A DNA stretch of 64,000 nt from Alkalihalobacterium alkalinitrilicum (GTDB lineage: Bacteria > Bacillota > Bacilli > Bacillales > Bacillaceae_F): contig NZ_KV917368.1 in NCBI RefSeq assembly GCF_002019605.1, positions 4,943,070-5,007,069 on the forward strand, in the 5' to 3' direction. Of the stretch, positions 1 to 64,000 are shown in pieces (positions within the stretch are counted from its first letter, which is position 1; each line of letters begins with the position of its first letter). A model generated the notes under the pieces. That model was not told where the DNA came from and made no database searches. It saw only the letters and a program-made list of their open reading frames with translations. A program made the position numbers and the translations under genes.

Positions 1-232
1 AAATCAACTTTATCATTTTGAGGGGAAATATTACCTTCATGTTGTCTTTAATGATGACCGGTACGATGAAGATGAACAAGATGATATGTTAAGTCAAATT
101 TTAGAGTATGGCTATGAATCTGAAATTACAATTTATCGTATTCAAGAATACGGAAAATTAGTTATGAAAGACGATGCATTAACAACTGTACGTAATTACT
201 TTAGTTTAAAACACTCCTCAAATAATGAGTGA
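1..232 (+). CDS. mecA: Adaptor protein MecA, C-terminal part (5' end outside window)
   Basis: Frame 2 is open from the left edge to a TGA at 230-232 and encodes about 76 residues ending in a segment that includes EYGYESEITIYRIQEYGKLV. This matches the C-terminal ClpC-binding domain of MecA adaptors, which deliver substrates such as ComK to ClpCP. The identification rests on this C-terminal segment plus the downstream order (coiA, pepF, spxH), which is the B. subtilis mecA neighbourhood. The N-terminal domain is not in the window. Confidence 0.85.
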   Translation, partial: NQLYHFEGKYYLHVVFNDDRYDEDEQDDMLSQILEYGYESEITIYRIQEYGKLVMKDDALTTVRNYFSLKHSSNNE

Positions 233-472
233 TCGTAGTTTAGAGTTTTGATGAGGCCGACTCATAAGTGTCCTTGCTCTTCGCATATGATGATATATAG
301 GTTATTTCTATATTCATTGTATTGTGATTAGGAGGAGTAACACTTTACATTTGAGTCAGTCTTTTTCTTTTTACATAAGTATATAAATTTAGCTAAATAT
401 TAAGTAGACCCTTAACATGTACTCAATGGTGTGTGTCTCTGCAGATGTATTAGATCGTTCAAGGAGATTATT

Positions 473-1984
473 ATGAAAACAAGGTTAAATGTAATTATAT
501 TTATTTTATTGATTATCAGTGTGCTCTATTTGTTTAGGGACTATATGGAAGGATGGATCGTTGGGGCGTCTAGTATTATCTTTTCATTGTCTGCCCTTTT
601 TATTGCGATTGTCATCTTTTTTGAGAACCGTCATCCGTCAAAGACGTTGACATGGCTAATGGTACTTGGTGTATTTCCAGTCGTTGGTTTTTTCTTTTAT
701 CTTTTGTTTGGTCAAAATCATCGAAAAAAAAGGTCATTTATTCAAAAAGCGATTCAGGATGAACAAGCATTTGAAAATATTGAAGGAAATCGGCAAATAG
801 ACGAATCACGACTTGAAAAAATGGGTGGACATCATCAATTAGTGTTTCGGTTAGCGCACCGACTAGGTAATAACCCTATATCTTTTTCAACAGAGACGAA
901 GGTATTAACAGATGGTAAAGAAACGTTCGCACATATTTTACAAACATTAAAAATGGCAAAACGGCATATTCATCTTGTTTACTATATTGTTCGAGATGAC
1001 GAACTTGGACAGGAAATTAAAGAAATTTTGATTGAAAAAGCGCAAGAAGGAGTCAAGGTTCGATTTTTATACGATGCAGTTGGTAGCTGGAAACTATCAA
1101 AAAAATATATACAAGACTTGCGGGAAGCAGGAGTGGAACTGAGGCCATTTGCTCCCGTTAAGTTACCTTATTTTACACATAAGGTTAACTATCGCAATCA
1201 TAGAAAGATCGTCGTTATTGATGGCCATGTCGCCTTTGTCGGCGGGTTAAATATTGGCGATGAATATTTAGGGAAGGATCAGTATTTTGGCTATTGGAGA
1301 GATACACACTTGTATGTAAGAGGAGAAGCGGTTCGAACTTTACAACTTATCTTCTTAAAGGATTGGTACTATGTTACGAAGGAAGCTGTTTTAGATCCAG
1401 AATATTTTTCACCTGTCCTCGTTGATCGAAATGACGAAGGTGGTGTGCAACTCATATCTAGTGGACCTGATACGCAGTGGGAGGTCATTAAGAAGCTATA
1501 CTTTTCAATGATTGTTTCCGCTAAAAAATCAATTTGGGTTGCATCGCCTTATTTTATTCCTGATGACGATATTTTAAGTGCATTAAAGATCGCAGCATTA
1601 AGTGGGGTAGATGTACGAATTCTAGTTCCGAATCGTCCTGATAAACGAATTGTCTTTTATGCTTCACGTTCCTATTTTCCAGAATTATTAGAAGCAGGAG
1701 TGAAGATTTACGAGTATCACCGTGGATTTATGCACAGTAAAATTGTAATTGTTGATAAGCAAATCGCTTCGATTGGAACAGCGAATATGGATATGCGGAG
1801 CTTTCATCTTAATTTTGAAGTCAACGCATTTTTATATCGTACGAAAAGTGTGACGAAGCTCGTTAGTGATTATATTTTTGATTTGGAACATTCCAATCAA
1901 CTCGACTATGAAATTTTTAAGAAACGATCGATTATTCATCGTTTGTTAGAATCAACATCTAGGTTATCAAGTCCGTTATTGTAA
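473..1984 (+). CDS. cls: Cardiolipin synthase (phospholipase D family)
   Basis: This 503-residue protein has two hydrophobic segments at the N-terminus (about residues 5-23 and 30-50, then a third near 60-80) and two phospholipase D HKD motifs: NHRKIVVIDG with its following GGLNIGDEY near residue 242, and HSKIVIVD with GTANMDMRSF near residue 420. It should condense two phosphatidylglycerol molecules into cardiolipin at the membrane. The ATG at 473 is preferred because AAGGAG lies 9 bases upstream; a longer in-frame start at 431 has no ribosome site. It is inserted between mecA and coiA, which are adjacent in B. subtilis, and has its own terminator. Confidence 0.92.
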   Translation: MKTRLNVIIFILLIISVLYLFRDYMEGWIVGASSIIFSLSALFIAIVIFFENRHPSKTLTWLMVLGVFPVVGFFFYLLFGQNHRKKRSFIQKAIQDEQAFENIEGNRQIDESRLEKMGGHHQLVFRLAHRLGNNPISFSTETKVLTDGKETFAHILQTLKMAKRHIHLVYYIVRDDELGQEIKEILIEKAQEGVKVRFLYDAVGSWKLSKKYIQDLREAGVELRPFAPVKLPYFTHKVNYRNHRKIVVIDGHVAFVGGLNIGDEYLGKDQYFGYWRDTHLYVRGEAVRTLQLIFLKDWYYVTKEAVLDPEYFSPVLVDRNDEGGVQLISSGPDTQWEVIKKLYFSMIVSAKKSIWVASPYFIPDDDILSALKIAALSGVDVRILVPNRPDKRIVFYASRSYFPELLEAGVKIYEYHRGFMHSKIVIVDKQIASIGTANMDMRSFHLNFEVNAFLYRTKSVTKLVSDYIFDLEHSNQLDYEIFKKRSIIHRLLESTSRLSSPLL

Positions 1985-1987
1985 AGG

Positions 1988-2018
1988 CCTTTCTCTATGG
2001 AGAAGGGTTTTTATTTTC
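1988..2018 (+). terminator. Rho-independent terminator after cls
   Basis: An 8-bp stem (1988-1995 with 2000-2007, loop TATG) is followed by a run of T residues, four bases after the cls stop codon. Confidence 0.85.
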
Positions 2019-2101
2019 GTTTTGTAAAATTCCAGTAAAGACAGAAGGGATTATCTCATTGCAGTAGAAGGTATTCGTGGAATATGAAAGGAGTGTGGAC
2101 T

Positions 2102-3283
2102 TTGCTTGTAGCACATACCAATGATAAAAAGAGAATTAATTTAGTAAAGGGGTGGAATAAAGAACAATTAGAAAAACTTCGCAAGAACTTTCGCTTCGTT
2201 TGTCCCGTTTGTAAAAAGTCAGTAAGACTAAAACTAGGATCAAAAAGACGATGGCATTTTGCTCATTATGGTGAAGTCAGTTGTAATCTTGAGTTAGAAG
2301 CCGAATCAGACTATCATTTGTTAGGAAAAGAACAACTTTATCACTGGTTTATCAGCCAAAATATTCATGCGTTACTTGAACCATACTTAACTTCGATAAA
2401 TCAAAGACCAGACATCCTCATTCATTATCAAAAGCGCTATTACGCAATTGAATACCAATGTTCACCGATCCCCCTTTCATTATTTGAGAAACGAACGAGG
2501 AGTTACTTGGAAAAAGATATCTTGCCTATTTGGATCTACGGCGGCAATCGACTTACTCGTAAGTCTTCAATACTATTCTCACTATCTCCGATCGAATGGG
2601 CAGCATTACAACCTCATGTTCAGCTTGATAACTTCCTACTTTATTATTGTTCCACTACGCAACAATTTTTTTCCTTACTAAATGTCTCCTCTCTTTCGTC
2701 ACAATCAGCCTTATCCCAAATAAAAATCACACGGCTCCAAGATTGTTCTTTTGCATCGTTATTAGGTAACGTTGATGTTTATGACGATAACTGGAAGTTA
2801 TATTGGATTACAATAAAAAAGAAATGGCGTTATAGTGTGACGCCTTATCCAAGTCGGACGCAAAAATATTTTAATGACTATTGTTTACAGCGCAAGATCT
2901 CTCCTTGGTTATATCCGATTGAAGCAGGATGGCCAACGAAACACCATCAATGGTTTGAAACTTCTCCACATATATGGCAAACATTCATCCTTATCTACCT
3001 ATTAAATTTTCCTCTTGAATACAAATTTACTTTTCAAGATGTATATCGATACTTAAAAGAGTTGGTAAAAACGAACATCTGTAGAATTAGATCGCTCCCA
3101 TATTATGAGGGACATTTTTCGTATGCGATTATGTCTTATTTACAACTCCTCCTTCATTCTGGTTTTATTAAAAGGAATAAAACTAAAGAATTTTTTAGAG
3201 TAAAAGAGATCAAATATCCACAGTCTATCGAAGAAGCGATTAAAAGAGACGAAGAGTTTGTTAAGAATGTAAAAATTAATTAA
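2102..3283 (+). CDS. coiA: Competence protein CoiA family
   Basis: The protein (393 residues from a TTG start) has the CoiA layout: an N-terminal CPVCKK zinc-finger-like motif followed by a RWHFAHY segment, then a nuclease-like core with PDILIHYQ and YAIEYQCS, which resembles the D and E-x-Q/K positions of a PD-(D/E)XK fold. CoiA promotes recombination of incoming DNA during transformation in Firmicutes. TTG at 2102 is chosen because AAAGGAG ends about 9 bases upstream, whereas the ATG at 2084 has no ribosome site and actually overlaps this Shine-Dalgarno region. It lies between cls and pepF, its usual neighbour. Confidence 0.88.
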   Translation: MLVAHTNDKKRINLVKGWNKEQLEKLRKNFRFVCPVCKKSVRLKLGSKRRWHFAHYGEVSCNLELEAESDYHLLGKEQLYHWFISQNIHALLEPYLTSINQRPDILIHYQKRYYAIEYQCSPIPLSLFEKRTRSYLEKDILPIWIYGGNRLTRKSSILFSLSPIEWAALQPHVQLDNFLLYYCSTTQQFFSLLNVSSLSSQSALSQIKITRLQDCSFASLLGNVDVYDDNWKLYWITIKKKWRYSVTPYPSRTQKYFNDYCLQRKISPWLYPIEAGWPTKHHQWFETSPHIWQTFILIYLLNFPLEYKFTFQDVYRYLKELVKTNICRIRSLPYYEGHFSYAIMSYLQLLLHSGFIKRNKTKEFFRVKEIKYPQSIEEAIKRDEEFVKNVKIN

Positions 3284-3358
3284 ATATTAATGGGTAAATA
3301 AAGGAATGTTATTATCCATATAGAACGTATATTAAGTAGAGATAACAATCATCCTTTT

Positions 3359-3376
3359 AGTGATTATGTAATCACT
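3359..3376. repeat. Perfect inverted repeat upstream of pepF
   Basis: AGTGATTA and TAATCACT form an 8-bp arm palindrome with a 2-base centre, about 40 bp before the pepF start. It has no T-tract on the forward strand, so an operator or RNA hairpin is as likely as a terminator. No function is assigned. Confidence 0.4.
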
Positions 3377-3414
3377 GTAAAAAAGGAATTAGAGAAACAA
3401 TGGAGGTATAAATT

Positions 3415-5229
3415 ATGGCAAAAGCTACAAAATCATTACCGAAACGTGAGGAAATTGATAAAGAATTAACATGGGATTTAGAAGCGATATTTGCAACAGA
3501 TGAAGAGTGGGAAAAAGAGTTTTCAAATATAAGTAATGCCTTACCACAATTAGCAAAATATAAAGGAACATTAGGACAATCGGCTGAACAGTTGTACGAA
3601 GCATTGCAACAGCAAGATGACCTTTCATTAAAATTATATCAACTTTATACATATGCGCATATGCGTTATGACCAAGATACAACAAATTCGTTTTATCAAG
3701 GCTTAAATGATCGTGCTCAAGGATTAGCTGCAAAGTTTGGTCAAACAGCATCCTATATGACTCCTGAAATTTTATCTATCCCAGAAGAAACGCTAGGCCA
3801 ATTTATAGCGCAGCATGAAGGGTTAAAATTATATAAACATGCATTAGAGGAGCTTAATGAAAGTCGTCCACACGTCTTAACAGAAGCAGAAGAAGCTATT
3901 CTTGCTCAAGCAGCAGAGGCACTTAAAACTCCTAGTTCTACATTTGGTAGCTTAAACAATGCAGACTTGAAGTTCCCGACAGTAACCGACGAGAAAGGTG
4001 AAGAGATTGAAATTACACACGGACGCTTTATCCGCTTTTTAGAATCGTCAGACCAAAGAGTAAGAAGGGACGCTTTCAAGGCTGTTTATGAAACCTATGA
4101 TAAATTTAAAAATACGTTTGCAAGTACTTTGAGCGGGCAAGTGAAGAAGGACATTTTCTATGCGAATGTGCGAAAATATGATTCAGCGAGACAGGCAGCT
4201 TTAAGTAAAAATCATATTCCTGAAATTGTTTACGACCAATTAGTGTCAACGATTAATGATCACCTGCATTTACTACATCGCTACGTTAAGCTACGTAAAA
4301 AAGTGTTAGGTGTTGATGAACTCCATATGTATGATTTGTATACACCACTTGTTAAAGATGTACAAATGGAAGTCCCTTACGAAGAAGCAAAGGATTTGGT
4401 ATTAAAAGGTGTTGCTCCTTTAGGAGAAGATTATGTGAACATCATTAAAGAAGGATACGAAAAACGTTGGATCGATGTTGAGGAGAATGTAGGTAAGCGA
4501 AGTGGAGCCTATTCTTCAGGAGCATACGGAACGATGCCATATATTTTAATGAACTGGCAAGATAATGTGAACAATCTATTTACATTAGCTCATGAAATCG
4601 GACATTCTTGTCATAGTTACTATACGCGAGAAAACCAACCTTATCCGTATGGCGACTATACCATCTTTGTTGCAGAAGTAGCTTCTACTTTAAACGAGGC
4701 TTTGCTCAATGATTATTTACTTAAGACGACCGATGATAAAAAGAAGAAGCTTTATTTATTAAATCACTTTTTAGAGGGCTTTAGAGGGACTGTGTTTAGA
4801 CAAACGATGTTTGCGGAGTTTGAACAGAGCATTCATGAAAAAGCGGCAGCAGGTGAAGCGCTGACGCCAGAGTTATTAACGAAAACGTATTATGATTTAA
4901 ATGTGAAATATTTTGGCGATGAAATTACAATTGACGAAGAAATTGGTTTAGAATGGGCGCGTATTCCTCACTTCTATTACAATTTCTATGTGTATCAATA
5001 TGCAACAGGTTATAGTGCAGCAACTGCTTTATCTAAACAAATTTTAGAAGAAGGGCAGCCAGCGGTGGATCGATATTTGGAATTCTTGAAAGCTGGAAGT
5101 TCAGATTACCCAATTCAAGTTCTTCAAAAAGCAGGCGTAAATATGACATCTGCCGAACCAATCAAACAAGCTTGTACAGTATTTGAACAAACATTAGATG
5201 AAATGGAAAAGCTGCTAGAAGCTGAATAA
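3415..5229 (+). CDS. pepF: Oligoendopeptidase F
   Basis: This 604-residue protein is a full-length M3B metallopeptidase. The zinc site is LAHEIGHSCHSYY (HExxH near residue 390), followed by the downstream glutamate region FVAEVASTLNEALL that supplies the third ligand. The enzyme cleaves oligopeptides in the cytoplasm. The ATG follows a good ribosome site (GGAGG). The position after coiA matches the B. subtilis coiA-pepF (yjbG) pair, and a strong hairpin follows the stop. Confidence 0.95.
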   Translation: MAKATKSLPKREEIDKELTWDLEAIFATDEEWEKEFSNISNALPQLAKYKGTLGQSAEQLYEALQQQDDLSLKLYQLYTYAHMRYDQDTTNSFYQGLNDRAQGLAAKFGQTASYMTPEILSIPEETLGQFIAQHEGLKLYKHALEELNESRPHVLTEAEEAILAQAAEALKTPSSTFGSLNNADLKFPTVTDEKGEEIEITHGRFIRFLESSDQRVRRDAFKAVYETYDKFKNTFASTLSGQVKKDIFYANVRKYDSARQAALSKNHIPEIVYDQLVSTINDHLHLLHRYVKLRKKVLGVDELHMYDLYTPLVKDVQMEVPYEEAKDLVLKGVAPLGEDYVNIIKEGYEKRWIDVEENVGKRSGAYSSGAYGTMPYILMNWQDNVNNLFTLAHEIGHSCHSYYTRENQPYPYGDYTIFVAEVASTLNEALLNDYLLKTTDDKKKKLYLLNHFLEGFRGTVFRQTMFAEFEQSIHEKAAAGEALTPELLTKTYYDLNVKYFGDEITIDEEIGLEWARIPHFYYNFYVYQYATGYSAATALSKQILEEGQPAVDRYLEFLKAGSSDYPIQVLQKAGVNMTSAEPIKQACTVFEQTLDEMEKLLEAE

Positions 5230-5235
5230 CATAAG

Positions 5236-5268
5236 AGAAGCTGGTGCCTTGGCGCATCAGCTTCTTTC
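5236..5268 (+). terminator. Terminator after pepF
   Basis: A 12-bp stem (5236-5247 with 5254-5265) is followed by a short T-rich stretch, six bases after the pepF stop. Confidence 0.75.
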
Positions 5269-5344
5269 TAGGTCAGGCATATATTATCCCATTTAACTGG
5301 AGCTAAGACTCCCACTTCAAGGCCTTGAGGAAATACTTGATTAA

Positions 5345-5521
5345 TTAACGAAACCCCCGAAAACGATTGCGTTCATTGAGTACAATTAATGTAAAAACCA
5401 CCGAAATAAATAAAGCAGGGGCAGCTATGAAAATGGGAAATACGTTCATTAATCCAAGAATCATGAAATAAAAACTAATAATGATCAAGAAGATCCCAAT
5501 GGTTAATAAGACCTTTCTCAT
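5345..5521 (-). CDS. Small two-helix membrane protein, unknown function
   Basis: The 58-residue product is almost entirely two hydrophobic segments (about residues 4-24 and 28-48) followed by a basic tail with NERNRFRGFR, so it should span the membrane twice with a positively charged cytoplasmic C-terminus. The ATG at 5521 is chosen because GAGGTG lies 6 bases upstream; a GTG three codons earlier would overlap that ribosome site. I do not recognise the family. A small gene is also found near this point in B. subtilis (between pepF and spxH), but I cannot claim homology. Confidence 0.6.
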   Translation of the reverse strand: MRKVLLTIGIFLIIISFYFMILGLMNVFPIFIAAPALFISVVFTLIVLNERNRFRGFR

Positions 5522-5530
5522 TTCGCTCAC

Positions 5531-5909
5531 CTCAATTTATGTTCAAACCACCTTTAAAAAATAATATGTGAATGTTAAATAAGACATGCTAGAATTATCA
5601 AAATTATACAGTGACAAATATCATGACTGTTAAAAGAATTGTAATTTTGTTGAGAAAAAACTTGCTTTATAATGAAAAAGAAACAAATACTAGAAAACTT
5701 GTGACAATGTTTCGAACGGTTTAGGATAAGAGTTTAAATTAATATGTAAGTATGGTAAATTATTATTGTAAAATAATTAAGTGTTAAACAACATTTTCTC
5801 CCCCTATTAAAGAAGAGGCTGACATTGTCAGCCTCTTTATTGTTTTTGTATATTAAATTGTAAAAATAGGAAATAGGTGTTTACCAATTATCGATTAAAA
5901 TGATAGTTG
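5531..5909. other. Gene-free stretch between the small membrane gene and spxH
   Basis: No coding frame is supported in this 379-bp stretch. It contains a promoter-like motif (TATAAT at about 5668-5673 with TTTTGT 17 bp upstream) and, about 140 bp downstream on the same strand, a strong hairpin followed by T residues. The stretch could therefore produce a short RNA, or simply be the 3' and 5' flanks of the reverse-strand genes. Confidence 0.4.
5813..5846. terminator. Strong hairpin terminator, probably bidirectional
   Basis: A stem of about 11 bp with a 3-base loop (arms 5813-5823 and 5827-5837) is followed by TTTATTGTTTTT on the forward strand and by TTCTTT on the reverse strand. On the reverse strand it lies downstream of spxH, so it can end that transcript; on the forward strand no gene precedes it. 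Confidence 0.75.
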
Positions 5910-6839
5910 CTAACAACCGATGTATCTCCAAAAAGTTCCATACTTCACAGGTACTCGTTCAACCTTTTGTTGTAACATTAAGCGTTTTAACATTCTCTCA
6001 GCCTCTATAATCGAAACATTAAAGACGACAGCCACTTCTTTTGTAGCTACAAAGTTATAATAAGATAAAAACTTTTCTAGAGTAATCGATTGAGAAGGTT
6101 CAGGTGTAAAGCACAGCAACTGTTGAATAATTTCAACATACACTTCATAGGGATAAAACCCTGTTACCTTTAATCCTTCGTCCTCAATAATATCGTTGAA
6201 AAATACAAAAGTAGGGGAATAATCTATTCCTAGTTCTTTTGTCATTTTGACATCACACTGAAGTGCTTTAACGGCGCCTTCCGAATGAAGATCTTTTGTA
6301 AACTCTTCAACGTCTAAACCAGCTTTGTTTGCACATTCAATTAATACATTTTCTTTTGAAATATTTTTTTTATCTAAAAATAATAATTCCCTTAACTTTC
6401 GTAAAAATTTCATGGCGGCAAACTGGCCTTGCATTTCAGCAGCTTTGATGGCGATAGAAGCGGTGTAAGGAGAAGTGATCGGATCTTCAAACCAAAGATC
6501 ACCATCACAGCTCATCCCTGTTCGACTAGCTGTCATTTCCCAATTTCTGGCAATTTCTTCAAGTTTTTTCGTTTCTACGGTTTTCGTATTTGGCTTATTC
6601 CAATACTCAAGCGAACCAGCAACAAAGTACCGTATTTTGAAATATTGTCCGTATTCAACTTGCATTTTTTTTAGTATTGGCTCAAAGGCCCAACATTGAG
6701 GGCACAGCGGATCAATAAAAATATAGATTTCCAACGGTTTCTTATTACAATTGTTTTCTTTGGATACGGATGGTTCGTCAATAGGACCACAAAAGCCTCG
6801 AACGTTATCACAGCTAGACTGATTTTCTTTTGAAGTCAC
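5910..6839 (-). CDS. spxH: ClpXP adaptor SpxH (YjbH)
   Basis: The 309-residue protein belongs to the DsbA-like thioredoxin superfamily, with DPLCPQCWAFEP near residue 45 providing the CxxC site. The N-terminal stretch is Cys/His-rich, as in SpxH, which binds zinc and delivers the redox regulator Spx to ClpXP. The start is GTG at 6839 with AAGGAGG 8 bases upstream. It is followed 16 bases upstream on the same strand by the haemoglobin gene yjbI, the same arrangement as in B. subtilis. Confidence 0.92.
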   Translation of the reverse strand: MTSKENQSSCDNVRGFCGPIDEPSVSKENNCNKKPLEIYIFIDPLCPQCWAFEPILKKMQVEYGQYFKIRYFVAGSLEYWNKPNTKTVETKKLEEIARNWEMTASRTGMSCDGDLWFEDPITSPYTASIAIKAAEMQGQFAAMKFLRKLRELLFLDKKNISKENVLIECANKAGLDVEEFTKDLHSEGAVKALQCDVKMTKELGIDYSPTFVFFNDIIEDEGLKVTGFYPYEVYVEIIQQLLCFTPEPSQSITLEKFLSYYNFVATKEVAVVFNVSIIEAERMLKRLMLQQKVERVPVKYGTFWRYIGC

Positions 6840-6855
6840 CTAAGTGCCCTCCTTC

Positions 6856-7245
6856 CTATTCCGTATCGTGCGGTTGATTAACCATATGATGAGCCGTAAA
6901 AGTTAAACGACTAAAGATCTGCTCTCGTAAAGGTCCTTGTAATCCAACTTCGTCCATAGCTTCTTTCATGCAAGCTAACCAAGCGGAAGCACGACGGGTT
7001 GTAATTTCAAAAGGCATATGTCGAGCTCTTAACATCGGGTGACCATGTTCGTCTGAATACAAGGTTGGTCCTCCAAGGAATTGCGTTAAGAACTGTTTTT
7101 GTTTTCTTGCAGTTTCAGTTAAGTCATCTGGAAAAATCGGTGCAAGGTCTGGGTGGTGACTTACTTTATCGTAAAAGGTATCGACTAGTTGGCTTAAAAT
7201 TTCGGCTCCACCTAATGCATCATAGGGTGTTTTATGTTCTGACAT
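6856..7245 (-). CDS. yjbI: Truncated haemoglobin, group II (YjbI)
   Basis: A 129-residue globin of the short 2-over-2 type. The FLGGP motif, the proximal histidine segment RARHMPFEI and ASAWLACMKEAM are characteristic of group II truncated haemoglobins. It binds haem and oxygen in the cytoplasm. The ATG follows AAAGGAG. It lies immediately upstream of spxH on the reverse strand and is probably co-transcribed with it. Confidence 0.92.
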   Translation of the reverse strand: MSEHKTPYDALGGAEILSQLVDTFYDKVSHHPDLAPIFPDDLTETARKQKQFLTQFLGGPTLYSDEHGHPMLRARHMPFEITTRRASAWLACMKEAMDEVGLQGPLREQIFSRLTFTAHHMVNQPHDTE

Positions 7246-7460
7246 AGTTATCTCCTTTAAGAGGATGTTTTAGTTATAATTTCTTAAACCCATTTTAGCA
7301 ATCGTCAGTTCTAACAGCAAATAATCTGTTTTGAACTTGCCTTCTCGTTAGGAAGATAGGAATATTCTCTAAATAGGAAGCGTGGAAACATTAGAGGAGT
7401 AAAAAATTGATATTAGACGATATAGTTTCCATTAAATAGTTAAAATATTATGTGTAGCAA

Positions 7461-7505
7461 AAAATGCTTAGATGAATATTCATCCAAGCATTTTTAGAAT
7501 AGTTA
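7461..7505 (-). terminator. Terminator of yjbJ
   Basis: A long stem (7461-7476 with 7481-7496; arms with AAAAATGCTT and AAGCATTTTT) followed on the reverse strand by a T run lies just beyond the yjbJ stop codon. Confidence 0.8.
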
Positions 7506-8153
7506 CGTATTTAAAATGGTGTTCATCACTTTCGGGACGTAATTTTGAGTTTCTTTAAATGGAGGAATTCCACCGTATTTATCGACATTGCCTGGTCCTG
7601 CATTATAAGCAGCTAAAGCTAGACGAACATCCCCATTATAACGATCGAGCATTTGTCGTAAATACTTTGCACCGCCTTCAATATTTTGTTGCGGATCATA
7701 TACATTTGTAACACCTAAGTATCTGGCTGTTGCAGGCATCAATTGCATTAGTCCACCCGCACCAGCATGACTTGTAGCATTAGGGTTAAAGTTAGACTCA
7801 TGCTTGATGACTGAAGCAATCAGCTTTGGATCTAAATTATATTTGCTTGCGGCGTCATTAATCCAATTTTTATAACTGTCTACCCGTGAATTACCTGTTT
7901 CTTTTAAAGGAATAACGGTTCCATTTGTAAGCGGGTTCGTATGTTTTTCACTCTCAAGTTGTATGGTTGGATGTATAAATAAATCCATATTTCGTTGATT
8001 TGAGTCGAGTTGTATATTATTCTTCTCCATTTCGTTTTGGATAAAATCAGAAAATAATGTTTGAAATGGGGAGTTATTCGTTGGGGAATTGGTTCCTCGA
8101 AACTGTCGGATTGCATTCATTTCTGCAATTTGTTGAAACATCATTATGTTCAT
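7503..8153 (-). CDS. yjbJ: Lytic transglycosylase, SLT domain (YjbJ)
   Basis: The 216-residue protein ends in a soluble lytic transglycosylase domain (about residues 105-216). The catalytic glutamate lies in SVIKHESNFNP, followed by GAGGLMQLMPATA and ALAAYNAGPGNV, all diagnostic of the goose-lysozyme-like SLT family that cleaves peptidoglycan with 1,6-anhydro-MurNAc formation. No clear signal peptide precedes the domain, as in B. subtilis YjbJ. ATG at 8153 is preferred over a GTG at 8162 because GAGGTG lies at the right distance. Confidence 0.88.
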   Translation of the reverse strand: MNIMMFQQIAEMNAIRQFRGTNSPTNNSPFQTLFSDFIQNEMEKNNIQLDSNQRNMDLFIHPTIQLESEKHTNPLTNGTVIPLKETGNSRVDSYKNWINDAASKYNLDPKLIASVIKHESNFNPNATSHAGAGGLMQLMPATARYLGVTNVYDPQQNIEGGAKYLRQMLDRYNGDVRLALAAYNAGPGNVDKYGGIPPFKETQNYVPKVMNTILNT

Positions 8154-8280
8154 TGACGTCACCTCGGACTGAATTCTTAATTCTATTAACTAGTTTAATG
8201 TACTAGACAATATTAGACAATGTCCGATTTGGATTTTTATAAATCATGGTGTTGCTGTTTTATTGGCTCTTTTCTCAAAG

Positions 8281-8433
8281 ATTGTTGCTCTTTGCTTTTG
8301 GAACGTAAGCCAAGGGGATGCTTGGCTCTTCACGCTACGAGTGAAGCTTTTGAAAACAAAATAGCTGTTCAGACAAATGAATTTGTCATGAAAAGGCTAC
8401 TTTATTTTAAAAAAACGGTCCAAAAGCAACAAA
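8281..8433. repeat. Imperfect inverted-repeat intergenic element
   Basis: The segment at about 8282-8305 (TTGTTGCTCTTTGCTTTTGG) recurs in inverted orientation at about 8418-8438 (on the reverse strand, TTTGTTGCTTTTGGACCGT). Between them are two short perfect hairpins in tandem: AGCCAAG/CTTGGCT (about 8309-8328) and CTTCAC/GTGAAG (about 8329-8347). The forward frame across it is Cys-rich and looks non-coding. It could be a small non-autonomous repeat or the remains of an RNA element; no function is assigned. Confidence 0.4.
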
Positions 8434-8435
8434 GT

Positions 8436-9020
8436 TCACAAAAACAGCCTTTGTTTTCTTTCAAAAAATCGTAAAATTTTATTTTTAGTCGGTCTCTTTG
8501 GAATGTTATGTTGTTTTAAAATACGGTTAAATTCTTCCTGTACGGTATCCACATTAGTTCCTTCGACTTCTAATTCGTAGTCGACTATGTTTAAATAATG
8601 ACTAATATCTAGAACAATAAGTTGTTGATTATATTGTACTTCTGCTCTAGACGTCTTTAGTGAACCTAAATAAGTAAATTTTGCAGGAGGAACTTTCAAT
8701 GCCTCAATATCTGACTTCACATCACCATTTGGAATGGTCCCAGTTTCGAGCATAAGATTAGCTTCTTCAGTGGAAACCAATTGGTTAGTTTCTAATAAAC
8801 CGACTTCGTTCGGTTGTTTTAAAGTCATTATATATTTGTTATTTTTTTCGCGAATTCGAAGCGCAGCCTTTTTTTCCTTTAAAGCAAAATCAGTAGTATC
8901 AAAATAATGGTTGGTTTGAGAAATAAATTCGGAATCGGATAGGGAAAAATAGTGTTGTAAACGTTCAAGTTCTTCTTTAGTCAATAAATTCTTTGCCTCT
9001 ATTTCTATTTCACGTCCCAT
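8436..9020 (-). CDS. yjbK: CYTH-domain protein (YjbK)
   Basis: The 194-residue protein opens with the CYTH signature EIEIEAK (ExExK) and contains the basic and acidic residues spaced through the eight-strand tunnel (for example ALRIREKNN, MTLKQP and YELEVEGTN). The family binds triphosphates with divalent metal and includes inorganic triphosphatases and thiamine triphosphatases. The ATG follows AAAGGAG. In B. subtilis yjbK sits between yjbJ and yjbL, as here. Confidence 0.9.
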   Translation of the reverse strand: MGREIEIEAKNLLTKEELERLQHYFSLSDSEFISQTNHYFDTTDFALKEKKAALRIREKNNKYIMTLKQPNEVGLLETNQLVSTEEANLMLETGTIPNGDVKSDIEALKVPPAKFTYLGSLKTSRAEVQYNQQLIVLDISHYLNIVDYELEVEGTNVDTVQEEFNRILKQHNIPKRPTKNKILRFFERKQRLFL

Positions 9021-9286
9021 GTATAATAACTCCTTTTATAAATGATGTTCCTGCAGTTTAAATGAGCGGCGTCAAAAAATCGACAGGTGAAAACAGATCA
9101 AAAAAGACTTTAGTGCATTTATCAAATGGCCGTTATAGTGCGTAGCGAAGGCCATCGCTTTTTTTCATTATGTCATAGATAGAAATACGGTACAATCGGG
9201 GAGATGTAATGGTTTTATATTCTTGTCTAACTGAAAATTATGGTAAGATGGATACGTAAATAAGAGAGGTAATAGGAGGACCAACT

Positions 9287-9667
9287 ATGATATCAATAGA
9301 GGTTAACGATATTTCTATACAAATTGATAAAATAATCTTACATATTTCCAAACCATTATCAAAAGAAGAGGCTTCTTTATTACAAGCTGCAGGGAGAATG
9401 CTAGCAAATTCCGACCAATTGGCATTCATCTACCTTTTAGAAGACGATGAAAGGTATCAACATGTAAGTATTCCAGAACACCTTTGGGCAGAATTAACCA
9501 CAGCATTAAGGAAAATAAATAACGTATATATAGAATTAGCTAGTGAATATGAGATTGAATGTACATATTTTAAAGATGAATTTAATTACTTACTAGAAAA
9601 TATTCAGGATAACAGCAATTATGGCGATAAAATGGTAGAAGCTGTTGGGAGAATTATTTCAAAATAA
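9287..9667 (+). CDS. yjbL: YjbL family protein, unknown function
   Basis: A 126-residue soluble, acidic protein beginning MISIEVNDIS, with no membrane segment or recognisable catalytic motif. The name rests on its position between the CYTH gene and relQ and on its size, close to the B. subtilis YjbL length. GGAGG lies 7 bases before the ATG. It starts a forward transcription unit divergent from yjbK; a hairpin region follows the stop. Confidence 0.65.
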   Translation: MISIEVNDISIQIDKIILHISKPLSKEEASLLQAAGRMLANSDQLAFIYLLEDDERYQHVSIPEHLWAELTTALRKINNVYIELASEYEIECTYFKDEFNYLLENIQDNSNYGDKMVEAVGRIISK

Positions 9668-9676
9668 TCAACATAG

Positions 9677-9775
9677 CTTTAGAAAAACACGATTTTTCGT
9701 CACGATGGAGAAAATCGTTGTTTATCTAATTCTTTATTCCTTTAAAAATTAATTTTCTTAAAGTGATAAAAAGTG
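9677..9775. repeat. Intergenic repeat, copy 1
   Basis: This stretch begins CTTTAGAAAAACACGATTT, contains a GATTTTTCG...GAGAAAATC hairpin and ends with TTCTTAAAGTG. A clearly related stretch lies at 12663-12760 in the same orientation. Both ends carry related CTTTA(A)GAA-type sequence in inverted orientation, so it could be a small mobile repeat; the hairpin may also end the yjbL transcript. Confidence 0.5.
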
Positions 9776-9808
9776 AAGGCGATTATTTGAAGAATGGTTG
9801 GTGGTTAC

Positions 9809-10438
9809 ATGTACAATTGGGATACGTTCTTAATCCCATATAAACAAGCGGTAGAAGAGCTAAAAATTAAATTTAAAGGGATCCGTGAGCAGTATCAAAA
9901 GTCTTCTAAGCATACACCGATTGAGTTTGTAACTGGAAGAGTGAAGCCTGTTGCCAGTATTATTGATAAAGCATTACGTAAAGATATACCCCTTACACGG
10001 ATTGAAGAAGATATGCAAGACTTAGCAGGAATCCGTATTGTTTGTCAGTTTGTAGAAGATATTAATACTATTATTGAATTTCTTCGACTACGAACTGATT
10101 TTGAAATCGTAGAAGAACGCGATTATATAAACCATAAGAAAGAAAGTGGATACAGATCGTATCATATTGTTATAAAATATCCTGTCGAGACGATTGCAGG
10201 AAAAAAACAAATTTACGTTGAATTACAAATACGAACACTCGCCATGAACTTTTGGGCAACGATTGAACATTCTTTAAACTATAAATATAGTGGAGAAATT
10301 CCTGAGTATTATAAACAACGTTTACAACGTGCCGCCGAAGCTGCTTTTCAATTGGATGAAGAAATGTCGCAAATTAGCGAAGAAGTTAGAGAAGCCCAAC
10401 GAATCATTTCAAAAAAACATGGTCGCATTAATAATTAA
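9809..10438 (+). CDS. relQ: Small alarmone synthetase RelQ (YjbM/SasB)
   Basis: The 209-residue protein is a stand-alone RelA/SpoT synthetase domain making (p)ppGpp from ATP and GDP/GTP. Visible family motifs are [35 protein letters not shown] and [17 protein letters not shown]. The length matches RelQ (about 211 residues). ATG at 9809 aligns with the family start ([11 protein letters not shown]); an upstream ATG at 9794 is possible. It is followed by the NAD kinase and pseudouridine synthase genes, the standard relQ operon of Firmicutes. Confidence 0.93.
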
Positions 10439-10467
10439 TAAATTTTCTAAAGATGGAGTCTGATGTT

Positions 10468-11262
10468 ATGAATTTTACCGTGACTTCTAGAGGAGATAAC
10501 GTTTCGAATGCACTTCAGCAAAGAATTAAAACATACTTAGTTGAATTCGGATTAAAATACGATGAAGATAAGCCTGAAATTGTAATTACGGTCGGTGGCG
10601 ATGGGACATTACTTCATGCCTTTCATACGTACAAACACCGATTAGAAGAAACTTCATTTGTCGGTATACATACAGGACATCTAGGATTTTATGCAGACTG
10701 GATGCCCGAAGAAGTAGAAAAATTAGTCATTCATATCGCAAAAACACCATTTCAAATTGTTGAATATCCGTTGTTAGAAGTTGTAATTCGACATTATGGT
10801 GATAATAAATCTGAGCGCTTACTAGCTTTAAATGAATGTACGGTGAAAAGTCCTGAAGAATCACTCGTCTGTAACGTTGAAATTAAAGGTGAGAAGTTTG
10901 AGACGTTTCGCGGGGATGGACTTTGTATTTCAACACCATCTGGGAGTACGGCCTATAATAAAGCACTTGGTGGTGCGATCTTACATCCTTCACTTGCGTC
11001 CATTCAATTAGCTGAAATGGCGTCGATTAATAACCGAGTATATCGAACGGTAGGATCCCCACTTGTTTTACCACAGCACCATACCTGTTTATTGAAACCA
11101 CAAAATGATGTGAAATTGCTTATAACAATCGATCACTTTTCCTGGACTCATCAACAGGTTAAATCGATACAGTGTCGGGTAGCTGAGGAAAAGATTAAGT
11201 TTGCAAGGTTTAGACCGTTCCCGTTTTGGAAACGTGTAAAGGAATCTTTTATTGGAGACTAG
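10468..11262 (+). CDS. nadF: NAD kinase
   Basis: The 264-residue protein carries the NAD kinase GGDGT motif ([12 protein letters not shown] near residue 40), the NE/D motif ALNECTVKS and the glycine-rich [15 protein letters not shown]. It phosphorylates NAD to NADP in the cytoplasm. The ATG at 10468 is chosen because GATGGAG lies about 9 bases upstream and because the protein then begins [10 protein letters not shown], in register with the B. subtilis enzyme. Five bases separate it from the following pseudouridine synthase gene. Confidence 0.95.
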
Positions 11263-11267
11263 AAAAA

Positions 11268-12158
11268 ATGGCAGGACTACAAATCACATGGACTGTAGAA
11301 GAAAACTGGGAAGGTAAACTTCTTCGTGAGTTTTTAAAGGAAGGAAAAAAGTTATCCAAAAGAGCCCTAGCAGATATTAAATTTGCTGGTGGCTCCATTT
11401 TTGTAAATGGAGAATTTGCAACGGTCCGAAAACAATTACGACTGAACGATGAGGTAATGATTGTTTTTCCACGAGAAACAAGAAGTGATAGTATTCTACC
11501 CGAAAAAATTCGACTCAATATATTATATGAGGACAATCACTTCCTAGTTGTCAATAAACCTTCAGGTATGCCTACGATCCCATCAAGAGATCATTTACGT
11601 GGAACACTGGCAAACGGAGTATTGTATTATTATGATCAGTACGGGATTCCATCAACGTTTCATGCTGTTAATCGTCTCGACAAAGACACTTCAGGAATTG
11701 TTGTTATTGCGAAGCATCGTTTTGCCCATGATTTAATGGCAAAAGAACAAAAAACAGGTAGTATTCATCGAGAGTATATCGCCATTGTTGATGGACAATT
11801 AATGTCAGAAAAAGGGACAATTAATGCTCCAATTGGTAGAACCAGTGATAGTATTATTGAAAGAGAAGTGCGTTCCGATGGTCAAGTTGCCATCACACAC
11901 TATACTGTACTTTCAAAAAGTGAGGAAGAAACAGTTGTTAGAGTTAAGCTTGAAACAGGGAGGACCCATCAAATTCGTGTCCATTTTGCGTATTTAGGAC
12001 ACCCATTAATAGGCGATGATTTATACGGTGGAAAGCGAAATAAAATGATGAGACAAGCATTACATAGTTATTATTGCTCTTTTATCCATCCATTTACACT
12101 AGAGCAAATTACGATGGAAGCACCAGTACCTAGCGATATGCAAAAGTGGATGCCATAA
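11268..12158 (+). CDS. yjbO: RluA-family 23S rRNA pseudouridine synthase (YjbO)
   Basis: A 296-residue protein with an N-terminal S4-like RNA-binding segment (about 15-75) and the RluA catalytic domain, recognised by HAVNRLDKDTSGIVVIAK with the catalytic aspartate in RLDKDTSG and by ETGRTHQIRVHFAYLGHPL. It should isomerise uridines in rRNA. ATG at 11268 lies 5 bases after the nadF stop, with TTGGAG upstream, so the two are translationally linked. Confidence 0.92.
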   Translation: MAGLQITWTVEENWEGKLLREFLKEGKKLSKRALADIKFAGGSIFVNGEFATVRKQLRLNDEVMIVFPRETRSDSILPEKIRLNILYEDNHFLVVNKPSGMPTIPSRDHLRGTLANGVLYYYDQYGIPSTFHAVNRLDKDTSGIVVIAKHRFAHDLMAKEQKTGSIHREYIAIVDGQLMSEKGTINAPIGRTSDSIIEREVRSDGQVAITHYTVLSKSEEETVVRVKLETGRTHQIRVHFAYLGHPLIGDDLYGGKRNKMMRQALHSYYCSFIHPFTLEQITMEAPVPSDMQKWMP

Positions 12159-12181
12159 TGAATTATAAATGATGATTGTAA

Positions 12182-12213
12182 TATCTAAAAAAGGACTACA
12201 AGTTGTAGTCCTT
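12182..12213 (-). terminator. Terminator of the reverse-strand lipoprotein gene
   Basis: A near-perfect stem (AAGGACTACAA with TTGTAGTCCTT, 12191-12213) is followed by a T run only when read on the reverse strand. It touches the stop codon of the lipoprotein gene. It may also stall transcripts from the convergent yjbO. Confidence 0.8.
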
Positions 12214-12652
12214 AATTGGTCTCCATTTCTACATGCGTAATAGAAAAACGAGTGACATCATCACCGTCTTCATCAAAAATAACTACTTCAACAGCATCTG
12301 CCAATGTCTCTTCCGTAAAGATTTGCTCGACTTCAAATGACTCTCCAATAAAGTATCCACTATTCGCACTTATTTTAAATGCTTCTGGAATTTGATTTTC
12401 ATTGACAAAAGGTATCGTTTCTTGACCGAGTTCTTCAATCAATTCAGCACTTAATAGTTCGAATTTTGCAAATAGATTCCCCGAGGGTAAATTACTCGTG
12501 TTTTCTAGCCGAACGTAAAAAGTTAGTAAATTACGGTCTTCATCAATGATGACTTTGCTTTGGTCGACATCGCCTTGAATTTCTACTTGCGGACCACAGC
12601 TAGCTAGTACGAAAACAATTGAAAAAAATAAGATTATCTTAAAAAATTGCAT
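12212..12652 (-). CDS. Putative lipoprotein, unknown function
   Basis: The 146-residue product begins with a signal peptide, MQFFKIILFFSIVFVLASC, with a typical lipobox (LASC) so that Cys-19 would be lipidated and the protein anchored on the outer face of the membrane. The mature part is acidic, with an immunoglobulin-like pattern of alternating strands, but I do not recognise a family. ATG at 12652 follows AAGGTG; an earlier in-frame ATG would put a non-hydrophobic extension before the signal. The intergenic repeat copy 2 abuts its ribosome site. Confidence 0.75.
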   Translation of the reverse strand: MQFFKIILFFSIVFVLASCGPQVEIQGDVDQSKVIIDEDRNLLTFYVRLENTSNLPSGNLFAKFELLSAELIEELGQETIPFVNENQIPEAFKISANSGYFIGESFEVEQIFTEETLADAVEVVIFDEDGDDVTRFSITHVEMETN

Positions 12653-12662
12653 GGTTTCACCT

Positions 12663-12762
12663 TCTTTAGAAAAACACGATTTATCGCCAAAAATGGCGAA
12701 AATCAAAGTCTTTTCTTATACTTTAGTCCCTTAATCAAGTTAAACATTCTTAAAGTGTAAAA
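12663..12762. repeat. Intergenic repeat, copy 2
   Basis: Begins CTTTAGAAAAACACGATTT, as copy 1 at 9677, with a GCCAAAAATGGC hairpin in the middle and CATTCTTAAAGTG at the right end. The two copies share most of their length by eye, with the loop and centre diverged. Here it lies between prpE and the lipoprotein gene. Confidence 0.5.
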
Positions 12763-12764
12763 AA

Positions 12765-13514
12765 TTACTCGATCGTATCGTCAAAAGTACGGAACTTCTC
12801 GCTAACGTAAGGCATCGTTGATGAAACAGAGACAGTTTTTAATTCAGGATAGCGTAAAGAGGTTAATTTACCACCAAAAACACATCCTGTATCAATGTTA
12901 ACGGTGTAATGAATAAACCGTGGTTCAGCAACTGGTGTATGGCCGTACACAATCCAAGCATCTCCAGTATAGTTTTTGGCCCAGTCTCTTCTAACAGGTG
13001 ATCCATCAGGGTGTTTTTCACCCGTTATATCACCGTATAGGACAAACGTTTTTACTTTTTTATCGTGCCTACCAATATAATCTTGTCTAATTCCAGCATG
13101 GGCAATCACTAACTTCCCATCATCTAAGACAGCATATAGATTAGAATTTTCAACGAGTTTCCGGAACTTTGAACTGATTGCATTATAATCTTTACGAGAT
13201 AACTGTTCAAGTTCTGCGACTGTTGTTTCTAAGCCATGAGTCGTTTGTACGTTTCGACCGAGGAAATAGCGGTAAAGTTTATCACAATGGTTTCCAGGAA
13301 CGTAGTAGGCTAATTTTCGATGAACGAGCTCATATACGACCTCAATAACTCGGATGGAATGTGGTCCCCTGTCCGTTAAATCACCTACAAAGGCTAATTT
13401 TCTACCATCAGTATGAATAGGAATATTTTCTGACCAATCATAGCCGAGCTCTTCTGTTAGTTGTTTAAATTCATCATAGCAACCGTGAATATCACCAATT
13501 ATATCAATAGACAT
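12765..13514 (-). CDS. prpE: Bis(5'-nucleosyl)-tetraphosphatase PrpE
   Basis: The 249-residue protein is a metallophosphatase of the PPP type. Metal-binding motifs are GDIHGCYDE near residue 7, GDLTDRGP near 45 and PGNHCDKL near 95, with a C-terminal YGHTPV. PrpE hydrolyses Ap4A and in B. subtilis is linked to spore germination. GGAGG precedes the ATG. It is divergent from the yjbQ antiporter gene, as in B. subtilis. Confidence 0.93.
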
Positions 13515-13673
13515 ATTAGTTTCCTCCAGTGTAAAAATGTAGTATCATAAAAAAACTGTTCGACAGCATAGTACAAGTAGTTTTTCCATAAAATGAGGGA
13601 ATATGGCATTTCTGTTTAAACACTTTCGCATCGAAAATGTTTAAAGGGAAAAGTAACAAATGAGGAGGGAGCA

Positions 13674-15743
13674 ATGCATATGCTAGAAAATCCAATTTCT
13701 AATCCAGTGTTAATTTTTGCAATTGCTATGCTAATATTCCTTTTAGCTCCCATAATTATGGCCCGAATAAAAGTTCCTGGAATTATTGGGTTAATATTTG
13801 CAGGAGTGATTATCGGCCCAAAAGGTTTAGGGCTATTAGATCGAGATCCAACAATCATATTATTAGGTACAGTAGGCCTTTTATATATTATTTTTATTGC
13901 AGGTCTAGAAATTGATTTAGAAGGCTTTAAAAAATATAGGCAACGAAGTATTGTCTTCGGTTCATTATCCTTTACTATACCATTCATCTTTGGAACAGCT
14001 CTAGGGATAATCCTTCAATACTCAGTCCCAGCAGCGATATTATTAGGATCATTGTTAGGGTCACATACTTTACTTGCGTATCCGATTGCCAGTCGATTAG
14101 GGATTGCTAAAAATAAAAGTGTAACGACAACTGTCGGTGGAACGATTATGACAGATACATTGGCACTTTTAATTCTCGCCATTATCGCTGCATCAATGGA
14201 AGGAGATTTAAACGGCGCTTTTTGGGTAAAAATGCTGATTTCATTAGGTGTTTACGTAGCGGCTGTTTTAATCATTATCCCGTATCTTGCACGATCCTTT
14301 TTTCGTTCGATGAGCAGTGAAGGGACATTAGATTATATTTTTGTTATGACAATCTTATTTATTACAGCTTTTTTTGCAACGGTTGCTGGATTAGAACCGA
14401 TCATAGGTGCTTTTTTAGCTGGTCTTGCACTAAATCGATTTATTTTGGAACATAGTCCGTTAATGAACAGGATAAAATTTGTAGGTAATGCCATTTTTAT
14501 TCCTTTTTTCTTGTTATCTGTCGGAATGTTAATGGATGTTCGTGTGTTATTAAGTGAACCTAGTGCTTGGGTTTTAGCTGCTGCGATTGTTTTATTTGTT
14601 CAGCTAGGAAAATTTCTAGCGGCATGGATTAGTGGTAAACTTTATCAATATTCAAAAGATGAAATTCGTCTCATGTTTGGCTTGTCCGTACCACAAGCAG
14701 CAGCGACGCTAGCAGCAACACTTGTCGGCTTTGATCTTGGGTTATTTGACCAAGCCACGGTTAACGGGGTAATTGTCATGATTCTTGTTACGTGTATGGT
14801 AGGTCCATACATGGTCGAGAAATATGGTCGGAAAATTGCTTTGTTAGAAGAACAACAGCCGTATGAACCAAGTAATGCACCTGAAAGAATATTAGTTCCA
14901 TTAGCTAATCCAAATTCAGTTGAAGCATTACTCAACTTATCATTTAGCATACGTGGAAATAGTAATGAGCCAATCTATCCGCTAACGGTCGCACGCGAAC
15001 AAAATGGCAGATCCGCAGAAAAGGTAGCTGAAGCCGAAAAGATGCTCGGTAAGGCACTCACCTATGCCTCGGGAGCGAATATTCCTGTTCATTTATTAAC
15101 TCGTGTCGACCCCAATATATCTTCAGGCATTCTTCGAGCAATAGAAGAAACGAGAATTACAAAAGTAGTGATCGGGTGGAATGGAAAATTATCAACTCCT
15201 CAGCGCATTTTTGGCGGAGTATTAGACCAATTGCTCGATCGAACGAACGAAATGGTTTTAGTTTCTATGCTGGGCCACCCACTCAATACGACGAAAAGAA
15301 TTGTCCTTATTTTACCATCAGGTGTCAATCATAAGTCAGGATATTATGAAGGTATTAAAACGGTAAAAGAAATGGCGAATCAAATAGGAGCTAAATTGTC
15401 TGTACTCGTCATTAAGGACGAAAGCACATCTTATAAAAAAACGTTTGAAGAAATGAAACCTGATGTTTCTATGAAATTTGCAAATGTAAAAACGTGGAAT
15501 GAATTAATTGAAAATTACTTGTTAATGTTGAAAAAAGATGACTTAGTTATTGTCCTAAGTGCAAGAAGAGGAACAATTGCATGGCACCCTAAGTTAGAAG
15601 AACTGCCACGTATCCTTGCGAAGGCAATTCCTGAAAGCTTTATTATCTTATTTCCACCTGAAAAAGATAAAGTTGATTTACGTGGTTCAAGAGGGACAGA
15701 TGTGCCAAGAACCTTACTACCAAGAAGAGAATTTGGTGATTAA
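13674..15743 (+). CDS. yjbQ: CPA2-type monovalent cation/H+ antiporter (YjbQ)
   Basis: The 689-residue protein has about 12 transmembrane segments in residues 5-385 (Na+/H+ exchanger fold, with GAFLAGLALNRF in the conserved core) followed by a soluble tail of about 300 residues resembling universal-stress-protein domains. Such CPA2 carriers exchange Na+ or K+ for protons and are regulated through the cytoplasmic tail. GAGGAGG supports ATG at 13674 or two codons later. It is divergent from prpE and ends at its own terminator. Confidence 0.88.
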   Translation: MHMLENPISNPVLIFAIAMLIFLLAPIIMARIKVPGIIGLIFAGVIIGPKGLGLLDRDPTIILLGTVGLLYIIFIAGLEIDLEGFKKYRQRSIVFGSLSFTIPFIFGTALGIILQYSVPAAILLGSLLGSHTLLAYPIASRLGIAKNKSVTTTVGGTIMTDTLALLILAIIAASMEGDLNGAFWVKMLISLGVYVAAVLIIIPYLARSFFRSMSSEGTLDYIFVMTILFITAFFATVAGLEPIIGAFLAGLALNRFILEHSPLMNRIKFVGNAIFIPFFLLSVGMLMDVRVLLSEPSAWVLAAAIVLFVQLGKFLAAWISGKLYQYSKDEIRLMFGLSVPQAAATLAATLVGFDLGLFDQATVNGVIVMILVTCMVGPYMVEKYGRKIALLEEQQPYEPSNAPERILVPLANPNSVEALLNLSFSIRGNSNEPIYPLTVAREQNGRSAEKVAEAEKMLGKALTYASGANIPVHLLTRVDPNISSGILRAIEETRITKVVIGWNGKLSTPQRIFGGVLDQLLDRTNEMVLVSMLGHPLNTTKRIVLILPSGVNHKSGYYEGIKTVKEMANQIGAKLSVLVIKDESTSYKKTFEEMKPDVSMKFANVKTWNELIENYLLMLKKDDLVIVLSARRGTIAWHPKLEELPRILAKAIPESFIILFPPEKDKVDLRGSRGTDVPRTLLPRREFGD

Positions 15744-15750
15744 TTTTACG

Positions 15751-15774
15751 CCTCCTATTATTAGGAGGTTTTTT
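15751..15774 (+). terminator. Terminator after yjbQ
   Basis: A 7-bp stem (CCTCCTA with TAGGAGG) followed by six T residues, directly after the antiporter stop. Confidence 0.85.
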
Positions 15775-15821
15775 GTTGGCGATAATAATAACAGACATTC
15801 ATAAGAAAAGAGGGGTATGAG

Positions 15822-15971
15822 GTGGAAATGGAGCCAGTCGTCGTTTGTCCAAAGTGCAAAGTTGAAAAGCCATTAAATAACTTATTAACAGCCCAATCAA
15901 ATCAAAACGTCATTTTTGAATGTGAAAACTGCCAATTTATTAAGCGAAATATCGTCACAAAAAAAGGGTAA
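15822..15971 (+). CDS. Small zinc-ribbon-like protein, unknown function
   Basis: An open frame of 49 codons from GTG (15822) or 47 codons from ATG (15828) encodes a protein with two CxxC pairs, VVCPKCKVEK and FECENCQF, spaced as in a minimal zinc ribbon, and a basic C-terminus. GAGGGG lies 6 bases before the GTG. I do not recognise the family. It sits alone between the yjbQ terminator and the fabI promoter. Confidence 0.55.
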   Translation: MEMEPVVVCPKCKVEKPLNNLLTAQSNQNVIFECENCQFIKRNIVTKKG

Positions 15972-16040
15972 TCCGAGTAGAAGAAGAATATTAAAAAAGG
16001 GAAGACTATGCCAATAGATACAAAACATGCTATACTCATA

Positions 16041-16057
16041 TTAGTACCAAGTACTAA
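16041..16057. promoter_or_regulatory. FapR operator upstream of fabI
   Basis: TTAGTACCAAGTACTAA is a perfect 7-bp-arm palindrome matching the FapR consensus (TTAGTACCTnnTACTAA type). A TATACT -10-like hexamer lies at 16031-16036 and overlaps the operator edge, so bound FapR would block transcription until malonyl-CoA relieves it. fabI is a member of the Fap regulon in B. subtilis. Confidence 0.85.
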
Positions 16058-16127
16058 TAGCAAGTGATTAGTCAATTAAAAATTTTTATTACATGGTTCC
16101 TTAAATATTAGGAGGGGAATGAACATT

Positions 16128-16907
16128 ATGAATTTATCATTACAAGATCGTACATATGTGATTATGGGTGTAGCTAATAAACGAAGCATTGCTTGGGGGA
16201 TTGCGCAATCTCTATCGAAAGCAGGAGCGCGTTTAATTTTTACTTATGCTGGAGAACGTCTAGAGAAGAATGTTCGTGATTTAGCAGGAACATTAGAGCG
16301 AGACGATTTCTTAGTTCTTCCTTGTGATGTAACAAATGATGAGGAAGTGGAGAAAACTTTCGCTAGCATTAAAGAAGAAGTTGGAGTGATTCACGGAATC
16401 GCACACTGTATTGCTTTTGCAAACAAGGACGAACTTGAAGGCGAGTATTTAAATACAACTCGTGACGGGTTCTTGCTCGCGCAAAATATTAGTGCATATT
16501 CATTAACAGCAGTTGTGAAAGCAGCTCGCCCAGTAATGACAGATGGCGGAAGTATTGTGACGTTAACGTACCTCGGTGGAGAGCGTGTCGTGAAAAATTA
16601 TAACGTCATGGGTGTAGCAAAAGCATCATTAGATGCAAGTGTGAAGTACTTAGCAAATGACTTAGGAAAAGATGGGATCCGCGTTAACTCGATTTCAGCT
16701 GGTCCAATTCGTACGTTAGCGGCAAAAGGCATTTCTGGATTTAACGATGTGTTAAAAGAAATCGAGGAGCGTGCACCACTTCGCCGTACGACTACACAAG
16801 AAGAAGTAGGAGATACTGCGTTATTCTTAATGAGTGATTTATCACGCGGGATTACAGGCGAAATGATCCATGTGGATTGTGGGTATAATATTTTGTCTTT
16901 GTCGTAA
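16128..16907 (+). CDS. fabI: Enoyl-[acyl-carrier-protein] reductase FabI
   Basis: The 259-residue protein is a classical FabI: the N-terminal MGVANKRSIAWGIAQSL nucleotide-binding segment, the Tyr/Lys active-site stretch YNVMGVAKASLDASVKYL and the substrate-loop motif SAGPIRTLAAKGI. It reduces trans-2-enoyl-ACP with NAD(P)H in fatty acid elongation. ATG at 16128 gives MNLSLQ as in B. subtilis and is about 11 bases after GGAGGGG; the ATG at 16119 sits too close. The FapR operator lies about 70 bp upstream. Confidence 0.95.
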   Translation: MNLSLQDRTYVIMGVANKRSIAWGIAQSLSKAGARLIFTYAGERLEKNVRDLAGTLERDDFLVLPCDVTNDEEVEKTFASIKEEVGVIHGIAHCIAFANKDELEGEYLNTTRDGFLLAQNISAYSLTAVVKAARPVMTDGGSIVTLTYLGGERVVKNYNVMGVAKASLDASVKYLANDLGKDGIRVNSISAGPIRTLAAKGISGFNDVLKEIEERAPLRRTTTQEEVGDTALFLMSDLSRGITGEMIHVDCGYNILSLS

Positions 16908-16921
16908 TATCGTAATAAGAA

Positions 16922-16947
16922 AGGAGCCCAGATATGGGCTCCTTTTT
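16922..16947 (+). terminator. Terminator after fabI
   Basis: A 9-bp stem (AGGAGCCCA with TGGGCTCCT, loop GATA) followed by five T residues. The group II intron begins immediately after this T-tract. Confidence 0.9.
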
Positions 16948-16949
16948 GT

Positions 16950-18784
16950 GTGTGTGCCAGGCACATCAACTAACCACTAGAGGAACGCAAGGTACTTATC
17001 GCGAGGTAAGGGCTGAAGGAAGCGTGTATCAAAATCTTGGCTCGACGAATAGAAATCTGATACCAAGGCTCTGTAGGTGGATAAGACTCCATAACAAGTC
17101 AAAGTCCGAAAGATGTGCGTAAACCTATAGAGTAAATCAGGCGAGTAAAAGAGGAAAGATAGTTGTCTTACCCTGGGAGGTCTCGCGGACACTTGAGGAG
17201 TCCCCTATAAAGAAAGCTGGTCGAAAAAGGTTTATCGCGAGAAGTCAGCCGAAGCCATAGTAGTGATTAAATCACGAAGGGCTGAACAATTTATAGTGTT
17301 TCTACGCCATGAATGCACGGAGGATATACTTCTGAATGTGTTAATGAGGAAAGTATGAGCGTATCTCAAAGGATACTCAAAAGAGAAGTGTCTTACCGTC
17401 ACGTGAAAGGAAAGGAAGAAACGAGTGTGGAGCTTTTAGAAGAGATTTTAAGCAACCAAAATATGAATCAAGCTTATAAGCGCGTATATCGCAATAAAGG
17501 TGCAAGTGGAGTAGATGGAGTGAGTGTAGAAGAGTTGAAAGAATATCTGAAAGAACATAAGGATGAACTTCGTGCTCAAATTCGGAAAAGGAAATACCAA
17601 CCTTCGCCAGCACTGCGAGTAGAGATTCCAAAGGAAAATGGGAAAATGCGCAAACTAGGTATTCCAACGGTTGTCGACAGGGTGGTACAACAAGCAATCA
17701 GTCAAAAACTGAGCCCATTATTCGAAAAAACAATTTAGCGAATACAGCTATGGCTTCCGACCGGGAAGAAGTTGCGAGATGGCGATTATCCAAGCGTTGG
17801 AATATATGAATGACGGATGTGATTGGTTAGTATATATTGACCTAGAACGATTCTTTGATACGGTGCATCACGACAAATTGATGAGAATCATCTCCCATAC
17901 GATAAGCGATGGAGATGTAACTTCCCTTATAAGGAAATATCTCGTAAGTGGGGTGATGGTCCATGGTAAATATGAAGAAACGCAAGTTGGAACACCACAA
18001 GGAGGCAACCTTAGTCCACTCCTAAGCAACATTATGTTGAATGAGTTGGACAAGGAATTGGAAGCAAGAGGACTGCGTTTCGTTAGATACGCAGATGATA
18101 GCCTCATTTTCGTCAGAAGCGAAAATGCAGCGAATAGAGTGCTCACTTCCATTACAAAATTTATCGAAAAGAAACTAGGACTTAAAGTGAATGTGGAAAA
18201 AAGTAGAATCTCACGTCCTAACCAAACAAAATTTCTTGGATTTGGCTTTTACTACGACTCAAATAAGAAGAAAGTACAACCAAGACCTCATGGGAAATCG
18301 ATTCAGAAATTCCAAAGGAAACTACGTCAGCTAACAAAACGAAGCTGGAGTACCTCTCTAGATATGAGAATTGTTAAGCTGAAACAGGTTATTTACGGTT
18401 GGGTTAATTACTTTAAGATAGCTAACATGAAGAAAGCGCTTGGAGTAATAGACGCGAAACTTCGTTCCAGACTGCGAGTAATCATTTGGAAGCAATGGAA
18501 GTCCAACAAGAAAAGAATAAAATCCCTTGTCCAACTGGGCATTTTCAAAGAGGAGGCAAAGGGATTAACGTACTGTCGAAGGGGCTACCGTTACATTGGA
18601 CTATCGAAGGTAGTTCAAAAAGCATTATCTAATAAACGCTTAAGGCAAAGGGGTATTCCTTTTGCCTTAGACTACTACTTGAAAGTACACACTGTAATAT
18701 AAATTGAACCGCCGTATACGGAACCGTATGTACGGTGGTGTGAGAGGGGCGAAAATAGGTTAACTTATTTTCCCTCTACTCGAT
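16950..18784 (+). mobile_element. Group II intron, IIC type, inserted behind the fabI terminator
   Basis: The element begins with a GTGTG-type 5' end directly after the fabI terminator, has about 400 bases of structured leader, then a class C-like reverse transcriptase gene. At the 3' end a domain V-like hairpin (about 18711-18745, with CCGTATACGG and CCGTATGTACGG) and a domain VI stem (GAAAATA with TTATTTTC) lead to CTACTCGAT, a typical 3' end, at 18784. Insertion behind an intrinsic terminator is the known habit of IIC introns. The exact 5' base (16948, 16950 or 16952) is uncertain because of the GTGTGTGTG run. The 146 bases from 18785 to the next gene are not explained. Confidence 0.85.
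17355..18702 (+). pseudogene. ltrA: Group II intron reverse transcriptase/maturase, frameshifted
   Basis: Two frames cover one class C intron-encoded protein of about 448 residues: an N-terminal part ending at 17738 and a C-terminal part continuing to 18702. One extra A in the run at 17725-17730 breaks the frame; removing it restores LFEKQFSEYSYGFRPGRSC. Reverse-transcriptase motifs are intact: KLGIPTVVDRVVQQA, VGTPQGGNLSPLL and the catalytic RYADDSLIF. A maturase X-domain follows, and no endonuclease domain is present, as expected for class C. ATG at 17355 is preceded by GAGGA. Unless the ribosome slips or the indel is a sequence error, the protein is inactive. Confidence 0.88.
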
Positions 18785-18930
18785 TGAATAGCAATAAAGG
18801 GTTATAGGTTCATCTAATTACGTTAACGAGTGGCAAACCGTTGAAAAAAAGCAATAAGGAAAAATGATTGACCTAAACAAAGTTATATGCCGTTACCCGC
18901 CTTTAGGTTTACCCATATAGATAAAGAAAA

Positions 18931-19638
18931 GTGGGGATGGTGAATAAATTGAATAATAACAAATATAGATCTTCTAAAGTACCAAGTATTAAGAAGCCCG
19001 TTTTATATCGGAAAAATTCTACTGATTATGAAACATTAAAATATATTTTTTATGATAGGATGTTTAGCTTGGACGAGTTCGATCTTGAACCGAAATGGAT
19101 TATAGATGGGGGAGCCTATGTTGGTTATACTAGTGTTTATTTTGCAAATGAATTTCCTAATGCACAGATTATTGCAGTCGAACCAGATGGACCAAATTTT
19201 CAGTTGCTAAAAAAGAATGTAAAGCCATATCAAAACGTGATCTTGGAGCAGTCAGGTCTTTGGAATAAGGACACTTATTTGCAAGTTAAAGATGTTGGAT
19301 TAGGAGAGTGGGGGATGGTGGTGGAGGAACTAAATAAGCAGGAACCTGGAGCAATTAAGGCTACAACCATTACCTCATTAATCAACAAATACAAAATAAA
19401 TACAATAGATATATTAAAGTTGAACATTGAAGGAGCAGAAAAAGAATTGTTTTCTGCGGGTTATGAAGATTGGCTTAATAAAGTTAAAATCCTTATTATT
19501 GAACTTCACGACCGAATCAAACCTGGATGCAGCGATGCCTTATTTAAGGCTCTTGAGCCATACAACTTCGGTTCTTATAAAAAAGGTTGGAATAATATAT
19601 TATATAATAAAAACTTTCTAGATCATACAGTGACTTAA
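18931..19638 (+). CDS. FkbM-family methyltransferase
   Basis: The 235-residue protein has the FkbM SAM-binding signature IIDGGAYVGYTSVYFA near residue 50, the acidic loop AVEPDGPNFQ and the later DILKLNIEGAEKELF. FkbM enzymes O-methylate sugars and polyketides; here, among glycan genes, a sugar or glycopeptide is the likely acceptor. The start is uncertain: GTG at 18931 or ATG at 18937. It is the first gene after the intron and is convergent with the next methyltransferase gene. Confidence 0.8.
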   Translation: MGMVNKLNNNKYRSSKVPSIKKPVLYRKNSTDYETLKYIFYDRMFSLDEFDLEPKWIIDGGAYVGYTSVYFANEFPNAQIIAVEPDGPNFQLLKKNVKPYQNVILEQSGLWNKDTYLQVKDVGLGEWGMVVEELNKQEPGAIKATTITSLINKYKINTIDILKLNIEGAEKELFSAGYEDWLNKVKILIIELHDRIKPGCSDALFKALEPYNFGSYKKGWNNILYNKNFLDHTVT

Positions 19639-19694
19639 TTTGTTTACTAACCATTGTTAAATGCAAAGAATGAATAACTATATTTTAAATAATA

Positions 19695-19724
19695 GAGCAA
19701 TAGGTATGGATTTACCTATTGCTC
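19695..19724. terminator. Hairpin between convergent methyltransferase genes
   Basis: A perfect 12-bp stem (19695-19706 with 19713-19724) with a 6-base loop lies between the two stop codons. T-tracts are weak on both sides, so termination strength is uncertain. Confidence 0.6.
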
Positions 19725-19747
19725 AAAATCTTTGTTACAGATTAAAT

Positions 19748-20374
19748 TTATATAGCAGCCTTTTGAACAAATGCAGTTATAACAACCTGATAATTACGAT
19801 CATGAACATTTAGTACTTTCTTCGGAATTTCGTGTAGTGCAAGGCCGTCGAGGAAAGCTTTTGCGACAGCGACATTACCGTGGGAATTTACTTTGATTTC
19901 GTTTCGGCTGTCAACTTCAGCGAGTAATTTTTTTAAGGAAAGATCAGTAAATCTCCAATAATCTCCATAAGTATCATTGCCACAATATTGGCTGATACCC
20001 GTAGTTGTTAGAAGCAACACCCCACCTGGTTTAAGTGCGTTCAATGTATTTTCAATTACAGCCCTAATATCATAAATGACATGAAGTACTTGGGTGAGTA
20101 TAATGCAGTCAAAAGTGGAAGCAGGGATGTTCTTTCCAGTTGCTAGATCTCCAACAATGGTTGAATATTTGGTTTTATTAATGTCGAGCACGTCGCTTTT
20201 TTTAACAGCTGTACCGTATTTACGTGTATATGCATTTTCACCGATTTCAAGGACATGCCCATGAATGGCGGATTTATGCTGGTTTAAGAAGTTTTCAATG
20301 TAATATCGGTCGATAGGTTTACCACGGTCAAATCCAAACACCTTACTAACAGGTGTTGTAGAAAATTTCTTCAT
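19748..20374 (-). CDS. Class I SAM-dependent methyltransferase
   Basis: The 208-residue protein contains GHVLEIGENAYTRKYG (motif I of a Rossmann methyltransferase), FDCIILTQVLHVI (motif IV) and LNALKPGGVLLLTT (post-I/VI region), the methyltransferase type 11 pattern. Acceptor unknown. GGGAG precedes the ATG. It follows the GT2 gene on the reverse strand with a 64-base gap and shares its sigma-K-like promoter, so a role in modifying a spore glycan is inferred. Confidence 0.8.
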   Translation of the reverse strand: MKKFSTTPVSKVFGFDRGKPIDRYYIENFLNQHKSAIHGHVLEIGENAYTRKYGTAVKKSDVLDINKTKYSTIVGDLATGKNIPASTFDCIILTQVLHVIYDIRAVIENTLNALKPGGVLLLTTTGISQYCGNDTYGDYWRFTDLSLKKLLAEVDSRNEIKVNSHGNVAVAKAFLDGLALHEIPKKVLNVHDRNYQVVITAFVQKAAI

Positions 20375-20438
20375 TTTTATTCTCCCTTATAAGAATTATT
20401 GTTCTTCCAATTTACGATAGTAGTATTTTCACAACGCC

Positions 20439-21242
20439 TCATTTTTTTAGATTTTTTCTTTTGGGAATTAATTTTTCCACAAATATCCATCCGCCCATTT
20501 TCTTATAAACAGGTTTATAATGATCGCCCCACCGTTTTAATGAATCTTTTACAAGCCATTCTTTCATTTCATTCATCAGATCCTTATTGCCGCTCATATT
20601 GTTAGTATGACGGCGGTAATTATATAACAGTTCATTAATCCAATGAAATTTAAAGTGTTCTATCAGTCGGTGATCCATCCTTTGATCTTCCAAATACCTG
20701 CCTTCATACGGATCGTCCGTAGGCCATCCCCCGACAAATCTTAATGCTGATGTTCGATATAATCTAGGATAGGGTACAATATTCGCTAAAATAAACTCGT
20801 ATTTTTCATCAAAACCACGACCAAACCTTCGAATCTCTTCTTTTACAATCTTTCCATTTTTATCTTCATGAATAATTTTTTTATTTCCAAAAATAAGGGC
20901 AACATCATCAGGGATTTTTTCAGCTTCTTTTGCAAGTATTTCTAATGTATTTGGAAATAGCCAATCATCACTATCAAGCATGAGAATAAATGGGGTATCA
21001 ACATGTTTTAATCCGACATTTTGAGTCTTCGACTGTCCCATATTCATTCGATTTTGTAAAACTTGTACACGGGGATCTTTTGTGTAATCTTTGATGGTAG
21101 AAAGACTATTGTCCGTTGAGGCATCATCTACAATGATCAGCTTCCAATGCTTGTAAATCTGTTCAAAAACACTTTTTACTGCTTTTCTAAGGTAGCGCCC
21201 AGGATTGTAAGATGGAATTAAAACGGTAATTTCAACTTTCAA
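20439..21242 (-). CDS. Glycosyltransferase family 2
   Basis: The 267-residue protein is a GT-A enzyme: TVLIPSYNPGRYLRKAV at the N-terminus, VDDASTDNSL and the metal-binding LMLDSDDWLFPN (DSD). It should transfer a sugar from a nucleotide sugar to a growing glycan on the cytoplasmic side. The start is TTG at 21242 with AAAGGG upstream. It heads a two-gene reverse operon with the methyltransferase, behind an exact sigma-K promoter match. Confidence 0.87.
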   Translation of the reverse strand: MKVEITVLIPSYNPGRYLRKAVKSVFEQIYKHWKLIIVDDASTDNSLSTIKDYTKDPRVQVLQNRMNMGQSKTQNVGLKHVDTPFILMLDSDDWLFPNTLEILAKEAEKIPDDVALIFGNKKIIHEDKNGKIVKEEIRRFGRGFDEKYEFILANIVPYPRLYRTSALRFVGGWPTDDPYEGRYLEDQRMDHRLIEHFKFHWINELLYNYRRHTNNMSGNKDLMNEMKEWLVKDSLKRWGDHYKPVYKKMGGWIFVEKLIPKRKNLKK

Positions 21243-21321
21243 TCTGTTTCACACCCTTTCTTTTCTACTAGAGTTTATAGCTACAATAATTCAATTACCC
21301 ACCTTTATTTATCGACTTTAT

Positions 21322-21349
21322 TATTTTATGATGCAAAACAGAAAAAAGT
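21322..21349 (-). promoter_or_regulatory. Sigma-K-type promoter for the GT2/methyltransferase operon
   Basis: Read on the reverse strand the sequence is AC (21349-21348), 17 bases, then CATAAAATA (21330-21322). This matches the sigma-K consensus AC-N16/17-CATANNNTA at every fixed position. It lies about 80 bases before the TTG start of the GT2 gene. Sigma-K is the late mother-cell sigma factor, which fits coat glycan genes. Confidence 0.6.
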
Positions 21350-21489
21350 ATGTGCTTTTTCCTTATAGTTCTTAAGATAAAAAGTCTTACATATTTCATT
21401 AATTAAATAAATTTGGTACATACACCTATCCCATCAATGTATATAGGTGAATAGTGTATTATTAATACATTATAGATAGGGATGGTTCT

Positions 21490-22173
21490 ATGTTAGAATT
21501 AGGACAAGAGAGGATATTAATTATTGCACCTCATGCCGACGATGAAGTACTTGGTTGTGGTGGTTTAATAGAAAAAGCATGCAAGCATGGAAATGTAGTT
21601 AAGGTTGTCATTGGAGCAGTGGGAGATACTGAATTTCGTCATAATGCTAAAAAAATAACCGCGACAACCCGTATAAAGGAATTAACGGATGCATTACATT
21701 ATCTCGGGTGTGATGATTTTGAAGTAATGTATGATGATAAAGAAGCATTATTAGATACGGTTCCCCAAAAGGAGATTATTTCTTTTCTAGATCAATATAT
21801 TAAAGATTTATGTCCAACGATGGTTTTTATACCTTATCCTAGTTTTCATCAAGATCATCGGTCTTTATTTCACGCATGTATGGCTGCGTTACGGCCATAC
21901 CCAAAACATGAGTATAAGCTGATTGCCATGTATGAGTATCCATTTATTGTTTGGCAATTTCCGAAAATTGGAGATCTAGGTGAGTTATATTTAGACATAA
22001 GTAAAACGGTGAATAAAAAGATTGAGGCTCTATTAAAACACAAATCCCAAATTCGAGAAGAAGATCATTTAATCTCACCAGAAAGAACGAAAGAGTGGGC
22101 AAGAAAACGTGGGCTAGAAATTGGTGTCGATTATGCGGAAAAATATTATATTCTCCAGGCTAGGTTACTTTAA
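21490..22173 (+). CDS. PIG-L family N-acetylglucosamine deacetylase
   Basis: The 227-residue protein has the zinc-binding PIG-L motif IAPHADDEVLGCGG near residue 13 (with the AHDD-type catalytic aspartate) and the later histidine in YPSFHQDHRS near residue 115. The family removes acetyl from N-acetylglucosaminyl groups of lipids, bacillithiol precursors or polysaccharides. The context of spore glycan genes suggests a sugar substrate, but a BshB-like role cannot be excluded. It is divergent from the GT2 operon. Confidence 0.85.
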   Translation: MLELGQERILIIAPHADDEVLGCGGLIEKACKHGNVVKVVIGAVGDTEFRHNAKKITATTRIKELTDALHYLGCDDFEVMYDDKEALLDTVPQKEIISFLDQYIKDLCPTMVFIPYPSFHQDHRSLFHACMAALRPYPKHEYKLIAMYEYPFIVWQFPKIGDLGELYLDISKTVNKKIEALLKHKSQIREEDHLISPERTKEWARKRGLEIGVDYAEKYYILQARLL

Positions 22174-22325
22174 TAGAGTTTTCTAGTCTTTTTCTCTTTT
22201 TTATTGAAAATATTATTTTTAATGTACATATTTTTAAACATATAGGCTGTAGATTAAGATCTTTTAGAAACGTTAGTTTATCCCTGTAAAAGAATTGACA
22301 TTGCAAAATGTATCAACAGGTTTCG

Positions 22326-22368
22326 AAAGAAAAAATCGGCATTCTCCAATTAGAAGAAGCCGATTTAT
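22326..22368 (-). terminator. Terminator of the coat-like gene
   Basis: A stem with outer arms AAATCGGC and GCCGATTT (22333-22366) and further inner pairing is followed by a T run on the reverse strand, just beyond the stop codon of the coat-like gene. Confidence 0.8.
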
Positions 22369-22372
22369 AAAT

Positions 22373-22846
22373 CTATCGTTGTTGTCCTCCCCCGAATGCC
22401 GTTCCAAACAACCATGGCCAAAAGCCCCCGCCATGTCCATGTCCAGGTTGCCAAGGGGAAGGCTGCCACGGTTGCCACGGTGAAGGTGGTCCTGGTTGCC
22501 ATGGCTGCCAAGGAGATGGCGGAGATGGTTGCCATGGTGGTGAAGGTTGGTGATGCTGTGGACGAGGTGGTGTTGGCCCAAAGTAAGGACTAATCCCGAC
22601 CATGTCACTGTAGTGAACTTGGATGTATTGTTGCCGATATCGTGGTGCTTGATAGATAAACATAGAGACCATACCCGTCCTTGGGTTGTAATCGAGGACG
22701 TAAGCAACGACTTGCCCATAGTTAGGTATAGATGTAGTAATCCATTGGTTGACATAACGTTCAATTACGGTTGGAGGGATATATTGTACAGAAGGCTGTT
22801 GACGGTAATGATCATATAAGTTTTCATAATTTTGATAGTCATACAT
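22373..22846 (-). CDS. Trp/Pro/Gln-rich coat-like protein
   Basis: The 157-residue protein has a Tyr/Gln-rich N-terminal domain (1-95) beginning MYDYQNYENLYDHYRQQPSV, followed by a low-complexity tail made of PSPWQPWQPGPP-type repeats and a Gly/His-rich end HGHGGGFWPW. Such composition is typical of structural coat proteins that are cross-linked or glycosylated, but no family is recognised. AAAGGAGA lies before the ATG. An exact sigma-K promoter match 30 bases upstream supports late mother-cell expression, and the position downstream of fabI corresponds to the coat gene region (cotO-cotZYX) of B. subtilis. Confidence 0.75.
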   Translation of the reverse strand: MYDYQNYENLYDHYRQQPSVQYIPPTVIERYVNQWITTSIPNYGQVVAYVLDYNPRTGMVSMFIYQAPRYRQQYIQVHYSDMVGISPYFGPTPPRPQHHQPSPPWQPSPPSPWQPWQPGPPSPWQPWQPSPWQPGHGHGGGFWPWLFGTAFGGGQQR

Positions 22847-22875
22847 ATTGATAACATCTCCTTTCTTTACGTTAC

Positions 22876-22902
22876 TAGGCTATGGCAGAGACAGAAAAGT
22901 GT
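22876..22902 (-). promoter_or_regulatory. Sigma-K-type promoter for the coat-like gene
   Basis: On the reverse strand, AC (22902-22901), 16 bases and CATAGCCTA (22884-22876) match AC-N16-CATANNNTA exactly. Transcription would begin about 20-25 bases before the start codon, just upstream of the ribosome site. Confidence 0.65.
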
Positions 22903-22993
22903 GCATATGACTAGTAAGTTTAATTGGTGAATCGTATGGTAAATTACAGTTTTAAGATGAAAGCCCCCAAAAAAAAACGTAAAGTAATTAGGC

Positions 22994-23020
22994 ACATATT
23001 TCAGTTTTAGACATATTTTG
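22994..23020 (+). promoter_or_regulatory. Sigma-K-like promoter for the DUF1360 gene
   Basis: AC at 22994-22995, 16 bases, then CATATTTTG at 23012-23020. One fixed base differs from CATANNNTA (final G instead of A). It lies 32 bases before the GTG start. Confidence 0.4.
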
Positions 23021-23051
23021 TTAGCAGATTGAAAAAGAGGATGGATGAAAA

Positions 23052-23408
23052 GTGATAAGTCCTTTCGAATTTATTTTGTTATTACTAGCTTCTTTTCGTT
23101 TAGCACATTTAGTAGTGTTTGACCAAATAATGGCACCATTAAGAAGGCCATTTCATGACATCATAACGGAAACATTGCCAGACGGAACAGTGGCAACTTA
23201 TCTTGAAGTGAGAGGGAGCGGCATTCGCAAATTTATTGGAGAATTAATCGCCTGTTATTGGTGTACTGGAATATGGACAGCTGCGGTTCTCTATTTTGGT
23301 TTTATTTATTTTCCGTTCATCTTTTTCCCAATCGTTATGATTTTGGCGATCGCAGGATGTGGTTCTATCATTGAAGCGATTGTTCAAAGAGTTATTCAAT
23401 CATCTTAA
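23052..23408 (+). CDS. DUF1360 membrane protein (YjcA-like)
   Basis: The 118-residue protein has hydrophobic segments at about 3-15, 60-85 and 85-105 and the DUF1360 pattern FRLAHLVVFDQI and IACYWCTGIWTA with a Cys-Trp-Cys motif. DUF1360 proteins are found in spore formers; B. subtilis YjcA, downstream of the coat gene cluster after fabI, is one. The molecular function is unknown. The start is GTG with GAGGATGG upstream. Confidence 0.8.
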   Translation: MISPFEFILLLLASFRLAHLVVFDQIMAPLRRPFHDIITETLPDGTVATYLEVRGSGIRKFIGELIACYWCTGIWTAAVLYFGFIYFPFIFFPIVMILAIAGCGSIIEAIVQRVIQSS

Positions 23409-23473
23409 TACAATTGTTTAGTAATTTACCTCATCATTTTGAATCATGTCAGTGTTCATGGAGGGAATATAAA

Positions 23474-24466
23474 GTGAGAAAGGAAATATTAGTAACTGGT
23501 GGTGCAGGTTTTATAGGGGTTAATTTAATAGAGTATCTTCTAAACGAAACATACTACCACATCACAAATATGGACTCTCTCACACATTCAACTAATGAAG
23601 AGACTCTTACAACATTTTTAAGGTCACCTAACTATCGATTTTTTCAAGTTAATATATGTAATCCAATAAAACTAAATGAGGTCTTTGATCGTCAATATGA
23701 TGTTGTTATACATTTAGCTGCGAAGACTGACGGAATTGAAACACTAAAGTCATCAATTGATTTTTTTGATGTTAACGTGATCGGTACAATGAATATACTA
23801 GAAAAGGTAAGACGTGGTTTTGCAAAAAAATTTATATATGTATCAACTGGGAAAGTATATGGAGCTCTAGGTGAAAAAGATCGACCATATACAGAAGATG
23901 CGTTCTTAAATCCGAGTAATGTTTATGCAGAAAGTAAAGCGAGTGGCGAAATGGTTGTTCGGGCCTACATGAAAACATATGGATTGCCAGCTATTATTAC
24001 ACGCTGCAGTAATAATTATGGTCCGTACCAACCACAGGAAAAATTAATACCGACAGTAATTTTAAATGCACTCGAAGATAAGGAAATTTCGATTTATGGA
24101 GATGGACATCATATTCGTGACTGGATATTTGTTAAGGATCATTGTAAGGCGCTTCTAAAAATTGTCGAACATGGGAAGTTAGGGGAGATTTACAACATTG
24201 GCGGTGGCCGTGAGCGATCGACGATGGATGTTGTTAAACTTATTCTCGACTATATGAATAAAGATCACGATTTGATGAAACATGTAGCAGATCGAGATGA
24301 TGGTGGTAGACGCTATGCACTGAATTGGGAAAAAATTCATTTCACACTTCAGTGGAAACCGCTAACTTCTTTTTATAGTGGCTTAGTTGAAACGATTGAA
24401 TGGTACGCTGAAAACAACTTCAAAAAAGTTGACAAAATAAGAAAAAGTTCAACTTCAATAAAGTAG
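23474..24466 (+). CDS. RmlB-like SDR lacking the dehydratase Asp-Glu pair
   Basis: The 330-residue protein is an extended [19 protein letters not shown] at the N-terminus and YAESKASGE (YxxxK) in the centre, and over the C-terminal half it closely follows the genuine RmlB at 44901 (shared [21 protein letters not shown]). Yet the RmlB catalytic STDEVYG is here STGKVYG, and AAESHVDRS is AAKTDGIET. It is therefore unlikely to be a dTDP-glucose 4,6-dehydratase; an epimerase, reductase or non-catalytic role is possible. GTG at 23474 follows GGAGGG with 8-base spacing. It precedes the CotS-like gene. Confidence 0.85.
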   Translation: MRKEILVTGGAGFIGVNLIEYLLNETYYHITNMDSLTHSTNEETLTTFLRSPNYRFFQVNICNPIKLNEVFDRQYDVVIHLAAKTDGIETLKSSIDFFDVNVIGTMNILEKVRRGFAKKFIYVSTGKVYGALGEKDRPYTEDAFLNPSNVYAESKASGEMVVRAYMKTYGLPAIITRCSNNYGPYQPQEKLIPTVILNALEDKEISIYGDGHHIRDWIFVKDHCKALLKIVEHGKLGEIYNIGGGRERSTMDVVKLILDYMNKDHDLMKHVADRDDGGRRYALNWEKIHFTLQWKPLTSFYSGLVETIEWYAENNFKKVDKIRKSSTSIK

Positions 24467-24484
24467 AGAGTTAATTAAGTGAAA

Positions 24485-24525
24485 GAACTCATTGTAATTA
24501 TTTTAAATTATGTGAGTTTTTTCGC
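24485..24525 (+). terminator. Terminator after the RmlB-like gene
   Basis: AACTCA and TGAGTT arms with an AT-rich inner stem and loop are followed by TTTTTTCGCTTTTTT. Confidence 0.75.
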
Positions 24526-24614
24526 TTTTTTGCTATTTGTGGGTAATTGTCCATTCCTAAAATTCGTGTAAAGAATACATTAGTTATTATATTAGACTAT
24601 AAGGAGGTAAAGTG

Positions 24615-25727
24615 ATGGAAAATGAGCAACTAATTACCCCCTGGGATTTAGAAGAAGCTGAACGCCAAGATAGTTTTTATGTTCCAGAATACATTGTTAA
24701 TATGGCTCATGAAGTGAATAAGCATTACGATATGCAGGTTAGTCATATGGAAGTCATTACAACAAAGGCTGATAAAGGCGGACTCATTTGGAAAATAGAA
24801 ACGGATAAAGGTCCGAGAAGTTTAAAATTATTGCACCGTAGACCGACTAGGAGTTTGTTTAGTCTCGGCGCACAAGAGTATTTAGTGAAGGAAAAAAATG
24901 CGAGAGTCCCGTCTATTATTCCAACGAAAGACGGAAAACTGTATGTAGAAATAGGTGGGAAGTTGTGGTTTGTCGCTGAATGGATTGAATCGCTCTTCCA
25001 AGTTACGAAAGATTTAGAAGGAGCTAAAGAACTTTGTTATGCAATTGGTGAATTTCATCGATTGTCTAAAGGCTACACACCACCACCAGGAGCTGAAAAT
25101 GCTTCAAGACTGTATCGTTGGCCGAAAACGTATAACAAGATTGTGAAAAAGATGACTTGGTTAAGAGATATTGCAACTGTATATAATGAAATGCCCGCAA
25201 GTTCGACCGTGTTATCTGTTATTGATATGTTTGAACAACAAGCAATTAAAGCGGTAGAACGGCTAGGGCAATCTGCTTATTATGAATTAGTCAAAAAAGG
25301 AAACAAAGAATGGGGACTTGTTCATCAAGATTACGGTTGGTCGAATGGCCAAAAAGGTGATGGAGGCATGTGGATCATTGACCTGGACGGCGTGGCGTAT
25401 GACTTGCCGATACGTGATCTACAAAAATTAATTACAGGAACGATGGATGACTTAGGTGGTTGGGATGTACATTGGATTAAAGAGATGATTTCCGCCTATC
25501 ATGAGGCAAATCCAGTAGACGACCAACTTTATGAAATACTAATGATTGACCTGTCACTACCAAATCTGTTTTATAAAAATGTAAAAGAAATGGTTTATGA
25601 ACCAACTGTATTCATGGATGAAGAACTTAAGAATTTAGTGCAAAGAATTGTAGATATCGATAAAACAAAATGGCCTGTACTCGATGAGTTAGCAGATAAC
25701 AGTTGGCTTGGAGGAAAAAGTAAGTGA
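24615..25727 (+). CDS. CotS/YutH-family spore coat protein (kinase-like fold)
   Basis: The 370-residue protein resembles the CotS family: KADKGGLIWKIETDKGPRSL near residue 55, HRRPTRSLFSLGAQEYLV, and an aminoglycoside-phosphotransferase-like core with LVHQDYGWSNGQ (catalytic loop with Asp and Asn) and WIIDLDGVAYDLPIRDL (metal-binding DLDG). CotS-type proteins are inner or middle coat components, some of which have spore-coat kinase activity. AGGAGG precedes the ATG at 24615. The stop overlaps the start of the following glycosyltransferase by 4 bases (GTGA), so the two are co-translated like cotS and cotSA. Confidence 0.88.
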   Translation: MENEQLITPWDLEEAERQDSFYVPEYIVNMAHEVNKHYDMQVSHMEVITTKADKGGLIWKIETDKGPRSLKLLHRRPTRSLFSLGAQEYLVKEKNARVPSIIPTKDGKLYVEIGGKLWFVAEWIESLFQVTKDLEGAKELCYAIGEFHRLSKGYTPPPGAENASRLYRWPKTYNKIVKKMTWLRDIATVYNEMPASSTVLSVIDMFEQQAIKAVERLGQSAYYELVKKGNKEWGLVHQDYGWSNGQKGDGGMWIIDLDGVAYDLPIRDLQKLITGTMDDLGGWDVHWIKEMISAYHEANPVDDQLYEILMIDLSLPNLFYKNVKEMVYEPTVFMDEELKNLVQRIVDIDKTKWPVLDELADNSWLGGKSK

Positions 25728-27202
25728 AAGTCTTAATAATCTGTACTGAAAAACTACCAGTTCCTCCTGTCCGTGGCGGGGCGATTCAAACGTATATTGC
25801 TGGTATTGCTCCTTTTTTAGGTCAAAAACATGAGATTACAATCATAGGAAGAAACGATCCATCTTTACCAGATCAAGAAACGAAAGAAGGCATTCAGTAC
25901 GTTCGAGTACCAGGCGGACTACTAGAAACGTATCGACAAGGCATTGTGGATTATTTAAACTCAAATTCTTCGTTTGATTTAATCCATATTTTTAATCGTC
26001 CACGACTTGTTACTTCGGTAAGAGAATGTGCACCGAGTGCTCGTATCTTCTTAAGTATGCATAATGATATGTTTAAACCTCAGAAAATTAATCCTGATGA
26101 AGGCCAGATAGCAATTCAAGAAGTAGAAAAAATTATTACGATTAGTGATTACATTGGGCAAGCGATTACAGAATGGTTTCCAGAAGCAGCTCCTAAATTA
26201 AAAACGATATATTCAGGCGTCGATTTAGACCGTTTCGTCCCTGTTTATTCTACAAAAGCGGAAAAAATTCGGAAAAAGATACGAAAAGAATACAATCTGG
26301 AAGGAAAAAAAGTCATCTTATTTGCAGGCCGTCTTTCAGCAAATAAAGGAGCCCATGTTCTCGTCCGGGCGATGAATAATCTAGCCAAAAACCATTCTCA
26401 TGTCGCTCTCGTCCTTATGGGAAGTAAATGGTTTAGTGATAATCGAGTAACTGATTATGTTTCCTATGTGAGGTCATTAGCAGAACGTTCACCAGTCCCA
26501 GTAATTACAACTGGATTTGTCTCACCTGATAAAATCCAAGACTGGTTCGCAGCAGCAGATATTTTCGTTTGCCCTTCACAATGGCAAGAACCGCTTGCAC
26601 GCGTTCATTATGAGGCGATGGCGTCAGGACTACCGATTGTGACGACAAATCGTGGGGGAAATCCTGAAGTGGTCGAAAGAAATAAAAACGGTTTTATTGT
26701 TGAAAAACCAGGTGATCCAAAGGAGTTTGCTGAACATTTATCAACCTTGCTCAATAATGCGCAGCTTTGTAAAGAAATGGGTCAATATGGTAGAAAGCTA
26801 GCTGAAGAAAAATATCACTGGGATCGAGTTGTTCATGACATTTTAGAAGTGTGGAATGAAATCGAGCAGAAGGTCAAAAATAACATCCCTATAAATGTAG
26901 AAGCAACAGAAGAACAAGTAACGGTAGAGGAAGTCGAAGAACAAGATGTACTAGTTACTGAGATAGAAATCGCTGCAGAAAGTGATACTGAGATTGAAGA
27001 AATTATGGAAGAAACAGAAGAACTAGAAGAAGTTGAAAAGGTAGAGGAAGACGAAGAAGAAGTGGAAGAAGTTGAAAAGGTAGAGGAAGACGAAGAAGAA
27101 GTGGAAGAAATCGATGAAGCGGAAGAAAAGCGCAATAGAGGCATCTTTGTCTGCTATTATAATCCACCAGCACCACCGTGGATTAATACGAGAGCTGGTT
27201 AA
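25724..27202 (+). CDS. CotSA-like GT4 glycosyltransferase with Glu-rich tail
   Basis: The first 390 residues form a GT-B glycosyltransferase family 4: EKLPVPPVRGGAIQTYIAG at the N-terminus, LFAGRLSANKGAHVLVRAM, and PSQWQEPLARVHYEAMASGL with the E-x7-E donor site. It resembles CotSA and YtcC spore-coat transferases. A tail of about 100 residues follows, extremely rich in Glu and Val, with a 13-residue unit EVEKVEEDEEEVE present twice, ending NPPAPPWINTRAG. The start is GTG overlapping the CotS-like stop. The acidic tail is unusual for the family and could bind cations or coat proteins. Confidence 0.88.
   Translation: MKVLIICTEKLPVPPVRGGAIQTYIAGIAPFLGQKHEITIIGRNDPSLPDQETKEGIQYVRVPGGLLETYRQGIVDYLNSNSSFDLIHIFNRPRLVTSVRECAPSARIFLSMHNDMFKPQKINPDEGQIAIQEVEKIITISDYIGQAITEWFPEAAPKLKTIYSGVDLDRFVPVYSTKAEKIRKKIRKEYNLEGKKVILFAGRLSANKGAHVLVRAMNNLAKNHSHVALVLMGSKWFSDNRVTDYVSYVRSLAERSPVPVITTGFVSPDKIQDWFAAADIFVCPSQWQEPLARVHYEAMASGLPIVTTNRGGNPEVVERNKNGFIVEKPGDPKEFAEHLSTLLNNAQLCKEMGQYGRKLAEEKYHWDRVVHDILEVWNEIEQKVKNNIPINVEATEEQVTVEEVEEQDVLVTEIEIAAESDTEIEEIMEETEELEEVEKVEEDEEEVEEVEKVEEDEEEVEEIDEAEEKRNRGIFVCYYNPPAPPWINTRAG
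27026..27103 (+). repeat. 39-bp in-frame tandem repeat, two copies
   Basis: Two identical 39-base units (27026-27064 and 27065-27103) encode the acidic 13-residue repeat in the tail of the CotSA-like protein. The identity at DNA level suggests a recent duplication. Confidence 0.85.
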
Positions 27203-27218
27203 TGGAAACAAGAGTGAA

Positions 27219-27250
27219 AAGGTTTGGGGAAATATCCCAAACCTTTTTTG
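27219..27250 (+). terminator. Terminator after the CotS/CotSA operon
   Basis: GGTTTGGG and CCCAAACC arms (27221-27228, 27236-27243) followed by TTTTTT. Confidence 0.88.
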
Positions 27251-27287
27251 TGATAATATATAGCTCAACTTAGGGTTATATCCCTCA

Positions 27288-27407
27288 TAGACTGATATAT
27301 TGTGAGTTAGACTGATAAAATTGAAATTAGACCGAAAATTTCAGAAATAGACCAATATAATTAAAATTAGACTGATATATTTCAATGTAGACCAATAAAT
27401 TAATAGA
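27288..27407. repeat. Six-copy 20-bp tandem array
   Basis: TAGAC recurs at exactly 27288, 27308, 27328, 27348, 27368 and 27388. The six 20-base units fit a consensus TAGACYRATAWAWTTNAAAT, the first five bases being invariant. There are no unique spacers, so it is not a CRISPR array. It lies between the terminator of the CotSA-like gene and the NERD gene, in otherwise non-coding AT-rich DNA; every unit carries stop codons. Confidence 0.85.
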
Positions 27408-27511
27408 TCGGTAATTCCTAAGTAAATTTATTATTAAATTTTGCTCAATATGAAGGAAATTAACAACGAAGGAGGAATATTTAATTTAAAAATATGAGGA
27501 GAGTGAATCAC

Positions 27512-28471
27512 ATGATTAAAAAACCTCGAAAAATCCCCCTGAAAATTCTCAAGTTAGAAGCTTTACTTAGAAGATTACCATCCGATCATCCAAAAAGAAA
27601 TCAATTAAAGGAAGACCTCGCCAAAAATAAGGCGGGATACAATGGAGAAAAGGCGATTGATTACCATTTATTATTACTCCCAGATGATAAATATACGATT
27701 TTGCACGACATACGAATACCTCATAATAATACCCACTATTTTCAAATTGATAGTTTAATAATTACTCCAAAATATCTTCTAATACTCGAAGTGAAAAATA
27801 TCAATGGTTCCTTACACTTTGATCAGACGTTTCATCAGTTAATACGTACGATAAACGAAGGAGAAGAAGCATTTCCAGATCCCATCCTACAAGTACAACG
27901 TCAAACCTCCCAGCTTAGGATGTGGTTAGAAAAACATAAGTTTCCATCTATCCCGATTTGTTCATTCGTTGTAATAAGCAACCCCTCGACAATAATAAAA
28001 GCAGCACCAAATAAAGTAGTCATTCATGCTGCCTCACTCCCTCACAAGATAAACAAGTTAGATAAATTTTATACACAGGACATCCTAACCTTAAAAGAAA
28101 TAAAGAAACTTTCAAACCTCTTAACAAAACAGCATCAGCCTTTAGATCAAAACATTCTCCAACACTACCATATTCCTCAAACTGACATTATTACAGGCGT
28201 TTATTGTCCAGAGTGTTTCCATATTTCAATGATAAGAAAAAGAGGAAAATGGTTTTGTCCCCAGTGCTTAAACCTTTCTCGTGATACTCACATTCCGTCG
28301 TTAAAAGATTACTCCTTCCTTATAGGTAAAGAAATTACGAACCAACAAGCAAGAGAATTTTTAAATATTACCTCTATCACAGTGACAAAAAAGCTACTCC
28401 TATCATCGAACTTGCAATATTCTGGGGATAAGAAAGGGAGAAAATATAAACTGATTTTTCCAGAAACCTAA
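27512..28471 (+). CDS. NERD-domain protein with C-terminal zinc ribbon
   Basis: The 319-residue protein has an N-terminal nuclease-related domain (about residues 35-150) with GYNGEKAIDYHLLLLP, FQIDSLIITPKYLLILEVKN (the D and E-x-K of a PD-(D/E)XK fold), and a C-terminal two-CxxC zinc ribbon, GVYCPECFH and WFCPQCLN. NERD proteins are predicted nucleases or DNA-processing factors; many Bacillus copies are uncharacterised. ATG at 27512 follows GAGGAGA with 8 bases; an earlier ATG at 27494 overlaps the site. It is convergent with sat and does not look like a glycan gene. Confidence 0.82.
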   Translation: MIKKPRKIPLKILKLEALLRRLPSDHPKRNQLKEDLAKNKAGYNGEKAIDYHLLLLPDDKYTILHDIRIPHNNTHYFQIDSLIITPKYLLILEVKNINGSLHFDQTFHQLIRTINEGEEAFPDPILQVQRQTSQLRMWLEKHKFPSIPICSFVVISNPSTIIKAAPNKVVIHAASLPHKINKLDKFYTQDILTLKEIKKLSNLLTKQHQPLDQNILQHYHIPQTDIITGVYCPECFHISMIRKRGKWFCPQCLNLSRDTHIPSLKDYSFLIGKEITNQQAREFLNITSITVTKKLLLSSNLQYSGDKKGRKYKLIFPET

Positions 28472-28513
28472 CAACTTATTAAGAAAGTTATTAGGTAAAC
28501 ATTTAGAATAGAG

Positions 28514-29650
28514 TCAACTTTTCATTCCTTTCATTAAAATGTCAATGACTTCAGGACGGCTAAACTGTGGCGTTGGTGTTACACCGTTTCGAAGCATTTC
28601 CCGAACTTTGGTTCCCGATAAATGGAGGTGATCCTTCTTGTCATGAGGACATGTTTTACTCGATGCCATATTGTCACACTTATTACAGTAAAAGCTATGC
28701 TCAAAACATAGAATATTGATCCCAATGTCATCAGGAGGAAACTGCTTAAAAATCTCTTGCGCATCATACGTTCCATAATAGTCACCAACACCAGCATGAT
28801 CTCGCCCGACAATAAAATGAGTGCAACCATAATTTTTTCGCACAAGCGCATGAAATATGGCTTCTTTTGGTCCAGCATAACGCATAGCTGCTGGAAATAC
28901 AGATAAAAGTACACGATCACTAGGATAATAGTTTTTTAGTAGTACTTCATAGCTTTCCATTCGAATCTCAGCAGGGATATCATCTGATTTTGTTTCGCCA
29001 ACAAGCGGGTTAAGAAATAGCCCATCAACTGTTTCAAGAGCACATTTCTGAATATACTCGTGAGCTCTGTGTACGGGATTTCTTGTCTGGAACCCAACGA
29101 CGGTTTGCCAATTTTTTTGTTTGAAAAATTTCCTCGTGGAAGCAGGTTCATTATAGTATTGTAAAAAGCGTTTATTTTTACTTGGAACTTTTGTTAAGGT
29201 AATCGGTCCTGCTACATAGACGTTAGGGCGGTCTATGAGTTTTTTTACTCCTGGATGGTTTTGGTCTGTTGTTTGATATACGAGCTTTGCTTCTAGTAGT
29301 TTATCAGGAGTGTACATTTCATCCACGTGTAAGATGCCGTAAACGGTATTTTCAAAGGTTAGTTTTACATGCTGACCTACTATTATATCACTGGCCAATT
29401 CTTCAGTTACAGGAAGAGTAACCGGGAGACTCCAAACCAATCCAGCTTTTAACCTCATATTGTATAAAACAGATTCATAGTCTTCTTTTCCTAAAAAACC
29501 AGTAAGTGGGCTATAAGCTCCATTTGCGATTAACTCCAAGTCGGACAATGCCATTTTATCAATCTCAATTTCAGTAGTGATCGAAGAATAATCAAAGTTT
29601 AAATCAATTTGATTGACGAGTTTTCCACCATGAGGAATACTTTGTGTCAA
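28514..29650 (-). CDS. sat: Sulfate adenylyltransferase (ATP sulfurylase)
   Basis: The 378-residue protein has the ATP sulfurylase motifs [15 protein letters not shown] (QxRNP and HxxH), [25 protein letters not shown] and the C-terminal [16 protein letters not shown]...C pair suggests a structural metal. It makes adenosine-5'-phosphosulfate from ATP and sulfate. TTG at 29650 follows AGGAG with proper spacing and starts TQSIPHGG as in B. subtilis Sat. It is 11 bases after cysC in a reverse operon. Confidence 0.93.
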
Positions 29651-29661
29651 ATTTCTCACTC

Positions 29662-30294
29662 CTAACTTTTTTCACCCAGACTTAACTTTTTTTCAATGAA
29701 AGATTTAATTTTTTGTACACATTTCTCAACAGACATCGTTGTCGTATCAACGATTATTTCGGGGCTTTTAGGTTCTTCATAAGGCTGACTTATCCCAGTA
29801 AATTGAGGGATTTCACCATTTCGAGCTTTTTTATATAACCCTTTAGGGTCTCGTTTTTCACATTCCTGTAATGAACATTTCACATATACTTCAATAAATT
29901 CACCTGGTTCAAATAGTGACCGTGCCTGTTTTCGGTCTTCCTCATAAGGTGAAATAAGGGCTGCCAAAACGACAATCCCTGCATCAACAAATAGTTTTCC
30001 GACTTCAGCCGTTCGTCTGACATTTTCTTTCCGATCTTCTTCAGAGAAAGTTAAATTACGGTTGATCCCATGGCGCAGATTGTCTCCGTCTAATAAATAA
30101 ACACTAACACCTGCTTTAAATAATTCGTGTTGAAGTGCGTTAGCTATTGTAGATTTACCAGATCCAGAAAGTCCTGTGAACCAAAGCATGAGACTTTTAT
30201 GGCCGTGTAATTTTTGTCGATCTTGTTTTGTTATATTTGAATGATGCCAAACAATATTAGATGGGTTATTTTTATTTTCTTTAATTTTGGACAA
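29662..30294 (-). CDS. cysC: Adenylylsulfate kinase
   Basis: The 210-residue protein has the P-loop [14 protein letters not shown] near residue 38, the family motif [20 protein letters not shown] and [20 protein letters not shown]. It phosphorylates APS to PAPS. The start (TTG at 30294) is provisional because the AAAGGAG sequence lies very close to it. Together with sat it produces PAPS, used either for sulfate assimilation (needs cysH, not seen here) or for sulfation. Confidence 0.92.
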
Positions 30295-30323
30295 CTCCTT
30301 TCCTTTTGTAAAATTATTCTATG

Positions 30324-32092
30324 CTACCCCCATATGAATACAGAAAGAAAAACGGTAACTACCATACAAAGAATGCTTAAGGGGAATCCTACTTTGAAAA
30401 AATCAGTAAATCGGTATCCACCTGGTCCGTAAACGAGTAAATTCGTCTGGTAACCTATTGGGGTAATAAAGCTACAGGAGGCGGCAATTGAAATAACGAT
30501 TGCAAATAGTTCAGGGTTGTATCCTAGCTGAACAGCTAAAGAAAATCCTATTGGAAACATGAGGGCAGCTGCTGCAATATTGCTAATGATTTCTGTTAGA
30601 ACTAATGTTACTAGGTAGATTATGAAACTAAGCACGATTAGGTTAATTTGATTTTCAAAGTTTAAAAGATTGGTTATTAGAGTTGGTAATCCTGTATTTT
30701 CTACTGCCTTTGCAATTCCGATGGCTGAAGCGATAAGGATCAAAATACCCCAATCAATTGCTTATTTTGCTTCTGTAGTTGTAATCGATTTGGTTACAGT
30801 TAGAATAATCATTCCAAGAAGAGCTGCTTGGAGAATGGATAGTAGTTGAAAAGAAGCTAATGCAATGACACCAATTAGTGTTGGGATAATAATTTTAGTT
30901 TTATCAGGTCCTATCGGTTCTTCGGTTTCGATGCCTGATACAAGATAAAAATCACGGGAATTTGACCATGATTTTAAAAAATCTTTACCTGTTAACAGTA
31001 GGAGTGTATCTCCAGGTTTGATAATAATGTTTCCAATCCCAGAGGAAATTTGTTGATTTTTTCTTCGGATAGCAACGATAGCAGCATTATATTGGGCTCT
31101 GAAATTGGAGTTTTTTATTTTTTTATTTATTAATGGGGAAGAATGGGATACAACAACTTCGACTAAATTTGAGTTATAGCGTTTATAAACAGATTCCAAT
31201 TCCTCGTTTGAAGTGGTCAGTTTTAGCCCCTTTATATTTTTTAACTTCAGGATGTTTTCGATATTACCTGAAAAGATAAGTAAGTCGTTTTCTTGAATGA
31301 CTTCATAATTGGAAGCTGGAGTAATGACGTTATTTTTTCGAATAATTTGAACTAAAAAAATATCATGTAATGACCTTAAATTTACATCCTTTACTGTTTT
31401 GCCATCCCATAAAGATTCACTCGTTACTTTTACTTCAACTGTATAATCTTTCCTTATAGACTGGTAGGCTTCAAATAAATTTTTATTATTTGGTAATTTT
31501 TTTGACCATACATAATCATATATAATAAGCAGATAAAAAACAGCGGGATTCCAATAAGTGAAAATTGAAACATTGAAAATCCTGGATGTCCATTTTGTTG
31601 TAGCAATCCATGAATAAGTAAATTAGTGGAAGTACCGATTAAGGTAACTGTCCCTCCAACAATAGCAGCATAAGATAGTGGTATTAATAGTTTTGAAGGA
31701 GAAATTTTATTTTGTATTCCCCATTTATGAACAATAGGGGTAAGCATTGCAACAATTGGAGTATTGTTCATAAAAGCTGATAACAAGGATACGGGAAACA
31801 TAACTTTAAGGAGTACGATGGATAGTTTTTTATTTGTTCCTAATATACGTGTTAGGAGTTTTGGAACAACCCCACACTTTTGAACTGCATAAGCAATAAT
31901 CATTAATAAGGCAATAGTATGGACGGCAGGGTTAGCAAAACCTTGGAATGCCTCATTAATAGGAAGAACGCCTAATACAATAAGTAAAGATAATGCGGTA
32001 AAAACGGTAAGTTCAGGTGAGTACCACTCTTTAATGAGACTTAAAAACATAAGAATTAAAACAACAATAACCGTAATTACAACAGGTGACAT
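30324..32092 (-). pseudogene. SLC13-type (sulfate) permease with TrkA-C domains, broken twice
   Basis: Three reverse-strand pieces join into one 589-residue transporter: an N-terminal membrane half (32092-31454, with SAFMNNTPIVAMLTPI and GGTVTLIGTSTNLLIHG), a central pair of TrkA-C/RCK_C-like soluble segments (about 31460-30930) and a C-terminal membrane half. A missing base in the run at 31497-31503 shifts the frame, and a TAA at 30762-30764 replaces a sense codon in SITTTEAK-stop-AIDWGILIL. SLC13 carriers with TrkA-C inserts take up sulfate, which fits the sat-cysC genes that follow. With two independent lesions the gene is probably dead. Confidence 0.85.
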
Positions 32093-32220
32093 AATAACAC
32101 TCCATACATATTCAAACTTATCACTACTATTTAAGTATGTATTGTATAGTGATTTTGTCCTGTCTGTTGCCTATTTTGTAATAATCTTTGAAATAAATGT
32201 TTTTAATAATTGAATAACCG

Positions 32221-32309
32221 AAAAAAGAGCCTTCCTATTTTCAAAGAGTTTGTAAGTAAAGTTAAACCTTCGACTTTTAGGAAGGAACTCCTTTTGGTAT
32301 CATGATACC
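32221..32309 (-). terminator. Long-loop hairpin and palindrome after the ytcC-like gene
   Basis: On the reverse strand, a GAG-CCTTCCTA type stem (arms 32227-32237 and 32278-32288) with a loop of about 40 bases is followed by TTTTTT, so it can terminate the ytcA-ytcB-ytcC-like operon. Just before it lies a perfect palindrome GGTATCATGATACC at 32296-32309. Confidence 0.6.
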
Positions 32310-32347
32310 TTGAATGTGAGAGAAAGATTTTGTTTTTTGAACTGATA

Positions 32348-33499
32348 CTATTTTTCATTTATTGAGGATCGTATAGAATCGTATACTGTTTCTATATGTT
32401 TAAAAGTATGTTTATATTGAAAGTTTTCTTCAACAAGTAATCGACCGTTCTTCGCATATTGTAAAGCAACGTTTGGGTTTGATAAATAGTAATCAATTGC
32501 ATCGACAAATTCATTCGGATGATTGTATTCATCGATCACGTATCCATTTTTTAAATGGGAAATCACTTCGGTGTTGCCTCCCCTATTTGTCGTAATGATC
32601 GGAAGACCAGCAGCCATTGCTTCGTAGTGAACACGAGCTAGTGGTTCCTCCCATTGTGAACTACATACAAAAATATCAGCCATGAGAAAGAATTTAGGGA
32701 TTTCTTGGGCTGGGATAAATTTTGTGAATAGAACTTTGTCTTTTAAAGGTTTTGCTAGTTGGTGTAAGTAATTTACATAATAATCGATCGAATTGTCGCT
32801 GTACCATCTGCCGCCAGCAATAACTAAGACGGCATCAGGATGTTTTTTTAGCAGCGGTTTCATCGCTTGGATTAAAAGATGTGGACCTTTTGATTTGCAA
32901 AGGCGACCAGCAAATAATATTACTTTTTGATTTTCAACACCATATTTTTCACGGTAATGTTGACGGATCGGTTGGATATAAGGAGACCAAATTGGTGGAA
33001 ATTCATTTAGGTTAATACCTGAGTAGGCCACTGTTGTTTTCTGTTCAGCTTCAGGAAACCGTTTAATAATTTGTTGTTTGATAAAATGGCTTATCGTTAA
33101 AATATGGTCGCAAGTTTCAATGACTTTAATTCCTAATTCGGAAGAAATTTTTGCTTCGCGCATAACGTCATTGTGTAGACTTAATATAAACTTACTGTTA
33201 GGAGCAACCTCCTTATAACGAAGAATAGCTTTCGGACGATTGTAAACTTGAATAATATCAAACTGGGACTTAGCTAACTGTTTTGTGATCTCTCGTGAAA
33301 AATATTGATAAGGAACTCGAATATATTCAATGTTACCGATTTTCTCTTGTTTCGGTAAGGGAGGATCAGCTACAGAAAAGATTGTAATGTCATGCTTCTC
33401 GCTTAATATCGGTACGATTCCATCAATCAATACTTGGATAGCTCCACCTTTGATAGCAGGTGAAGGGAGGTTTTCGGTACATACGAAAGCAATTTTCAT
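32348..33499 (-). CDS. ytcC: GT4 glycosyltransferase (YtcC/CotSA-like)
   Basis: The 383-residue protein is a GT-B glycosyltransferase family 4 with ENLPSPAIKGGAIQVLI at the N-terminus, LFAGRLCKSKGPHLLIQAM and CSSQWEEPLARVHYEAMAAG (E-x7-E). It is a paralog of the CotSA-like protein at 25724 without the acidic tail. It ends a three-gene reverse operon behind a UDP-glucose dehydrogenase and an epimerase, the same set as B. subtilis ytcA-ytcB-ytcC. It probably transfers the uronic acid or its epimer to a spore glycan. GGGGGTG precedes the ATG. Confidence 0.87.
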   Translation of the reverse strand: MKIAFVCTENLPSPAIKGGAIQVLIDGIVPILSEKHDITIFSVADPPLPKQEKIGNIEYIRVPYQYFSREITKQLAKSQFDIIQVYNRPKAILRYKEVAPNSKFILSLHNDVMREAKISSELGIKVIETCDHILTISHFIKQQIIKRFPEAEQKTTVAYSGINLNEFPPIWSPYIQPIRQHYREKYGVENQKVILFAGRLCKSKGPHLLIQAMKPLLKKHPDAVLVIAGGRWYSDNSIDYYVNYLHQLAKPLKDKVLFTKFIPAQEIPKFFLMADIFVCSSQWEEPLARVHYEAMAAGLPIITTNRGGNTEVISHLKNGYVIDEYNHPNEFVDAIDYYLSNPNVALQYAKNGRLLVEENFQYKHTFKHIETVYDSIRSSINEK

Positions 33500-33501
33500 A
33501 A

Positions 33502-34455
33502 TTACACCCCCTTATAAAGTATTTTTAAATCTTCTATTTCTTTTTGCAATCCTTCCTTAAGAGAGATGACTGGTTGATAATGTAGGAGCTTTTGAGCTTT
33601 TGAGATGTCGGCCCATGTATGTTTCGGCTCTCCACGAGTCTTTCCCGTATATTCGATGGTCGCTTTTCGCTGGAAAATTTCTTCAATAGTTGCAATGGTA
33701 TCTAATACTGAAGCACGTTCTTTTCCACCAATGTTGATCGTCTCGCCGATAATAGGATGATCTGTATATAGTGCGGCTGCAGTACCTTTGACACAATCAG
33801 AAATATACGTGAAATCCCTCGATTGTTTTCCATCTCCAAAAACATGAATAGGATCACCAGCCATCATCTTTTTTATAAAACGATGAAAGGCCATATCTGG
33901 TCTTTGTCTAGGTCCGTATACGGTGAAGTACCTTAAAATCACAATCGGGACACCATCATTTTCATAATAAACATTACATAAATATTCTCCTGTTAACTTC
34001 GTAACACCGTACGGGGAAAGCGGTGCACAAGTCGCGTCTTCTGATACCATGCCAGTTTTATCGCCGTAAGCTGAGGAAGTTGAAGCATAAATGAACTTTT
34101 TAATCGGTAGTTTACGACTAGCCTCTAATAACCGCTGGGTACCATTGATATTATAATCAACATAAAGTTTAAAGTCCTCACCCCAACTCGTTCTGACACC
34201 TGGCATTCCAGCTAAATGGAAAATGACATCTATTCCTTCAAGGTGATCCTCCCAATTGATATGGAGTAAATCCTTCTTAACCAGTTGAAAACGTGGATGG
34301 TTTATGAGATTGAATAAGTTTCTCTGTTTGATCGAGTGATCCGTAAACCCTAAAAATCCATCTACACCAATCACTTCATTGGCTTCATCTAATAAAAGAT
34401 ACTCACATAAGTGGGAACCTATAAAGCCAGCAGCTCCTGTAACTAATATTTTCAC
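33502..34455 (-). CDS. ytcB: NAD-dependent UDP-sugar epimerase (YtcB-like)
   Basis: The 317-residue extended SDR has TGAAGFIGSHLCEYLL at the N-terminus, YASTSSAYGDK and PYGVTKLTGEYLC (YxxxK), and RYFTVYGPRQRPDMAF. This is the GalE/UDP-glucuronate 4-epimerase type. Because it follows a UDP-glucose dehydrogenase, UDP-glucuronate to UDP-galacturonate is the likely reaction (inference). The GTG start overlaps the previous stop as GTGA, so translation is coupled. Length is normal for the family. Confidence 0.87.
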   Translation of the reverse strand: MKILVTGAAGFIGSHLCEYLLLDEANEVIGVDGFLGFTDHSIKQRNLFNLINHPRFQLVKKDLLHINWEDHLEGIDVIFHLAGMPGVRTSWGEDFKLYVDYNINGTQRLLEASRKLPIKKFIYASTSSAYGDKTGMVSEDATCAPLSPYGVTKLTGEYLCNVYYENDGVPIVILRYFTVYGPRQRPDMAFHRFIKKMMAGDPIHVFGDGKQSRDFTYISDCVKGTAAALYTDHPIIGETINIGGKERASVLDTIATIEEIFQRKATIEYTGKTRGEPKHTWADISKAQKLLHYQPVISLKEGLQKEIEDLKILYKGV

Positions 34456-35732
34456 AGTTGCCCAACCCCTAAATAATGGAAACCAACATATTTTACCGTC
34501 CTAGGGTCAATGATGTTACGACCGTCTAGAACGATATTTCCATTCATTTCTTCTTTTACTTTTAACCAGTCGATCCCCTTAAATTCCTTCCACTCAGTGG
34601 CAATGATGAGTACATCTGATTGTTTTACCGATTCATAGACGTTTGAATGACAGATAATATTGGGTTTATCCAATTTAACAATAGGATCATACGCGTGAAT
34701 ATTAGCCCCTTCTTCCAGCAATTTATCTATTAACCGTATGGAAGCTGAATAACGAATATCGTCCGTATCAGGTTTAAAAGAAAGTCCCCAAACCGTAATT
34801 TGTTTTCCATTTAGGTCTGGAATAGCGCTTTTTAGTTTTTTAAAATAGACGTCAATTTGCGTATCATTAACGTTTTGTACAGAAGTGATTAGCTCGGGGT
34901 GAATGTTTTTCTTTTTTGCAGAATACGTAAGTCCCTGTAAATCTTTAGGGAAACACGAGCCACCGTATCCTAAACCAGCTCGAAGGAAGAGTGGACCAAT
35001 CCTAGGATCGGTTCCTAGCCCTAAGGAAACATCCGATACATTCACTCCATAAGCATCACAGATTCGTGCAATCTCATTTATGAACGAAATTTTAGTCGCT
35101 AAAAAAGCATTTGAAGCATATTTAATCATTTCCGCACCCGTTAGACTTGTGACAATATAAGGTGCATGTACCTGTTTATAAATTTTTTGCATGACTTGAA
35201 GTGGCTCAGGTCTTTTGATTCCAATAACAATCTTATCTGGTTCTAGCATATCTTTTACAGCCGTTCCTTCACGAAGAAATTCAGGATTTGAAACAATATC
35301 AAATAATGATGGATCAACATTTTTCTCTAGTAGCATGTTATGAATTTCTTCATTTGTTCCAGGTGGTACCGTACTTTTTACAATAATTGTTTTGTGTGAA
35401 GTAATTGACGCTGCAATATCATCAACCACTGACTTCACATAGGATAGGTTAGGACTTCCATCTTCTAATGAGGGGGTGCCAACTGTAATAAATATAATCG
35501 GATTTTCAGCAATCTTTTCTTTTACTTTAGTTGAAAAAGTTAGGAAATTATTTTGTATGCTCTTATCAATGATCTCTTTTAACCCTGGTTCAAAAATAGG
35601 GACAATTCCTTTTTTTAAAACCGCAATTCTTTTAGAGTCAATATCTACACAATCGACATAATGACCACAGTCGGATAACACTGCTGCAGTTGTAAGTCCT
35701 ACATACCCAGCTCCAATCACACATATATTCAT
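34452..35732 (-). CDS. ytcA: UDP-glucose 6-dehydrogenase (YtcA-like)
   Basis: The 426-residue protein has the NAD-binding MNICVIGAGYVGLTTAAVL, the central GTDPRIGPLFLRAGLGYGGS with catalytic cysteine in GGSCFPKDL near residue 258, and VWGLSFKPDTDDIRYSAS. It oxidises UDP-glucose to UDP-glucuronate. ATG at 35732 follows GGAAGGAGA with 8 bases; a longer in-frame start is not needed. It leads the reverse trio ytcA-ytcB-ytcC, known in B. subtilis as late sporulation genes. Confidence 0.93.
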   Translation of the reverse strand: MNICVIGAGYVGLTTAAVLSDCGHYVDCVDIDSKRIAVLKKGIVPIFEPGLKEIIDKSIQNNFLTFSTKVKEKIAENPIIFITVGTPSLEDGSPNLSYVKSVVDDIAASITSHKTIIVKSTVPPGTNEEIHNMLLEKNVDPSLFDIVSNPEFLREGTAVKDMLEPDKIVIGIKRPEPLQVMQKIYKQVHAPYIVTSLTGAEMIKYASNAFLATKISFINEIARICDAYGVNVSDVSLGLGTDPRIGPLFLRAGLGYGGSCFPKDLQGLTYSAKKKNIHPELITSVQNVNDTQIDVYFKKLKSAIPDLNGKQITVWGLSFKPDTDDIRYSASIRLIDKLLEEGANIHAYDPIVKLDKPNIICHSNVYESVKQSDVLIIATEWKEFKGIDWLKVKEEMNGNIVLDGRNIIDPRTVKYVGFHYLGVGQL

Positions 35733-35949
35733 CCGAAATCTCCTTCCAAACAGCAAATACGACATCGAAATTTATGGCTTATATATCGTATTAATGGGCA
35801 GGGGAAATACGTGACAATATCCCATCGAAACAATGAAAAATAGGTGAAGTCCTAGATTACTCCATTGGAAAAATTCATTTCTTTCTGGGATTAGGTATAC
35901 GGAAGGAGTAAGTATTCTTATAGTTTACTTATCAAAAAAGCTTTTTGAA

Positions 35950-36000
35950 TGAGACAACTTCCTTAGAAATATTTATAAGAATAGAGTACTAACAAGAGTA
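35950..36000 (+). promoter_or_regulatory. Promoter-like element, copy A (before the GT array)
   Basis: GACAACTTCC, 17 bases, AATAGAGTACTA (35980-35991). The same layout appears at 44028-44075 and 47376-47415. The -10-like AATAGAGTA differs from sigma-K CATANNNTA only in its first base; the -35 position is CC here. It lies 20 bases before the first small frame and about 190 before the first glycosyltransferase. Confidence 0.5.
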
Positions 36001-36011
36001 GAGGGATAGGG

Positions 36012-36215
36012 ATGAAGATGACAAAAGTAAAAAAAATCGACAATGCAGGTGATGGTAAAAGAGTTATTAATACAAGTAACAATCATAGAACGTGTCATAT
36101 TGGTGAACAGGTTCTAGTCTTATTTCATAAATTTAGTAAAAGCGATAAAACAGCTTATTTATTAGAAGTTAGGAGAAGAGTAGATAAATGGTTTCGATTA
36201 TTACATGTACTATGA
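36012..36215 (+). CDS. Possible small basic protein, unknown
   Basis: A 67-codon frame starting ATG at 36012 (or 36018) with GAGGGA 5 or 11 bases upstream. The product is basic and soluble with no recognised motif, and its last 28 bases overlap the start of the next glycosyltransferase in another frame. It sits directly behind promoter-like element A. It may be a real leader protein or chance; I would not rely on it. Confidence 0.35.
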   Translation: MKMTKVKKIDNAGDGKRVINTSNNHRTCHIGEQVLVLFHKFSKSDKTAYLLEVRRRVDKWFRLLHVL

Positions 36216-36868
36216 GATCAGAATGTATGGACAATGTATTTGAAAATTATAACCAACAAACGTGGGAGCATAAAGAATTAATTATTGTTCTTAACACTGA
36301 TGGTATGGACATAAAAAAATGGAAAGAGAAAGCAAATCAATTTCCGAATATTTCCGTTTTTTATCAACCAAATAATGTTACTTTGGGTGAATGTTTTAAC
36401 TTTGCGGTTACAAAAGCTAAATACGAATATATTGCTAAATTTGATGATGATGATTATTATGCGCCAAAATATTTGTCAGAAATAATGGAGGCCTTTAATC
36501 AAACAAATGCGGATATTGTTGGTAAAAAATCAATTTATGCTTATCTCCTAGAAAAAAAAGCTCTTGTCATTCGAGAGAAGGGTCATGAAAAAAAATTTAC
36601 GGAAAATGTTAGAGATTGTACATTAGTTGTGAAGAAAGAAGTCTTTAACAATATTACACTAGCACATAAAAACCAGCGTGCATTTTGGGAGTTTCAAATC
36701 GAATGTCGAAACAAAGGATATATCATCTATTCAACCAGCAAACAAAACTTTGTCTATATCAAGCGAAAGGAAAATTATCATACGATGAAATGGAGTATCA
36801 ATGAGTTTATGAGACAATGTAAATTTGTTAAATATACAGATGATTTTAAATCTGGAATAGAGTCATAA
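36188..36868 (+). CDS. Small GT-A glycosyltransferase, family A1
   Basis: The 226-residue protein starts MVSIITCTMRSECMDNVFEN and carries the acidic metal-binding motif AKFDDDDYYAPKYL near residue 95, the hallmark of GT2-like GT-A enzymes, preceded by VTLGECFNFAV. Its paralog is at 38741 (same start, LTLGECLNFGI, AKFDDDDYYGPCYL). It lacks the longer C-terminal extensions of most GT2 enzymes. The ATG follows GGAGAAGA. First transferase of the tandem array. Confidence 0.82.
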   Translation: MVSIITCTMRSECMDNVFENYNQQTWEHKELIIVLNTDGMDIKKWKEKANQFPNISVFYQPNNVTLGECFNFAVTKAKYEYIAKFDDDDYYAPKYLSEIMEAFNQTNADIVGKKSIYAYLLEKKALVIREKGHEKKFTENVRDCTLVVKKEVFNNITLAHKNQRAFWEFQIECRNKGYIIYSTSKQNFVYIKRKENYHTMKWSINEFMRQCKFVKYTDDFKSGIES

Positions 36869-36919
36869 GAGGTTCACTATTCATCAATTGAATGCTGAGA
36901 TTAAAAGGATGGTTGAAGA

Positions 36920-37789
36920 ATGAAGGTTGAAAATAATCATTCCGTAAATCATATAAGGGATTATCTGGAACAACTTGAAGATTACTTTAATCAAGATGAA
37001 TCCCTAACAAAAGAAGAGGAAAATCCGGTTGAAATTACTTTTGCCATTTCTTTAAAAAGTAAACAAGTATCACGAAACTGGAACACAGTTCAAGAAAATT
37101 TATCAAAAACGTTAAGATCAATTTTAAACAATACTGATCAACACTTTCGAATTATAATAGCAGGGCATGAGAAGCCCCAAATTAATGAATTAAATCATGG
37201 CAGTGTTACATGGTTGCCAGTAAAGTTTCGCCGTCCAAGGAATTCTGGAGAATTTTCTATGGATAAACTAAATAAACGTAAGGTGATCGGTGCATTTTTG
37301 AGGAAAGTTGGCTTTTCAGGGTACTTTATGCCGCTTGATGCTGATGATTGGATCCACTATAGATTTGTAGAGTATTTAAGCAAACAGCCATTTTCAAATG
37401 CTTTTATATTACAGAAAGGGTTCATGTTAAATACAAAGCTTAAAGAGATTTGGGAGAGGGATAATTTTTACCGAGGGTGTGGTAGCGGTATTATCTATTA
37501 CTTTCGCAATTCTGACTTTCCTTTAAGTACAAGGATAAGAGATATTCAGCGAGTTTCTTTCAAAGTAGCGTTAAGGCCTCACCTAAAAGTTATTCAAAAT
37601 CTTAAAATCATTAAAAAAGACTATCATATGGTTACTACTCCACTTGCAATTTGGGTTCTTGGTCATGGAGACAATAATAGTATATTAAAAGGAAAGAAAG
37701 ATAATTCAATATCAGCAAAGAACTATAATGCTCAAGGAGAAAAACTTGAAGAGTGGTTTTATGATTATTTTAAAATTAAGGAGAAATAA
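36920..37789 (+). CDS. GT-A glycosyltransferase, family B (single copy)
   Basis: The 289-residue protein has an acidic N-terminal region, then ITFAISLKSKQVSRNW and LRSILNNTDQHFRIIIAGH (start of a GT-A fold) and the metal site FMPLDADDWIHYRFVEYL near residue 140. The acceptor and donor are unknown. It differs clearly from the neighbouring families A and C and occurs once in the array. AAAGGATGG precedes the ATG; 51 bases separate it from the previous gene. Confidence 0.72.
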   Translation: MKVENNHSVNHIRDYLEQLEDYFNQDESLTKEEENPVEITFAISLKSKQVSRNWNTVQENLSKTLRSILNNTDQHFRIIIAGHEKPQINELNHGSVTWLPVKFRRPRNSGEFSMDKLNKRKVIGAFLRKVGFSGYFMPLDADDWIHYRFVEYLSKQPFSNAFILQKGFMLNTKLKEIWERDNFYRGCGSGIIYYFRNSDFPLSTRIRDIQRVSFKVALRPHLKVIQNLKIIKKDYHMVTTPLAIWVLGHGDNNSILKGKKDNSISAKNYNAQGEKLEEWFYDYFKIKEK

Positions 37790-37913
37790 AGGTATCCAGT
37801 TTAAGTATATTTTTTTGAAGGATATTTCTATTTTTAGTGAAAATAAAACTACGAAAATGCTTTTATATTCAGATGTTAGTTTCGATAGAGCGATAATGAA
37901 GGGTGAAATAACT

Positions 37914-38618
37914 ATGTTAAATAATGTATCGGTATTGATCCCATACAAGCCAGATAATGGGGTAAGAGATAACTTATTTAAATGGGTGCGATCATTTTAT
38001 GAAAATGTTATGCCTGATGTAGAGCTGTGTATCGGTGAAGACCATAGTGAACTTTTTAATAGATCACGAGCAATTAATACAGCTGCTCAAAAAGCGAGTA
38101 AAGAGATCTTTGTAATTGCTGATGGTGATGTCATTTATAATCCAGAAATGATTGTTCAAGCTATAAAATTACTTGATAAACATGCTTGGGTGATACCTTA
38201 TCGGAAATGGTTGAATCTCGATAAGGAAAGTACTGAAAAAATTCTTAAGATATCCCCCGAATGGCCTTTACCGATAGAAGTGAAATATAAACAACGAGGT
38301 CATAAGAGAAATAAAAAACCTAACCCAGAAAGCGGAGTGCTAGTTCTTCCTCGTAAAAACTTTAATATTGTAGAAGGGTTTGATGAAAGGTTTAAAGGGT
38401 GGGGAAAAGAAGACAGAGCTTTTTGTATAGCAATGAACACACTATGTGGTCCATATAAGCGCATTGAAAAAGGGTTTTTATACCATTTATGGCATCCAAG
38501 TACGGGAGCAGGAGGAAACCCCCATTTTGAAAAAAACAATGAGTTATATTTAGGATATGTAAAGTGTAGGGGGAATAAATCTAAGATGAAAAATTTTATT
38601 AGGAATAGAGAGATATAG
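37914..38618 (+). CDS. Galactosyltransferase-like GT, family C copy 1 (altered motif)
   Basis: The 234-residue protein starts MLNNVSVLIPYKPDNG and has the DxD-type motif IADGDVIYNP near residue 85. The C-terminal region has GFDERFKGWGKEDRAF, the counterpart of the galactosyltransferase (GT7-like) WGGEDDAF seen intact in its paralogs at 39757 and 40497. Here Gly is Lys and the last Asp is Arg, so donor use may differ or be lost. ATG at 37914 lines up with the starts of the paralogs and has GAAGGG upstream; a longer frame runs back to 37728 inside the preceding gene. Confidence 0.8.
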   Translation: MLNNVSVLIPYKPDNGVRDNLFKWVRSFYENVMPDVELCIGEDHSELFNRSRAINTAAQKASKEIFVIADGDVIYNPEMIVQAIKLLDKHAWVIPYRKWLNLDKESTEKILKISPEWPLPIEVKYKQRGHKRNKKPNPESGVLVLPRKNFNIVEGFDERFKGWGKEDRAFCIAMNTLCGPYKRIEKGFLYHLWHPSTGAGGNPHFEKNNELYLGYVKCRGNKSKMKNFIRNREI

Positions 38619-38740
38619 TATTAGTCAAAGTAGGATTTCTATTTACTGGATCAAAAAGGAGAAACAGAACAACTGGCCAAGAGCGTTGATAAACTAATTG
38701 AAAATGCATCAAAATTCGGTCTTATATTTGAGGTGATGAA

Positions 38741-39433
38741 ATGGTTTCTATAATAGTAAGTACAACTAGACAGCATCACATCAACATTGTTTTTGCAAAT
38801 TACAAGAGGCAAGAATGGAAGGAAAAAGAACTAATTATTATATTAAATAAGGAAGATATGGATATTTATGAGTGGAAAAAAGAAGCGAAGAAACATCAAA
38901 ATGTCACGGTGTTTCAATTATCAGAAAAATTAACCCTAGGAGAGTGCCTAAATTTCGGCATAGAAAAATCCAAATTTGAATACATTGCTAAGTTTGATGA
39001 TGACGATTATTATGGACCTTGTTATCTTAAACAATCGATGACAGCCTTTGAAAACACAGGTGCCTCAATTGTTGGAAAACATACTGTCTTTATGTATTTT
39101 GAAAATAGTAAAACACTAGCGGTATGTAATCCAAAGAGGGAGAAACAATTTACTAGGTTTATTAAAGGTGGAACGATCATGTTCAAAAAAGAGATTTTTA
39201 AAAAGGTTAAATTTATTAAAGCCCCTGTCTCCACAGATCTTTATTTTCTTAGAGATTGTGCTAAAAAGGGGTATAAAATATTTTCTACCGATCGATATAA
39301 TTATACATGTATTAGGAGGGGGGATAAAAATACCCATACTCAAAGAAGTAGTGATAAGAGCTATTTAAAACAAAGTATAATAGTTTGTAAAACTGATAAT
39401 TTTGTTCCTTTAGTGACAAAAGATATTCTCTAG
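38741..39433 (+). CDS. Small GT-A glycosyltransferase, family A copy 2
   Basis: The 230-residue protein is the paralog of the one at 36188: MVSIIVSTTRQHHINIVFAN, LTLGECLNFGIEKS and AKFDDDDYYGPCYL. GAGGTG precedes the ATG. The 122 bases before it hold an open stretch reading GETEQLAKSVDKLIENA without a start, possibly the tail of a lost gene. Confidence 0.82.
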   Translation: MVSIIVSTTRQHHINIVFANYKRQEWKEKELIIILNKEDMDIYEWKKEAKKHQNVTVFQLSEKLTLGECLNFGIEKSKFEYIAKFDDDDYYGPCYLKQSMTAFENTGASIVGKHTVFMYFENSKTLAVCNPKREKQFTRFIKGGTIMFKKEIFKKVKFIKAPVSTDLYFLRDCAKKGYKIFSTDRYNYTCIRRGDKNTHTQRSSDKSYLKQSIIVCKTDNFVPLVTKDIL

Positions 39434-39753
39434 GGGGATGGAAAAATACAACTTGTTTCCCGTCCCCTCTCTTGGGACACAATTCCACCTCTTTCCCCTT
39501 TCAAATTTCAACTTTGGAATCCTGCAAAATGATATATCCTATTCAATGAGAAACAACCTCAAAGCTGTTCAGCAAATAACTATTTTCAATTACTTGATTT
39601 ATTAAACTATGTCCAGTGTATCCTCCATTTCATATAAATATTAGAGGTATTCAAAGCAGTTCAATTTTGTTTATTGAAGGTGGCTTTGAAAGCTCAGAAA
39701 TGAGTGTTTAAAGATGAGTTCTCTTTTATTTATGAAAGAAAGTGAGGAGGATA
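39434..39753. other. Non-coding spacer inside the GT array
   Basis: About 320 bases with no supported frame. A GTCCC/GGGAC hairpin lies at about 39464-39480, and the segment 39540-39640 gives short broken frames only. It could be the remains of a lost array member, but I could not align it to the neighbours by eye. Confidence 0.35.
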
Positions 39754-39756
39754 ATG

Positions 39757-40464
39757 ATGTTGAAAAATGTTTCGGTGTTAATTCCTTATAAACCAGATAA
39801 CGGATTAAGGGATCAGTTACTCGCCTGGGTTATTACATTTTATAAAAATGTATTGCCTAAAATAGAAATTTGTATAGGAGAAAATCATGATGACCTTTTT
39901 AGTAGAGCACAAGCTATTAATAATGCTGCAAAGAAAGCAACGAAAGATATCTTTGTAATTGCAGACGGAGATATCGTATATAATCCGCAAGTCATTAAAC
40001 GGTCTATTCAGTTACTTGAAAAGTATGCATGGGTAATCCCATATAAAAAGTGTTTAGACCTTACAGAAGACAGTACTAATAAGCTCTTAAAAAAACCACC
40101 ACATTGGCCCTTACCTAAAGAAATAGAGTATACAGAGCGGTTTAAAGATGATACAAAATACCAGTCTGTAGGTGGCTTCACCATCCTTTCACGTAAAAAT
40201 TTTAATAGTGTTGGAGGATTTGATGAAAGATTTAAAGGCTGGGGAGGAGAAGATGACGCATTTAAACATGCGATGGATACAATATGTGGGCCTCATAAAC
40301 GAATTGAAGATGAGTTTATCTATCATTTATGGCATCCAAAAGTTGGGGGAAAGAAAAACCCTAATATTGAAAAAAACCGACACTTTATTAGACGGTATGC
40401 CAGTTGTAATGGAAATATAGAAAAAATGAAAACCTTAATTAATAAACGTAAAAGCATGGGTTAA
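39757..40464 (+). CDS. Galactosyltransferase-like GT, family C copy 2
   Basis: The 235-residue protein begins MLKNVSVLIPYKPDNG, has IADGDIVYNP near residue 85 and GFDERFKGWGGEDDAFKHAM near 165, the intact acidic signature of the N-terminal/GT7C galactosyltransferase family. It is collinear with copies at 37914 and 40497. GAGGAGG lies 5-8 bases before the ATGs at 39754 and 39757; the second aligns with the paralogs. Confidence 0.83.
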   Translation: MLKNVSVLIPYKPDNGLRDQLLAWVITFYKNVLPKIEICIGENHDDLFSRAQAINNAAKKATKDIFVIADGDIVYNPQVIKRSIQLLEKYAWVIPYKKCLDLTEDSTNKLLKKPPHWPLPKEIEYTERFKDDTKYQSVGGFTILSRKNFNSVGGFDERFKGWGGEDDAFKHAMDTICGPHKRIEDEFIYHLWHPKVGGKKNPNIEKNRHFIRRYASCNGNIEKMKTLINKRKSMG

Positions 40465-40496
40465 TTCAATAATATGCATTTGGAGGAGGAATGCCG

Positions 40497-41195
40497 ATGC
40501 TAGGAGATGTTTCCATTTTAATACCTTTTAAGCCAGATAACAGAATTAGAAGTGAATTATTTAATTGGGTAATAAAATTTTATGAAACTTTGTTACCTGA
40601 AGTTGAAGTATGCGTAGGGGAAAATCATGAAGAGCTATTTAATAGATCAATGGCGATTAATAATGCTGCAAAGAAAGCAACAAGAAATGTATTTGTGATT
40701 GCAGATGGTGATATCATATATAACCCAAAAGTTATTGTTCAATCCTTACTGCTGCTTGATAAATATGCATGGGTAATCCCCTATAAAACCTTTATGGATT
40801 TTACGCAGGAAAGTACCAAAAAACTATTAAAAAAAATACCAATGTGGCCATTACCTGTTGGGGTGGAGTATGCTGAACGTTACAAAAACAATTATAAATG
40901 TGTGAGTGGTCTTATTATTGTTCCTCGGCAAAATTTCAATAGAGTCGGAGGATTTGATGAACGGTTTAAAGGATGGGGGGGAGAGGATGATGCATTTATG
41001 AATGCTATGAATACTTTATGTGGCCCCTATAAAAGACTAGAAGAAGAGTATATCTATCATTTATGGCATCCAAAAGTTGGATCGAAAACAAATTCAAATT
41101 ATGCTAATAATTACAAATTATATAAAAGATACCTTGAAAGCAATGGAGATGCGGTAAAGATGGAAGAGTTAATAAGAGAACACAAAATGAAATAA
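40497..41195 (+). CDS. Galactosyltransferase-like GT, family C copy 3
   Basis: The 232-residue protein begins MLGDVSILIPFKPDN, with IADGDIIYNP and GFDERFKGWGGEDDAFMNAM. It follows copy 2 after 32 bases and has GGAGGAGGA before its ATG. It closes the forward array and is convergent with the CgeB-like gene, with a hairpin between them. Confidence 0.83.
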   Translation: MLGDVSILIPFKPDNRIRSELFNWVIKFYETLLPEVEVCVGENHEELFNRSMAINNAAKKATRNVFVIADGDIIYNPKVIVQSLLLLDKYAWVIPYKTFMDFTQESTKKLLKKIPMWPLPVGVEYAERYKNNYKCVSGLIIVPRQNFNRVGGFDERFKGWGGEDDAFMNAMNTLCGPYKRLEEEYIYHLWHPKVGSKTNSNYANNYKLYKRYLESNGDAVKMEELIREHKMK

Positions 41196-41240
41196 GCTTC
41201 TTTTCAAATTAATGAAGGGAAGCTTATTTAAGCCTTTTTC
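41191..41240. terminator. Terminator at the end of the GT array
   Basis: AATAAGCTTC and GAAGCTTATT arms (41191-41200, 41219-41228) with an AT-rich loop, followed by TTTAAGCCTTTTT. It overlaps the last codon of family C copy 3 and lies between convergent genes. Confidence 0.7.
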
Positions 41241-41256
41241 TGTATTGTTAAGTTTT

Positions 41257-42192
41257 TCATAGTTGAATATTCAGGTAGTCAAGAATATATTGAATAAATT
41301 GATGAATTCTAATTTCCGTAGTATGCCTAGATCTGACCATTTTGTAACCATTTTCTGCAATGTGTAACCTCTCAGCATCATTTTTTATATAATATTGTGC
41401 CTTTGCAAAGTAATTTTTATCATTGATCTCCACAAAAGTTTTTCGATCTACAAAACCAAGATCCTTTAATTCTTGTGAATCAGTAGCGAGAAGTAATGTG
41501 TTACATCCAAGCACTTCAGTATATTTTTTAATAGGGAACTTATATATTGAATCATCTGTAAAAAAAATTTTTGCTCTGTTAATCTCCTTGGCATAATTTT
41601 CACCTATTAGCGCAGTTTTAATAGCATCTGCAGAGAAATATTTATAACCTGGGTGTATATGATGAACAAAACCGTTAACACCATTCATCTCATTGGCAAT
41701 TTTTTGTCGCAAAGGATAATGCTTTTCTGTTGTAGCTCCCATTAGCAAATAGTCAATATCTTTATCTAATTTATAATCCTTAAATATCGGTGTATGAATA
41801 AAGTGTGGTAACCATCTGTACATATGTGAGAATTCAGGAAAGTGTTGTAAAAAGTAATCTCGATAATGGACAAATATTAAATGAGCTGAATAATCTTTAA
41901 CCAGCTGTTTAAATTTTTCTTGGTTAGAATGTAAATCGTGATAAAGTATGCCCACTGGGATATTACAATCTCTTAAACCAGTAATCGGCTGATTGTTAAA
42001 GAGTCCGTCGAAATAAATAAAATTAGGTTTGAAATTTAATTCATCTAATAATTTTTTTATATGTCCTCCTTTCGTAATAAATCGGACATCAACGTTTGAA
42101 TGTTTAGCAAGTTCAGATTTAAAATATTCTTTATCCTCATGCAAGTAGTTTTTTTTATCTACAGTTGAATATAATATTTTTAACTTGCCCAC
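41257..42192 (-). CDS. CgeB-like GT-B glycosyltransferase
   Basis: The 311-residue protein (from GTG at 42192) starts VGKLKILYSTVDKKNYL and has a glycosyltransferase C-terminal domain typical of CgeB-like spore proteins: YLLMGATTEKHYPLRQKI near residue 155, KKYTEVLGCNTLLLATDS near 250, and a terminal helix of the kind RHTTEIRIHQFIQYIL. A longer frame upstream overlaps the GT2 gene and is rejected because AGGGGGG lies just before this GTG. CgeB affects the outermost spore layer in B. subtilis. Last gene of a three-gene reverse operon. Confidence 0.72.
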   Translation of the reverse strand: MGKLKILYSTVDKKNYLHEDKEYFKSELAKHSNVDVRFITKGGHIKKLLDELNFKPNFIYFDGLFNNQPITGLRDCNIPVGILYHDLHSNQEKFKQLVKDYSAHLIFVHYRDYFLQHFPEFSHMYRWLPHFIHTPIFKDYKLDKDIDYLLMGATTEKHYPLRQKIANEMNGVNGFVHHIHPGYKYFSADAIKTALIGENYAKEINRAKIFFTDDSIYKFPIKKYTEVLGCNTLLLATDSQELKDLGFVDRKTFVEINDKNYFAKAQYYIKNDAERLHIAENGYKMVRSRHTTEIRIHQFIQYILDYLNIQL

Positions 42193-42208
42193 GTAACCCC
42201 CCCTTAAT

Positions 42209-42985
42209 TCAGGTAAGATAAGCTGATATGGTTTCTTGGCTAAAATATTTTTTGTAATTGATTTTTTCAAAATGAGACTTTGATCCGGCTGATTTGAACT
42301 CTTTAATTCCATGTTTTTTCTCATACAATAGGTATGAGTCTTGTGTTTGAAATCTATATTTCTGATAATGTTTTTTTTGCACCTGTTTATGGTAAATAAA
42401 CACCTCAGGGTGAAGAGCAACTTTCATCTTCCCTTTATGGGAAAAAAAGAAATCAATATGATGAAAAACCTTCAGTCGATCATCCCAAGGGTGTTTTATA
42501 AGTACATCCGTCCTAGCCAGGAAGAAGTTATGAATAATATCATAAAGCTTACAGCCAGCTTCTTCACCATAAGAATCTTTCGTATGGGTTAATACGCCAT
42601 CTTTATAGTTTAATTTACCGTGATAGCTATGGACTCTATTTTTCCAAATCCAACGTCCACCTACTATATCTACATCGGAATTTTCAAGTACGTGTAATAA
42701 TTTTTCAATTTTTGTTTCTTTAATAAAACAATAATCATCATCGAGGACTAAAACATAAGGGGTTTTAACTTGTTGTATTAAAAAATTCCTGCCTTTTGAC
42801 ATCCCAATATTGAAGGGTAAAACATGGAACTCAACGTCATTCCTAGGTTGGGGATTTTGACTATCATCAGCAACAATAATCTTTAATTTGGGATAATACT
42901 TTTTAATACTATTTATTAATAGATCTAAACACTCCGGCCGTTCAAAGGCTTTAATAATGGCAGTTACCTTTTGTTCTACGTTCAT
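42209..42985 (-). CDS. Glycosyltransferase family 2
   Basis: The 258-residue protein shows TAIIKAFERPECLDLLINSI, VADDSQNPQPRND, the conserved NIGMSKGRNFLIQ and the metal site VLVLDDDYCFIK. AAGGAG precedes the ATG. It follows the pyruvyltransferase gene with a 52-base gap and is probably transcribed from the sigma-K-type promoter at 43834. Confidence 0.85.
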   Translation of the reverse strand: MNVEQKVTAIIKAFERPECLDLLINSIKKYYPKLKIIVADDSQNPQPRNDVEFHVLPFNIGMSKGRNFLIQQVKTPYVLVLDDDYCFIKETKIEKLLHVLENSDVDIVGGRWIWKNRVHSYHGKLNYKDGVLTHTKDSYGEEAGCKLYDIIHNFFLARTDVLIKHPWDDRLKVFHHIDFFFSHKGKMKVALHPEVFIYHKQVQKKHYQKYRFQTQDSYLLYEKKHGIKEFKSAGSKSHFEKINYKKYFSQETISAYLT

Positions 42986-43037
42986 TTTTCGGCTCCTTCC
43001 TTATACTAGTTATTTTACTTTTAAAGTAATTAGAGGT

Positions 43038-43802
43038 TTAGAGGAAATATACAGGGAAGCCTTTAAGGGAATAATTGGCAATTCCACGTACTTTATGATA
43101 GTTATTATCACGACAATAGACCTTTTTACCCATCATTGCTGCTGCAATCATAACGTGTGCTCGGTCGGTATGGATAATTTCGTGCCTGCTAATCATTTTA
43201 AGCCATTCATGCAAATTCTTACATTTGATGGAAATGTCTATATTATCTTTTGGGATCCGTTTATTGATCGAATCATGATCTGTACGAAAGGCGTTTAAGT
43301 TGCCATTTCTTGTTTCACTGTAGGTGGAAAAATTATAAAAAAAGGCACAGTCATAGGCAAGATCTGCATCACATAAATTTTTGATTTGTTTGAATGATTC
43401 TACTTCTCTTGCAAATACTAAAGCTTTTGTTTTCATAAGCGCATCTTTTACTAATGTTAAGGAAGTATCGAATGATGATGGGAAAATAATGACATGCTCA
43501 AATCTTTCCTCAACAAAAGGTAGTAATTCTGGCCATAAATGATAAGCATGACACCAGTTACCCCCACCTGCAATAATTGCGGTTTCACCCGAAGTTTTCT
43601 TAATCCTTCTCCAATCGATCTCCTTATAATTTTTATTAGAAAGCAGATCTCGTGTAGCTTCCCATATAAGATGGTCTCCTATATTTCCTCCTGATTTCAT
43701 TAAAGTAATATCAGTTGCATTGTCTATTAACCTTTTTAACTTTTTTTTACTGTATTCGATCTCCTTCTTCTGTATTAGATATTGTTCTAAGTTTCTCTCC
43801 AC
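43038..43802 (-). CDS. Polysaccharide pyruvyl transferase family
   Basis: The 254-residue protein has the family pattern GGNIGDHLIWEATRDLL near residue 40, AIIAGGGNWCHAYHLWPEL, and the C-terminal SRHEIIHTDRAHVMIAAAMM followed by GKKVYCRDN, characteristic of PS_pyruv_trans proteins. These add ketal-linked pyruvate from PEP to sugars of surface polysaccharides, giving negative charge. The start is GTG at 43802, about 9 bases after AGGGGG. An exact sigma-K promoter match lies just upstream. Confidence 0.85.
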   Translation of the reverse strand: MERNLEQYLIQKKEIEYSKKKLKRLIDNATDITLMKSGGNIGDHLIWEATRDLLSNKNYKEIDWRRIKKTSGETAIIAGGGNWCHAYHLWPELLPFVEERFEHVIIFPSSFDTSLTLVKDALMKTKALVFAREVESFKQIKNLCDADLAYDCAFFYNFSTYSETRNGNLNAFRTDHDSINKRIPKDNIDISIKCKNLHEWLKMISRHEIIHTDRAHVMIAAAMMGKKVYCRDNNYHKVRGIANYSLKGFPVYFL

Positions 43803-43833
43803 TGAAATAGGCCCCCTATATCAATCTATAATG

Positions 43834-43861
43834 TAAGGTATGTAAACGAAATGGGTTAAGT
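43834..43861 (-). promoter_or_regulatory. Sigma-K-type promoter for the pyruvyltransferase operon
   Basis: On the reverse strand: AC (43861-43860), 17 bases, CATACCTTA (43842-43834). All fixed positions of AC-N17-CATANNNTA match. The -10 lies 31 bases before the GTG start. Confidence 0.65.
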
Positions 43862-44027
43862 CACGGCTAAAACTTTAAGTTGTTAGTTATATCTGGAGAA
43901 GAATATATCCCATTAGGTTAAAAGCGTGGTTCTTCCTCATTCTTCCTATCGTTTTTCAATACCATTACTTTGGACTAACGGAACCGTTATGGTAGATAAA
44001 AGAAAAGTGGAAAAGACTTTTTAGAAT

Positions 44028-44075
44028 GGACAACTTACTTTCCCTTTGTAACAAGAATAGAGTACTAGCAAAGAG
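44028..44075 (+). promoter_or_regulatory. Promoter-like element, copy B (before rmlA)
   Basis: GGACAACTTAC, 17 bases, AATAGAGTACTA (44056-44067), followed by GCAAAGAG. Here the -35 dinucleotide is AC exactly 17 bases before AATAGAGTA, one base from the sigma-K consensus. It lies about 90 bases before the rmlA start. Confidence 0.55.
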
Positions 44076-44155
44076 ATAAGGAGAAAAACTCGAAATCGCT
44101 ATAGGTTAATTTATATGGGGCGAAAGTAGTTAGGAAGTTCTAAGGGGGTGATGAG

Positions 44156-44908
44156 ATGAAAGGGGTTATTCTAGCAGGAGGAAAAGGTACTCGGTTAAGA
44201 CCTTTTACTAAAATTATAAATAAACATCTTCTTCCAGTGGGACCATTCCCAATGATTTATTGGTCAATAAAAAAGCTCAAGGAGGCTGAAATAAAAGACA
44301 TTTTAATATTGACAAATAAAGAGCATTTAAGTAACTTTATATCTATTTTTGGAAATGGTAAGGGATTAGGAGTGAATTTAACCTATAAAGTTCAAGATGG
44401 GCCAAATGGAATTGCAGATGGCGTAGCTTATGCAAAGTCGTTTGTAAGGGATGAAAAATTTATTACCATTTTAGGTGATAATATTTTTGAAGATTCCCTT
44501 GTACCTTACATTGAAAGTTTTAAACAACAAAAAAGTGGGGGAAGAGTTTTATTAAAAGAAGTACCAAACCCTTCACGTTATGGAATTGCCATATTAAATA
44601 AAGAAACAAACACCATTCAATCAATAATTGAAAAACCTGAAAAGACGAATTCTCCTTACTGTGTAACAGGAGTTTACATGTATAATGTTCAAGTGTTTGA
44701 TTTTATTAATGCTATAAAACCATCCGCTCGTGGAGAATTAGAAATTACAGATGTTAACAATTTATTTATAAATCAAAACCAACTGCAATATGATATTTTA
44801 AAAGGCTGGTGGATTGATGCAGGTACACATGAATCGCTATATAAAGCTAATACTTTAGTTTATGAGCTTATTAAAATATCAAAAAGGAAGGGGGAGGAAC
44901 GTGAGTAA
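44156..44908 (+). CDS. rmlA: Glucose-1-phosphate thymidylyltransferase (short RmlA/SpsI type)
   Basis: The 250-residue protein has the nucleotidyltransferase start [18 protein letters not shown], the [13 protein letters not shown] segment, the metal aspartate in [12 protein letters not shown] and [10 protein letters not shown]. It forms dTDP-glucose from glucose-1-phosphate and dTTP. At 250 residues it is the short form seen in the B. subtilis sps operon (SpsI) rather than the 290-residue RmlA. AGGGGGTG precedes the ATG. Its end overlaps the start of rmlB by 8 bases. Confidence 0.9.
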
Positions 44909-45854
44909 ACACCTTCTAGTTACAGGCGGTGCAGGATTTATCGGTTCAAACTTTATTGAGTATATGTTAGGGAATACAAGTTATTCAATTACCAACATTG
45001 ATGCATTAACTTATGCAGGTGATATTGACAACATTAAACACTTTAATCAGAACTCAAAATATCGATTTATTCATTGTGATATTAGCAATAGTACTAGTTT
45101 AAAGCAAGCTTTTGACCGTGAATATAAAGCAATTATTAATTTCGCAGCAGAATCTCATGTTGATCGTAGCATTGAGAATGCTCATCCTTTTATAAATACA
45201 AATATTAACGGAACACTTAATCTTTTAAATGCTGTACTTGTCGGAAAAGCCAAAAAAATGATTCAAATTTCAACAGATGAAGTGTATGGATCCTTAGGGC
45301 ATGAAGATCTTCCATTTACTGAACACTCTCCCCTAGCACCTAATAACCCTTATTCAGCAAGTAAAGCAAGTGCTGATTTGCTTGTTCGCTCCTTCTATAA
45401 AACATATCAATTACCTTTGATAATCACTCGATGTAGCAATAATTATGGTCCTAAGCAACATAGAGAAAAATTTATCCCTAAAGTAATCATAAATGCTTTG
45501 AATGACCAAAAAATTCCTCTTTATGGAGACGGTCAAAATGTTCGCGATTGGCTGTTTGTGGATGATCATTGTCGTGCCATTCATATGGTGTTAGAACATG
45601 GAGAACCAGGTGAGGTTTATAACATTGGCGGCGGACATGAGAGAACGAATAAAGAAGTGATTACACTAATTCTTGATTATTTAAATAAAAAACATCAATT
45701 AATCGAATATGTTGAAGATCGAAAAGGTCACGATAGAAGATATGCAATCAATTGGGGCAAAATTCATAAGGAATTAGGATGGAAGCCACAAGTAACATTT
45801 AGAGATGGACTTATTAATACGATCGAATGGTACAAAAACAACAAAATCCAATAA
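44901..45854 (+). CDS. rmlB: dTDP-glucose 4,6-dehydratase
   Basis: The 317-residue protein is a canonical RmlB/Sps[42 protein letters not shown] (catalytic Thr-Asp-Glu) and [14 protein letters not shown] (YxxxK). It converts dTDP-glucose to the 4-keto-6-deoxy sugar, second step of dTDP-rhamnose synthesis. GTG at 44901 with GGGAGG upstream; overlap with rmlA indicates coupling. It is the reference against which the altered paralog at 23474 stands out. Confidence 0.95.
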
Positions 45855-45871
45855 AGTAGGTGAAAAAACTG

Positions 45872-46721
45872 GTGCGGATTTTGATTACTGGTGCAAATGG
45901 CCAATTAGGAAAAGATCTTACGAAAATTGTAAAAAAAAAAAGCAAATATTACAGCCTTAGGAAAAGATCAGCTAGACATTACTAATCAAGTCGAAGTTTT
46001 ACGAATTATATCCAAACTGAAACCAGAAGTAATTATTCATGCAGCAGCTTATACGGCTGTAGATGAATGTGAATATGAACAGAAGAAAGCATTTGAGGTT
46101 AATAGTTTAGGAGCCTTTCATGTAGGAATTGCAGCAAAGAATGTTGGAGCAAAAATGGTCTATATTAGTACGGACTATGTGTTTGATGGAGATAAAACGA
46201 GTCCGTATGTGGAAGAAGATCAACCCAATCCAAAGAATGTTTATGGGATGAGCAAATGGCTTGGAGAACAACTAGTTCAGTTAACATTAGAAGAATTATA
46301 TGTTGTGAGAACATCTTGGCTTTACGGAAGTTGCGGAAAAAATTTTGTGAAAACGATGCTTAAATTAGCTGAACAAAAGCAAGAAATTAAAGTGGTCGAT
46401 GATCAAATCGGTTCACCCACTTATACGAAAGACCTTGCAGATGTGATTATGCAGATTATCGGTAAATCTTATGGGGTTTATCATGTTAGTAATACAGGAA
46501 GCTGTAGTTGGTATACGTTTGCGAAACATATTTTTAAGCAAGCAGGCTTTGATCCATATTTGATTCAGCCAACGACAACCGAAGCTTATGGAGCTTTAGC
46601 GCCAAGGCCAGCATATTCAGTTATGGCTCACAAGTCTTTAGAGAAAGAAAAACTGGAAGTTCCAAGAAGATGGGAAGAGGCAGTAAAAGAATTTATTAAG
46701 GAGGAGTTAAGGCGTGATTGA
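45872..46721 (+). pseudogene. rmlD: dTDP-4-dehydrorhamnose reductase, frameshifted at an A11 tract
   Basis: Two frames make one 282-residue RmlD/SpsK. The 5' part from GTG 45872 reads RILITGANGQLGKDL; the 3' part reads on with HAAAYTAVDECEYEQ, YISTDYVFDGD and PKNVYGMSKWLGEQ (YxxxK). Between them an 11-A run (45931-45941) holds one A more than needed (10 would keep the frame: IVKKKK then ANITALG). The rest of the gene is intact and its stop overlaps rmlC. Either inactive, restored by slippage in a long A-tract, phase variable, or a sequence error. Confidence 0.87.
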
Positions 46722-47169
46722 AGGTGTAAAAACGAAGAAATTATTTAAACACTGTGATGATCGAGGTTTTTTTGCTGAGCTTGTAAGAGATGACGAAGCT
46801 TTATTAGAGCGATTCGGGCAAGCATCATGGTCGATGAGTTATCCTGGTGTTATTAAAGCTTTCCATTATCACGAAGAACAAGATGATTTATGGTTTTTTC
46901 CATCTGGAAATGCTCAAGTCGTCCTTCATGACTTGCGCAAAAAAGCGGAAACATATGGCGAAACTGATGTCTATTACATGGGGGAAGAAAATCCAATTGT
47001 ACTATTGATTCCTAAAGGTGTTGCGCACGGTTATCGTGTCCTTGGGCAAAAACCTGCAACGATTATTTATTTTACAACGCAATCCTATTATCCTAAGAAG
47101 CCTGATGAAAAACGGATACCGTGGGATGATCCTATTATTGGGTTTGATTGGGAGACGAAAAATAGATAA
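46714..47169 (+). CDS. rmlC: dTDP-4-dehydrorhamnose 3,5-epimerase-like protein (SpsL type)
   Basis: The 151-residue cupin has CDDRGFFAELVRDDEA, the histidine-bearing PGVIKAFHYHEEQDD, and LIPKGVAHGYRVLGQKP, the RmlC pattern in the short form seen in SpsL. It epimerises C3 and C5 of the 4-keto sugar. GTG start with GGAGGAG upstream and an 8-base overlap with the rmlD end. Last intact gene of the rml operon. Confidence 0.9.
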   Translation: MIEGVKTKKLFKHCDDRGFFAELVRDDEALLERFGQASWSMSYPGVIKAFHYHEEQDDLWFFPSGNAQVVLHDLRKKAETYGETDVYYMGEENPIVLLIPKGVAHGYRVLGQKPATIIYFTTQSYYPKKPDEKRIPWDDPIIGFDWETKNR

Positions 47170-47375
47170 ACTCTTTTAAATAAAACGAGAAAAGTCCTAG
47201 TTGAATTTATAACTTTAATAAATTCGAGAACAACGGCCAAAAATAAATGGTCTTAATCGTCCGATGAAAATTTAAAGGATAAGTGTAGGTAAATTTGTTC
47301 AAAAAAGATACAGGAATTATAAGCGTTTTTTCTTAAAGAGAAACCCTTTTATCAATAACTGCCCTTTTCAAAATG

Positions 47376-47415
47376 GACAACTTCCTTTTCAGAAAATGCA
47401 AGAATTGAGTATATA
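47376..47415 (+). promoter_or_regulatory. Promoter-like element, copy C
   Basis: GGACAACTTCC, 17 bases, AATTGAGTATA (47403-47413). Like copy A the -35 position is CC. It lies just before the decayed rmlD-rmlC copy, as copy B lies before the live rml genes, so it was probably carried along in the duplication. Confidence 0.45.
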
Positions 47416-47454
47416 CGAGCAAAGTTATAAAATCGTATTGAATTCAGCTTGAAC

Positions 47455-48040
47455 ACTTTAGCATTCATTATCATCGCAGCAGGTATGCAGTTGCAAAACA
47501 TATTTGCAACAGGAAGGCTATAATTCTGAATTGATTAAGCCAACTACAACAAATCGGGGCACTAGCACCAAGACCAGCATACTTAATGATGGCGTAAAAA
47601 CTTTGGAAACGATCGAGGTACTTTTGCTGAGCTTGTAAGAGATGACGAAGACCTTTTGGAGCGTTTCGGGCAAGCCGAGGTTCGATGAGTTATCCAGGTG
47701 TTATTAAGGCTTTCCGTTACCATGAGGAACAAGATGATGTATGGCTTTTCCAGTCAGTCAACCATAAGTAGTCCTTCATGAGATGCATAGGAATCTCGAA
47801 CTTACACGCAAACTGAGATCTATTACATGGGTGAAGTGAATCCAATGGTGTTACTTATTCCTAAAGGTTTGACCACGGCTATTGTGACCTTAGGCAAAAA
47901 ACTGTTCGTCTGGTTGTTAGGGTTTACGATTGCGTTGTAAATAACTAATCGTTGAAGCGGATACCTTGGAATGATTCTGCAATGGTTTTGATTGGAAGAA
48001 GAAAAATAGATAAAGTTTTTTAAATAAAACTGGAAAAGAC
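47455..48040 (+). pseudogene. Decayed duplicate of the rmlD 3' end and rmlC
   Basis: Translation in shifting frames gives fragments matching the live genes: a stretch like the rmlD end (PTTT, then degenerate ALAPRPAY), then RGTFAELVRDDEDLLERFG, MSYPGVIKAFRYHEEQDD and YYMGEVNPMVLLIPKG with several frameshifts and stops. The DNA just after it (AATAGATAAAG, then TAAATAAAAC) matches the DNA after live rmlC (AATAGATAAAC, TAAATAAAAC), so the copied unit extended past the gene. No protein can be made. Confidence 0.85.
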
Positions 48041-48119
48041 ATATATCTATACCATTCAAAAAAATGAACATAGTATAATTACCAAATGAGTAAAAAATGG
48101 AAAGATTGGTGTTATGTTA

Positions 48120-48255
48120 TGTCCAATAGAATAGGGAAACCCATTTTTTAATTCCCTATTTTAAAGAGAAAATAGGGGGAGGAGAAACACTAAAAAAAGA
48201 GTTTGGATACGATATCCCTTCACCTAACACGGGTGAGTGCTGGGCAATAAGGTTA
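48120..48255 (+). pseudogene. 5' remnant of mannose-6-phosphate isomerase
   Basis: From about 48120 the sequence reads, with one or two frame changes, KPIF then FKEKI, GGGETLKKEFGYDIPS and PNTGECWAI. This matches the N-terminus of ManA enzymes (…KEKIWGGTKL, FGYDIPS, TGECWAIS). The match stops at about 48255; the following open stretch to 48431 is not recognisably ManA. A truncated, decayed gene. Confidence 0.75.
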
Positions 48256-48606
48256 AGGTTTCTTACAGAAATTCTTCTATCTTATTAAGAAAAAACTTAA
48301 AAATAAAATTAGATCTAGAGAGAATGGGACCATCTGAAATTCCAAGAATAGTGGATCATACAAAGCTAAAAGAAAGCCAGAAATCTCGCCTGAACAATCA
48401 TTATCAGACATCTATAATTTTTGGGTATTAAAAGCGTAGTGGTCATTATAAATTTGCTAGTAAGGTTGAAATATTCCCTATGGAAGGTATTGGTAAAATC
48501 TTATTTCAATGAAATCTTTTTTGCATAGTATGTCATTAGACTAACAATGTATTCTTTTAATAATGTTCGATTCTTTTAATTAAATAACATAATAGGAGTG
48601 AATGGT

Positions 48607-50004
48607 TTGAAATGGGAAAATAAAAATTATTGGTCTTTATATTTGGAATTTATTGAGGAGTTTAAGAAATTAAAATATAAAGGTATCCCAATTCCAATAA
48701 TTTGTAATTTTTCAGAACTTATTAAAGATAATGCTATTCTAAAAGGAGAAATGAAAAAGCCATATTTTATAAATAATCTTAAATATAAAATCTCATCAGA
48801 AAATGATATTCAACCTTCCTTTGACCGATTTAACCCTTTTAAAAACAGTATAACTAAAACAATACAAACAAATGGTAAAGTACTGCTTTATGAATATGTT
48901 TTACGTTTTCCTCCTCAGGTTTTAAAAAAAAATTTTAATCAAGTAAAAACCTTTATTCTTCGAAAAAGACGAAAGGAAGGATATAATAATATACTTCCGA
49001 CCTATTTCTTAGACCAATATCAATGTGAAATTTCTTCAATGGTAAAAAAAATACAAATTCAATCAATGGATATTTTTTCTTGTCCTACATGTCATCCAGT
49101 TTTTAAAAACTGCGAGTTTCAAGAGAAATTTATCCAAACTATACCCCAATTGTTAATGAATCTAGAAAGTATTATAAATTGTTTTAAGGATGTCCGTATT
49201 TCCTGTGTAATTGTTGGTACTACGGAAGATTCGCTTAGTCGTAGTATTGTTGCTGTTGCATCATTAAATGGTGTACCAAGCATTTGTATGCAACATGGAT
49301 TAATTGTGAGAGAAGAAGGCTATTTTCCAGTACTAACAACAAAGCAGGCGGTGTATGGTGAATTTGAGAAAAAGTGGTATTTAAGTAAAGGAGTATTAGA
49401 GCAACAAATTGAAATAATCGGTCACCCTCGTTTTGATGAAATATTTACAAAACAATACAATAATACTTTGGACAGAAAACTAAGGTTAAATACTAGGAAA
49501 AAGTGGGTGCTTCTTGCAACACAACCATCAGATAGATCGAAATGGTTAAAATTAATATCTTGTCTGATGAAAGATCATTCAATTGAAATTATTATTAAAC
49601 CACATCCTTTGGAAATAAATAATGGTGATTATTTAGATTATAAGATATTAGGTTCAAAGTATACTAGAATTAAACTAATTTCGAAAAATAGGATACATTT
49701 ATATGAAATTCTTTCAAACGTTGATATTGTTGTAGTGAATGCTTCAACGGTTGGATTAGAAGCAATATTGATGGGAAAACCAGTTGCAATTTTAAAAAAT
49801 GATACTACCGATTATTATGATAAACTAGGTGAATTTGTTCAGTCTAATCCAAATTTACTTGCTGAAAATATCAAAAGAGTTTTACACGATGATTTTTATA
49901 AAAAGCATTACGAACAAAGACGTAAAAAGTTTATTGCTTTTTCTTATCCACAACAACTTTCAATAAATAGATTAATAAAGGTTATAAATGAGCTAATTAA
50001 TTAA
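48607..50004 (+). CDS. SpsB-like GT-B surface polysaccharide transferase, copy 1
   Basis: The 465-residue protein has a variable N-terminal half and a GT-B-like C-terminal half with PSICMQHGLIVREEGYFP near residue 235, IGHPRFDEIF, IIIKPHPLEINNGDYL and VVNASTVGLEAILMGKP. This fits the capsule/teichoic-acid-like transferase superfamily that includes SpsB. TTG at 48607 follows AGGAG by 8 bases; GTG at 48598 is closer but too near. Its paralog follows at 50120. First gene of the nonulosonic module. Confidence 0.72.
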   Translation: MKWENKNYWSLYLEFIEEFKKLKYKGIPIPIICNFSELIKDNAILKGEMKKPYFINNLKYKISSENDIQPSFDRFNPFKNSITKTIQTNGKVLLYEYVLRFPPQVLKKNFNQVKTFILRKRRKEGYNNILPTYFLDQYQCEISSMVKKIQIQSMDIFSCPTCHPVFKNCEFQEKFIQTIPQLLMNLESIINCFKDVRISCVIVGTTEDSLSRSIVAVASLNGVPSICMQHGLIVREEGYFPVLTTKQAVYGEFEKKWYLSKGVLEQQIEIIGHPRFDEIFTKQYNNTLDRKLRLNTRKKWVLLATQPSDRSKWLKLISCLMKDHSIEIIIKPHPLEINNGDYLDYKILGSKYTRIKLISKNRIHLYEILSNVDIVVVNASTVGLEAILMGKPVAILKNDTTDYYDKLGEFVQSNPNLLAENIKRVLHDDFYKKHYEQRRKKFIAFSYPQQLSINRLIKVINELIN

Positions 50005-50119
50005 ACTTTCATTATAAAGTGACAATAACCAAAAGACTAATCTAGTTTGTTAGCTGTAGATTCAAAAATCTCGCATTCGTGGTACAAATAAATAAAAATC
50101 TTTAATTGGAGAGGTAAAT

Positions 50120-51820
50120 ATGAATACATTTTATAGAAATTATTGGTCCTTATTCGTACAATTTATTGAAGATTTCTACAATGTAAAGTATAAGAATATT
50201 CCTTTACCCTTATTAAGTGCATTTCATTTTTATTTAGATGATGATCTAAAAAGGCAAATGAGAGAGGTGTCTTTTAGCAAAGTGTTGAGAACTAAGATTA
50301 TAAAGGAAAATCAAATTCAATCACACTTTGATTTATATTTAAACAATATAAATCAACATAATAAATTAGCACCGCCTGGTAAAATTCTAATTCATGAAGG
50401 TGACCTATTACGGTTTCCCCAAGATTATTTACGTAGTTTTGATAAGAGAACAACAGAATTATTATTCTCATCAAAGATGAAAAATACTAAAGCATACCAC
50501 AAACATTTAAAAAATCTAAAAGAAATAGGCAAGGTTCACCTTTTAGATAATCATCGAGAGAATGTCGAAAACTTAAAGAATCAGTATATAGCTGAAATAA
50601 AATCCCTATTTGCTCAATATAAGGAGCATATTGTATATAGTAATGAAAATTTCAAACAAAAGTTTATTGAGGATATTCCAGTTATGGTTGACTTATTAGT
50701 GGCATATGAAAATTTCTTTAATAAAGTACCAATATCATGTGTTATTGTCGGAAATACAAGTGGAATGTTTAGTCGTATACTCACATTAATAGCCAATTCA
50801 AAAGGTATACCTACAATTTGTACACAGCATGGGATAATTGCAAGTGAATTAGGTTATTTGCCAGCCTTTGCTTCGAAATATGCTGTCTATGGGTATTATG
50901 AAAAGGAATGGTACCTAAAGAAAGGTGTTCCAAGTGATTCAATTGAGATAACAGGGCATCCACGGTTTGATCATATATTTACAAATGAACATATGTCAAA
51001 ACAAAAATTAATAAAACTATTAAATATTGGACCTAAGAAGAAGCTTGTATTTATTGCAACAAATTTTAACCGTGAACTCAACATTTGGTCCACCTTTATT
51101 AAGGAATTACAAAAAAATCCTTTCATTACAATTATAATTAAACCCCATCCTACAGAAGAAAGAAGGTTAGGAATTCAACATTATAAAGAACTTAGTGCAA
51201 AGTATAATTCAGTAAAACTTGTTCCAGCATCGATGAATTTATATGATATTATCGCAAATGTTGATGTCGTTGTTCAAGAGTTATCTACAGCAGGTTTAGA
51301 AGCAATGCTATTTAATAAGCCAGTTTTTTGTTTAAGAAAAAAAGACTATTATGATCAGAATGATCGATACTACTACGAAAAATTGACGGAATTTTCTGAA
51401 ACTAACCCTAAAAATCTTTCAAAAATAATTGTAAGATTTTTAAATGATGGTAAAATGCAAAAACATAATAAACTAAGGCAAAAAGAGTTCCTTTCCTTTG
51501 CATATCCTCAAACATTATCGGGGGATAAAATTCATAATTTATTACACAAAGTCACTTACCAAAAAAGTTATAGTTCAAAAGCTTTTGAAGATGGCACAAT
51601 TGTTAAAGGAACAGAGGCCCCAATTTATCTTATATACAAAGGAAAAAAACACCATATTCTATCCCCTTTTATATTTAAAAAATTAGGTTGTAAAGTAAAC
51701 GATGTACTAATGGTTAGTGATCAAATTTTAAAAAGTATACCAGACGGTTCTAATATCAATAGAGATAATTTATTCGAATTCATTCGAATTAGAAAGGAAG
51801 GAAGTACCGATGTTTTTTAA
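50120..51820 (+). CDS. SpsB-like transferase, copy 2, with extra C-terminal domain
   Basis: The 566-residue protein shares the layout of copy 1 (NYWSLFVQFIEDF near the start, TICTQHGIIASELGYLP, ITGHPRFDHIF, IIIKPHPTEE, VVQELSTAGLEAMLFNKP). A tail of about 77 residues (490-566) starts EDGTIVKGTEAPIYLIYKG and contains KKHHILSPFIFKKLG and IPDGSNI. This resembles short modules, often repeated, in extracellular proteins of Gram-positive bacteria; I do not know such a fusion in this family. The stop overlaps the next gene by 11 bases. Confidence 0.72.
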   Translation: MNTFYRNYWSLFVQFIEDFYNVKYKNIPLPLLSAFHFYLDDDLKRQMREVSFSKVLRTKIIKENQIQSHFDLYLNNINQHNKLAPPGKILIHEGDLLRFPQDYLRSFDKRTTELLFSSKMKNTKAYHKHLKNLKEIGKVHLLDNHRENVENLKNQYIAEIKSLFAQYKEHIVYSNENFKQKFIEDIPVMVDLLVAYENFFNKVPISCVIVGNTSGMFSRILTLIANSKGIPTICTQHGIIASELGYLPAFASKYAVYGYYEKEWYLKKGVPSDSIEITGHPRFDHIFTNEHMSKQKLIKLLNIGPKKKLVFIATNFNRELNIWSTFIKELQKNPFITIIIKPHPTEERRLGIQHYKELSAKYNSVKLVPASMNLYDIIANVDVVVQELSTAGLEAMLFNKPVFCLRKKDYYDQNDRYYYEKLTEFSETNPKNLSKIIVRFLNDGKMQKHNKLRQKEFLSFAYPQTLSGDKIHNLLHKVTYQKSYSSKAFEDGTIVKGTEAPIYLIYKGKKHHILSPFIFKKLGCKVNDVLMVSDQILKSIPDGSNINRDNLFEFIRIRKEGSTDVF

Positions 51821-52814
51821 AGATAAGAAAATATTAATTATCGGTGGAACAGGTACTATTGGTCAAAGTTTAGTAAAACATATTCTAAAAGAGCAACCCA
51901 AGCTAATCCGAATTTTAAGTAGAGATGAGTATAAACAATTTCACTTACAAAATAAACTAGGTAATCAGAATAACCTCCAATTTTTAATAGGAGATGTACG
52001 AGATTATGATCGAGTTGTCTCTGCCCTAGAAGATATAGATTATGTTTTTCATGTTGCTGCTATGAAGCATGTCCCAACATGTGAATATAACCCTTACGAA
52101 GCCGTACAAACAAATATAAATGGAACTTATAATGTTATTAAAGCAGCCAGTGCTCAAAATGTTAAAAAGGTAGTATTTACTAGTTCTGATAAGGCAATTT
52201 CACCAACAAATACGTACGGTGCAACGAAACTTATTGCTGAAAGATTAATTTCATCAGCTCAGTATAGCAATGGGCGGATCAATACAACCTTTGCAAGTGT
52301 TCGATTTGGTAATGTAATGGGTTCAAGGGGATCAGTGATTCCATTATTTATTAGACAAATTTTGAAAAATAAAAAGGTAACAGTCACTAACCTTAAAATG
52401 ACCCGGTTTATGATGACGTTAAATCAAGCAACAAGCCTTACAATTAAAGCCCTCCAAGAATCAAAAGGAGGAGAAGTTTTTGTTTTAAAGATGCCAGTCA
52501 TTACCTTAAAAGATATGGTAAAGGTTGTAATAGAACAAACCTGTAAAAAATATAATCTAAATAGTAGTGAAATTAAAATTGAAGAAATAGGCTTAAGACT
52601 AGGTGAAAAAATGTATGAGGAATTAATGACTTATGATGAATCGACTATTGCCTGGGAATTGCCAGAAATGTTCATTATACCTGGAATACGAGAGGAAAAG
52701 AGCAGTTACCTAAATGCAAGAGTGGCAAGTTATGGGACATATAGCTCTGATAGTCACCCCCCTATTTCAATCGAAGAAATCAAAACAATAATTTTAAGTG
52801 AAAACCTAATTTAA
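51810..52814 (+). CDS. UDP-GlcNAc 4,6-dehydratase-like SDR (PseB/CapD type)
   Basis: The 334-residue protein has LIIGGTGTIGQSLVKHIL at the N-terminus, HVAAMKHVPTCEYNPYEAV (the characteristic AAMKHV motif) and FTSSDKAISPTNTYGATKLI (with Asp-Lys and YxxxK), the inverting 4,6-dehydratase (FlaA1/PseB/CapD) pattern. It would make the 4-keto-6-deoxy-L-altro sugar that begins pseudaminic acid synthesis. AGGAAGG precedes the ATG. Length is normal for the family. Confidence 0.85.
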   Translation: MFFKDKKILIIGGTGTIGQSLVKHILKEQPKLIRILSRDEYKQFHLQNKLGNQNNLQFLIGDVRDYDRVVSALEDIDYVFHVAAMKHVPTCEYNPYEAVQTNINGTYNVIKAASAQNVKKVVFTSSDKAISPTNTYGATKLIAERLISSAQYSNGRINTTFASVRFGNVMGSRGSVIPLFIRQILKNKKVTVTNLKMTRFMMTLNQATSLTIKALQESKGGEVFVLKMPVITLKDMVKVVIEQTCKKYNLNSSEIKIEEIGLRLGEKMYEELMTYDESTIAWELPEMFIIPGIREEKSSYLNARVASYGTYSSDSHPPISIEEIKTIILSENLI

Positions 52815-52829
52815 AAGGAGGAAGCAATT

Positions 52830-53777
52830 TTGAAAATTCTTGTCACTGGTGGTGCAGGATTTATAGGTAGATGGGTTGTTAAACAATTATTAAAGGATGG
52901 TCATCAAATCTGGGTATTAGACGATCTTTCAAATGGCAGACAAGAAAATATCAATGAATTTATGAAACATAAAAATTTTATGAAATTTATAAAAGGTGAC
53001 ATTAAAGATATTCCGCTACTTGAAAAGCTATTTTTTAATAATGGATATGATCTTTGTTACCACCTAGGAGCGAGTATTAACGTTCAAGATAGCATTGATG
53101 ATCCAATATCGACCTTTAATAACGATACAATAGGAACTTTTCAAGTTTTGGAACAATGTAGAAAACATCATGTAAAAATTGTTTTTATGAGTACCTGTAT
53201 GGTTTATGATCGAGCTACTAATCCAGATGGTATAAAGGAAACAGATCCGATAAAACCAGCTTCGCCATATGCTGGTGCAAAAATCTCTGCAGAAAATATG
53301 GTTTTGTCTTATTTCTATGCATATGATCTTCCAGCCGTCATTATTCGTCCATTTAACACGTATGGACCTTTCCAAAAAACAGGAGGTGAAGGTGGAGTAG
53401 TAGCTATTTTTTTAAAAAATAAATTAGATGGTAAACCGCTGTATATCTATGGTGATGGAACACAAACACGTGACCTTCTTTATGTCGAAGATTGTGCTCG
53501 TTTTGTCGTCCAATCGGGATATTCGAACAGTGTAAATGGTGAAATTGTTAATGCTGGTTTAGGACGTGACATTTCCATCAATGACTTAGCAAAATTAACT
53601 GTTAAAGATGAATCTAGAATTCAACATGTAGAACACATTCATCCGCAAAGTGAAATACAAAAGTTATTATGTAACTATGAAAAAGCAAAACGGTTATTTG
53701 ATTGGGAACCTAAAATCAGTTTAGAAGAAGGAATTAAAAAAACTGAGGAATGGATAAGAACAACAAACCTTATATAA
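52830..53777 (+). CDS. NAD-dependent epimerase/dehydratase SDR
   Basis: The 315-residue extended SDR has [49 protein letters not shown] and SPYAGAKISAENMV (YxxxK), then RPFNTYGPFQKTGGEGG. The specificity is unknown; such SDRs next to a PseB-like gene may give a second 4-keto or epimerised hexosamine. The TTG start follows GGAGG. It lies 15 bases after the PseB-like gene and 13 before the aminotransferase. Confidence 0.82.
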   Translation: MKILVTGGAGFIGRWVVKQLLKDGHQIWVLDDLSNGRQENINEFMKHKNFMKFIKGDIKDIPLLEKLFFNNGYDLCYHLGASINVQDSIDDPISTFNNDTIGTFQVLEQCRKHHVKIVFMSTCMVYDRATNPDGIKETDPIKPASPYAGAKISAENMVLSYFYAYDLPAVIIRPFNTYGPFQKTGGEGGVVAIFLKNKLDGKPLYIYGDGTQTRDLLYVEDCARFVVQSGYSNSVNGEIVNAGLGRDISINDLAKLTVKDESRIQHVEHIHPQSEIQKLLCNYEKAKRLFDWEPKISLEEGIKKTEEWIRTTNLI

Positions 53778-53790
53778 AGGAGAAAAAATA

Positions 53791-54987
53791 ATGAGTAAGG
53801 AACAATTAGCCATTCATGGTGGAAAGTCCGTTAGAGATTCATATCTTCCATATGGACGACAGTGGATTGATGATAAAGATATTCAAGCGGTTGTTAATGT
53901 ATTAAAAAGTGATTACTTAACGACAGGACCTATAATTACTCGATTTGAAAAAGAAATTGCCGATTATGTTGGTGCAAAATACGCAGTAGCATTTTCAAAT
54001 GGAACAGCTGCCTTACATGGAGCATGCTTTGCTGCAGGTATCAAAAAAAATGATGAAGTGATTACAACTCCAATGACATTTGCAGCAAGTGTTAATTGTA
54101 TACTCTATCAAGGTGGAAAACCAGTATTTGCCGATGTAGATCCTAAAACCTATAATATTTCTCCTAACAATATCAAACAACTTATTACTAAAAAAACAAA
54201 AGCGATTATTCCTGTCGATTTCACTGGTCAGCCAGCCACCCTTGATGAAATTATTTCCATAGCCAATAAACATAAACTAATTGTTATTGAAGATGCAGCT
54301 CACTCCTTAGGAGCCTTTTACAAAGGTAAGAAAATCGGTTCAATTAGCGATATGACCATGTTTAGCTTTCACCCAGTTAAACATATAACAACGGGTGAAG
54401 GAGGAATAATCACAACAAATAATAAGGACTATTTTGAAAAACTTATGCAATTTCGAACTCATGGTATAACCCGTAATAATGATAAATTATTTCAATATCA
54501 TGGACCGTGGTATTATGAGATGCAATTTCTTGGTTTCAATTATCGGATGACAGATATCCAAGCTGCACTGGGCATTAGTCAATTAAAAAAATTAATTCAA
54601 TTTATTGAATATAGAAAACGAATCATTGAAAAGTACAATATGGGATTCAAAGATCTGGAGCAAATTACAATTCCATACCAAAAAAAAGACCATGAATCTA
54701 GTTGGCATTTATATATTATTCGATTAAATTTAGATCAATTAACAGTAGGTCGTAAAGAAGTTTTTGAGGCGTTAATAAAGGAGAATATTGGTGTAAATGT
54801 GCATTATATTCCTGTTCATTTGCAACCTTACTATCAAAGATTAGGGTATAAAAAAGGTATTTGTCCAAATGCTGAAAAGTTATATGAAGAAATTATTACA
54901 CTTCCGCTTTTTCCTGCAATGTCTGAAAAAGACGTAGAAGATGTGATAAATGGCGTTAAAAAAGTTATAGAATTTTATAGATATTAA
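53791..54987 (+). CDS. DegT/PseC-type sugar aminotransferase
   Basis: The 398-residue PLP enzyme has LAIHGGKSVRDSYLPYGRQW, AFSNGTAALHGACFAAGI, VIEDAAHSLGAFYKG and the PLP lysine in FSFHPVKHITTGEGG near residue 195. It belongs to the PseC/SpsC group that adds the 4-amino group to UDP-4-keto-6-deoxy-hexoses. AAAGGAG precedes the ATG. A decayed C-terminal relative lies at 61800. Confidence 0.9.
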   Translation: MSKEQLAIHGGKSVRDSYLPYGRQWIDDKDIQAVVNVLKSDYLTTGPIITRFEKEIADYVGAKYAVAFSNGTAALHGACFAAGIKKNDEVITTPMTFAASVNCILYQGGKPVFADVDPKTYNISPNNIKQLITKKTKAIIPVDFTGQPATLDEIISIANKHKLIVIEDAAHSLGAFYKGKKIGSISDMTMFSFHPVKHITTGEGGIITTNNKDYFEKLMQFRTHGITRNNDKLFQYHGPWYYEMQFLGFNYRMTDIQAALGISQLKKLIQFIEYRKRIIEKYNMGFKDLEQITIPYQKKDHESSWHLYIIRLNLDQLTVGRKEVFEALIKENIGVNVHYIPVHLQPYYQRLGYKKGICPNAEKLYEEIITLPLFPAMSEKDVEDVINGVKKVIEFYRY

Positions 54988-55006
54988 AACAAGGGAGGAG
55001 GACTTA

Positions 55007-55552
55007 GTGAATAAATACTTTATTACAGGTAAAAAAGTAGGGTTAAGAGAATTGAACGTAAATGACGCAAATGAAAAATATATATCTTGGATGAATGATA
55101 GAGAGGTTACAAAGTTTTTAGATACAGGAAATTTTCCAACTAGCCAAGATGATTTAACCAGATATATTACTACTATTAATAAAGGTACAGATATCTTTTT
55201 AGGAATTTTTGATAGACTTTCACAACAGGAAGAACATATTGGAAATATAAAGCTTTCTAACATAAATTGGATTCACCGAACAGCAGAATTAGGAATCATG
55301 ATTGGTGATAAAAGTTATTGGGGAAAAGGATACGGCTCTGAAGCCACATCGTTGTTAGTAGATTTTGGTTTTCGGACGCTAAACATAAGAAAAATATACC
55401 TCGGTGTTTTCGCTAACCATAAATCTGCAATAAAAGCTTATGAAAAAGTGGGTTTTAATATAGATGGAAACATGAAAAAGCATCTTTATTTGGATGGTAA
55501 TTATGTTGATAAAACTTGGATGTCGATTTTTAATAACAATATATCAAATTGA
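55007..55552 (+). CDS. GNAT acetyltransferase (RimJ/SpsD-like)
   Basis: The 181-residue protein shows WMNDREVTKFLDTGNFPTS, the acetyl-CoA motif SYWGKGYGSEATSLLVDFGF near residue 105, and YLGVFANHKSAIKAYEKVGF. It is a GNAT of the RimJ/RimL type. In B. subtilis SpsD, a GNAT, lies after the SpsC aminotransferase; the same order here suggests acylation of the amino sugar. Start GTG with GGAGGAGG upstream. It differs from the PseH-like GNATs at 59713 and 62900. Confidence 0.82.
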   Translation: MNKYFITGKKVGLRELNVNDANEKYISWMNDREVTKFLDTGNFPTSQDDLTRYITTINKGTDIFLGIFDRLSQQEEHIGNIKLSNINWIHRTAELGIMIGDKSYWGKGYGSEATSLLVDFGFRTLNIRKIYLGVFANHKSAIKAYEKVGFNIDGNMKKHLYLDGNYVDKTWMSIFNNNISN

Positions 55553-55595
55553 TCAAGATAAAATTTTTCAGATACTAATTTTATCCATAAAGTAG

Positions 55596-56501
55596 GTGGT
55601 AGGTATTGCGAATCTTTTGGATAACAAAATAGGAATTGGAACAGCTCAATTTGGCAATGTTTACGGTGCTTTTAATCAACATGGGAAAACTCCCTTAAAA
55701 GAAGTTGAAAAGATTATAAATTATTGTTTAGAGAAAAAAGTATATATAATAGATACTGCTCCCACATATGGAGAAAGTGAATTAGTAATAGGGAAATGTT
55801 TACCTCTCTATCATCCATTTAAAATTATTACTAAGACTCCCCATTTTAAAACGGATAAAATTACAACTGTTCATACAGAAAGACTCGTAAAAACGTTTTT
55901 ATTATCATTAGAAAAATTGAAACAACCCTCACTGTACGGGTTATTAATTCATCATGTCAATGATTTGTTCGTTGATAATGGTCATTTACTCTATGAAGTC
56001 ATGCAAGAATTTAAAAGAAAAAAGTTAGTAAAAAAAATAGGGGTTTCAATATACACAGGTGAACAAATTGATCAATTGATGTGTCAGTATCATTTTGATC
56101 TTGTACAATTGCCTATTAATATATTTGATCAACGGTTAATCGAAGGTGGACAATTAAAGAAATTGAAAGAGCAAGGGGTAGAAATTCATGCTAGATCTGC
56201 TTTTTTACAGGGTCTACTAGTTACACCTCCTGATAATCTACATTCCTATTTTAATAATATTAAGAATAGATTAATAGAATATTATAAGTTTATCCAAGCG
56301 TATAGTCTATCACCAACCCAAGCAGCTTTAGGTTTTTTAAAACAGATAAATGAAATAGACGTTATCGTATTAGGAGTAGAGACTAAGGAACAATTAAAGG
56401 AAAATATAAAAGATTATAGCAGAGTATGGCCAAGATGTGATTTAAGTCAATTTGCAATAAGCGATGAAAACATCATCAATCCAACATGTTGGAAAATTTA
56501 G
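55596..56501 (+). CDS. Aldo/keto reductase
   Basis: The 301-residue protein shows the AKR barrel signatures GIGTAQFGNVYGAFN, IDTAPTYGESELVIGKCL (catalytic Asp and Tyr), IITKTPHFK (Lys) and YGLLIHHVNDLF (His). AKRs reduce sugar or aldehyde carbonyls with NADPH. It is not part of the standard pseudaminic route, so it may reduce a later intermediate or a side chain. Start GTG at 55596 is uncertain. Confidence 0.82.
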   Translation: MVGIANLLDNKIGIGTAQFGNVYGAFNQHGKTPLKEVEKIINYCLEKKVYIIDTAPTYGESELVIGKCLPLYHPFKIITKTPHFKTDKITTVHTERLVKTFLLSLEKLKQPSLYGLLIHHVNDLFVDNGHLLYEVMQEFKRKKLVKKIGVSIYTGEQIDQLMCQYHFDLVQLPINIFDQRLIEGGQLKKLKEQGVEIHARSAFLQGLLVTPPDNLHSYFNNIKNRLIEYYKFIQAYSLSPTQAALGFLKQINEIDVIVLGVETKEQLKENIKDYSRVWPRCDLSQFAISDENIINPTCWKI

Positions 56502-56523
56502 GGTTCAAAGGAGTTTTTATTTG

Positions 56524-57303
56524 ATGATATTAGCAATATTACAGGCGCGAATAAGTTCTACAAGATTACCTGGTAAAGTTTTGCAACCTATATTGGGTAC
56601 CCCTATGCTTTTAAGGCAAATTGAACGAGTATCACGATCAAACACTATTAACCAACTTATCGTTGCAACAAGCAATGATCCTTCTGATGATCCAATTGAA
56701 AAAGTATGTATTGAAAATAGGATTAAATACTTTCGTGGAAGCCTTGAAAATGTTTTGGATCGATTTTATCAGGCAGCACTTCCATTTTCTCCTTCAAATA
56801 TTGTTCGCATTACAGGTGATTGTCCTCTTATTGATCCAAATTTATTGGATAACATTGTGAAGTTTCACCTGGACAATCAATTTCAATACACCAGTAATAC
56901 TATAGAACAGACTTTTCCAGATGGTTTAGATATAGAAGTTTTTGAATTTTTTTGTTTAAAGAAAGCTTGGGAGGAAGCAGAACTTCCCTCACAAAAAGAA
57001 CATGTAACTCCTTTTATTTATCAAAATAAAGATCGTTTTAAAGTAGGCAGTTATAAAAATGATACCGATTTATCCGAGTATCGTTGGACTGTCGATGAGG
57101 AAATAGATTTTGTTTTGGTAAATACAATATTTGAAGCTCTCTATCCAGTAAATCCAGTTTTTGAAACAATGGATATATTAAAATTTTTAGATGATCATCC
57201 CCATCTAAAACTTATAAATATAATGCACAAACGGAATGAAGGTTATGAAAAATCAATCATAGAGGAAAGTAAAACAGAAAAAGAGGGATTGGAAAATGAA
57301 TAA
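56524..57303 (+). CDS. spsF: Cytidylyltransferase (SpsF/PseF-like)
   Basis: The 259-residue protein starts MILAILQARISSTRLPGKVL (LGGxxxS/RLPGK type), with NQLIVATSNDPSDDPIE, RYFRGS-like KYFRGSLENVLDRF and RITGDCPLIDP. It resembles B. subtilis SpsF and activates a nonulosonic acid with CTP. AAAGGAG lies about 11 bases before ATG 56524. It overlaps the following aminotransferase by 8 bases. A decayed relative lies at 62324. Confidence 0.85.
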   Translation: MILAILQARISSTRLPGKVLQPILGTPMLLRQIERVSRSNTINQLIVATSNDPSDDPIEKVCIENRIKYFRGSLENVLDRFYQAALPFSPSNIVRITGDCPLIDPNLLDNIVKFHLDNQFQYTSNTIEQTFPDGLDIEVFEFFCLKKAWEEAELPSQKEHVTPFIYQNKDRFKVGSYKNDTDLSEYRWTVDEEIDFVLVNTIFEALYPVNPVFETMDILKFLDDHPHLKLINIMHKRNEGYEKSIIEESKTEKEGLENE

Positions 57304-58588
57304 AAAACGATATATTCATTCAGAATTACTACTGAAAAGGGCATTAAATACCATTCCACTCGGAAGTCAAACTTTTAGTAAAAGTAAAACTCAATATCCT
57401 TTTGGAGTTTCCCCTTTTTTTTTAAAAAAAGGAGAGAAGAGTCGTGTTTGGGATGTAGATGGAAATGAGTATATCGATTTTGTTAATGGTCTTGCGGCTA
57501 TTACATTAGGTTACAATGATCCAGATGTGACAAAGGCTGTTCAAGAACAATTATGTGAAGGAGTTATCTTCACTCTACCGCATCCAATTGAAGTTCAAGT
57601 TTCTGAAAAAATTGTGGATATGGTACCATGCGCAGAAATGGTTCGCTTTGGCAAAAATGGCTCGGATGCAACTGCTGGTTCTATACGGTTAGCTAGAGCC
57701 TATACAAGGAGAGATCATGTTGCAGTATGCGGTTATCATGGTTGGCAAGATTGGTATATTGGTACCACGAATCGTGATCTTGGTGTACCCAATGTAACAA
57801 AAAATTTAACACATACATTTACTTATAATGATATAGAATCATTAAAGAAAATTTTTAATCAATTTCCTGATCAAATAGCAGCAGTTATATTGGAGCCGAT
57901 GAATATTGAGGAACCTAAAGATGGCTTTCTAGAAGAGATAAAAGAATTAACCCATAATTCAGGATCTTTACTAATATTTGATGAAACAATTACAGGTTTT
58001 CGCTTTGCAAATGGCGGTGCTCAATCTTATTTTGGTGTGATTCCTGACCTTGCTACCTTTGGTAAAGGAATGGCAAACGGATTTCCAATATCCGCACTTA
58101 CTGGTTCTGAAAAAATTATGAAATTAATGGAAGAGGTTTTTTATTCTTTTACATTTGGTGGTGAAGCTCTATCTTTAGCCGCTTCATATGCAACCATGTC
58201 GAAGTTACAACATTATCCAGTAATTGATACTTTAAAATCACAAGGAGAAAAAGTAATAACCGGAATTCAATCCTTGATTCAAAAACATCATATGAGTCAT
58301 ATATTATCTATAACCGGTCATCCATCATGGTCCTTTTTATTATTTAAAGATGTACGTCAATATAATCAATGGGAAATTAAAACCTTATTTTTGCAAGAGG
58401 TGTTTGCAAGAGGAATTCTATCGCTCGGTACGCACAACATGAGCTATGCACATACTGATCAAGACATAGTACGTTTACTACAAGTTTATGATGAGGTTTT
58501 TTCGGTTATAAAAGAAGCTGTAGATCAATCCAAAATGGATAAATTCCTTAAGTGTAATCCTTTAAAGCCATTATTTAAACTTCGATAA
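57296..58588 (+). CDS. Class III aminotransferase (glutamate-1-semialdehyde aminomutase-like)
   Basis: The 430-residue protein has the GSA aminotransferase pattern: IPLGSQTFSKSKTQYPFGVS, WDVDGNEYIDFVNGLAA, VRFGKNGSDATAGSIRLAR, IFDETITGFRFANGGAQ and the PLP lysine in ATFGKGMANGFPISALTG near residue 262. It is not the haem enzyme by context; it would be an extra amino transfer or isomerisation in the nonulosonic pathway. It overlaps spsF and lies 10 bases before the PseG-like gene. Confidence 0.87.
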   Translation: MNKKRYIHSELLLKRALNTIPLGSQTFSKSKTQYPFGVSPFFLKKGEKSRVWDVDGNEYIDFVNGLAAITLGYNDPDVTKAVQEQLCEGVIFTLPHPIEVQVSEKIVDMVPCAEMVRFGKNGSDATAGSIRLARAYTRRDHVAVCGYHGWQDWYIGTTNRDLGVPNVTKNLTHTFTYNDIESLKKIFNQFPDQIAAVILEPMNIEEPKDGFLEEIKELTHNSGSLLIFDETITGFRFANGGAQSYFGVIPDLATFGKGMANGFPISALTGSEKIMKLMEEVFYSFTFGGEALSLAASYATMSKLQHYPVIDTLKSQGEKVITGIQSLIQKHHMSHILSITGHPSWSFLLFKDVRQYNQWEIKTLFLQEVFARGILSLGTHNMSYAHTDQDIVRLLQVYDEVFSVIKEAVDQSKMDKFLKCNPLKPLFKLR

Positions 58589-58598
58589 AGGAAGTGAA

Positions 58599-59729
58599 AT
58601 GGGGATAGATAAAAAAATGGAGGTTTTTATACGTGTTGATGCTTCAATTGAGATCGGAACGGGTCATGTTATGCGGTGTCTAACACTTGCCAATGAATTA
58701 ACGAGGAAAGAGGCTAAAGTCTATTTTATTTGTCGTCAACTTTCAAGAAATCTCTGTAAATATATACAAAAAAAGGGCTTTAATGTCTTTTCTTTACCTG
58801 CTCCCCAAAAAGGAAAAAGGCTCGAAGTTGATCCTTATGTTACTCATTCACATTGGTTAGGAGTTAACTGGAGAACAGATGCAAAACAAACAAAGAAAAT
58901 ATTAGTTAATCAAAAAGTGGTCGATTGGTTAATTATTGACCATTATGCGATTGATAAAAAATGGGAAGAAGAATTTCGCCCCTATGTAAAAAAAATTATG
59001 GTGATCGATGATTTAGCAGATCGAGCCCATGATTGTGATATATTATTGGATCAAAATCTGTATGTCAATATGGAAAGTCGTTATGAAGGGTTATTACCTG
59101 AATCTTGCATTAAATTATTAGGACCTAAATATGCATTGTTACGACCAGAATTCCAAAAGGTTAGGAAACAATTGAAAACACGAGATGGAAAGGTTAGACG
59201 CATATTAATATTTTTTGGTGGAACGGATCCATCAAATGAAACAATGAAAGCATTAGAAGCAATAAAATTATTGAATAGAAATGATATTATCGTAGATATT
59301 GTCGTTGGAAGTCCAAACCCTAATAAGGAACAAGTGAAACAAATAGCTTATCAGATGCCCAATGTCTATTATTATTGTCAAATAGATAATATAGCTGAAC
59401 TTATGGCTCAAGCAGATTTAGCCATTGGTGCTGGGGGGAGTACCACTTGGGAAAGATGTTTTTTAGGGCTGCCAACAATAACAATTATTACAGCTTTTAA
59501 TCAAGTTGAAGTAATTACAGCTGCAGAAACAAAAGGTATTGTAATTAATTTAGGAAAAGCTATAGAAATACAATCAAAAGATATAGCAATAAAATTGGAA
59601 GAGTTGATCAGAGAACCTTCAATAATAAAGAAACTATCTAAACATTCCCTTGAAACAATGTCAGAAATATCGAATTGTACGATTTCTAAATACATTTTAG
59701 AGGAGAATGAATATGGACAAAGTTGGTAA
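58599..59729 (+). CDS. spsG: PseG/SpsG-like UDP-sugar hydrolase
   Basis: The 376-residue GT-B-like protein has VDASIEIGTGHVMRCLTLAN near residue 12, WLIIDHYAIDKKWE, VIDDLADRAHDCDILLDQN, FFGGTDPSNETMKAL and GAGGSTTWERCFLGLP, the PseG signature. PseG removes UDP from the bis-acetamido sugar before condensation with PEP. AAAGGAAG precedes the ATG. Its 3' end overlaps the GNAT start at 59713. Confidence 0.88.
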   Translation: MGIDKKMEVFIRVDASIEIGTGHVMRCLTLANELTRKEAKVYFICRQLSRNLCKYIQKKGFNVFSLPAPQKGKRLEVDPYVTHSHWLGVNWRTDAKQTKKILVNQKVVDWLIIDHYAIDKKWEEEFRPYVKKIMVIDDLADRAHDCDILLDQNLYVNMESRYEGLLPESCIKLLGPKYALLRPEFQKVRKQLKTRDGKVRRILIFFGGTDPSNETMKALEAIKLLNRNDIIVDIVVGSPNPNKEQVKQIAYQMPNVYYYCQIDNIAELMAQADLAIGAGGSTTWERCFLGLPTITIITAFNQVEVITAAETKGIVINLGKAIEIQSKDIAIKLEELIREPSIIKKLSKHSLETMSEISNCTISKYILEENEYGQSW

Positions 59730-60258
59730 TACTCTTTGAAAGATTTAGATCAAAATGATTTAGAGATAATACTTAAGTGGCGCAACTCTAATAGAATCAT
59801 AAATTTAATGTATAGAGATACTGAAATCACAATGAGCGAGCACGAACAAGGGTTTCAAAGAGTAACAAAAGATAAAAGATATTTAGTAAAACTTTTAGTA
59901 TATGAAAATCGAAGGTTGGGATTAGTTAACTTTGCAGACATTGATAGAATGAACAACAGATGTTATTGGGGATTTCATATAGGGGACCTGGGAGCACCAC
60001 GTGAGTCTGGAACAATGATGGGGTTGTTAGCTTTAAATTTAATCTTTGAAAAAATGGGACTTAGAAAAAGTATGTGCAGAAATATTGGAATTTAATAGTA
60101 CCAGTTTAAAATACCATAAAAAATTGGGGTTTACGGAGGAAGGAAGATTACTACAGCATGTTTTAAAAAATGGCCAATATATAGATGTGTTACCGATGGC
60201 TCTTTTTTCCGATCAGTGGAAAGAAGTGAAGAAAAAACTTTTAACGAATGTTAGGTGA
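59713..60258 (+). pseudogene. PseH-like GNAT acetyltransferase, two frame breaks
   Basis: Starting at ATG 59713 (GAGGAG 7 bases upstream) the frame reads MDKVGNTL and must lose its register at the T run 59735-59737 to continue as KDLDQNDLEIILKWRNSNRI. A second break at the A run 60065-60069 separates LIFEKMGLRK from CAEILEFNSTSLKYHKKLGF. Correcting both gives 181 residues, close to the intact PseH-like protein at 62900. Single-base indels in short homopolymers; probably inactive and replaceable by the intact copy. Confidence 0.8.
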
Positions 60259-60264
60259 ATGAAC

Positions 60265-61314
60265 ATGAAAATAATTGAAATACAAGGGAGAAAAATTGGC
60301 ACTAAATACCCCCCATTCATCATTGCTGAAATGTCAGGAAATCATAACCAATCGTTAGAACGTGCGTTAGAGATAGTTGAGGCGGCAGCGAAAGCAGGAG
60401 CTCATGCTTTAAAGCTTCAAACCTATACGGCAGACACAATGACTTTAAATCTTTCTCATGGTGACTTTTTTATTAGTGATTCAAACAGTCTATGGAAAGA
60501 TCAGTCATTATATAAACTCTATCAAAAAGCTTACACGCCTTGGGAATGGCATAAACCGATTTTTGATCGTTGTAAAGAGTTGGGTATTATAGGTTTTAGT
60601 TCGCCTTTTGATGAAACAGCAGTTGACTTTCTTGAGACGTTGGATGTACCTTGTTACAAAATTGCATCATTTGAAAATACGGATTTGCCTTTAATTCGCA
60701 AAATAGCTTCTACTGGGAAACCGATGATTATTTCCACTGGGATGGCAACAGTAGCAGAAATAGATGAAGCTGTTCGTACAGTTAAGGCATCCGGAGCAAT
60801 GAAGGTTATTCTATTAAAGTGCACAAGCACATATCCAGCTACGACAGAAAATTCAAATATTCTTACTATTCCACATATGAGGGAACTTTTTCAATGTCAG
60901 GTTGGTTTATCTGATCATACTATGGGAGTAGGTACAGCTGTGGCTAGTGTAGCTTTAGGTTCTACAGTGATCGAAAAACATTTTACTCTATCTCGAGCCG
61001 ATGGTGGAGTAGACTCTACATTTTCCTTAGAACCCGACGAAATGCAATTGCTAGTTATTGAAACAAAGAGGGCATGGGAGTCACTCGGTAGTGTTCATTA
61101 TGGGTCATCACAAGAAGAAAAGGTATCCTTACAATATCGACGTTCATTGTTCGCTTCCCAAGATATAAAAGCTGGTGAAGTATTTACAAAAAGTAATTTA
61201 AGAATAATACGGCCTGGAAATGGTTTAGAGCCAAAGTACTACGATGTTTTGTTAGGCAAACAGGTAAAGGTTGATGTTAAAAAAGGTACCCCTGTCAGTT
61301 GGGATTTAATATAA
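60265..61314 (+). CDS. pseI: Nonulosonic acid synthase (PseI/SpsE/NeuB family)
   Basis: The 349-residue protein has PPFIIAEMSGNHNQSLERAL, GAHALKLQTYTADTMTL, SSPFDETAVDFLETLDVP, YKIASFENTDLPLIRKIA, STGMATVAEIDEAV and QVGLSDHTMGVG, the NeuB core, followed by a SAF-type C-terminal domain (about 285-349, with RRSLFASQDIKAGE). It condenses PEP with a 6-deoxy di-acetamido hexose. ATG at 60265 follows AGGTG; the start is two codons inside the longer frame. Confidence 0.92.
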   Translation: MKIIEIQGRKIGTKYPPFIIAEMSGNHNQSLERALEIVEAAAKAGAHALKLQTYTADTMTLNLSHGDFFISDSNSLWKDQSLYKLYQKAYTPWEWHKPIFDRCKELGIIGFSSPFDETAVDFLETLDVPCYKIASFENTDLPLIRKIASTGKPMIISTGMATVAEIDEAVRTVKASGAMKVILLKCTSTYPATTENSNILTIPHMRELFQCQVGLSDHTMGVGTAVASVALGSTVIEKHFTLSRADGGVDSTFSLEPDEMQLLVIETKRAWESLGSVHYGSSQEEKVSLQYRRSLFASQDIKAGEVFTKSNLRIIRPGNGLEPKYYDVLLGKQVKVDVKKGTPVSWDLI

Positions 61315-61799
61315 GTGTTAAGCTACTCGATAAGAGGAAAGAATATTAACCTAAATTGAAATAATTGATAGCAGCTTGGAGTAATTAGAATAGTCACTGT
61401 GATACCCCGAAAAATATTGTTTCACGGAATGTTTCACGTTGGTAGATGGAATGGGAGTCTGACCCACTAAGGTTAAGCAATAGTGCAGTGGGGGTCATTG
61501 AATTGCCCCCTGTTAAGTAGACAGGACTCTTTTTAGGGTCATAGTCATGAATGAATTTAATTGGAGTTATGACTCTGAATAATCTCTATAATCTCTTGAC
61601 CATATTGTTCAGCCTGGCTTCACGTTGAGTTCTTTTGAACGCCTCGTGCGAAAATCTGTAAGCGTTACCTTTAATTCTTCCAGGTTAGTATCTGTAGACT
61701 GAACATTCGTCGACATTCTTTGAGAGATAGTCTCTATACGTTCGGACAAATAATCAGGAATATTATAATAAATTAGTTAACTTTAGATCCCATTGTATT
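61315..61799. other. Non-coding region with remnant of a reverse-strand gene
   Basis: About 485 bases separate the synthase gene from the decayed aminotransferase. On the reverse strand about 61775-61560 reads IPDYLSERIETISQRM, DTNLEELKVTLTDFRTRRSK and, after one frameshift, AEQYGQEIIEIIQSH-stop; the 5' end is cut off by the aminotransferase remnant. I do not recognise the family. Positions 61440-61560 hold GC-richer inverted repeats (ACCCACT/AGTGGG, GGGGG/CCCCC) of the kind seen at insertion sequence ends, but no transposase is present. Confidence 0.45.
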
Positions 61800-62315
61800 A
61801 CAAGACATATAAATCAGTTAGAAATAAAGATGGTGGGGGTTGGTATTATGAACAATTAGATTTAGGTTTCAACTATAGATTAACGGACTTTCAAGCTGCT
61901 CTGGGAATAAGTCAACTAAAAAAATAGATAAGTTTATTACGAGAAGAAAAGAAATAGTAGCAAAGTATAATGAAGCATTTGAAAATCTAGATGGAATAAT
62001 ACTTCAAAAAAATGCTGACTTTTCAGGTCAAATCACCTTTATGTTTTAGAATTAGATTTAGAGAAATTAAAGGTTGATCGAAGACATATATATGAAGCAC
62101 TTTTGGCTGAAAACATAGGAGTTCACGTTCATTATATCCCAGTTTACTTGCATCCATACTATCAAAGTTTAGGATATCCTAAAGGTTTGTGTCCAAAAGC
62201 AGAAGACCTATATAATAGTATGCTAACAGTGCCTTTATTTCCTGCTATGTCAGATAAAGATGTAGAAGATGTTATTAATGGTTTTTACAAAATTATAAAC
62301 TTCTATCGGAAATAG
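61800..62315 (+). pseudogene. Decayed C-terminal half of a DegT/PseC aminotransferase
   Basis: Fragments in shifting frames match the aminotransferase at 53791: WYYEQLDLGFNYRLTDFQAA and LGISQLKK-stop, then, after two frame changes, a final open stretch with ENIGVHVHYIPVYLHPYYQS and LFPAMSDKDVEDVINGFY. The first half, including the PLP lysine, is absent. Confidence 0.85.
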
Positions 62316-62323
62316 GAGGTTAA

Positions 62324-62780
62324 TATGAAAATAGCAGCTATTATACAAGCAAGAATGGTTCAGCAAGACTTTCAGGTAAAGTAATGAAAGATATAATGGG
62401 AAGAACTGTACTATCGCATGTTATAGAAAGAGTTAAACAATCTAATTTAATAGAGGAGATTATTATTGCTACAACAGTACAAGAGAGAGATAAATCTATT
62501 GAATATGAAGCAATTAAATGTGGTGCTAAGGTATATAGGGGTAGTGAAGAAGACGTTCTCAGTTAGTACTATTTAGCAGCGAAAGAAAACAATATAGATA
62601 TTATTGTAAGAATTACTTCTAATTGCCCTGTAATTGATTCAAATGTAATAGATGAAATTATTAACTTCTATCTAAAAAATAAATATCACATCGTAACAAA
62701 TGCTGGATCAGATCTAAGTCAAAGAACATTTCCTAGAGGATTAGACATTATATAATTTAATGTAAATTTCACGAGCTTTA
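62324..62780 (+). pseudogene. Decayed cytidylyltransferase (spsF-like)
   Basis: From ATG 62324 (AGGAGG upstream) the frame reads MKIAAIIQARM, loses register, then KVMKDIMGRTVLSHVIERV and CGAKVYRGSEEDVLS with an in-frame TAG at about 62565, then IIVRITSNCPVIDSNVIDE. It continues to FPRGLDII and breaks off. A relative of the intact gene at 56524 with at least three lesions. Confidence 0.85.
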
Positions 62781-62899
62781 CCAGTTCTGTAACTCAATAC
62801 AGACCCTTATTGGATGTTATTGAACCTGTTGGACAACTATCCAAAGTAAAAGAGGGATTAATCCGTCACATTGAGCAAAAAACGAGAGGTGATCGTAAT

Positions 62900-63457
62900 A
62901 TGACCGCGAGACTACGAAAAGTAACGGAACATGATTTAGAACAAATTATGTTGTGGAGAATGTCTGAAGAAGTAACAAAATACATGTACACAGATCCTGT
63001 TTTAACCTTAGAAGACCAGCGCAATTGGTTTAAAAAAATCAATGAAAATATTCATGTAGAAAAATATTGGATTATCGAGCTTGAAGATGGAACACCTGTT
63101 GGGCTTATGAGTGTTAATCACATTGATAAACGAAATCATCAAGCCTCTTGGGCCTATTATCTTGGAAGTGTGGAAGCAAGAGGAAAAGGTCTTGGGCGTA
63201 TTTTAGAATGTAACATGTATGACTATGCGTTTGATACGCTAGGCCTTCATAAACTTTGGTGTGAGGTGTTTCAATTTAACGAAAACGTTATCGGCATGCA
63301 CCAAAAGTTTGGGTCAAAAATTGAAGGAACATTTATTGACCATATTTACAAAAATGGAGAGTACCACAATGTTGTAAGAATGGGTATCCTTTCTCATGAA
63401 TGGGTTGAACGAAAACCACTTACGCCTTATGAAAAAATAACCATTGAAATTCAGTAG
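62900..63457 (+). CDS. pseH: PseH-type UDP-sugar N-acetyltransferase
   Basis: The 185-residue GNAT begins MTARLRKVTEHDLEQIMLWR and has SEEVTKYMYTDPVLTLEDQ, YYLGSVEARGKGLGRILECN (acetyl-CoA loop) and GTFIDHIYKNGEYHNVVRMG, the PseH pattern. It would acetylate the 4-amino group of the altrosamine intermediate. AGGTG precedes ATG 62900. The 115 bases upstream are open in the same frame (reading VIEPVGQLSKVKEGLIRHIE), probably the tail of a lost gene. Confidence 0.87.
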   Translation: MTARLRKVTEHDLEQIMLWRMSEEVTKYMYTDPVLTLEDQRNWFKKINENIHVEKYWIIELEDGTPVGLMSVNHIDKRNHQASWAYYLGSVEARGKGLGRILECNMYDYAFDTLGLHKLWCEVFQFNENVIGMHQKFGSKIEGTFIDHIYKNGEYHNVVRMGILSHEWVERKPLTPYEKITIEIQ

Positions 63458-63470
63458 GGGGAACTTAAAT

Positions 63471-64000
63471 ATGTTTGGATTAGAAGGGAAAGTTATTCTT
63501 GTTACAGGTGGGAACAAAGGAATCGGAGAAGCTATTGTAGCAAAACTAGAAGAATTAGGGGCTATTGTGGCCTATACAAGTCGTTCAGAAAAGGGTCGTT
63601 TTGGTCATCTCTTTATCCGAGCAGACGTCTCAAAAACAGAAGAAATGAAACATGTTGTTTCAACTGTACAAGAAAAATTAGGCCCAATTTACGGTGTTGT
63701 TAGTAATGCTGGAATTAATCGGGACACATTTTTCCATAAAATGAGTGAGAAAAATTGGAGTGAGGTTATGGATGTTAATCTACTTGGAGCATTCCATACC
63801 TTACGCCATGTTCTTCCTGATTGTTATGAGCGACAATCCGGTTCGATTGTATTGATCAGTAGTATTGTAGCTTCTATGGGGAACCTTGGTCAAGTTAATT
63901 ATGCTGCAAGCAAAGCAGGTTTAATTGGCTTGGCAAAAAGCCTTGCGAAAGAATCAGCACGAAAAAGTGTACGTGTCAATGTCGTTGCTCCTGGCTTTAC
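63471..64000 (+). CDS. FabG-like short-chain dehydrogenase, 3' end outside window
   Basis: The visible 176 residues form a classical SDR: LVTGGNKGIGEAIVAKL (TGxxxGxG), VVSNAGINRD, SGSIVLISSIVASMGNLGQV and NYAASKAGLIGLAKSL (Ser-Tyr-Lys site), then RVNVVAPGF. It resembles 3-oxoacyl-ACP or acetoacetyl-CoA reductases. It lies 13 bases after pseH with AGGGGGA upstream. In this context it might make an acyl decoration for the sugar, but the substrate is not known. Confidence 0.85.
   Translation, partial: MFGLEGKVILVTGGNKGIGEAIVAKLEELGAIVAYTSRSEKGRFGHLFIRADVSKTEEMKHVVSTVQEKLGPIYGVVSNAGINRDTFFHKMSEKNWSEVMDVNLLGAFHTLRHVLPDCYERQSGSIVLISSIVASMGNLGQVNYAASKAGLIGLAKSLAKESARKSVRVNVVAPGF

Follow-up and report, generated by a model that had tools for sequence, protein, structure and literature searches.

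Introduction

The chemistry of the nucleotide-sugar dehydratases related to RmlB has been laid out in PMC8987622, and the portion of that article used here provides the frame for our comparison. In these enzymes, C4 is oxidised by Tyr and NAD+ and its ketone stabilised by Thr or Ser; the C6 hydroxyl leaves with the help of an acid (Asp), and Glu or Lys serves as the base that abstracts the C5 proton. According to its Table 1, RmlB is recognised by [ST]DE before YxxxK, Lys is the catalytic base of CDP-glucose 4,6-dehydratase, FlaA1/PseB and Pen, which carry Asp-Lys pairs, and sulfoquinovose synthase reads [ST]MG with acid and base not assigned. TunA has Cys instead of Asp and makes a 5,6-ene, and GalE requires just [ST]..YxxxK without an acid/base pair.

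In B. subtilis, spsIJKL represents the dTDP-L-rhamnose pathway, and the spore surfaces contain rhamnose, galactose and quinovose, as stated in the part of PMC7439481 considered here. The genes ytcA, ytcB and ytcC are found near cotS in the same organism (PMC2860764, in the part used). Finally, EvdS6 (PMC10338323, likewise cited from a part) provides a precedent for divergent function on this scaffold, because this protein of RmlB fold is a UDP-glucuronate decarboxylase that is labelled dTDP-glucose 4,6-dehydratase in the PDB.

Here, a stretch of 64,000 nucleotides from Alkalihalobacterium alkalinitrilicum (contig NZ_KV917368.1, hereafter the window) was analyzed, which codes for a genuine RmlB and for a paralog with Gly-Lys instead of Asp-Glu, named G-K protein in the following. 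The features needed for the comparison are:

22989..23030, plus strand: conserved upstream block with sigma-K-like promoter (AC at 22994, 16 bases, CATATTTT)
23052..23408, plus strand: gene for a DUF1360 protein, presumably opening the operon (Pfam PF07098, 115.5 bits)
23474..24466, plus strand: G-K paralog of RmlB/SpsJ (STGKVYG), an extended SDR of 330 aa, complete ORF
23843..23863, plus strand: codons of S124-T125-G126-K127-V128-Y129-G130, replacing STDEVYG (pattern match and alignment)
24474..24536, plus strand: intrinsic-terminator-like hairpin in the interval between the SDR gene and cotS (-20.7 kcal/mol, z -6.62, a value reached by none of 200 shuffles)
24612..25727, plus strand: CotS-family spore coat kinase-like protein (TIGR02906 313.4 bits, cut-off 172.7)
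25724..27202, plus strand: CotSA-like GT4 glycosyltransferase (PF00534; syntenic in four of four species)
44901..45854, plus strand: genuine RmlB (SpsJ-like), the comparison paralog, in an rmlABDC cluster (TIGR01181 454.5 bits, cut-off 365.1)

Results

Relation of the G-K protein to RmlB

The G-K gene starts with GTG at 23474, preceded by GGAGGG, and its stop ends at 24466; ATGGAGGGAAT ahead of the start is invariant in all four Alkalihalobacterium species. The genuine RmlB is encoded elsewhere in the window, with rmlA, rmlD and rmlC as neighbours, in a cluster resembling spsIJKL of B. subtilis as described in the cited part of PMC7439481. BLASTP aligned the two proteins over 317 residues without gaps (161/317 identities, 51%; 226/317 positives, 71%), which agrees with the likeness over most of the length claimed in the original prediction. 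Both motif exchanges quoted there, STDEVYG to STGKVYG and AAESHVDRS to AAKTDGIET, were recovered in the alignment, and the NAD-binding and YxxxK motifs are indeed retained: the G-K protein has kept TGGAGFIG, Ser124-Thr125, Tyr151 and Lys155, and TGGAGFIG, Asp34, Thr125, Tyr151 and Lys155 are invariant in the G-K proteins of all four species. The claim that the catalytic pair is replaced needs rewording. Gly-Lys does stand for Asp-Glu, but Lys is listed as catalytic base of other dehydratases, hence "acid lost, base exchanged" is more apt than "pair lost".

The exchange of Asp-Glu to Gly-Lys is far beyond chance, with Asp126 and Glu127 present in 108 of 108 RmlB rows of our alignment and Gly-Lys in four of four species. 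The alignment includes 70 rows kept from a viral-contig set of 80 loci (two with stops, L151 left out, identical rows merged). Eight rows were kept from a further set of 16 loci (four with stops, identical rows merged); two of these 16 loci, L079 and L082, were not matched by the motif expression, but Asp and Glu stand in 38 of 38 rows of the corresponding alignment. Like the Asp and the Glu, E, H and D of AAESHVD show no variation among the 108 RmlBs. Out of 78 columns conserved to at least 95% in the RmlB rows, all four G-K proteins agree with RmlB at 51, which leaves 27 where they do not. Individual G-K proteins deviate at 20-24 of the 78 columns compared to a mean of 0.65 and a maximum of 6 for the RmlBs, whose low counts are favoured by the choice of columns for RmlB conservation. 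RmlBs with up to six deviations include proteins that are 44-49% identical to the window RmlB, while the G-K proteins are at 51-53%.

At nine positions the four G-K proteins share a residue other than that of RmlB, namely Y38H, A39S, H86D, D126G, E127K, A153E, D159E, N250T and H277G; two of the new residues occur rarely in RmlBs as well (Ser39 in 1/108, Glu159 in 3/108). The changed regions comprise the LTYA stretch, the sugar loop (AAESHVD), the acid/base pair and the RxGHD loop, and the turn around the catalytic Tyr reads YAESKASGE instead of YSASKASAD. The crystal contacts of EvdS6 with TDP, as given in the cited part of PMC10338323, are E128, N179, V190, P205, Y207, R214, N249, R273 and H276; by motif and offset, not by superposition, they correspond to K127, N180, L191, P206, Y208, R215, N250, R274 and H277 of the G-K protein. 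On this assignment N180, R215 and R274 are kept, every one of the four species differs at N250 and H277, and P206 and Y208 are each changed in one of the four. Changes in the sugar loop and the acid/base site together with those at N250 and H277 suggest that the nucleotide pocket may have shifted along with the reaction.

Profile scores and predicted structure

All four G-K proteins stay below the curated TIGR01181 (RmlB) cut-off of 365.1 bits (361.0 for the window protein; 350.0, 350.5 and 361.2 for the orthologs), whereas seven of seven RmlBs scanned exceed it (433.3-468.2). The [ST]DE that marks RmlB in Table 1 of PMC8987622, cited in part, is STGK in four of four species. With the RmlD profile the G-K proteins reached 70-86 bits compared to 49.0 for the window RmlB, a shift that is not clean, as two genuine RmlBs gave 59.6 and 67.1; the 85.8 bits of the window G-K protein lie below the TIGR01214 cut-off of 224.05. 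The GalE profile TIGR01179 gave the same 136.2 bits for the G-K protein and the window RmlB, below the cut-off of 262.3, a result with which a GalE-like mechanism is compatible. The profiles of Asp-Lys families were not reached either (TIGR02622 98.5 versus 278.45; TIGR03589 28.4 versus 407.75), and where the [ST]DK of CDP-glucose and UDP-GlcNAc 4,6-dehydratases requires D, the G-K protein has G. In contrast to these subfamilies, its place among the extended NAD-dependent SDRs is clear from PF01370 (216 bits), GxxGxxG, the triad T125-Y151-K155 in four of four species and the fold matches. The AlphaFold2 model has a mean pLDDT of 90.1 and finds its best structural matches among RmlBs; apart from residues 85-90, in the sugar loop, no inner stretch falls below 50.

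Compared with described enzymes, the G-K protein thus differs from RmlB/SpsJ in its Gly-Lys, its rewritten sugar and RxGHD loops, its gene position outside the rml operon and its score below the TIGR01181 cut-off. It shares Lys at the base position with the Asp-Lys dehydratases and differs from them by Gly instead of the acid Asp and by an overall sequence that is RmlB-like, not CDP-glucose- or PseB-like. A Polysacc_synt_2 protein of the window (51810-52814) reads SSDK at the acid/base site, with Lys as in the Asp-Lys dehydratases. Similar to GalE and YtcB, the G-K protein has Thr..YxxxK without dehydration pair, and by eye its YAESKASGE agrees with YGVTKLTGE of the YtcB-like protein in the final two residues, where RmlB has YSASKASAD. 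However, it is just 30% identical to this YtcB-like protein (33502-34455), and RmlB is the closest relative. An identity as YtcB was rejected, since YtcC/YtcB/YtcA-like genes are present separately in the window, at 32348-35765. EvdS6, 36% identical to the G-K protein, retains T-D-E and acts on a uronic acid, as far as the cited part of PMC10338323 describes it.

Distribution and selection

Each of the four Alkalihalobacterium genomes, including that of the window, has one G-K gene and one RmlB (E 1e-80). The three orthologs are 69, 71 and 75% identical to the window protein, all read STGKVYG, and their second motif is AALTDVNEK, AALTDVNEK and ATLTDGTEK. Sequencing error was rejected as source of the Gly-Lys, because four assemblies carry it in codons that differ synonymously between the species. 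Whether orthologs keep Asp-Glu had been named as decisive in the original prediction; none of the three from other Alkalihalobacterium species does. Pairwise dN/dS of the G-K genes was 0.086-0.142 (six species pairs). RmlB gave 0.058-0.105 in five usable pairs and CotS 0.033-0.051, and the G-K mean is about 1.5 times that of RmlB. These ratios are approximate, since many dS values exceed 1 and three pairs, one of RmlB and two of RmlC, gave no NG86 estimate. The low values indicate that the gene is maintained by selection, less tightly than the neighbouring cotS. Together with the presence of Gly-Lys in all four genomes of the genus they speak against both a point change and decay. Among the four species the G-K proteins diverge down to 68% identity, with redox triad and NAD motif invariant.

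The STGK-stretch pattern matched in four of 397 genomes of the order, all Alkalihalobacterium, and in none of the 393 others. A wider pattern, [ST]T[DEG]K[VL]YG followed by YxxSK at RmlB spacing, was run on a collection of genome contigs (84,980 species according to its description) and found ten stretches: three are STGK genes of Alkalihalobacterium, four with STDKVYG or TTDKVYG belong to SDRs from other branches (L033, L035, L036, L037), and three without long frame (L034, L041, L042) were taken as chance. Both patterns are strict and miss relatives with other spacing or other replacements. The first genome-contig scan with the G-K protein as query gave 25 stretches with no confirmed relative, and among 540 plasmid and 119 phage records at E 1e-60 none reached 60% identity. 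Literature searches, partly judged by titles and abstract openings, found no paper on the G-K protein, and nothing linking DUF1360 with spores or on a dTDP epimerase or ketoreductase. Within this search reach the G-K form belongs to one genus, accompanied by one Asp-Lys copy from another family. The spore-associated SDR subfamily proposed originally is therefore conserved, under selection, distinct from RmlB and located at a spore locus, but its breadth is far below spore formers in general.

An Asp-Lys homolog and the origin of the G-K gene

This Asp-Lys copy was found in the corresponding locus of G047, a genome from another family of the order. It reads STDKVYG and AASSNINSS, adjoins DUF1360 and lies downstream of homologs of 13674, 16119 and 22373; a second RmlB of this genome reads STDEVYG. 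The step from Glu to Lys was hence also made in a second lineage, in which Asp is still present. The matches listed for the G047 homolog include 40 from 35 of the 397 genomes, and the reading left out five RmlB rows among these 40 (G216, G363, G294, G262 and G273). Of 30 loci read, 29 are RmlBs adjoining rmlA, all with STDEVYG, the remaining one being the G047 copy. Within the 1.5-kb flanks examined, beyond which it would escape, DUF1360 immediately precedes rmlA in four other genomes (L050, L057, L058, L060). This arrangement suggests that rhamnose genes have long stood at the G-K locus, where one copy of rmlB became free to change. In G047 itself, an rmlA fragment of 96 aa lies between DUF1360 and the second rmlB (L031:8694-8984), with a longer rmlA match (242 aa) downstream, and represents traces of a rearrangement of the rhamnose locus.

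Against a recent duplication inside the genus, a single clade of the G-K proteins and the RmlBs of the genus is weakly disfavoured (p-AU 0.041). A common origin of the G-K proteins and the G047 copy received support of 98/93 with all columns and 92/86 without both motif stretches. When either lineage was omitted, the other had a long branch without a resolved partner, placed among the RmlBs or next to them, hence long-branch attraction is possible for this grouping, and the G-K stem branch amounts to 0.86-0.98 changes per site. The G047 copy deviates at 18 of the 78 conserved columns, and 16 of these lie among the 27 of the G-K proteins (hypergeometric 8e-8); a new residue is shared at just two such columns, namely 127 and, for two of the G-K proteins, 88. 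This overlap could also reflect a parallel relaxation of one active site.

Locus and expression

In the 42-base block upstream of the DUF1360 gene 35 positions are invariant in the four species, in surroundings that are poorly conserved. Its AC-N16-CATATTTT resembles the sigma-K consensus. AC-N16-CATANNNT matches in four of four species, though the bare pattern is not rare, with 23 matches on both strands of the window. The DUF1360 gene adjoins the G-K gene in all four species, and a hairpin with T-run follows the latter. As predicted originally, the G-K gene lies just ahead of the CotS/CotSA-like pair, and this order is syntenic in four of four species; because of the strong hairpin in between, its presumed operon partner is DUF1360 upstream and not cotS. 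Conserved promoter block and hairpin indicate that DUF1360 and the G-K gene likely form a two-gene sporulation operon apart from cotS-cotSA.

The CotS-family protein is 91-93% identical in three congeners. At its C-terminus (26830-27140) the CotSA-like protein carries a repetitive tail rich in Glu and Val, and its ORF varies in length, with 492 aa in the window and, for the congeners, 614 aa (G001), 466 aa (G002) and 471 aa (G003). Genes for ATP sulfurylase and APS kinase (28514-30294 in the window) follow within a few kb after cotSA in all four species; a connection of sulfate activation with glycans of the spore coat is conceivable.

Discussion

That the acid is gone while the redox triad is intact points to C4 redox chemistry without dehydration. 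The example of GalE, which works without an acid/base pair, and the raised RmlD scores, although the shift is not clean, agree with this. We consider the G-K protein a neofunctionalised duplicate of SpsJ/RmlB that would act as 4-epimerase or 4-ketoreductase instead of 4,6-dehydratase, a reading to which we give about an even chance. Following this reading, the duplicated spore rhamnose enzyme would have acquired its new role in Alkalihalobacterium and, judged from the sigma-K-like promoter and the spore-coat neighbours, would be made late in sporulation. In a predicted RmlB-like fold, with NAD+ presumably bound by the kept motif, Thr125, Tyr151 and Lys155 would take a hydride from C4 of the nucleotide sugar and then return it. 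As the Asp acid is lost, the Glu base turned into Lys, and the sugar loop and, on the above assignment, part of the TDP pocket rebuilt, a 4-keto-6-deoxy sugar is most likely no longer made. The reaction could be the 4-epimerisation of an NDP-hexose or the reduction of a 4-keto sugar delivered by SpsJ of the same cell, and the product might serve as sugar for a coat or crust glycan; either activity would fit sugars such as the rhamnose, galactose and quinovose reported for B. subtilis in the cited part of PMC7439481. Paralogy, fixed changes, purifying selection, synteny and the conserved promoter block are directly supported, and the RmlB fold is predicted.

Against this reading it has to be stated that the closest sequences and structures are RmlBs, that the TIGR01181 shortfall is small (4-15 bits), and that no signature residue for an epimerase or ketoreductase was identified in the G-K protein. 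Since Lys serves as C5 base in other 4,6-dehydratases, E127K alone is compatible with dehydration, and the protein might still be a 4,6- or 5,6-dehydratase for another NDP-sugar, with Lys127 as C5 base and water leaving via solvent or another residue. The Asp-Lys pairs and the Cys of TunA in the cited part of PMC8987622 would agree with this view, the STDKVYG copy of G047 is a plausible intermediate, and in EvdS6, an RmlB-like decarboxylase, E128A at the corresponding position caused no significant change according to the part of PMC10338323 used. We regard it as rather unlikely, however, because no dehydratase in the cited Table 1, which also lists no Gly-Lys pair, has Gly at the acid position, and because E84, H86, V87 and D88, all invariant in 108 RmlBs, are replaced as well (V87 in two of four). 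A related and improbable option is a new reactivity class, in which Lys127 would take the C5 proton, no acid would expel the C6 hydroxyl, and the sugar would be epimerised at C5, or a nucleophile added as in sulfoquinovose synthase, before being reduced back; if true, this would give a spore-coat sugar by a pathway that the literature examined does not describe for relatives of RmlB.

The joint loss of several RmlB-invariant residues and the dN/dS of about 1.5 times the RmlB mean could also mean that a catalytically silent NAD-binding protein has evolved, acting as structural or regulatory partner of RmlB in mixed dimers or of a coat glycosyltransferase. Inactive enzyme folds may occur at this locus, given that cotS is described as possibly encoding an inactive kinase in the cited part of PMC2860764. 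Such a role is nonetheless unlikely, because the C4 redox triad and the NAD motif remained invariant in four of four species despite drift to 68% identity, and a scaffold has no evident need of Tyr151 and Lys155. Finally, the long stem branch and the confinement of the G-K form to one genus would suit a decaying duplicate without function, an explanation to which we give hardly any credence: it is already contradicted by dN/dS of 0.09-0.14 in six of six pairs, and the ORFs are intact with conserved start, promoter block and synteny.

Automatic annotation would probably name the G-K protein dTDP-glucose 4,6-dehydratase, since most of its sequence resembles RmlB, although the exchange of both water-removing residues makes another building block of the spore surface its probable product. 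It would point to a further sugar on spores of alkaliphilic bacilli. Asp-Glu, Asp-Lys and Gly-Lys represent a natural series for how a dehydratase might become another sugar enzyme, and with the Asp-Lys and Gly-Lys homologs at hand, the roles of acid and base are directly testable by exchange.

Other features of the window

The window rmlD (SpsK-like, 45866-46721) is frameshifted, with residues 1-32 in one frame and 24-282 in another according to tblastn, and is intact (282 aa) in three congeners; this may be genuine loss or assembly error and may affect the rhamnose pathway of the strain. A CitMHS-type transporter at 30324-32092 is split into three ORFs (139, 145 and 212 aa) and forms a single ORF in G002 (598 aa) and G003 (593 aa). 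Both cases together hint at indel errors of the assembly or at real decay. Reverse-transcriptase-like and methyltransferase-like ORFs were recognised by eye in the stretch 16970-22270, which further contains a PIG-L deacetylase-like gene and a GT2. The three congeners lack this stretch at the corresponding position and have the gene matching 16119 near DUF1360.
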